Source: a virus
Strand: one strand, 5' to 3'
DNA length: 25,021 nt
IMG/VR virus record: IMGVR_UViG_3300021962_000602
Span: 1-25,021 of that record
Position 1 is the stretch's first letter; each line of letters begins with the position of its first letter. Shown piece after piece: positions 1-25,021 of this stretch. Both the position numbers and the translations under genes were made by a program. Under the pieces are notes generated by a model. That model was not told the origin of the DNA. It searched no databases and saw only the letters and a list, made by a program, of their open reading frames with translations.

Positions 1-640
1 CATATGATAAAGCATCGTCTGCTGATAACCATAAATCTCTTGATGCATCTTGTTTAACTTGTTCTCCAGACTTACCACAATACTCACCCAACAAATCAAA
101 TAGGATGTTATTTAATTTTTCCCACTCAATCATATCAATCTTGGCATCTTGAATATTACCTCTGAATCCACCAGATGATTGGTGTAACATAGTTCTAGAG
201 AATCTCAATGAACCACGTTTACCCTTTGTACCGGCACCCAATAGAATTGATCCCATAGATGCTGCCATACCTGTATTAATAGTTCTAATATCAGATTTAA
301 TATATTCCATTACATCAACCATAGATAATCCTGATTTAACAGAACCACCTGGACTATCAATATGCATAGTAATGTCATTATTATCTAAACTATCCAAGAA
401 CATTAACTGAGCCTGCACAACTGTTGACATGTGATCATTAACTTCGCCAGATGCCCAAATAATTCTTTCAAGCATAAGTCGGCTAAAAACATCAATTTGA
501 GTAACATTCATTTGTCTTTCTTCTAAAACATATGGTGTCATACTGTCTTCAATTTTTTGATTATAATAATGAAGATTTAATGAGCTAATACCTTTTGATT
601 TACTATAAAGGTTAAAGTCTTGTAAAATTTTAGAGTTCAT
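1..640 (-). CDS. clpP: ClpP-like serine protease (C-terminal end cut by window edge)
   Basis: ATP-dependent protease proteolytic subunit (peptidase family S14), which forms a barrel that degrades proteins fed by a Clp ATPase. I translated 213 codons from the ATG at 640; the frame runs off the left edge. The whole catalytic triad is visible: Ser128 in MAASMGS, His153 in RTMLHQ and Asp198 in KQDASRD. The oxyanion-side motif DSPGGS is at 95-100. The segments MTPYVLEERQ (34-43) and VFSRLMLERII (51-61) closely match what I recall of Bacteroidota ClpP, which suggests acquisition from a host. No Clp ATPase is in the window, so it may work with the host ClpX, or process phage proteins (ClpP-fold proteases also act as prohead proteases). 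The homing endonuclease stop codon lies 11 nt inside the start of this gene. Identification as ClpP is secure; its role is inferred. Confidence 0.93.
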   Translation of the reverse strand, partial: MNSKILQDFNLYSKSKGISSLNLHYYNQKIEDSMTPYVLEERQMNVTQIDVFSRLMLERIIWASGEVNDHMSTVVQAQLMFLDSLDNNDITMHIDSPGGSVKSGLSMVDVMEYIKSDIRTINTGMAASMGSILLGAGTKGKRGSLRFSRTMLHQSSGGFRGNIQDAKIDMIEWEKLNNILFDLLGEYCGKSGEQVKQDASRDLWLSADDALSY

Positions 641-1376
641 GTCTTTTAATTTTAATCCAATCAGGATAATTTACTGAATTTAGTTTTTGTTTTACAACAT
701 GCCTTGGAACATTTAAAATATTTGAAGCATTTTGTATTGAGTCAAATATACACCCATTTATTGAAACAGACAATTTTCTTGGGTTATTTTTTTTCATAAA
801 ATCAGAATGTTTTTGATTTTTTGTTCCTTTTCGTTTTTCTGATAATATTTCTTTTGTTTTATCACTATGCTTTCTACCAAACCATGGGTGGTTTTTACCG
901 GATTGTGCATTACTGATGTTTTTTTTATGTTCTTCACTTAATGGAATACCTTTTTTAGCCAATGACATTTTTTTTATAGTATTGTCTGAAAAAACTCTAC
1001 CAATATTTTTCTTACGCTTTATTTCAGATATTTTTTCTTTTTCATTTTCTGTTTTTTTTAATATCCAAGAACCTCCACCATCGCCACCTTCAGTTAAATT
1101 ATAACCATTATTAAACGTATTATACTTTTTAATATAATATATTTCTTTATCCATTAATGTTTTTTCATCTACAATATTATTTTCAATTATCTCCTTAGTA
1201 AAAACATCTTTCCCATATTTTTTAGCTATTTTATTTGGTATAAGACCACCTGAAAAATAATTTTTATTAGTGCCGACATGTTTTCCGATATATTGTTTAC
1301 CATTTCTACTATCTGTTAAAAGATAGATATAACCATTAGTACATTCCATAGTGATAAATAGTATGGAATCCATCAT
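630..1376 (-). CDS. Free-standing GIY-YIG homing endonuclease
   Basis: A mobile DNA endonuclease that would cut cognate sites lacking it and spread by recombination. The GIY-YIG nuclease core is at the N-terminus: GYIY at 15-18, YIG at 29-31, a KEIYYIKKY helix with the likely catalytic Glu78, and GYNLTEGG at 91-98. I see no clear catalytic Arg in the usual place just after YIG; several phage members with a Y-GG-x-K-YG pattern share this. DNA-binding repeats follow: NUMOD3-like motifs of the form G-x-x-x-S-x-x-x-K near 126-143, 143-160, 167-184 and 184-196, then an IENR1/helix-turn-helix-like segment at about 203-233. The start may be 1376 or the internal ATG at 1349, which lies just before the core. 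It sits alone between gene 46 and clpP, is very Lys/Asn-rich and more AT-rich than its neighbours, as expected for a recent mobile insert. There is no sign of an intron. Confidence 0.9.
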   Translation of the reverse strand: MMDSILFITMECTNGYIYLLTDSRNGKQYIGKHVGTNKNYFSGGLIPNKIAKKYGKDVFTKEIIENNIVDEKTLMDKEIYYIKKYNTFNNGYNLTEGGDGGGSWILKKTENEKEKISEIKRKKNIGRVFSDNTIKKMSLAKKGIPLSEEHKKNISNAQSGKNHPWFGRKHSDKTKEILSEKRKGTKNQKHSDFMKKNNPRKLSVSINGCIFDSIQNASNILNVPRHVVKQKLNSVNYPDWIKIKRHEL

Positions 1377-1388
1377 TAGTCGACTAAA

Positions 1389-3725
1389 CTAAGAAATTTT
1401 AGTACTGATATATTCTATTGATGATACATTTTCTTCTTTCTTAATCATGATCAGATTATCTGACCAGTTTCTGATCAATGGGTTATGTGAAATAACGAAG
1501 ATATGTTCAAAGTAATTCTTAATTTTCTTAAAGAACTCCCCAACCATCTCTAAATTCTCATCTGCGACCTTACCAAAGACCTCATCCATCACAACGATGT
1601 TCGGCTTAGGTAATGAAGAAACCTTCGTTAAAACGCTTCTTAATGCCAATGATGCGATTGTCCTCTCGTAACCAGATCCAGCATTTAATGGTTTAACAAT
1701 TCTAGTTTCAGAATCGATCATTATGAAATCTAATTCGTTTTTATCATTAATGTTCAATTCTAAAATGAAGTAACAGCTTTCAGATAGTAATCTACTCAAT
1801 TCTTGGTTGATAAGTGGTATCATGTTCTTAAGAATTGTTTTTGATATACCATTCTTACCATAAACCAATAGATATGTTTTAAACACACCTTGTAATTCTT
1901 CTTCAGCCTTAATCTTAGTGATTAAATCATTGTTAATACCAATTTTTTCTTCAAATGAAGTGATGTTATTTTTATTTCTCTCAATTGTTGTTGTTGATAT
2001 TCTAATATCACCATTTAAACTTTCGATCTGTGTTCTTAATGTAACTAATTCAGTATCAATCTTTTGATTGTCTTCTAACTTTTTACGGTTTGCTTCGTAA
2101 TTATCTAACTTAAGCTGTTTAGCGTTGATCTCAACCTGCTTCTGTTCAACTTCTAACTCATATCTAGCTTTACGAAGTTTATTTCTCTCGTAAGTGTCAA
2201 ACTCAGTTTTTAAAGCTTCATAAGATTCAGATTGTTTCTTTAAATCTTCAAGTTCTTTGTCATTGTTTCCTCTGTCCTTGTTGATTTCTTCAATCTCTTT
2301 TTTAGTTTCCTCAATCTCATCTGTATGATCAACCTCATCTAATGGTCTATTACATTTTGGACATATCTTACCTTCTTCCAATAACTTGATATGTTTCTCT
2401 TTATCTGCTTTTTCTCTTTCACCTAAACGATTCTCCACCACCAATTGATTCATTTTCTCTTTCAATTGATTATGTTCCTCTTCAAGATAGTAACGAGATG
2501 GTTCAACAACAGAAACACTATCAACATTTTGTTGGTTTGTTTCCTTTTGTGATTTTAAAAGAGAAATTTCTTTTTCTAGTGATGTTGGATTTGTTCTAAT
2601 TAACTCCTGATCAATATCATTGGATCTTAACCCAAGAATATGTTCCTTTCTTTCTTCTAATTGTTTATGAGTAATATTATACTCACCCAATAGTTGGGTA
2701 CGCGTTGTTATATCATTATTAAGATTAACAATATTTTCACTATAAGATGTTATATCATTTTGTAATTGAGCAATATTATAATTGTTGCTAATTAATTTTT
2801 TAGCCCAATCATTATAAATGACTCTACACACCTCTTCTTTTTGCTTTAGGGACTCAAGTCCTAAAAATTTAGTCAGGATTTGGCCTCTAGCTGTTGGTTT
2901 GGATTCAATAAGTTCTTCTAGATTATAACCAGTTGTAAGAATTGTAGATAAAAAATCTTCCTCGGTTCCAATTGCTGACGCAATAAATGTTTCTGTTTCT
3001 CTTCTTTGTTCCCCAGTTAAATTTTCTAATTCACCATCTTCTTTTTCCTTAAAGAACTCTAATTCACTTTTAACTGTGTAGTCACCAGATCTAGATTTCT
3101 TCCTTGTTAAAGTTCTAACAATCACATACTCATCACCATCAATTGTGATATAACCTTTAACTGATACCGTATCGACATCCGTAAACTTGTTAAAAATTTC
3201 ACTATTTGTTTTGGTTTTGGTTGTTGAATTAAAGAATAAAAACATCAACAGATCAACACTAGATGTTGATTTACCTCCAAAATTTCTGGGGTTAGATTCA
3301 ATTACTGTAATGCCAGATAAATTTGTAAAATCAATTACATTGTTATCACCAAATGAAAGGAAGTTAGAAAATTCAACTTTCTTAATAAACCATTTATTGT
3401 ATCTAACTTTGTTTTCGTTTTCTTTACTTATTTCATCATTAACACGGTTATCCAATCTGTCAACTAATTCCCATTTAATTTGAACATCGTTTTCACTTAG
3501 GAAGTCTTTCATCAATTTCTTTTGAAACTGATTATCTAATATATTATCACTTACCTCTAGGGTCTTAAGTCTAGTATCCTGCTTCTGACTTAAAGTTTTT
3601 GTGATAACTTGCACATGTGTTGTGTTGTACTTTGTTTGAAAGTACGTTTTAACACGTTTGATTCGTTCTGGTGTGAAATTTTCAGCAACGTCTTCCCACT
3701 CAACTTTTATAAAAGGATTCTCCAT
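1389..3725 (-). CDS. 46: Recombination endonuclease subunit, Rad50/SbcC-like (T4 gp46 type)
   Basis: ATPase subunit of the 46/47 (Rad50/Mre11) complex, which resects DNA ends for recombination-dependent replication and host DNA breakdown. The ABC ATPase halves flank two long coiled coils. The Walker A region is 145-154 (NPRNFGGKST), the zinc hook is CPKC at 455-458, and the signature-like GSGYERT is at 683-689. Walker B is NIVVMDE at 709-715, the D-loop region is near 719-723 and the switch His747 is in ISHN. Two oddities stand out. The first Walker A glycine is replaced by Pro. There is also a roughly 110-residue N-terminal extension before the usual start of the ATPase (WFIKKVEFSNF), so the protein (778 aa) is longer than T4 gp46 (about 560 aa). 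Its partner, gene 47, lies upstream with two small genes between; T4 also has small genes between 47 and 46. Confidence 0.93.
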   Translation of the reverse strand: MENPFIKVEWEDVAENFTPERIKRVKTYFQTKYNTTHVQVITKTLSQKQDTRLKTLEVSDNILDNQFQKKLMKDFLSENDVQIKWELVDRLDNRVNDEISKENENKVRYNKWFIKKVEFSNFLSFGDNNVIDFTNLSGITVIESNPRNFGGKSTSSVDLLMFLFFNSTTKTKTNSEIFNKFTDVDTVSVKGYITIDGDEYVIVRTLTRKKSRSGDYTVKSELEFFKEKEDGELENLTGEQRRETETFIASAIGTEEDFLSTILTTGYNLEELIESKPTARGQILTKFLGLESLKQKEEVCRVIYNDWAKKLISNNYNIAQLQNDITSYSENIVNLNNDITTRTQLLGEYNITHKQLEERKEHILGLRSNDIDQELIRTNPTSLEKEISLLKSQKETNQQNVDSVSVVEPSRYYLEEEHNQLKEKMNQLVVENRLGEREKADKEKHIKLLEEGKICPKCNRPLDEVDHTDEIEETKKEIEEINKDRGNNDKELEDLKKQSESYEALKTEFDTYERNKLRKARYELEVEQKQVEINAKQLKLDNYEANRKKLEDNQKIDTELVTLRTQIESLNGDIRISTTTIERNKNNITSFEEKIGINNDLITKIKAEEELQGVFKTYLLVYGKNGISKTILKNMIPLINQELSRLLSESCYFILELNINDKNELDFIMIDSETRIVKPLNAGSGYERTIASLALRSVLTKVSSLPKPNIVVMDEVFGKVADENLEMVGEFFKKIKNYFEHIFVISHNPLIRNWSDNLIMIKKEENVSSIEYISTKIS

Positions 3726-3762
3726 AAGTTAAAATTACAATTTAATTTTTAAAAACCAAAAA

Positions 3763-4077
3763 TTACTTAATCCTGGATTCTTCAAAAAATTCCACGATAC
3801 CATTAATAGCCCAAACCATCCCACACGTAGCCATTCCATCAAAGAATATTGATAGTACCCAGTGAGTTTCTAAGATCCTAGTGGATAATCCACCCAAAAC
3901 TATAGACATAAAGAACCCAACCCATGTTGATGTACACATTACGCATTTTATCAAGTCACCAAAGAACTTTGAATTTTTCTTAATCCGTTCTCTTGGTACT
4001 TCGAAAATTGAACCATAAACTAAAATGGTGGTTAATCCATATCCCATGAATGCCCACAAAACAATAATACTAATCAT
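3763..4077 (-). CDS. Small membrane protein with CxxC motif (DUF1360-like)
   Basis: A 104-aa protein with about three hydrophobic segments (residues 1-22, 49-66 and 73-93). A conserved-looking stretch, FFGDLIKCVMCTSTWVG, holds Cys45 and Cys48. The pattern of a short helix, C-x-x-C and then W at the start of a membrane helix is what I recall for the DUF1360 family, small membrane proteins of unknown function found in phages and bacteria. It lies between the coiled-coil gene (11 nt upstream) and gene 46 (37 nt downstream), so it is probably co-transcribed with the recombination genes. Its function is unknown. A link of the phage recombination machinery to the cell membrane is possible but is only a guess from position. 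Confidence 0.7.
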   Translation of the reverse strand: MISIIVLWAFMGYGLTTILVYGSIFEVPRERIKKNSKFFGDLIKCVMCTSTWVGFFMSIVLGGLSTRILETHWVLSIFFDGMATCGMVWAINGIVEFFEESRIK

Positions 4078-4088
4078 ATATTTAAATT

Positions 4089-4583
4089 TTATTCTTCATA
4101 CAAATTATTAAGATCACTTCCTTTAAGATATCTCGCTTTATTCATTTTTTCAAGAGATTCCGTAATCTTATTTAATTCATCTTTTAATTTTTTATTTTCT
4201 TCTTTTAATTTTTTATTTTCCTCATCATTAACAACGATTTTTTCAATTGGTACCTCTTTAATAACCTCTTTTGTTATTATTTGTGTTTTACCTTTAACCT
4301 CTACCGGAACCTCTTTTATAATCTCAATAATCTTTTCTACCGGTACTTCTTTTATTATTTCAATTATTTTTTCAACCTCAATAATTTTTTCCACTTCCCT
4401 TATGACTTCTTTTTCAACAATGATTTCCTTACCTCTTGCGGTAACTGGAGTCTCACCGAATTTAAGAATGGTAAACCCTCGCTGAAATGTTTTTTTAGCA
4501 AGAGAGTCCATGTCAGTAATTTTATTTAGTTCACAATACCGAACGAACTCATCATCCAGCATTAATGAGATTTTCTTTTTCAT
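4089..4583 (-). CDS. Coiled-coil protein with Glu-Val-Pro-Val-Glu-Lys repeats
   Basis: A 164-aa protein of unknown function in three parts. Residues 1-45 (KKKISLMLDDEFVRYCELNK onwards) are a small folded domain that could resemble ribbon-helix-helix or similar phage N-terminal domains. Residues 53-118 are a charged repeat built on EVPVEKIIEIIK and EVEKIIEVEK units, with valine/isoleucine alternating with glutamate and lysine. Residues 120-148 (EENKKLKEENKKLKDEL) have clear coiled-coil heptads. The gene starts 32 nt inside the end of gene 47, which suggests translational coupling. EVPVEK-type repeats occur in rod-like phage and bacterial proteins, but I cannot assign a role. The repeat is also visible as a degenerate direct repeat in the DNA at about 4300-4400. 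Confidence 0.8.
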   Translation of the reverse strand: MKKKISLMLDDEFVRYCELNKITDMDSLAKKTFQRGFTILKFGETPVTARGKEIIVEKEVIREVEKIIEVEKIIEIIKEVPVEKIIEIIKEVPVEVKGKTQIITKEVIKEVPIEKIVVNDEENKKLKEENKKLKDELNKITESLEKMNKARYLKGSDLNNLYEE

Positions 4584-5370
4584 TTTCTATGTCTTTTATG
4601 TCTGATATACTAAAATGCATAAAGGGTTTTGCATTTTGCAAATCGTGAAATTGGTAATCATTTGTATCAACATCATATACCCCATAACCATGATGATTAA
4701 TTGTTTCACCAAAATTTTGTTGTATTAGTGATCCAATCATTACAGCTAAACCGCCGCTAGGTAATTTAAATGTTTGTCTTTTATGTATATCACCACACAA
4801 TAGTAAGTCTAAACCAACAAAATTTAAACGGTCATAACCATCTTCAAACTTAAATCCAAGATCCGTTGACATTCCTTGTATAGCACCGTGAAATAAGCCA
4901 ACGTTTAGCATATCTTCTGTGTTCTTAAAGTCTGGTCTCTGATTATGTTGATATAACGAATACACAACCCAGTTAACATTCTCATCAGGATAAACACCCA
5001 TATCTCTATAGTAAACAATATTATCGTTATCTAATAACTCAACAACAGGGGTTATACTATCCATACGTTGTGTATTGTTCTCTAAAAAATCATGGTTACC
5101 AGGAATGATAACTACTTTACCATATTCAGTCAATTCCCTTAAGAACCAACTAGTTAAAAGTAATTGTTCATTTGATATATTAATTTTTTGATGCGCGATG
5201 TCACCTGCAATAACAATTCTAATTTCGTGATGCGATATACCTTCATCTTTCCAACCTAAAACTTTAACTCTAATTTCCATCAACAATTTTTCAAATTGTT
5301 CTTTATACAAATCATGCATTTGTATTGTGCGAATATGTAAATCCGCAATGTGTATTATTTTTTTTATCAT
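4552..5370 (-). CDS. 47: Recombination nuclease subunit, Mre11/SbcD-like (T4 gp47 type)
   Basis: Metallophosphoesterase nuclease that pairs with the Rad50-like gp46 to process DNA ends. All the two-metal-site motifs are present in order: D10-L-H12, GD at 56-57 with H60, GNHD at 91-94, H161 in LFHGA and GDIH at 193-196. GSLIQQNFGE at 213-222 matches the conserved stretch that follows in SbcD/Mre11 proteins. The length (272 aa) suits a phage member; T4 gp47 is somewhat longer. The start codon overlaps the stop of the PD-(D/E)XK gene as ATGA (4 nt), and its 3' end overlaps the coiled-coil gene by 32 nt, so the set is translationally coupled. The assignment is firm. Confidence 0.94.
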   Translation of the reverse strand: MIKKIIHIADLHIRTIQMHDLYKEQFEKLLMEIRVKVLGWKDEGISHHEIRIVIAGDIAHQKINISNEQLLLTSWFLRELTEYGKVVIIPGNHDFLENNTQRMDSITPVVELLDNDNIVYYRDMGVYPDENVNWVVYSLYQHNQRPDFKNTEDMLNVGLFHGAIQGMSTDLGFKFEDGYDRLNFVGLDLLLCGDIHKRQTFKLPSGGLAVMIGSLIQQNFGETINHHGYGVYDVDTNDYQFHDLQNAKPFMHFSISDIKDIENEKENLINAG

Positions 5371-6134
5371 GATGCTCCATATTTAAACATATCCTCAATT
5401 TCTCTACGCATATCTAGACATTTGAAAACCTTATATGTTTCGTTTCCCTCAAAGAACCAAACGAAATATAAATCACCAATCTTAAGGTTGGTGTTTTTTT
5501 CAATCATATATTTGTAAAGACTTGTCTGTAAGCTATAGCTATTGAATTCACACTCTTCTAAATGTGAAATTGGCCTTTTGAATCTATTACCAAAAGCACT
5601 CTTGGTATTGATTGCTTTGTTTGTTTTCCAATCCCATATCTGTAATTGATTTGTTTTTTTGTTCCAAAATAATTGATCAATCATCCCGCAAATACCCAAT
5701 TCTTCGTCACCAACAATAAACTCATTTTTAATCGGTACCAGATTAGCTCGGCTATCTTGATAGAATTGATCAAATAGCTTAACACATTTATCATATGCTG
5801 GCCTAACAATATCTTCACCAAATCTATTCAACGCTGGTGCTGGATCATAAGGAAATATCTTATTATTCCAATGATTCTCAGCATAATCATGTACAGCACT
5901 ACCTTTAATGGTACTGTAATCTCTTTTGTGATCCCACTCCGATAATACCTCTTCTTTAATTAACCCATGCTTTTTTGCATATTTTTCCGCTTGACCATCA
6001 CTATCGAATTTGTTTTTAAACTGTCCAATAAATGTTGTTGCTGATGTTAATAAACGATCACCAATGTAATAATGGTGAGGTTCATCATGATATTTGATGT
6101 GATCAAATTTGTTTAATTCTAATAGTAAATCCAT
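5367..6134 (-). CDS. PD-(D/E)XK nuclease (RecB/Cas4-like exonuclease family)
   Basis: A predicted metal-dependent DNA nuclease. The restriction-fold core is readable: GSAVHDYAE at 78-86 (His82), acidic Glu138 in NEFIVG, GMID at 150-153 (Asp153), the catalytic strand IWDWK with Asp168 and Lys170, and the QxxxY helix as YSLQTSLYKYM at 200-210. This arrangement is that of the RecB/Cas4/AddB-type PD-(D/E)XK superfamily. I see no cysteine cluster for a Cas4 iron-sulfur site. It lies between primase (1 nt apart) and the Mre11-like subunit (4-nt overlap). A role in DNA end resection, recombination or host DNA degradation alongside 46/47 follows from context. The exact polarity and substrate cannot be read from sequence. 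Confidence 0.88.
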   Translation of the reverse strand: MDLLLELNKFDHIKYHDEPHHYYIGDRLLTSATTFIGQFKNKFDSDGQAEKYAKKHGLIKEEVLSEWDHKRDYSTIKGSAVHDYAENHWNNKIFPYDPAPALNRFGEDIVRPAYDKCVKLFDQFYQDSRANLVPIKNEFIVGDEELGICGMIDQLFWNKKTNQLQIWDWKTNKAINTKSAFGNRFKRPISHLEECEFNSYSLQTSLYKYMIEKNTNLKIGDLYFVWFFEGNETYKVFKCLDMRREIEDMFKYGAS

Positions 6135-6135
6135 G

Positions 6136-7077
6136 TTAGTCTAATTGTATTTTATTTAAATTTTCAAAGTTTCCTTGTAAATCAGCGATATCTTTATCTT
6201 CTGGCATTTTAACCACCCATACTTTTAAAAATAGTTTCCCATTGTTTAACCTATGAAATAATTTTTCTGCATCGTTCCACGCGTCACCATCTAGTACTAT
6301 TATTAATTCTTTTGCTTTTTCATATATTTTAGAATATAAAAATTCTCCCATAACCTTACCTAATAAGGGTATTGAATTTGGAACAAAAATACTATCAAAA
6401 GCCCCTTCAACTAAATAAATGGGTTCATCCCAGTTTACTAAATGTTCGTTAAAGATAATGATTTCTTTTTGAACATCAGGATTTTTATATTTCATTTTAG
6501 TTCTAGGTAGATATGACCTAGCAATAAAATAATTTAATTTGTTCTCAGAATCATATGATGGAATGATAATTCTGTTTGCATATTCACCGTCATATGCAAA
6601 ACCAATATTATATTTCGCTAGCATCTCATCAGTTATATTCCTACTTCTGATATAGTTATATGCCTTTTTATAATGATGTGTTAATTTTAACCCTAATGAC
6701 GCCGTTATAAATGATATAAATTCATTAGGTAATCCCTTTAGAATCTTTGGTTTAGGTAGTGTTGTATCAACCTCTTCAGGTCTCATTAATTCATAAAACT
6801 GAATTTGTTTTTTGTTACCATATTTTTTAATTAGTCGATATAAAGGCCCCTTTGTGTTATTTGTTTCACTACAAGACCAGCATTTATATACCCCTAATTT
6901 GTAATTGATTTCTAAGTTACCTTTACCGTCACCCTCATCTAAACCCTTGATTTCATAAGAACACACGGGGCAATCAAAGGATATTTGACCTTTGTGGTCA
7001 TTATGTAGCTTGTAATCCCCTAGCATATCTTCCAGGATTTCAATAATAGGTTCGAATTCGGTGTCAATTGTTGCCAT
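6136..7077 (-). CDS. DNA primase, DnaG-type with zinc finger and TOPRIM domain
   Basis: Synthesises RNA primers for lagging-strand replication. The N-terminal zinc finger is CPVC (Cys36, Cys39) plus CWSC (Cys66, Cys69). The TOPRIM catalytic domain has VEGAFD at 223-228 (Glu224) and VLDGDAWND at 261-269 (Asp263, Asp265). A DKDIADL stretch at 294-300 may correspond to the third acidic motif. At 313 aa it lacks the DnaB-binding C-terminal region of bacterial DnaG and matches short phage primases (functional analogue of T4 gp61). No helicase is in the window. It is the first gene after the terminator at 7105-7138, so its promoter should lie in the 27 bases before the ATG or further upstream by read-through. 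I recognise no confident promoter there. Confidence 0.92.
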   Translation of the reverse strand: MATIDTEFEPIIEILEDMLGDYKLHNDHKGQISFDCPVCSYEIKGLDEGDGKGNLEINYKLGVYKCWSCSETNNTKGPLYRLIKKYGNKKQIQFYELMRPEEVDTTLPKPKILKGLPNEFISFITASLGLKLTHHYKKAYNYIRSRNITDEMLAKYNIGFAYDGEYANRIIIPSYDSENKLNYFIARSYLPRTKMKYKNPDVQKEIIIFNEHLVNWDEPIYLVEGAFDSIFVPNSIPLLGKVMGEFLYSKIYEKAKELIIVLDGDAWNDAEKLFHRLNNGKLFLKVWVVKMPEDKDIADLQGNFENLNKIQLD

Positions 7078-7104
7078 GGGTTAAATATAGATAAAATATT
7101 TGAC

Positions 7105-7138
7105 AAAAAAAAATCCCCAGAGACACCACCCTCTGAGG
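7105..7138 (-). terminator. Rho-independent terminator after the 67-aa gene
   Basis: On the minus strand an 8-bp stem (7138-7131 with 7122-7115; CCTCAGAG pairs with CTCTGGGG, one G-U) closes an 8-nt loop and is followed by a run of T (A on the plus strand, 7105-7113). It would end transcription from the ruvC/67-aa unit and separate it from the primase-to-46 unit. The rest of the 7078-7207 gap shows only a short inverted repeat (TTACTT/AAGTAA at 7179-7196) and no open frame. Confidence 0.85.
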
Positions 7139-7207
7139 ACTAAACCAAAATGCAGTTATTCACCACATTTCCGCCTACTTACTTAAATATAAGTAAATTT
7201 CTTTTAG

Positions 7208-7411
7208 TTATGAAACATTAGTTGCCATATTTTTTTTCTTTACCTGACCAACTGGATAATATGATGTTTCACCAATTCTAATTGAATCGATTCTGTTTCC
7301 TGTTTTTGGATTTAATATAATCGATCTTTTACCAAAACTACTATCATAAATTACGTCTTCTAGGACGATCTTCCCATCTTTCATTCTACTAAATGTTTTT
7401 TGTTCTGTCAT
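7208..7411 (-). CDS. Hypothetical protein, 67 aa
   Basis: A short basic protein that I do not recognise. The middle (residues 20-55) looks like a small beta-rich domain, with GKRSIILNPKTGNR followed by SIRIGETSYYPVG, and the tail is KKKNMATNVS. There are no cysteines, membrane segments or known motifs. It starts 20 nt after the ruvC-like stop codon and is followed by a terminator, so it is the last gene of that two-gene unit. Its leader is a run of A residues with no Shine-Dalgarno sequence. It is probably real because of spacing, codon use in line with its neighbours and the terminator placed behind it. Confidence 0.65.
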   Translation of the reverse strand: MTEQKTFSRMKDGKIVLEDVIYDSSFGKRSIILNPKTGNRIDSIRIGETSYYPVGQVKKKNMATNVS

Positions 7412-7431
7412 ATTCTTTTTTTTAAATAAAT

Positions 7432-8034
7432 TTATTCTGTTTCTTTTATCATATTAATGTAACCAATAACTGCAGTTGCGGCATCGGCCATATCATAATT
7501 TTCTTTTTTCAATACGTTTAATTTACCATATAGCCATTTAACATCTGGGCACACTGCATTTACATGTTCCCAAATCACATGTTTCTTATCTATATCTTTT
7601 GCGTAGCCACCAAATAAAACATTTCTACCTTTATCATTAGGGCCAACTAGATCGGGGAATGCAAATTTTCTTGCGTTGTATGTTGAAATAAAAGTTGGAA
7701 CAATTCCAAAAATATCATACACTGATCTACACACCATCGTGTTGTAACGTAATAATGTACCAACAGTATAGACGTTATTTGAGTTTAATAAAGGTTCTTC
7801 AATAATAACCTTAACTATACCCATGTTCTTATAGTCCTCTAATTTTTTATGAAACGCCTCAGCTTTCTTAAGTAATTCTTCTAATTTGTCTTGGGGCTGT
7901 GGTTTAATCTTTGGAGAAAAATGCGTCAACTCTAACAAGTTTTTACCTGTCAAATCAAATAACGCAAACCCAATAGTTTTTGTGCTAATATCTAGCCCAA
8001 GGATCTTGGACTTGTTTTTAAGTTTTACTTCCAT
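7432..8034 (-). CDS. ruvC: RuvC-like Holliday junction resolvase
   Basis: A predicted RNase H-fold endonuclease that cuts four-way and branched DNA, as needed to clear recombination intermediates before packaging. The acidic active site is visible: Asp15 in ILGLDISTKTIGFAL, Glu79/Glu80 in VIIEEPL, and Asp181/Asp184 in YDMADAATAV. The length (200 aa) is close to bacterial RuvC (about 170-180 aa). It would replace the unrelated T4 endonuclease VII (gp49). The start is fixed by an in-frame TGA at 8038-8040, just two codons before the ATG at 8034, and the next Met is at residue 71. The ATG lies inside a perfect dyad (8030-8050) and where a promoter at 8041-8069 would start transcription. It could also be a RuvC-fold nuclease with another substrate. 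Confidence 0.87.
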   Translation of the reverse strand: MEVKLKNKSKILGLDISTKTIGFALFDLTGKNLLELTHFSPKIKPQPQDKLEELLKKAEAFHKKLEDYKNMGIVKVIIEEPLLNSNNVYTVGTLLRYNTMVCRSVYDIFGIVPTFISTYNARKFAFPDLVGPNDKGRNVLFGGYAKDIDKKHVIWEHVNAVCPDVKWLYGKLNVLKKENYDMADAATAVIGYINMIKETE

Positions 8035-8050
8035 ATATCAATTATATGGA
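8030..8050. promoter_or_regulatory. Perfect inverted repeat over the ruvC start codon and -10 box
   Basis: The 8-bp arms TCCATATA (8030-8037) and TATATGGA (8043-8050) flank a 5-nt spacer. The dyad contains the ruvC ATG and the whole -10 hexamer of the predicted promoter. It may be an operator for a dimeric regulator. If a longer transcript reads through from the tail genes, it may instead be an mRNA hairpin that hides the start codon. The arms are seen directly; either role is inference. Confidence 0.5.
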
Positions 8051-8069
8051 AAAATAAAATTATTGTAAA
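8041..8069 (-). promoter_or_regulatory. Sigma70-like promoter for ruvC and the 67-aa gene
   Basis: On the minus strand TTTACA (8069-8064) and a perfect TATAAT (8046-8041) are separated by 17 bases. Transcription would begin at about 8034, which is the A of the ruvC start codon. It sits at the boundary between the late-type tail genes and the replication genes, where a new promoter is expected. Caution: Bacteroidota primary promoters usually look like TTTG and TAnnTTTG, and AT-rich DNA gives chance matches. Confidence 0.45.
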
Positions 8070-8074
8070 GCCTT

Positions 8075-10195
8075 TTAGAAATCTAATCTAACAGAAAACA
8101 CTTGATTTCCAATTCTTTGGATTGGTTTCGGGGTCTTAGCCATTACTAACGGTTCTTTATTATCATTTAATAAAGCAACTTCAGTGATTCTTTTTTGTTG
8201 ACCAGTAACATATGTTGGATTTTGTGTGGTAATAAATTGTGAAGATGGTAGATTTACCATAAAATTTAAAACCTGAACATCTGTTGCTCTAGTTAACTTA
8301 ATACTACCTGGAAATGGTTGAGGGTCACCAAATTGTGGTGATGTTGTTTGTGTTTTATCAGGTAAACTTCCTAAGAATGATTCAATATTATATGGTGTTC
8401 CGGCAGTTATCATATCACCGGTTACAACAAATTGATAACCACACATATTTGTTTTATTTATTAAATTACCCACAGTGTGACCAGATATTTGAGATGTTAA
8501 ATCAATTAAGGTCCAATCGTTTGGTGAAGGTTTTTCTCCAGCTTGTGGCACTTGTACTAATGCGTAAAATTTATTAGCTGTGAAACCTGTAAATTGTGAA
8601 CTATCACTTAGAAATTTAAATTCACCAGTATTAAACTTAAAACCAATATTAGAATTTGTTGATCCAGTAATTTCACCATAGTAATTACAATGCATACCAG
8701 TAATACCTGTTGTTGAGGTATTTTGAAACATATAAGTTACCCAAGCGGTTTCACCAGATAGAATAACCGGATCTAAATCATAGAATGTCGGTAAGTCAAC
8801 TGGTACTGTGCTAAATCTTGGTGCTGGTAATGTCCACTTTCTATTTGTTTTGTATTCTAATGCCGCAACCAATTCTTGATCATCGAAAACAATTATTTTC
8901 TTATCAACGAATACTTTACCAACATTAACACCTTGTTGATCGACTAAGAATCTAAATTTAAGGTTATTAGTGTTTGGTTTATTATTTACCGCGGATGATA
9001 CATAATAATCAGTTGTACCCATAGTAAATACTGCTCCAATTGTAGACCCAGTGTTTCTGTGATATAATAAAAATGGGATATAAACTTCGAAATATTCTGC
9101 GTCAGATATTTGTTCTCCATATAATGTTTGATTATCGATTGTTCCATGAGCAATATAGTCATCATATTTAAAGAATCTTTCTGGATCATTAACAATATCA
9201 CCCAATTCAGAAAAATGAATAACAGCTATTGCTCTTTGGTTAGCTGGTTTAACATCAACTTTTTCTCCAAATGTATTTGTATATGATGTTGGATTAGATA
9301 TTGTGCCACCAGTTGTATTTGTAAATGTTTGACCTGTGTTTGATGTGTAACCAAGATATTCTTTTAATGATGCGAATTGAGATCCAGTATAACCAGAAAT
9401 ATACTCATCATCACTTAATGTGTCTAAACCAGCTGGCTCGTCAGTCCAAACTAAATCTAATTGCCATGGATCGTGTTGTGCTAAATTATCAGGTGCTACT
9501 GGTGAACAAACATCAGCAACTTCAGTTTCTTGTGGATACTCTAATTTACATTTATTACAAACCACTCTAGCTGTTCCTGTTTGTCCAGAAAAATTAGGCA
9601 TATTTCTATCCAAATAAATTTCATTTGCACTAGTACCAGTTATTTTATAAACTAAACTTTGTGTATTTCCACTTATGGTATATTCCGATCCAACAAAATC
9701 AGCTTTAAAAACTAATGTAATATATTGGCATTCTGAAAAATCTGTGGCTCCAGTAACTGATAAGATACTTCCACCACCAATTACAGATAAATCTATTTTT
9801 TTGCTTAAACATTCAATAGTTGAACCTGTGCATGGATCAGCATTATATGGTACATACTGTGAAACAAATCCAGCAGGACCCATTGGATTTTTTAACGTGT
9901 CAACATATGATTGTTGTGCTGCATTACCAAAATTAATTGTTTCATTAGCATCAATTAGGTATGGATACTTAACATGTTGATCGCCGTCAACTGGCGCAAA
10001 AATTCTTTGGTGTGGGGCTCTAGTTCCACCGGTTATTGCACCAGTGAATCCACTAAATTTACCATTATAGTCAAACTCAGAATCTCCGATCTGAAAATAT
10101 TTTATATTAAAATTACCTTCAGCAATAGATTGTCTACCTCTTCTTGTTATTCTTGCAGATAAGAACTCTGAATTATTACTATTTAAAAAACTCAT
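8075..10195 (-). CDS. Tail/baseplate-associated structural protein, 706 aa
   Basis: Probably a virion tail protein. Residues 9-43 (SEFLSARITRRGRQSIAEGN, then a KYFQIGDSEFDY segment) resemble an N-terminal attachment domain I recall from phage tail and baseplate proteins of large myoviruses. The remainder is beta-rich, with many Gly-Thr and Ser-Gly turns (TGST, SGYTGS, TGITG), few charges and a small cysteine cluster (CNKC, CSPV) near residues 213-230, typical of extracellular phage fibres. Unlike most of its upstream neighbours it has no Pro-Thr linker. It is the last gene of the tail block, 26 nt after the 434-aa gene. I do not recognise the family with confidence; the structural role comes from composition, N-terminus and position. 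Confidence 0.65.
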   Translation of the reverse strand: MSFLNSNNSEFLSARITRRGRQSIAEGNFNIKYFQIGDSEFDYNGKFSGFTGAITGGTRAPHQRIFAPVDGDQHVKYPYLIDANETINFGNAAQQSYVDTLKNPMGPAGFVSQYVPYNADPCTGSTIECLSKKIDLSVIGGGSILSVTGATDFSECQYITLVFKADFVGSEYTISGNTQSLVYKITGTSANEIYLDRNMPNFSGQTGTARVVCNKCKLEYPQETEVADVCSPVAPDNLAQHDPWQLDLVWTDEPAGLDTLSDDEYISGYTGSQFASLKEYLGYTSNTGQTFTNTTGGTISNPTSYTNTFGEKVDVKPANQRAIAVIHFSELGDIVNDPERFFKYDDYIAHGTIDNQTLYGEQISDAEYFEVYIPFLLYHRNTGSTIGAVFTMGTTDYYVSSAVNNKPNTNNLKFRFLVDQQGVNVGKVFVDKKIIVFDDQELVAALEYKTNRKWTLPAPRFSTVPVDLPTFYDLDPVILSGETAWVTYMFQNTSTTGITGMHCNYYGEITGSTNSNIGFKFNTGEFKFLSDSSQFTGFTANKFYALVQVPQAGEKPSPNDWTLIDLTSQISGHTVGNLINKTNMCGYQFVVTGDMITAGTPYNIESFLGSLPDKTQTTSPQFGDPQPFPGSIKLTRATDVQVLNFMVNLPSSQFITTQNPTYVTGQQKRITEVALLNDNKEPLVMAKTPKPIQRIGNQVFSVRLDF

Positions 10196-10221
10196 ATTTT
10201 ATGTCCATTTTTGTTTTAATA

Positions 10222-11526
10222 TTATGCTTGAGAACTACCACCACAACTTGTTAGATATTGTACACTAGTTACTTCACCAGTACTAATAATTTGTATTGAA
10301 TAGTATGGTAAATCATTTGTATTAGATTGACTATCAGTACCTAAAGCGTAAAATAATCCACCTCCGTCAAATGGTGTGTATTCTGTATCTGCATACACAA
10401 TAGTTCCATATAAGCTATTAGGTGATGTTGTTACACCATAGAATTGAGCATTGGTTGTATAGTTGTTTTCACAATGACCATTAAACGTTGATAATCCTTG
10501 TGATCTAAATAATCCATATAACACTACCGATGTTGGTGTTGGACTAGGAGTCGGTGTTGGTGTTGCGGTTGGTATAGCGCCACATTGAATAACGTTATTT
10601 ATATATCCTGTTGGTCCAATTGTCATTGTATACTTTGAACTATTTGCCAATACCGCATAATATGTTCCGTCACCAACAAATGTTGTAACACATACGTTTG
10701 TATCATATGCATAATCACCATTTGCAGGTATTGTATGTCCACTTAGATAAAGTGTTACGCTGTTTGTTGCAATATCTGATTCATACATTGCACAAGGTGC
10801 TGCGCTACCGCTAAATGTTGATCCAGTATGTACTAAAATTGAAACCCCAGGTGTTGGTGGTGGTGCAACATACGCATTTGGTGTATCAGAACAAGTTTGA
10901 TATTCTGATGATGCTTTGGTACCCTCTAATGTACCCGCAGGACTTGGCTGTGCTATTTGATAATTAATTACTTGATAATAATATCCACCAGCAGAGTAGA
11001 ATATTTCACCAACTTGTATTTGTGATTGTGTGAACGCATTTAATGTCCATCCTGTTACTGTATTAGGCGCAGAATCACAACGACTTAATTGTAAATAATA
11101 TGGTGTTTCAGTTGCTGTTGGTGTTGGTGTTGCTGTTGGCCCAGGACCAGCTGTTGCTGTCGGGGTTGGTGTTGGTACAACTGTAGTTGCTGTTGGTGTT
11201 GGCGTTGCTGTTGGACCAGGACCAGCTGTTGCTGTCGGTGCTGGTGTTGCTGTCGGTGCTGGTGTTGCTGTTGGGCCAGGGAAACCTGAAACTTGTAAGT
11301 TTTGTGTTGTTCCACTACAAGCACCTACAGGTTCTACTTTAAGCCATGTTTTACCATCGGTTATTCCGGTAACTATATAAGTTGGGTTAAATGATGACAC
11401 AGGAACATTACTGTAGTTCGATAATGCGGTGCATCCACTATTATTACCTGTACATTCGTATAGTTTAACAGATGTTATTCCTATACCTATTGTTGAACCT
11501 AAACTTACTAATGCTGTATATGCCAT
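10222..11526 (-). CDS. Modular Pro-Thr-linked tail protein, 434 aa
   Basis: A likely extracellular tail or fibre protein built from four small domains. Residues 1-80 are a beta-rich domain with three cysteines. Residues 82-141 are a Pro-Thr-Ala linker. Residues 143-215 are a cysteine-containing module also found in the 597-aa and 1372-aa proteins (pattern Y-x-L-x-x-x-C, then GE-x-FY, YYYQV and YQTC). Residues 228-316 and 333-429 are two copies of another module that ends in I-x-x-x-G-x-(I/V), a few residues and C-G; the same module ends the 192-aa protein. A second Pro-Thr linker joins those copies at 318-332. The gene lies 24 nt after the 597-aa gene and 26 nt before the 706-aa gene. TATTTATA precedes its ATG by 4 nt. 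No enzyme motif is visible. The receptor-binding or decoration role is inferred. Confidence 0.75.
   Translation of the reverse strand: MAYTALVSLGSTIGIGITSVKLYECTGNNSGCTALSNYSNVPVSSFNPTYIVTGITDGKTWLKVEPVGACSGTTQNLQVSGFPGPTATPAPTATPAPTATAGPGPTATPTPTATTVVPTPTPTATAGPGPTATPTPTATETPYYLQLSRCDSAPNTVTGWTLNAFTQSQIQVGEIFYSAGGYYYQVINYQIAQPSPAGTLEGTKASSEYQTCSDTPNAYVAPPPTPGVSILVHTGSTFSGSAAPCAMYESDIATNSVTLYLSGHTIPANGDYAYDTNVCVTTFVGDGTYYAVLANSSKYTMTIGPTGYINNVIQCGAIPTATPTPTPSPTPTSVVLYGLFRSQGLSTFNGHCENNYTTNAQFYGVTTSPNSLYGTIVYADTEYTPFDGGGLFYALGTDSQSNTNDLPYYSIQIISTGEVTSVQYLTSCGGSSQA
11104..11283 (-). repeat. Pro-Thr-Ala linker repeat in the 434-aa gene
   Basis: Low-complexity coding repeat of hexamers such as CCAACA and CCAGCA, encoding TATPAPTATPAPTATAGPGP-type units (residues 82-141). 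Two nearly identical [17 protein letters not shown] units show internal duplication. A shorter copy of this linker type is at 10531-10575. Confidence 0.85.
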
Positions 11527-11530
11527 ATTC

Positions 11531-11538
11531 TATAAATA
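11531..11538 (-). promoter_or_regulatory. TATTTATA element before the 434-aa gene
   Basis: Minus-strand TATTTATA lies 4 nt before the ATG. The same octamer precedes the 597-aa and 192-aa genes. It could be a late promoter element or simply an AT-rich leader; it is the reverse complement of the T4 late box TATAAATA, not the box itself. Confidence 0.2.
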
Positions 11539-11550
11539 TTATATTTTAAT

Positions 11551-13344
11551 TTAACTACTTCCTGCGGTGTAATATTCAACGGTTATTGTTCCAACTTTTA
11601 TATCTAACGTGTCAGCATAAGATCCGCCAAGACTACAGTTAGTATTATCCCCATATATTAACGTTACTGAAAAAGATACTGTTGATGATGTTACCGGTAG
11701 TGTAACCCATGTGCCTCCGTTAACTCGATACTGAACAGTAGCATTAGGTGTTACCTGATTATTACTTGCGTCTTTAAATGTTAACTGCATTTCAGTTGAT
11801 GTGGTCTCAGTATAGTATGAGGACTGTGGACTTTGACACTCACCTCCCGTATTTGAGAATTGTGATGGCGCGAAATCAATGTTAGCAACATTAATATTAC
11901 CTCCTCCGGTATTTCCATTACAATTACAACCCGTATCAGCTATTGTATAACCTAAATCATTATAAACCACAGAAGTAAATTGATCTGCCTGTGTTACAAG
12001 GAAGCATACTGGAGTTCCAGCAATGTTCACCGTAATTGTATTTCCACTTACCACCGTTGGTGCAGTTGCTGACCATATTGTAACGCTACCTGTGGTATCA
12101 CATCTATCACCAGTAATCATATATTTTTGAACGACACTGTTACATGCTGTGCAATTGGTGTATCCACTAAATGTAGGTGGGAATGTCGCTGGTCCAGCAT
12201 CACTAATTTGATATCCAGTGATACCTTCGGTTTCAGGATCTTCAATAACAAATTGCGGACCTAAGTTTGCATTTAATGTCATGCATATACGCGAACCTGT
12301 TGCTGTTCCTCCGCTATACATTTGTATTCCATAAACATTACCCATGGTAAATCCACCTAATAAAGAGTATGCTATTACATTTGCACCGGTATCACATGTA
12401 ACACCACTGTATCCGGTTATTGTAAATCCGGTAAATGGTGGATCACATGATGTACAAGCAGCATTACCGATACCAACAGCTGTATAATTATCTAAATTAA
12501 CTGTCCATCCTGTAACATATTGGGTTTCAACAGCAATAACAGATAAACATTGTGAACCTATTGTATACACCGTACCTTCCGTTATTCCAGTTGAACTTCT
12601 AGCAATCGTTGTTCCCACATACCCACTACCAAAACCACAAGGGTCTAATGGATTAGATACGGTATATGATGTTGTTGCTGGGTTTTGTAATGAAAGTGTT
12701 CCAATTTCTGCTAATGTAGCACAACCTGGCACCTGTATTGGTGCACTAAATCCAGTGATTGTTGATGCGGTATATGAATATCTCATATCCGTACAATCAC
12801 CCATTGCATAATAATAATATGTTGGATCAACATTAACATTAGTTGTTGACGTTGGCGTTGGCGTTGGTGTAGGTGTATTAGTTGGTGTATTAGTTGGTGT
12901 GGCAGTTGGATTAGGTGTTGGGGTAGGCCCAATAACAACCGTTGCTGTTCCACCAGAGAAATCACACGGAGGTGATGACGGTGTTGGTGTTGGTGTTGGC
13001 GGTGGTACAAATGATGCTGAACCAGCATTAGGGAAATAACAATAATTTATACAATTATCATAAACTTCTGCTTCATTTGTAAATATATTTTCAATAACAT
13101 AATTAACATCACCAGTATCACCAGTATATGTTAATTTAAACCAATATTGTGTATCAAACGATGCATCTGTAAATATAATTGGGTTATCAGTATAATTTCT
13201 AGAAGTACTAGCGGGATATAATGATCCATAAGATGTGTATCCTGTTGCTATAACAGATTCATCACCAGCAGTCTTACCTATCTTATATGATAAGGTAAAC
13301 GCTTTGGGTGAATTGATCCCATATAATCTTATATTTAATCCCAT
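11551..13344 (-). CDS. Modular Pro-Thr-linked tail protein, 597 aa
   Basis: A likely tail fibre or decoration protein. Residues 1-105 form a beta-rich N-terminal domain. Residues 114-170 are two Pro-Thr stretches around a short bead, PCDFSGGTATVVIG (126-139), which resembles the beads arrayed in the 588-aa protein. Residues 176-300, 305-401 and 407-475 are three versions of a cysteine module, each closing on a C-x(1-2)-C pair (CTSC at 297-300, CTAC at 398-401, CNC at 473-475). Related modules occur in the 434-aa protein and at the end of the 1372-aa protein. A final beta-rich domain covers 485-597. The gene follows the terminator at 13380-13405, so it needs its own promoter; TATTTATA lies 5 nt before the ATG. 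There is no SD-like site and no enzyme motif. Confidence 0.75.
   Translation of the reverse strand: MGLNIRLYGINSPKAFTLSYKIGKTAGDESVIATGYTSYGSLYPASTSRNYTDNPIIFTDASFDTQYWFKLTYTGDTGDVNYVIENIFTNEAEVYDNCINYCYFPNAGSASFVPPPTPTPTPSSPPCDFSGGTATVVIGPTPTPNPTATPTNTPTNTPTPTPTPTSTTNVNVDPTYYYYAMGDCTDMRYSYTASTITGFSAPIQVPGCATLAEIGTLSLQNPATTSYTVSNPLDPCGFGSGYVGTTIARSSTGITEGTVYTIGSQCLSVIAVETQYVTGWTVNLDNYTAVGIGNAACTSCDPPFTGFTITGYSGVTCDTGANVIAYSLLGGFTMGNVYGIQMYSGGTATGSRICMTLNANLGPQFVIEDPETEGITGYQISDAGPATFPPTFSGYTNCTACNSVVQKYMITGDRCDTTGSVTIWSATAPTVVSGNTITVNIAGTPVCFLVTQADQFTSVVYNDLGYTIADTGCNCNGNTGGGNINVANIDFAPSQFSNTGGECQSPQSSYYTETTSTEMQLTFKDASNNQVTPNATVQYRVNGGTWVTLPVTSSTVSFSVTLIYGDNTNCSLGGSYADTLDIKVGTITVEYYTAGSS
12829..13005 (-). 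repeat. Pro-Thr linker repeat in the 597-aa gene
   Basis: Encodes residues 114-172: [13 protein letters not shown], a short CDF-type bead, then PTPTPNPTATPTNTPTNTP and further TP units. GGTGTT-type hexamers dominate the plus strand. It joins the N-terminal domain to the cysteine modules. Confidence 0.85.
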
Positions 13345-13349
13345 ATTAC

Positions 13350-13357
13350 TATAAATA
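13350..13357 (-). promoter_or_regulatory. TATTTATA element before the 597-aa gene
   Basis: Minus-strand TATTTATA lies 5 nt before the ATG. The strong terminator at 13380-13405 leaves only about 35 bases in which a promoter for this gene could lie, which makes this the best candidate of the three copies. Confidence 0.3.
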
Positions 13358-13379
13358 CAATAATTAAAAATTTAAATAA

Positions 13380-13405
13380 AAAACCCCTTTAAATAAAGGG
13401 GTTTT
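13380..13405 (-). terminator. Bidirectional rho-independent terminator
   Basis: A perfect 11-bp stem (AAAACCCCTTT at 13380-13390 and its complement at 13395-13405) closes a 4-nt loop, with T-runs on both strands. It lies 23 nt after the stop of the 192-aa gene and divides the tail block into two transcription units. Confidence 0.92.
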
Positions 13406-13428
13406 AATTTTATTAAAAATAAATTTAG

Positions 13429-14007
13429 TTAAGGTGTCACACCACCGCCACAAGCGTTATTTCCACCACATAGTTGAACACTAGAACTAACTACCCCATC
13501 AAATCCTGCAATTTGCATTATATAACCAGAAGTATGATAGTAATAACCTACTGATGCATAGTTACTTGGATCAGCAACATTTTGTGTGTATAAAGTACCC
13601 TGTAATGATGCTAAAGCATTAAAACTAGATTCAGTACCATAGAATATTGAATATGAAGGGTTTCCGTTGAATTGACTACATGCATTATTACATGAATTGT
13701 ATGGACCCTGAAGTTGTAATGCATATAATGTTGCACCACTACCTGTTGCTGTTGGTGTTGGTGTTGGGCTTGGCGCCGTAACATACCAAGGTTGTGTTGT
13801 TGAACATGTGCCAGTACTAGCAATTGTACCACCTGTTAATGTTTCATAAACTGTATTAATTGAATAACCAGTTGTTAATTCTGTTTTTGTAACACCAGTT
13901 GCTAACCAATATGATGTACCTGCGCTAGTTGTACCCGAAATGTTAAAAGGACCAGCAACAAATGTTGCTCCTGTATAACTTGGACTTAATGTGAATGTAA
14001 TTTGCAT
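13429..14007 (-). CDS. Small two-domain Pro-Thr-linked tail protein, 192 aa
   Basis: The simplest member of the modular tail family. Residues 1-70 form an N-terminal domain containing GPFNISG and LATGVTKTELT; the N-terminus of the 1372-aa protein has the matching GPYNVYY and [12 protein letters not shown] short Pro-Thr linker follows at 79-88. Residues 93-181 are a C-terminal module of the same type as those in the 434-aa protein, with paired cysteines near 106-110, GTLYTQN, then a final IAGFDGVVSSSVQLCGG. The likely plan is a virion-attachment head, a flexible linker and a display or receptor-binding tip. It lies 43 nt after the 1372-aa gene and is followed by a strong terminator. Its leader is a run of A with no SD, and TATTTATA lies 16 nt before the ATG. 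The function is inferred only. Confidence 0.75.
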   Translation of the reverse strand: MQITFTLSPSYTGATFVAGPFNISGTTSAGTSYWLATGVTKTELTTGYSINTVYETLTGGTIASTGTCSTTQPWYVTAPSPTPTPTATGSGATLYALQLQGPYNSCNNACSQFNGNPSYSIFYGTESSFNALASLQGTLYTQNVADPSNYASVGYYYHTSGYIMQIAGFDGVVSSSVQLCGGNNACGGGVTP

Positions 14008-14023
14008 TGTCTTCTTTTTTTAT

Positions 14024-14031
14024 TATAAATA
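14024..14031 (-). promoter_or_regulatory. TATTTATA element before the 192-aa gene
   Basis: Minus-strand TATTTATA lies 16 nt before the ATG. The octamer is shared with the leaders of the 434-aa and 597-aa genes, but at a different distance. Confidence 0.2.
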
Positions 14032-14050
14032 TCTGTTTATTTTGTTTTTT

Positions 14051-17000
14051 TTAAAGTATCTGTCCTGGACCTCCTCCAGTACAATCATTACATGTATTAT
14101 ATATCCCTGAATATTGCCCATCAATCAAGTGTAGTGTTTCAGTAGAACACACGGTGTCTGCTAAATAATTTATTTGGTAACATATATTATCTATTTTAAC
14201 AGATTTTCCTAAGAATTGACTTGGTAATAAATCAGGAGATGTCATAAGAAGAAGACCAGAATTACCACAGTTTAGCACTTCATACCTATAGAATGTTACT
14301 GGTGGTGAAATGGCTGTTACTCCACTATTTGTTACACAACCATTAGCATCTGTAACTTCTAGGCAATAACCATATGATGTTAAGTCGCTAACATTAAATG
14401 TTGTACCATACGTGGAAGTGCTATATGTTCCAACCAAATCTCCTCCACATGTATTATATGGTGAACTTGTATCAACATATAATCTATATGTTTTAGGAAA
14501 TACTCCACCAGATGATGACAATTCTAAAACTCCAGAACTTGGAGATGAACATGTTGGGTTAGTAATAATTATTAATGACGCCGTTTGTGCGGTTGGTTGA
14601 CTTATTCCTTGACCATATCCCGCAACACAACCATTTGCATCTTTAACATACAGTGTATATGTATCTGACACTAAACTACTAAATGTTTTTGGTGGATAAT
14701 AATAATTGTAACCATCAATTGATACTTGTCTAGGTGACGAACCACCATTTAATGTTGCAACAGCAATAGAACCATCTGATCCACCATTACATGAAACATT
14801 GGTAACTGTTACTGATCCGAGTTCTGGTGTTGATACTGTTAAATTGTATGAGACTATTGCAAAGCAACTATTATTATCAATTATTTGTATAGAGTGATTG
14901 CCACTAGCTAAATTACTAAATGTGTGTGATGCTTTAAATGTTGTTAATGATGAGTATGGTGCGCCATTACTACTAATATCATATTTGTACCCCGATGCAT
15001 TTGGTGTACCGCCACCACCCTGAATTGTTAACGATCCGTTTGTTGAGTTATAACAAGTTGGGAATGACGCTGAAGTAATAGAACCAGATACTGCCGATGG
15101 TATAGTTACGGTTGCTGAATATGTTTGAACACAACCTGAACCATCTTTAATGTAAATTGTGTATGTTCCACCACCTAATGATGAATAACTTACTGGTAAG
15201 TTTGCATATGTACCACCTGAACCAAGTTTAGCTTGATATCCTGAACCTGAACCACCATAACCACCAGAAACATTGATTGTTCCTGTTCCTGCGTTACAAT
15301 CGGGGTTGCTTACTGATATTGTTGCATTTGGTTCGGATCTAGATAATAATACATAATCATATGTTATACAACCATTACTATCTTTGACATATATTGTATA
15401 AAATCCGGTACCCAAACTACTAAAAGTCCCGCTAGATTGATAGTTTGTTCCATCTTTTGAATATGTATAACCACCCGTTCCACCAGAACCTGAAGCCGAT
15501 GCTGATCCATCACTACCATTCCAACATGTTGGATTTGTACCAGATACTGATATAGATACCGCGCTTGGTTGTGTTACTGTTTGATTGTATGTTTGAACAC
15601 AACCCGAACTATCTTTAATATATATTGTATATGTACCAGAAGATAAACTAGAATACGTTACTGGTAAATTTGCGTATGTTCCTCCTGAGCCATTTTTTGC
15701 TTGGTAACCAGTTCCTGACCCACCAGTACCACTACTCACCGCTATTGAGCCATTTGATCCACCATTACATGAAACATTACTAATACTATATGACGCTGCT
15801 GGTACACTTCTATTAATGTTTCTTGCAATTGTTGCAATACACCCATTAGCATCTTTTACGTAGCCAGTGTAGTTTCCATTTGGTAAATTATTAAAAGTAC
15901 CACTTGATTGATAGTTAACACCATCAATTGAATATGTGTATGGTGATGTTCCTCCGCTACCGAAGAACGCTACTTGCCCATCACTATCGTTAAAACAAGT
16001 TGGTGCGATATTTGTATCAGAATTAGCACTAACTGGAGTCGCTGGTTGAGTTATAGTTACACCAAAACTATTAACACAATCAGAACTATCTTTAACATAT
16101 ATTGTATATGCACCAGAAGATAAACTAGAATACGTTACTGGTAAATTTGCGTATGTTCCTCCAGAACCAATTTTTGATTGATAACCGGACCCCGAACCAC
16201 CACTACCATTACTTACTGTAATTGAACCTGTTGTTCCATTGTAACATGCCACATTTGATTGTGATATCGTTGCACTTACTTGTGTTCTATTTAAACCAGT
16301 TGTATTTGTTCTAACACACCCATTAGCATCTTTAACGTATGTTGTATATGTGCCATTTGCTAAACCAGTAAATGTTAAACCAGCTTGATATGTTGAACCA
16401 TCAATTGAATATGTGTATGGTGCGACACCTCCACTAACACTAGATAATGTTATTGAGCCATTTGAATCACCATTACATGTTGGCGGTGTCCCACTTGCAG
16501 TAAAAGTTATTAATGATGGTTGTGTTATTGTAAGTGATGTTAATTGACCAACTTCATTATTTGAATCTTTAACATATAATTCATATGTTTGAGCTGTTAA
16601 ACCTGTGAATATATTACTTGATTGATAGGTAGACCCGTTTTTTGAATATGTATAACTACCTGAACCACCACTTGGACTGGTTATTGTTATTGTACCATTA
16701 GATCCTCCATTACATGAAACATTTGTTGAAGATCTAGATGCTGTTATAACAACATCTGTTATGTAAATATACATTGAAACATCAACATATAACCCTAAAG
16801 CATCTGTTGATCTAACTCTTATAAGATATGTATTTTTTGTTTCGTAATCAAATACAAATTTAGATTTTAAAGTATTGCCCACAATAGTAAAACTACCATT
16901 ATCTGGATAAGAACTATTATCGGTAAAAACATATGTAAATGTATCTCCAGCATCAGGATCATATGTTGAAAAAGTACCAATAGTTGTTCCCGTTGCAACA

Positions 17001-18169
17001 TTTTCAGATATTGAAGACGATGATAAATCAATACCTGTTGGTGCTTCGTTTGCATTAGTTACTTGTACCATTACAATAGCATCATATGTCAAACCTCCAG
17101 AATCTGTTGTTCTTACGTTTAATTGATATGTGCTTTTTGTTTCAAGATCAAAAACTTCTTTTGACGTTAATACACCACCAGAGCTTAAATCAAAACTATT
17201 ATTATCTGGATATGAACCAGTATTAATTAATGAATATGTAAATGTATCGCCAGCATCAACATCCAAAGTAGATAATGTTCCAGCTGTTGTTCCAATGGCG
17301 CTGTTCTCAGGTATTGAACCAGAAATTTGAATTCCATATGGTGCTTCGTTTACATTATCAATATAAATTGTAAATTGTTTATCATAATATTGCCCAACAC
17401 TATCAGTGGTGCGAATTGCTACTGTATATGAAGTCGTTGCCTCATAGTTGAATGATATTGAACTATATAACCCATTAGTACTAATAGTAAAAGGGGCCGA
17501 ATTTACTATAGAATATATATGTGTATCACTACTATCACCTGATGTTGTTGATAAATAACCAACTAATGTTCCAATTGAAGAATTTTCATTTATTCTATTG
17601 TGACTTAACGATATATCTGTTGGCGCATAATTAACTGTTGTATCAATTAAAAATAAACAATTAGGTGTCGCTGTTGGACTTGGCGTTGGTGTTGGTGTTG
17701 ACGTTGGTGTTGGCGTCGGTGTCGAACTTTCAGTTGGTGTTGGTGTCGGCGTTGGTGTAGCTGTAATAATATTAGTATCCACACCAAATTCGCAGTTTGG
17801 TGTTGGAGACGGTGTTGGCGTTGGACTAGGACTTGGTGTTGGGCTAGGCGTTGGTGTTGCTGTTGGACTTGGGGTTGGTGTTGGTGAGGATGTTGGAGTG
17901 GGTGTTGGTAAAATAGTCTCATCAATATTTGATTGACACTCCGCAATAACCCTGGCATTAGTATTGTATACAATTATTTTAGTGGCCTCATCTGGAACAC
18001 TAATATGTAAACCTAAGTTTACTGTTAATTCTGTAAGTGTAACCCCTGTGGCAAGAAATGATGTATCAAAATTAGTTGCAAGATTTGCCGAATTAACTTG
18101 GTCATAATAAACATTATATGGACCTAAGTCACTACCAGAAACAATCTTTACGTAAAACTTCTTTGCCAT
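14051..18169 (-). CDS. Giant tail adhesin with cadherin-like and SprB repeats, 1372 aa
   Basis: A long extracellular fibre. Residues 1-80 form an N-terminal domain shared with the 192-aa protein. Residues 87-170 are Pro-Thr linkers around a bead ([13 protein letters not shown], 125-137) and end with a second, NCLFLIDTT. Three cadherin-like domains follow at about 181-273, 276-374 and 377-473, with [15 protein letters not shown] and FDLETK-type calcium-site patterns. About ten SprB-type repeats cover 476-1289, each with [10 protein letters not shown] near the start and YVKDANGCV near the end. A final cysteine module (1290-1364) ends in CNDC, as in the 597-aa protein. SprB repeats are known from the Flavobacterium gliding adhesin. 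A phage fibre using them may bind or mimic the host surface, which is inference. No signal peptide or T9SS-type C-terminal domain is seen, so this is not a misplaced host gene. It lies 6 nt after the 92-aa gene. Confidence 0.88.
15635..15685 (-). repeat. Direct repeat copy 1 (51 bp, in SprB repeat 5)
   Basis: Identical over 51 bases to 16112-16162. The offset is 477 bp, exactly 159 codons, so the duplication is in frame. It encodes part of the [14 protein letters not shown] segment. Confidence 0.9.
16112..16162 (-). repeat. Direct repeat copy 2 (51 bp, in SprB repeat 3)
   Basis: Identical over 51 bases to 15635-15685. This points to recent duplication or gene conversion between alternate SprB repeats. 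Confidence 0.9.
17660..17911 (-). repeat. Pro-Thr linker with CDF-type bead in the 1372-aa gene
   Basis: Encodes residues 87-170. The bead-coding bases 17760-17797 match 19411-19448 in the 588-aa gene at 35 of 38 positions, so the same segment exists in two neighbouring genes. Confidence 0.85.
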
Positions 18170-18175
18170 TATTAT

Positions 18176-18454
18176 TTATTTTCCGCAACCACAATCAGAT
18201 TCGTTATTTGTTGTGATTATTGATTTTACAACACTATTAAAATAGTTTTTATTTTTTTCAATGAAATCATTTGCTTTTTCTATTAATAAACCATTATCCT
18301 GATCATCTATATAGCTAATAAACATTTCATCGTTTAAAGTAAATAGTTCTTTAACCATAACTTTAATACCATTTAATGTAAATAAATCATTTACATCGAT
18401 AGTATAACCACCATTTGAATATGTTAAAATTTTATTTGTTATTATTACTTCCAT
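18176..18454 (-). CDS. Hypothetical protein, 92 aa, between two fibre genes
   Basis: A small acidic protein of unknown function. Residues 1-50 look beta-rich (MEVIITNKILTYSNGGYTID, then LFTLNG and LFTLNDEMF, a possible internal repeat). Residues 55-82 look helical (LIEKANDFIEKNKNYFNSVV). It ends in a short cysteine-glycine tail, DCGCGK. It is fitted tightly between the 588-aa gene (1 nt) and the 1372-aa gene (6 nt), so it must be made together with these fibres. Possible roles are a fibre chaperone, an assembly factor or a small structural part. The composition differs sharply from the Thr/Gly/Pro-rich neighbours. No family is recognised. Confidence 0.7.
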   Translation of the reverse strand: MEVIITNKILTYSNGGYTIDVNDLFTLNGIKVMVKELFTLNDEMFISYIDDQDNGLLIEKANDFIEKNKNYFNSVVKSIITTNNESDCGCGK

Positions 18455-18455
18455 A

Positions 18456-20222
18456 TTATGATATTACCCCAGTACATGGGTTTATAGTTAAGAAATTATT
18501 ATTTGGACAGCCACTATAAATTGTTTCTGTATTAAGCTTCATTGTAATCCAAGTTACATTTGTGTGACAACCACCCAGACCCCAACCATAATCCACATTT
18601 AACGGTGTGGCACATACTAATGAAAAGTTTATATTACCACCTGTGGACGATGCTGCAATATCTTGAGCTTGTTGCGTTGTTAAGGTTAATGAATTATATC
18701 TAGCAGGACCACTTGTTACACCAGCCGGATAGTTGAATTGATCGTTAGAACCGCCAGTATTACTTAAATAAACCGTTCCGATTGTAATGTTATTACCTCT
18801 TAAGTAAAATGTTGCAGCATTACAACCATGGCCACCAGGACACGGGCCTACTGTTGGGCTATATTGAACAATAAATTCCATATTAGCCAAACAGTTAACC
18901 ACTTCAGTTAACTCTGGTGTTACAGTTGTATCCAAAGCACAATCAATAGTTGCTGTTGGTGTTGGACTTGGCGTTGGTGTAGGACTAGTTGTTGGTGTTG
19001 GACTAGGCGTTGGAGTTGGCGTGGCCGTAATGATATTCGTATCAACCCCAAAATCACAATTTTCTGTTGGTGTTGGTGTTGGTGTTGGTGTTTCAGTTGG
19101 ACTAGGACTCGGTGTAGGACTAGGACTTGGTGTTGGGCTAGGACTAGGTGAAGGACTTGGTGTTGGAGTCGGTGTGGCTGTAATAATATTAGTATCAACT
19201 CCGAAATCACAATTTTCTGTTGGAGTTGGAGTAGGTGTTGGGGTTTCTGTTGGACTTGGACTTGGTGTTGGAGTAGGCGTTGGAGTTGGGGTTGCTGTTA
19301 CCACATTAATATCCATCCCAAAATCACAATTTTCTGTTGGGGTTGGAGTAGGTGTAGGTGTTTCCGTTGGACTTGGGCTTGGTGTTGGGCTTGGTGTCGG
19401 TGTCGGGGTAGCTGTAATAATATTGGTATCCACACCAAATTCACAATTTTCTGTTGGTGTCGGTGTTGGTGTTGGGCTTGTTGTTGGAGTTGGTGTAGCT
19501 GTAATAACATTAACACCCATCCCAAAATCACAGTTTGGTGTAGGACTTGGCGTTGGTGTAGGACTCGTTGTTGGAGTTGGGGTTGCTGTAATAATATTAA
19601 TACCCACCCCAAAATCACAGTTTGGTGTTGGACTAGGTGTTGGAGTTGGCGTGGCAGTAATAATATTAACCCCCATTCCAAAATCACAGTTTGGTGTAGG
19701 ACTAGGTGTTGGAGTCGGTGTTGCTGTAATAATATTAACACCTAAATCAAACTCACAGTTTTCTGTTGGCGTTGGGGTTGGGGTTGGTGTTGCGGTAACA
19801 ACATTTGAGGTTACCTCAAAAGCACAATCTGAAGTTGGTGTAGGAGTAGGTGTTGGTGTAGCTGTAACTATATTAACACCCACACCAAAATTACAATTAG
19901 GTGTTGGACTAGGAGTAGGGCTAGGAGTTGGTGTGGGACTAGTTGTTGGTGTCGGTGTTGGTGTGGCGGTTGGTGTTGGAGGTAACGGACAACTACCTAA
20001 ATTAAGGTTTATTGATGTTACACTACTTGTTCCATTAATTGTCCAACCAGTATCTGGTAGATCTGTTGTTGTATAATTTCTAGGTTCCCCACCATATGGC
20101 CAAGGGTTTATTGTCCAATAATCACTACCATTCCATCTTACATTACATGTAACGCCACTAAGGCTACCTTGCCATGAAGGTTTTCCGTTATAATGTCCGT
20201 TATATGTAAAAGTAGTTAACAT
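18456..20222 (-). CDS. Tail protein with a long array of CDF-type beads on Pro-Thr strings, 588 aa
   Basis: A probable extended fibre or stalk. Residues 1-78 are an aromatic-rich N-terminal domain ([19 protein letters not shown]). Residues 81-427 are an array in which a 13-residue bead like [13 protein letters not shown] occurs ten times, with an eleventh degenerate copy (DCALDTTVT). The beads are separated by Pro-Thr-Ser linkers. Bead cysteines fall at 110, 133, 156, 179, 202, 231, 260, 299, 337, 389 and 428. Residues 440-588 form a C-terminal beta-rich domain with several cysteines ([23 protein letters not shown]). Each bead has a single cysteine, which could cross-link chains of an oligomeric fibre; this is inference. 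It lies 13 nt after the 1594-aa gene and 1 nt before the 92-aa gene. No known family is recognised for the bead. Confidence 0.8.
18942..19982 (-). repeat. Tandem bead/Pro-Thr array (coding)
   Basis: Ten clear 39-bp bead units plus one degenerate unit, separated by Pro-Thr-Ser linkers. The first five beads are spaced exactly 23 codons (69 bp) apart. Later spacings are 29, 29, 39, 38, 52 and 39 codons, all by in-frame changes of linker length. The plus strand reads as GGTGTT-like hexamers, so slippage or recombination would usually preserve the frame. Confidence 0.92.
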
Positions 20223-20235
20223 TTTTTATTATATT

Positions 20236-23200
20236 TTAACACGCGTATGAGTCTGTAACATTACCATTATTATCTATTTTTAATTCTGTTCCGGAACTTG
20301 ATGGGTCGTTGCTACCATAATATTTATTTTGTCCATAATATGGTACTGACATACTGGCTTCAGAATAGAATCTAGTTACTGCGGTCCAATCTGAGTTGTT
20401 ACCATATGCTGTATATGGATATGGACCAGACAATTCTGTGCAACCTTCTGTCGATGGATTGGTTTGTCCAGTACTAATATTATAAATTGTAACAGGACAT
20501 GAAATTGCGTTAAATGTATATGAAGTTAATGGGGTGAATTCAGTTACTATACCATTAACAACCTTAATTATGTTAGATACATTTCGGTCTATATTTCCTG
20601 GAAAATCTGTTTGTACCGCCGTAAAATTACATGAGCTACAGAAATTGTATGTAATATTTCCACTATATATTTCTGTTCCAACACCTAATGTTTGAGATGA
20701 TGGATATGCATATTGTGACCCACCATAACTTGAATTAGGACTTATCAGTACATGATTTATATAATCTGCAACTTCTTGTGGTGTGTTATTCAACCAATAG
20801 ATATTATTTTCACATATCCTTCCATTAGTGTAGAACCAGGTTGTATTAAATGATTGGGTTGCTGTTGGTGTTGGTGTTGGAGCAATAGCTGTTGCTGTTG
20901 GTGTTGGGGCGATAGCTGTTGCCGTTGGTGTTGGTGTTGGTGTTGACGTTGAACCGCAAGTGCCACAATCATCTTCCTCATCACAAGAAATATCTGAACA
21001 ATAGACTACTGTAATTCCTGGAACAGGTCCTTCAACCGAACCTGTTACTACACATTCTGTTACTACATTAATTCCATTTGTTAGATTAACGTTTGGAACA
21101 AGTTGAGAGATTGGGCTTCCACCGCAAGGAGTAAGTGTTATATACAAATCGTCGTTTGTTGTATTTGTTAATCTAATACACATACAAGTAGGGGTACTAG
21201 TTGGTGTTGGGGCAATAGCTGTTGCCGTTGGTGTAGGTGTTGACGCAATCGTTGTTGATGTCGGGGTTGGTGTTGCAGTTGGTACAATAGCAGTTGCTGT
21301 CGGTGTTGCTGTTGCACCTGTGAATACAATATCAACACAGAAGTCATCAGCAGGTGTTGCTGTTGGTGTCGGTGTTGGTGTGCTAGTTGGTGTTGCTGTT
21401 GGCGGAATCGGCGTTGCGGTTGGTGTCGGAGTTGGCGTCGCAGTTGAACTAGGTGTTGGTGTTGGTGTAGATGTTGGTGTTTGTGTTGGTGTTTGTGTTG
21501 GTGTTGGTTGTGGTGTTATTATTGGGTATGATCCAACGCATGTATATGCTGGAGAACCAGTAATTACGTTTGAATAATTTCTTTCTAGTGATGCGATTGA
21601 TGGTACTGTTGTACAATACTCATTAGTATAATATTGTTGCATTGATGAACTAACTATTTCAAATCCAATGTATTCATGTTCAAGTAATGCTAAGTAATTT
21701 GAATTACCATTAAATGTAATTAAATTTGTTGGTAAACTACCTGTAACATTTATGTTATAATACATATTAATATTACAGTAATTTAAGTCAACAGCAATTA
21801 CTTCAATTAGTTCACCTTTCTCTGTTATAATATAATCACCAGTATCATAATAATCTGATGGATAATTACAACATGGCTCTATTGGTGTTTCGGGTTTTAT
21901 TTGTAAGAATTCTGGTGATCTAGTATCAAATACATAGCCACTTCTTTTTGTTATATTACCATCAGTTTCATCAACCTCTTTGTTTGTATAAACTCTAAAT
22001 TTACTTGTTGGTAGTACTTCAAAAACAACTGTTGTTCCGCTAACTGTCCTTCCACTAATAACACTAGTTTTAACTGAACCTAAAGAATCAATTCTAGATA
22101 CTGTATATGTTGTGTATGAATATGAGAAGGAATAATTATTACTTAATTCTGCGGCTTCAAATGCACCACTTGATAATGTTGAACATGGAAGATATGTTGC
22201 AGAAACAATTGTATTTCCAGACACAATATCTTTAACGTCTTTTTTAACTAAAGTTCCTGCAGTAATATAACTTTGAATATTAGCTGGAGTTGTTGAGCTA
22301 TTGATTGTTGCACCACTTAGTACTAAAACTTTTGTATCATGCTTTAATCCATAGTTGTATGAATTTCTATATTGAACTCTAGGATGTATAGTAAAACCAG
22401 TATTAACAACTATTGGTTGATCTGGGGTTTCTGTTGGGAATTCAACATATTGTAAATTTAATCCATCAATTCTCACTTTTTTATCACAATTGGCTGCGTC
22501 AGTGAATAATAAATCTATTATTTCATCTTCGTACACATTTGATATTTTAAACTGACATGTATTTCCACTAACCTGTGCAAATGTTGTGTCAGTATATGTT
22601 GAACTATATCCACCATACGCATTTATAATTGGAATTGAATTTCTTTGTACGTAAATTCCCCAACCATACGTTTCACCAGATTGAACAGTTGCACCAGTAA
22701 TATTAACAATAATATCTGATTTTAATTTACATTCTGTTGATCCTGTATAAACTGGGTATAAAACACCGTCAGGGCAAACAGTTGTAAATTCTAAATCTAA
22801 ACTACACTTAGGTAGTGAGTATTGATAATCGGCGTCAAAATAAAAATCTAAATATCTTTTTTCTAAACAGCCTGAATTACTATGTGCAATAAACTTAACT
22901 TTTTCAACACCATCATTATCTGTGAAAAATTCATAAGATACTAATTGTGTATAACCAGAGCAATTAGCACCACAACCGTAAGTTACACCACTATATGGTG
23001 ATTCGGTTGGTAAATGGCCAGCAACTGGATCATTGTATGTTGAATTTATTTTATCAACTAAAGCAATTACCGCGTTTTTCCAAAGTGTTTTTGTTGTTGA
23101 AACATTTAATTTAACCCAATTTTTATAATCACAAATTAATGGGATACTAGTTGATGAACTTGTTAATACACTGCAGCTGTTTGTTGCGGTATATCCAGTA

Positions 23201-25021
23201 TCAAATAACGTGCTACCAGTTATTTTAACTTGTGATGTTGTTCCACTATATTCAATACCGTCAATATCCATCTTTAATGTGAACGTCACACCAGTAAGGT
23301 ACATTAAACCTCTAAGGTGGTCCGGTTCACCAACAATTGTTTCTAAGTCCTCTTCAATAAAGGTTTCAAAATCTGGATATAAATTCTCAACTATTTCAAT
23401 TGGTTTACAAGGTTTTCTATATGAAAACTTTGGTCTAGCAAAAATATTGTTTTCTATTAAATTACCGCCCATCCATAATGTTGTTGATGGTATAATTTGT
23501 TCTAAAACATTTGACCAATATGGACTCATTTGATTAACAAAATCTGTTGAATCAACCATGTCATATGGTGTGTACCCAGAAGATGTCAATTGATTAATAT
23601 AATCTTGATACACATCTTCTAGATGAATATAATTTTTCTTATATTTTACTAAGTTTGAGATAACTACCTGTTTTGAGAAAGTATTTTCAAGATATTCAGC
23701 AAAGCTTACGTCACTTTGTACTTCTAAACTATTCTTTCCAAATACCACTTCTAATTCTCTAGACTTTCTCCATATATCATAATTGCTCGCGTTAGCTGGG
23801 CTAACAAACACACTGATATTTTTTCTGTTTAGAATTAAACCGGTACTTGTTAAATCATCAACAACTTGGCTTTTGACATTATCTATTTTACTTTCTAATG
23901 TGTAACCATAATCTAATCCTGGGAATGTTCTATATATGTCAAAAAATTCTTCACCATAAGAATATGGTTTTGATTTTGTTTTAATTGTTTTTGTTCTACC
24001 TGTTAATATGAAATCACCGTCAACAAATGTACCACTAGAGTTATCTGTATCTATAATGTCCGAAGATCTATGATCTAAACTAACATTATGCCATCCAGAC
24101 CCCATTTGGAAAAATATATTATCCTGATTTGTTGTTGGGGTTTTTGGTAAAAATGTGTCAGTATCGATTGGATAATCAGTAGTATTACTGAATGTTGTCA
24201 TTCCGGTTATTGCACGTAAGCTATATGTGTATGTTGTTGAATTAAACGTTACATTATTATTTACCGCAACATTATTAATGACATTAAAAATATCATCTTC
24301 TGTCGAGGTTTTAGAAATTGCAGTTTTTACATTATAAACATACTCATTGATTTTAATCATCGGATCTGGAGCACCAATGAATTTTAAGAAAAACTCAATA
24401 CTACTTCTTGTTCCTTTTGACTTATATATAAATGCTAGATTAACTAATAGTCTTCTGTAAAATTCTAACTCACCATCTACCAAGTTTTTACCGATAGATG
24501 ATCCATTGTAAACTGATTTAGAAGAATTATATATTTGTTCTTCTAATGTTTTTTGATCAAATAAATTAATAGTATTTAAACCTAATGTATTAGCAAGATT
24601 TTTAAGAAAAACATCCGGGATATTGCTTATTGAGTCATATGACACATTTCTCATGTATGCAATGTTATCAATAAACGATTTTACTTTATCAAAGCTTTGG
24701 CCATAAAGTTGAAATATTTTATCAATCTTTTGGTCTTCGGTGTCAAATTCAAATAATTGTGGTGCAACTAAAAACCTGGTAACTAAATTTGATTTATATT
24801 CATCAATTTCTGTTGCTAAGTCGTTTAACTTAGTTATATATTCATCAAATTTTAAACCGGTGGTTTGTGGGTTCCATCCATCTTTCGAAACAGGCCATTC
24901 TACTAAAACATAAATTAAATCTGTTTTTGTTTCGTCTAAACTAGTTCTAGGAACTTTAAACGACGCTTGAAATATAGGAAATGTTTCTCTATTTAATAAT
25001 GTTTGTTCTAAGTCGTCCAAA
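20236..25021 (-). CDS. Giant baseplate-type protein fused to Pro-Thr-linked tip domains (5' end outside window)
   Basis: The frame is open to the right edge. The first in-window codon (TTG at 25020) is probably not the true start, so the gene is 5'-partial with at least 1594 codons. Residues 1-230 include a helical stretch, RRLLVNLAFIYKSKGTRSSI followed by EFFLKFIGAP (about 190-220), which resembles P2 gpI/baseplate tail-protein regions. The middle (about 230-1165) is beta-rich with many Thr-Gly turns. Pro-Thr linkers lie at 1169-1224, 1237-1278 and 1358-1388. Between the first two is a bead-like DDFCVDIVFTGA, and between the last two is a cysteine-rich domain (CMC at 1279-1281, CDEEDDCGTC near 1346-1355). 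C-terminal tip domains cover 1389-1594 and end with LKIDNNGNVTDSYAC, like the tip module of neighbouring proteins. The role in baseplate attachment plus surface display is inferred. Confidence 0.75.
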   Translation of the reverse strand, partial: LDDLEQTLLNRETFPIFQASFKVPRTSLDETKTDLIYVLVEWPVSKDGWNPQTTGLKFDEYITKLNDLATEIDEYKSNLVTRFLVAPQLFEFDTEDQKIDKIFQLYGQSFDKVKSFIDNIAYMRNVSYDSISNIPDVFLKNLANTLGLNTINLFDQKTLEEQIYNSSKSVYNGSSIGKNLVDGELEFYRRLLVNLAFIYKSKGTRSSIEFFLKFIGAPDPMIKINEYVYNVKTAISKTSTEDDIFNVINNVAVNNNVTFNSTTYTYSLRAITGMTTFSNTTDYPIDTDTFLPKTPTTNQDNIFFQMGSGWHNVSLDHRSSDIIDTDNSSGTFVDGDFILTGRTKTIKTKSKPYSYGEEFFDIYRTFPGLDYGYTLESKIDNVKSQVVDDLTSTGLILNRKNISVFVSPANASNYDIWRKSRELEVVFGKNSLEVQSDVSFAEYLENTFSKQVVISNLVKYKKNYIHLEDVYQDYINQLTSSGYTPYDMVDSTDFVNQMSPYWSNVLEQIIPSTTLWMGGNLIENNIFARPKFSYRKPCKPIEIVENLYPDFETFIEEDLETIVGEPDHLRGLMYLTGVTFTLKMDIDGIEYSGTTSQVKITGSTLFDTGYTATNSCSVLTSSSTSIPLICDYKNWVKLNVSTTKTLWKNAVIALVDKINSTYNDPVAGHLPTESPYSGVTYGCGANCSGYTQLVSYEFFTDNDGVEKVKFIAHSNSGCLEKRYLDFYFDADYQYSLPKCSLDLEFTTVCPDGVLYPVYTGSTECKLKSDIIVNITGATVQSGETYGWGIYVQRNSIPIINAYGGYSSTYTDTTFAQVSGNTCQFKISNVYEDEIIDLLFTDAANCDKKVRIDGLNLQYVEFPTETPDQPIVVNTGFTIHPRVQYRNSYNYGLKHDTKVLVLSGATINSSTTPANIQSYITAGTLVKKDVKDIVSGNTIVSATYLPCSTLSSGAFEAAELSNNYSFSYSYTTYTVSRIDSLGSVKTSVISGRTVSGTTVVFEVLPTSKFRVYTNKEVDETDGNITKRSGYVFDTRSPEFLQIKPETPIEPCCNYPSDYYDTGDYIITEKGELIEVIAVDLNYCNINMYYNINVTGSLPTNLITFNGNSNYLALLEHEYIGFEIVSSSMQQYYTNEYCTTVPSIASLERNYSNVITGSPAYTCVGSYPIITPQPTPTQTPTQTPTSTPTPTPSSTATPTPTPTATPIPPTATPTSTPTPTPTATPADDFCVDIVFTGATATPTATAIVPTATPTPTSTTIASTPTPTATAIAPTPTSTPTCMCIRLTNTTNDDLYITLTPCGGSPISQLVPNVNLTNGINVVTECVVTGSVEGPVPGITVVYCSDISCDEEDDCGTCGSTSTPTPTPTATAIAPTPTATAIAPTPTPTATQSFNTTWFYTNGRICENNIYWLNNTPQEVADYINHVLISPNSSYGGSQYAYPSSQTLGVGTEIYSGNITYNFCSSCNFTAVQTDFPGNIDRNVSNIIKVVNGIVTEFTPLTSYTFNAISCPVTIYNISTGQTNPSTEGCTELSGPYPYTAYGNNSDWTAVTRFYSEASMSVPYYGQNKYYGSNDPSSSGTELKIDNNGNVTDSYAC
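20857..21516 (-). repeat. Three Pro-Thr linkers in the giant baseplate gene
   Basis: Residues 1169-1224 ([20 protein letters not shown] at the start), 1237-1278 (TATAIVPTATP and TATAIAPTPT units) and 1358-1388 (TPTPTATAIAPTPTATAIAP). The TATAIAPTPT unit occurs in both of the last two linkers, which shows copying within the gene. Confidence 0.85.

Follow-up and report, generated by a model that had tools for sequence, protein, structure and literature searches.

SprB repeats form much of the surface adhesins of Bacteroidota. Modules of this kind are also already present in databases as parts of phage proteins, so that their occurrence in phages is not new. A tblastn search with the repeat array described below detected Cellulophaga phages phi19:1, Nekkels_1 and Nekkels_2, Polaribacter phages P12002S and P12002L, and the uncultured record LR756502.1. 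The phi19:1 protein with SprB-like units, gp98, is annotated as structural from MS/MS data. This protein, P12002S gp28 and Nekkels_1 gp50 match phrog_26672 (virion structural protein) nearly end to end. Each of the three has one strong SprB-like unit (with a weaker extra unit in phi19:1 and Nekkels_1), and none of them matches Pfam SprB at an E-value of 0.01. Two UniProt entries named "SprB repeat [uncultured Caudovirales phage]", A0A6J5LD72 and A0A6J5LDA4, were the first and eighteenth viral fold matches, and are likened to the protein studied here only by their names and match scores. LR756502.1, a 642-kb uncultured phage record, encodes at positions 7162-12174 (locus L020) a protein of 1670 amino acids with 13 SprB stretches and a CHU_C T9SS sorting domain (E 5.1e-14). 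Its gene adjoins SpoVR and glutamate-synthase-like genes; either this phage encodes an adhesin that can be secreted, or the record is a bacterial contig under a wrong label.

Among the matches listed for open-access PMC articles, no title or abstract treats SprB repeats in phages, and several of those for "SprB" concern the SP-beta prophage of Bacillus. In the one article found to contain both the SprB repeat and the word phage, the latter occurs once, in the reference list. The word "SprB" occurs zero times in the main texts of a study of bS21-encoding freshwater Bacteroidetes phages (PMC9723584) and of an eCIS fibre catalogue (PMC12923769); the former main text also has "tail fiber" zero times.

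We analysed a 25,021-base IMG/VR fragment (hereafter, the window) that encodes a fibre-like protein, whose domain order, as read from the sequence, is given in Table 1. Loci in other contigs are designated by L numbers, and the 251-kb contig is called G002. Like the SprB gliding adhesin and other T9SS-secreted SprB proteins, the window protein carries the PF13573 module in a tandem array. Unlike them, it has no detected sorting domain or signal peptide, and it combines the N-terminus of a phage family with a PT-rich stalk, a C-terminal tip and two alternating unit types. It shares SprB-like units with the phrog_26672 proteins, which belong to phages of Flavobacteriia, but the remainder of those proteins is unmatched in the window fibre. 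No full-length match to phrog_26672 was obtained (the best of six stretches covers profile positions 218-277 of 679), and the phi19:1 structural protein has the SprB-like units only in common with it.

Table 1. Features of the fibre gene, in window coordinates
Feature	Position	Strand	Evidence or remark
Fibre gene, 1372 aa	14051..18169	-	Homologous proteins on phage contigs of 251 kb and 169 kb (79% and 77% identity in the best segments)
Conserved N-terminal ~85 aa, presumed virion anchor	17915..18169	-	Identity to relatives
PT/PS-rich stalk pieces, residues ~86-172	17654..17914	-	Sequence
Cadherin-like region, residues ~173-476	16742..17653	-	Pfam PF00028, E 6.1e-21
SprB unit 1, type B	16499..16735	-	
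SprB unit 2, type B	16268..16498	-	Pfam 48.3 bits
SprB unit 3, type A	16019..16267	-	
SprB unit 4, type B	15791..16018	-	
SprB unit 5, type A	15548..15790	-	
SprB unit 6, type B	15320..15547	-	
SprB unit 7, type A	15077..15319	-	
SprB unit 8, type B, divergent	14813..15076	-	
SprB unit 9, type undecided in window	14573..14812	-	Type A in L054, L046 and L051
SprB unit 10, terminal type	14306..14572	-	Terminal type also in L054, L056, L048 and two-unit L013; SH-aLRT 98
C-terminal tip, type T1, residues 1289-1372 (84 residues)	14054..14305	-	Unrelated tips replace T1 in near-identical fibres

The protein is probably a long modular adsorption fibre of a T4-like Bacteroidota jumbo phage, with a shaft of cadherin and SprB domains and the 84-residue tip as receptor binder. 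On this model, the conserved N-terminus would join the virion, the PT-rich stretches would act as a flexible stalk, the cadherin and SprB domains would form a chain of Ig-like beads that makes up the shaft, and the C-terminal 84 residues would be the receptor-binding tip. Shaft length, changing mainly by pairs of the two unit types (A and B), would set the reach of the fibre, and recombination beside the last SprB unit would swap tips. The sequence strongly supports the modules themselves; we infer what each module does, the place in the virion, the fibre function, the distal position of the C-terminal end and binding by the tip.

Pfam SprB scores 134.7 bits on the fibre, compared with a cut-off of 28 (E 7.8e-40), and seven stretches are individually significant. 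Cadherin, located N-terminal to the array, is the sole other Pfam family above its cut-off; Antistasin (20.1 bits vs 21.2, residues 769-777) and Cadherin_4 (18.8 bits vs 25.1) fall below theirs. In a six-frame SprB search, the window yields eight matches, two of which singly exceed the Pfam cut-off, and 0 of 14 control genomes yield any. Ten significant units, at about residues 479-1289, are recovered with a profile built from 157 bacterial SprB repeats, which has no match in 200 composition shuffles or in five neighbouring window proteins. These 157 repeats were first located by a window-seeded profile, and the independent test is that with Pfam. Units in the window array are 76 to 88 amino acids long, compared with 37 positions in the Pfam model.

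The initial annotation, made by inspection of the sequence, had proposed about ten SprB repeats in residues 476-1289, or window positions 14303-16744. Both the repeats and the agreement of the coordinates are borne out. A comparison with other Ig-like families, set beforehand, gave no equally good match in the same residues of the window fibre. In the 14-unit relative L048, BiPBP_C (36.3 bits) and Y_Y_Y (29.7 bits) pass their cut-offs inside the array, where SprB scores 237.8. The "YTYS" core described for the repeats is confined to one of the two types present, and GYQ(S/A)K is found instead in units 3, 5 and 7.

Those two types are evident from identities within the array. Units 3, 5 and 7 (type A) are mutually 63-75% identical and units 2, 4 and 6 (type B) 50-55%, whereas neighbouring A and B units are 30-41% identical. 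According to window-type profiles, the unit order is BBABABAB?B or BBABABABAB in arrays of ten and BB(AB)6 in arrays of 14, which can be generalized as BB(AB)n. We also measured alternation without profiles, by comparing similarity at even and odd distances with that in 300 shuffles of unit order. Of 14 distinct phage arrays, 13 alternate with p <= 0.010; for every one of 15 distinct bacterial arrays p is 0.15 or higher (0 of 15 with p < 0.1). The tested phage arrays are kin by descent, and so represent one shared property, not 13 events. The phage exception, L056, has a 98-amino-acid gap in its array. Most of the classified fibres have an even number of units; L055 and L060 have five.

Relatives were sought in viral contigs both with a whole-protein pattern, which reaches close relatives only, and with an alignment of the repeats. 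The former scan found eight distinct loci, of which one is 100% identical and three are 77-82% identical to the window protein; L013, L014 and L015 have two SprB units each, and a fragment has four. The repeat-alignment scan found 41 loci. In the ORFs that were read, the family layout runs from about 80 N-terminal amino acids through a PT/PS stalk and a cadherin region to the SprB units, and ends in a short C-terminal tip. Where both ends are complete, the fibres contain 10 or 14 SprB units; in L056, eight were recognised. The cadherin region was confirmed with Pfam in L048, L054 and L135, the three loci scanned for this confirmation. L135 has six SprB units with cadherin, and L132 has four units and no Pfam cadherin match. 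Two SprB units are also frequent in another type of phage protein, unrelated to the fibres, which is some 530 amino acids long and starts with MGLLSGNSCNIITILPLG or similar (L058 and others). L058 exceeds the Pfam SprB cut-off with 34.0 bits, and the L060 protein, with its five units, is not matched by Pfam SprB.

At the N-terminus, the window fibre is 84-89% identical to three close relatives over about 85 residues, and 38-46% identical to the five more distant fibres compared. The C-terminus is exchangeable. Grouping the tips of 15 loci with blastp at an E-value of 1e-3 gave five groups: T1 with eight loci (including L011, the window's own), T2 with three, T3 with two, and two singletons. 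L046 and L051 are 99% identical in the first 85 residues and 77% in the SprB array, and their tips are unrelated; likewise, L048 and L050 are 99% identical in the first 85 residues and 86% in the array, with unrelated tips. A scan for T1 tips found 14 loci, several of them in contigs already met. Thirteen of these (L126-L138) all have SprB units (2, 4, 6 or 10), and L016 has four. Thus, T1 is tied to an SprB shaft at every locus found, and the last SprB unit accompanies it even in two-unit L013. A conserved N-terminus combined with an exchangeable C-terminus is a trait of adsorption fibres, and its presence in this family supports the earlier view of a phage fibre-like protein.

Divergence frequently grows towards the tip, with exceptions. 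Between the window and L009, identities of units 1 to 10 are 100, 100, 96, 82, 88, 95, 94, 76, 61 and 77%, and that of the tip is 51%. Exceptions include L048 and L050, whose units are 77-94% identical through the last unit; L012, in which identity to the window falls to 50% at units 3-4; and L054, in which the tip (60%) is closer to that of the window than the array is (56%). The tip was modelled by AlphaFold2 with a pLDDT of 85 and a pTM of 0.72. Foldseek found nothing among solved structures at E <= 0.001, and the best VIA match has Z 3.6 and an rmsd of 2.7 over 52 residues, from which no new fold is implied.

An alternative that we consider unlikely is that the SprB array itself is adhesive, giving weak multivalent binding to the host capsule or to polysaccharide-coated surfaces where the host lives. 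SprB repeats are abundant in Bacteroidota surface adhesins, and repeat-rich long ORFs were seen. By analogy, Ig-like domains let gut phages stick to epithelium, and Ig-like phage proteins have been linked to epithelial adhesion (PMC13370021). However, the A/B register looks structural, and in comparisons with three close relatives identity is higher in the array (76-86%) than in the tip (50-61%), although this is not the case relative to L054. Binding by the repeats, which the initial annotation had favoured, is less likely than binding by the tip, because the tip is the part that near-identical fibres exchange.

A shaft of Ig-like beads is in keeping with predicted structure. AlphaFold2 models residues 794-1372 as all-beta beads with a mean pLDDT of 84 and a pTM of 0.38, and because of this pTM the packing of domains in the shaft is not fixed by the model. 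Among solved folds, the model best matches the grappling hook protein GhpA of Aureispira, with a Foldseek E-value of 9.2e-15. In VIA comparisons, GhpA entry 9flp has Z 12.2 with an rmsd of 19.1 over 429 residues, and six more GhpA entries (9flv, 9flw and four others) have Z 9.1-10.3, with 17-19% identity for GhpA entries. Because unrelated proteins reach Z 9.1, only the 9flp match is clearly above the crowd. GhpA is a chain of Ig-like domains, as the modelled fibre is, but it is a bacterial protein, and the high rmsd reflects that beads match whereas the whole chain does not superpose. These models thus support a predicted Ig-like bead chain. At the sequence level, the array has no match to solved structures at E <= 1, and the repeat alignment has three weak matches up to E 10, the best with E 0.044.

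Gene neighbourhood was examined in the window and in G002. In G002, a baseplate-wedge gene ends about 16 kb upstream of the fibre gene on the same strand. Of the genes scanned upstream, none nearer to the fibre gene has a tail label, and the five scanned genes between the two have no functional label. In the window, 0 of nine proteins scanned received a PHROG "tail" label. PT-rich linkers of the fibre type are also found in neighbouring proteins at 18456-20222, 11551-13344 and 10222-11526 (all minus strand). The first of these, of 588 amino acids, consists mostly of tandem NC(D/E)FG-type units, and a similar unit occurs in the fibre stalk. A ClpP-like head maturation protease fragment (2-1376, minus strand) adjoins a homing endonuclease with NUMOD3, whose GIY-YIG match is slightly under the Pfam cut-off. 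Overall, our confidence in the fibre reading is slightly lowered by the missing tail labels, the restriction of the phi19:1 match to the SprB-like units, the L056 exception, the common descent of the phage arrays, the odd unit counts, the comparisons in which another part varies more than the tip, and the pTM of 0.38.

The host of the window phage is very likely a member of the Bacteroidota, as was first suggested from the repeats, because translation signals in the phage sequences include few Shine-Dalgarno (SD) sites and because G002 has a reverse-strand bS21 gene. G002 has 32% GC, 22 tRNA genes and one tmRNA. SD-like motifs precede 10 of its 231 genes (4%), compared with 7.3 expected by shuffling, and were found for 1/15 genes in the window, 0/11 in L012, 0/13 in L014 and 0/7 in L009. 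A stretch of Flavobacterium phage immuto has 1/47 (2%), whereas stretches of T4 and a Microcystis phage have 23/39 (59%) and 15/37 (41%), respectively. Upstream base profiles agree: a G peak is absent in G002 and immuto, and clear in T4 and the Microcystis phage. SD sequences are naturally absent from Bacteroidetes mRNAs (PMC6847099). Among small stretches of cultured flavophages, P12002S (1/12) and Nekkels_1 (1/8) are low, but Cellulophaga phage phi19:1, at 3/8, counts against a host call based on SD sites, since its host is a flavobacterium.

The G002 bS21 gene (76844-76996, reverse strand) is close to terminase and portal genes. This placement is as described for bS21-encoding freshwater phages, to which we liken G002 by description, and whose predicted hosts are Flavobacteriia and other Bacteroidetes (PMC9723584). 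Three of the 10 phage records searched have bS21; these records are classed as linear and may be fragments. SprB was found in 27 of 118 Bacteroidota genomes sampled and in 0 of 14 control genomes; a gliding host, to which the initial annotation had also pointed, is only a possibility. One protein with at least eight SprB units occurs in L034, a MAG named Proteobacteria, which has a Bacteroidota-like layout and may be mis-binned.

Other host signals are weaker. Among the best of 2420 matching records, terminase identity is 29% to Flavobacterium phage immuto and 28% to Microcystis phage Mel-JY01, both of which are weak matches. With tblastn, no match was found for a candidate capsid-module gene or for the window proteins at 8075-10195 and 20236-25020. 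The promoter TTTG-N17-22-TAnnTTTG occurs 4 times (0.8 +- 0.8 expected), a weak signal, without enrichment of its half-site TAnnTTTG (27 vs 25.0). Bacteroidota signal peptides tend to end in Q; in G002, 13 of 234 ORFs fit a crude pattern of this kind, 11 of which were judged real by eye, in an uncontrolled count. Within 150 nt upstream of the 234 G002 ORFs, TATTTATA, which corresponds to the T4 late promoter core read on the opposite strand, occurs 43 times (6.3 +- 2.3 in shuffles), and the core itself, TATAAATA, occurs 15 times (vs 7.8). The tmRNA gene of G002 (39720-40116) has an unusual predicted tag peptide.

The initial annotation had further suggested that the phage took adhesin modules from its host. 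Recent acquisition of the array from an SprB or SprB-like adhesin of the current host is a question of origin that is compatible with any function, and the comparisons make it very improbable. In its favour, type-B units 2 and 4 have 56% and 61% local identity to one bacterial repeat. However, for each of the ten window units the best score with six distant phage fibres exceeds every score with 275 bacterial repeats (a small bacterial sample), the terminal unit is orthologous across distant fibres, and the A/B register occurs in none of the bacterial arrays. All 153 units of the fibre family prefer another phage locus, a result that is partly trivial in that close relatives are included, as do 44 of 48 units in other phage SprB proteins; among the 275 bacterial repeats, 242 score best with a different bacterial locus, and 33 do not. 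Best matches between window and L054 units are at the same position in 7 of 10 cases.

A single-repeat tree with 138 rows and 75 columns, in which 83 of the 135 inner branches are open, was used solely for unit orthology. It groups the last unit across the window, L054, L056, L048 and L013, and groups units 1 and 2 across the window, L054 and L056 (SH-aLRT 86 and 80), apart from the same positions of L048. Such a tree of phage and host repeats had been proposed initially; it has too few columns to separate a phage from a bacterial origin. Because its units score higher against distant phage fibres and its last unit is orthologous, the array appears to be old in phages, and these sequence comparisons do not support a recent capture from a host.

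Two further functions have little probability. The array might contact a putative host SprB, so that the phage is carried along the gliding track to an injection site. Gliding proteins are indeed important when Cellulophaga phages and their relatives adsorb, and a possible receptor role has been named for SprB (PMC13288928), but the occurrence of SprB in only 27 of the 118 sampled Bacteroidota genomes argues against such a ride. It is equally doubtful that the protein acts outside the virion, exposed on the surface of infected cells in the manner of a host adhesin. The LR756502.1 protein does carry a CHU_C sorting domain, and this positive example, found with the same Pfam library, indicates that the library is able to detect one. 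In the window protein, however, Pfam and NCBIfam scans found no T9SS sorting domain, in agreement with the absence of a T9SS signal noted originally; by eye, its N-terminus has no visible hydrophobic core or signal peptide; and it has its PT-rich linkers in common with neighbouring proteins. Finally, that the repeats are a chance or low-complexity artefact is ruled out by the Pfam E-value and by 0 matches in 200 shuffles.

We therefore return to the adsorption fibre with an SprB shaft and an exchangeable tip. What appears to be new here, judged from the sequences, is the alternation of two types of SprB unit in the fibre family, the orthology of the terminal unit and the exchange of tips. A more tentative proposal is that phages made the A-B SprB pair into one element of shaft length, such that reach may change mainly in two-domain steps, and specificity may change through tip swaps beside a fixed last unit.

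For uncultured jumbo phages of Bacteroidota, the family provides concrete, testable candidates for adsorption fibres, whose shaft module also occurs in host adhesins. Tip replacements mark where host specificity may sit, and the number of SprB units and their A/B order are easily read from sequence. Because it is found in Bacteroidota and in 0 of the 14 controls, the SprB module could also serve as a clue to host phylum for uncultured phages. If the proposal regarding A-B pairs is true, such a shaft would represent a principle of fibre construction that, to our knowledge, is distinct from the known beta-helix, beta-spiral and coiled-coil shafts.
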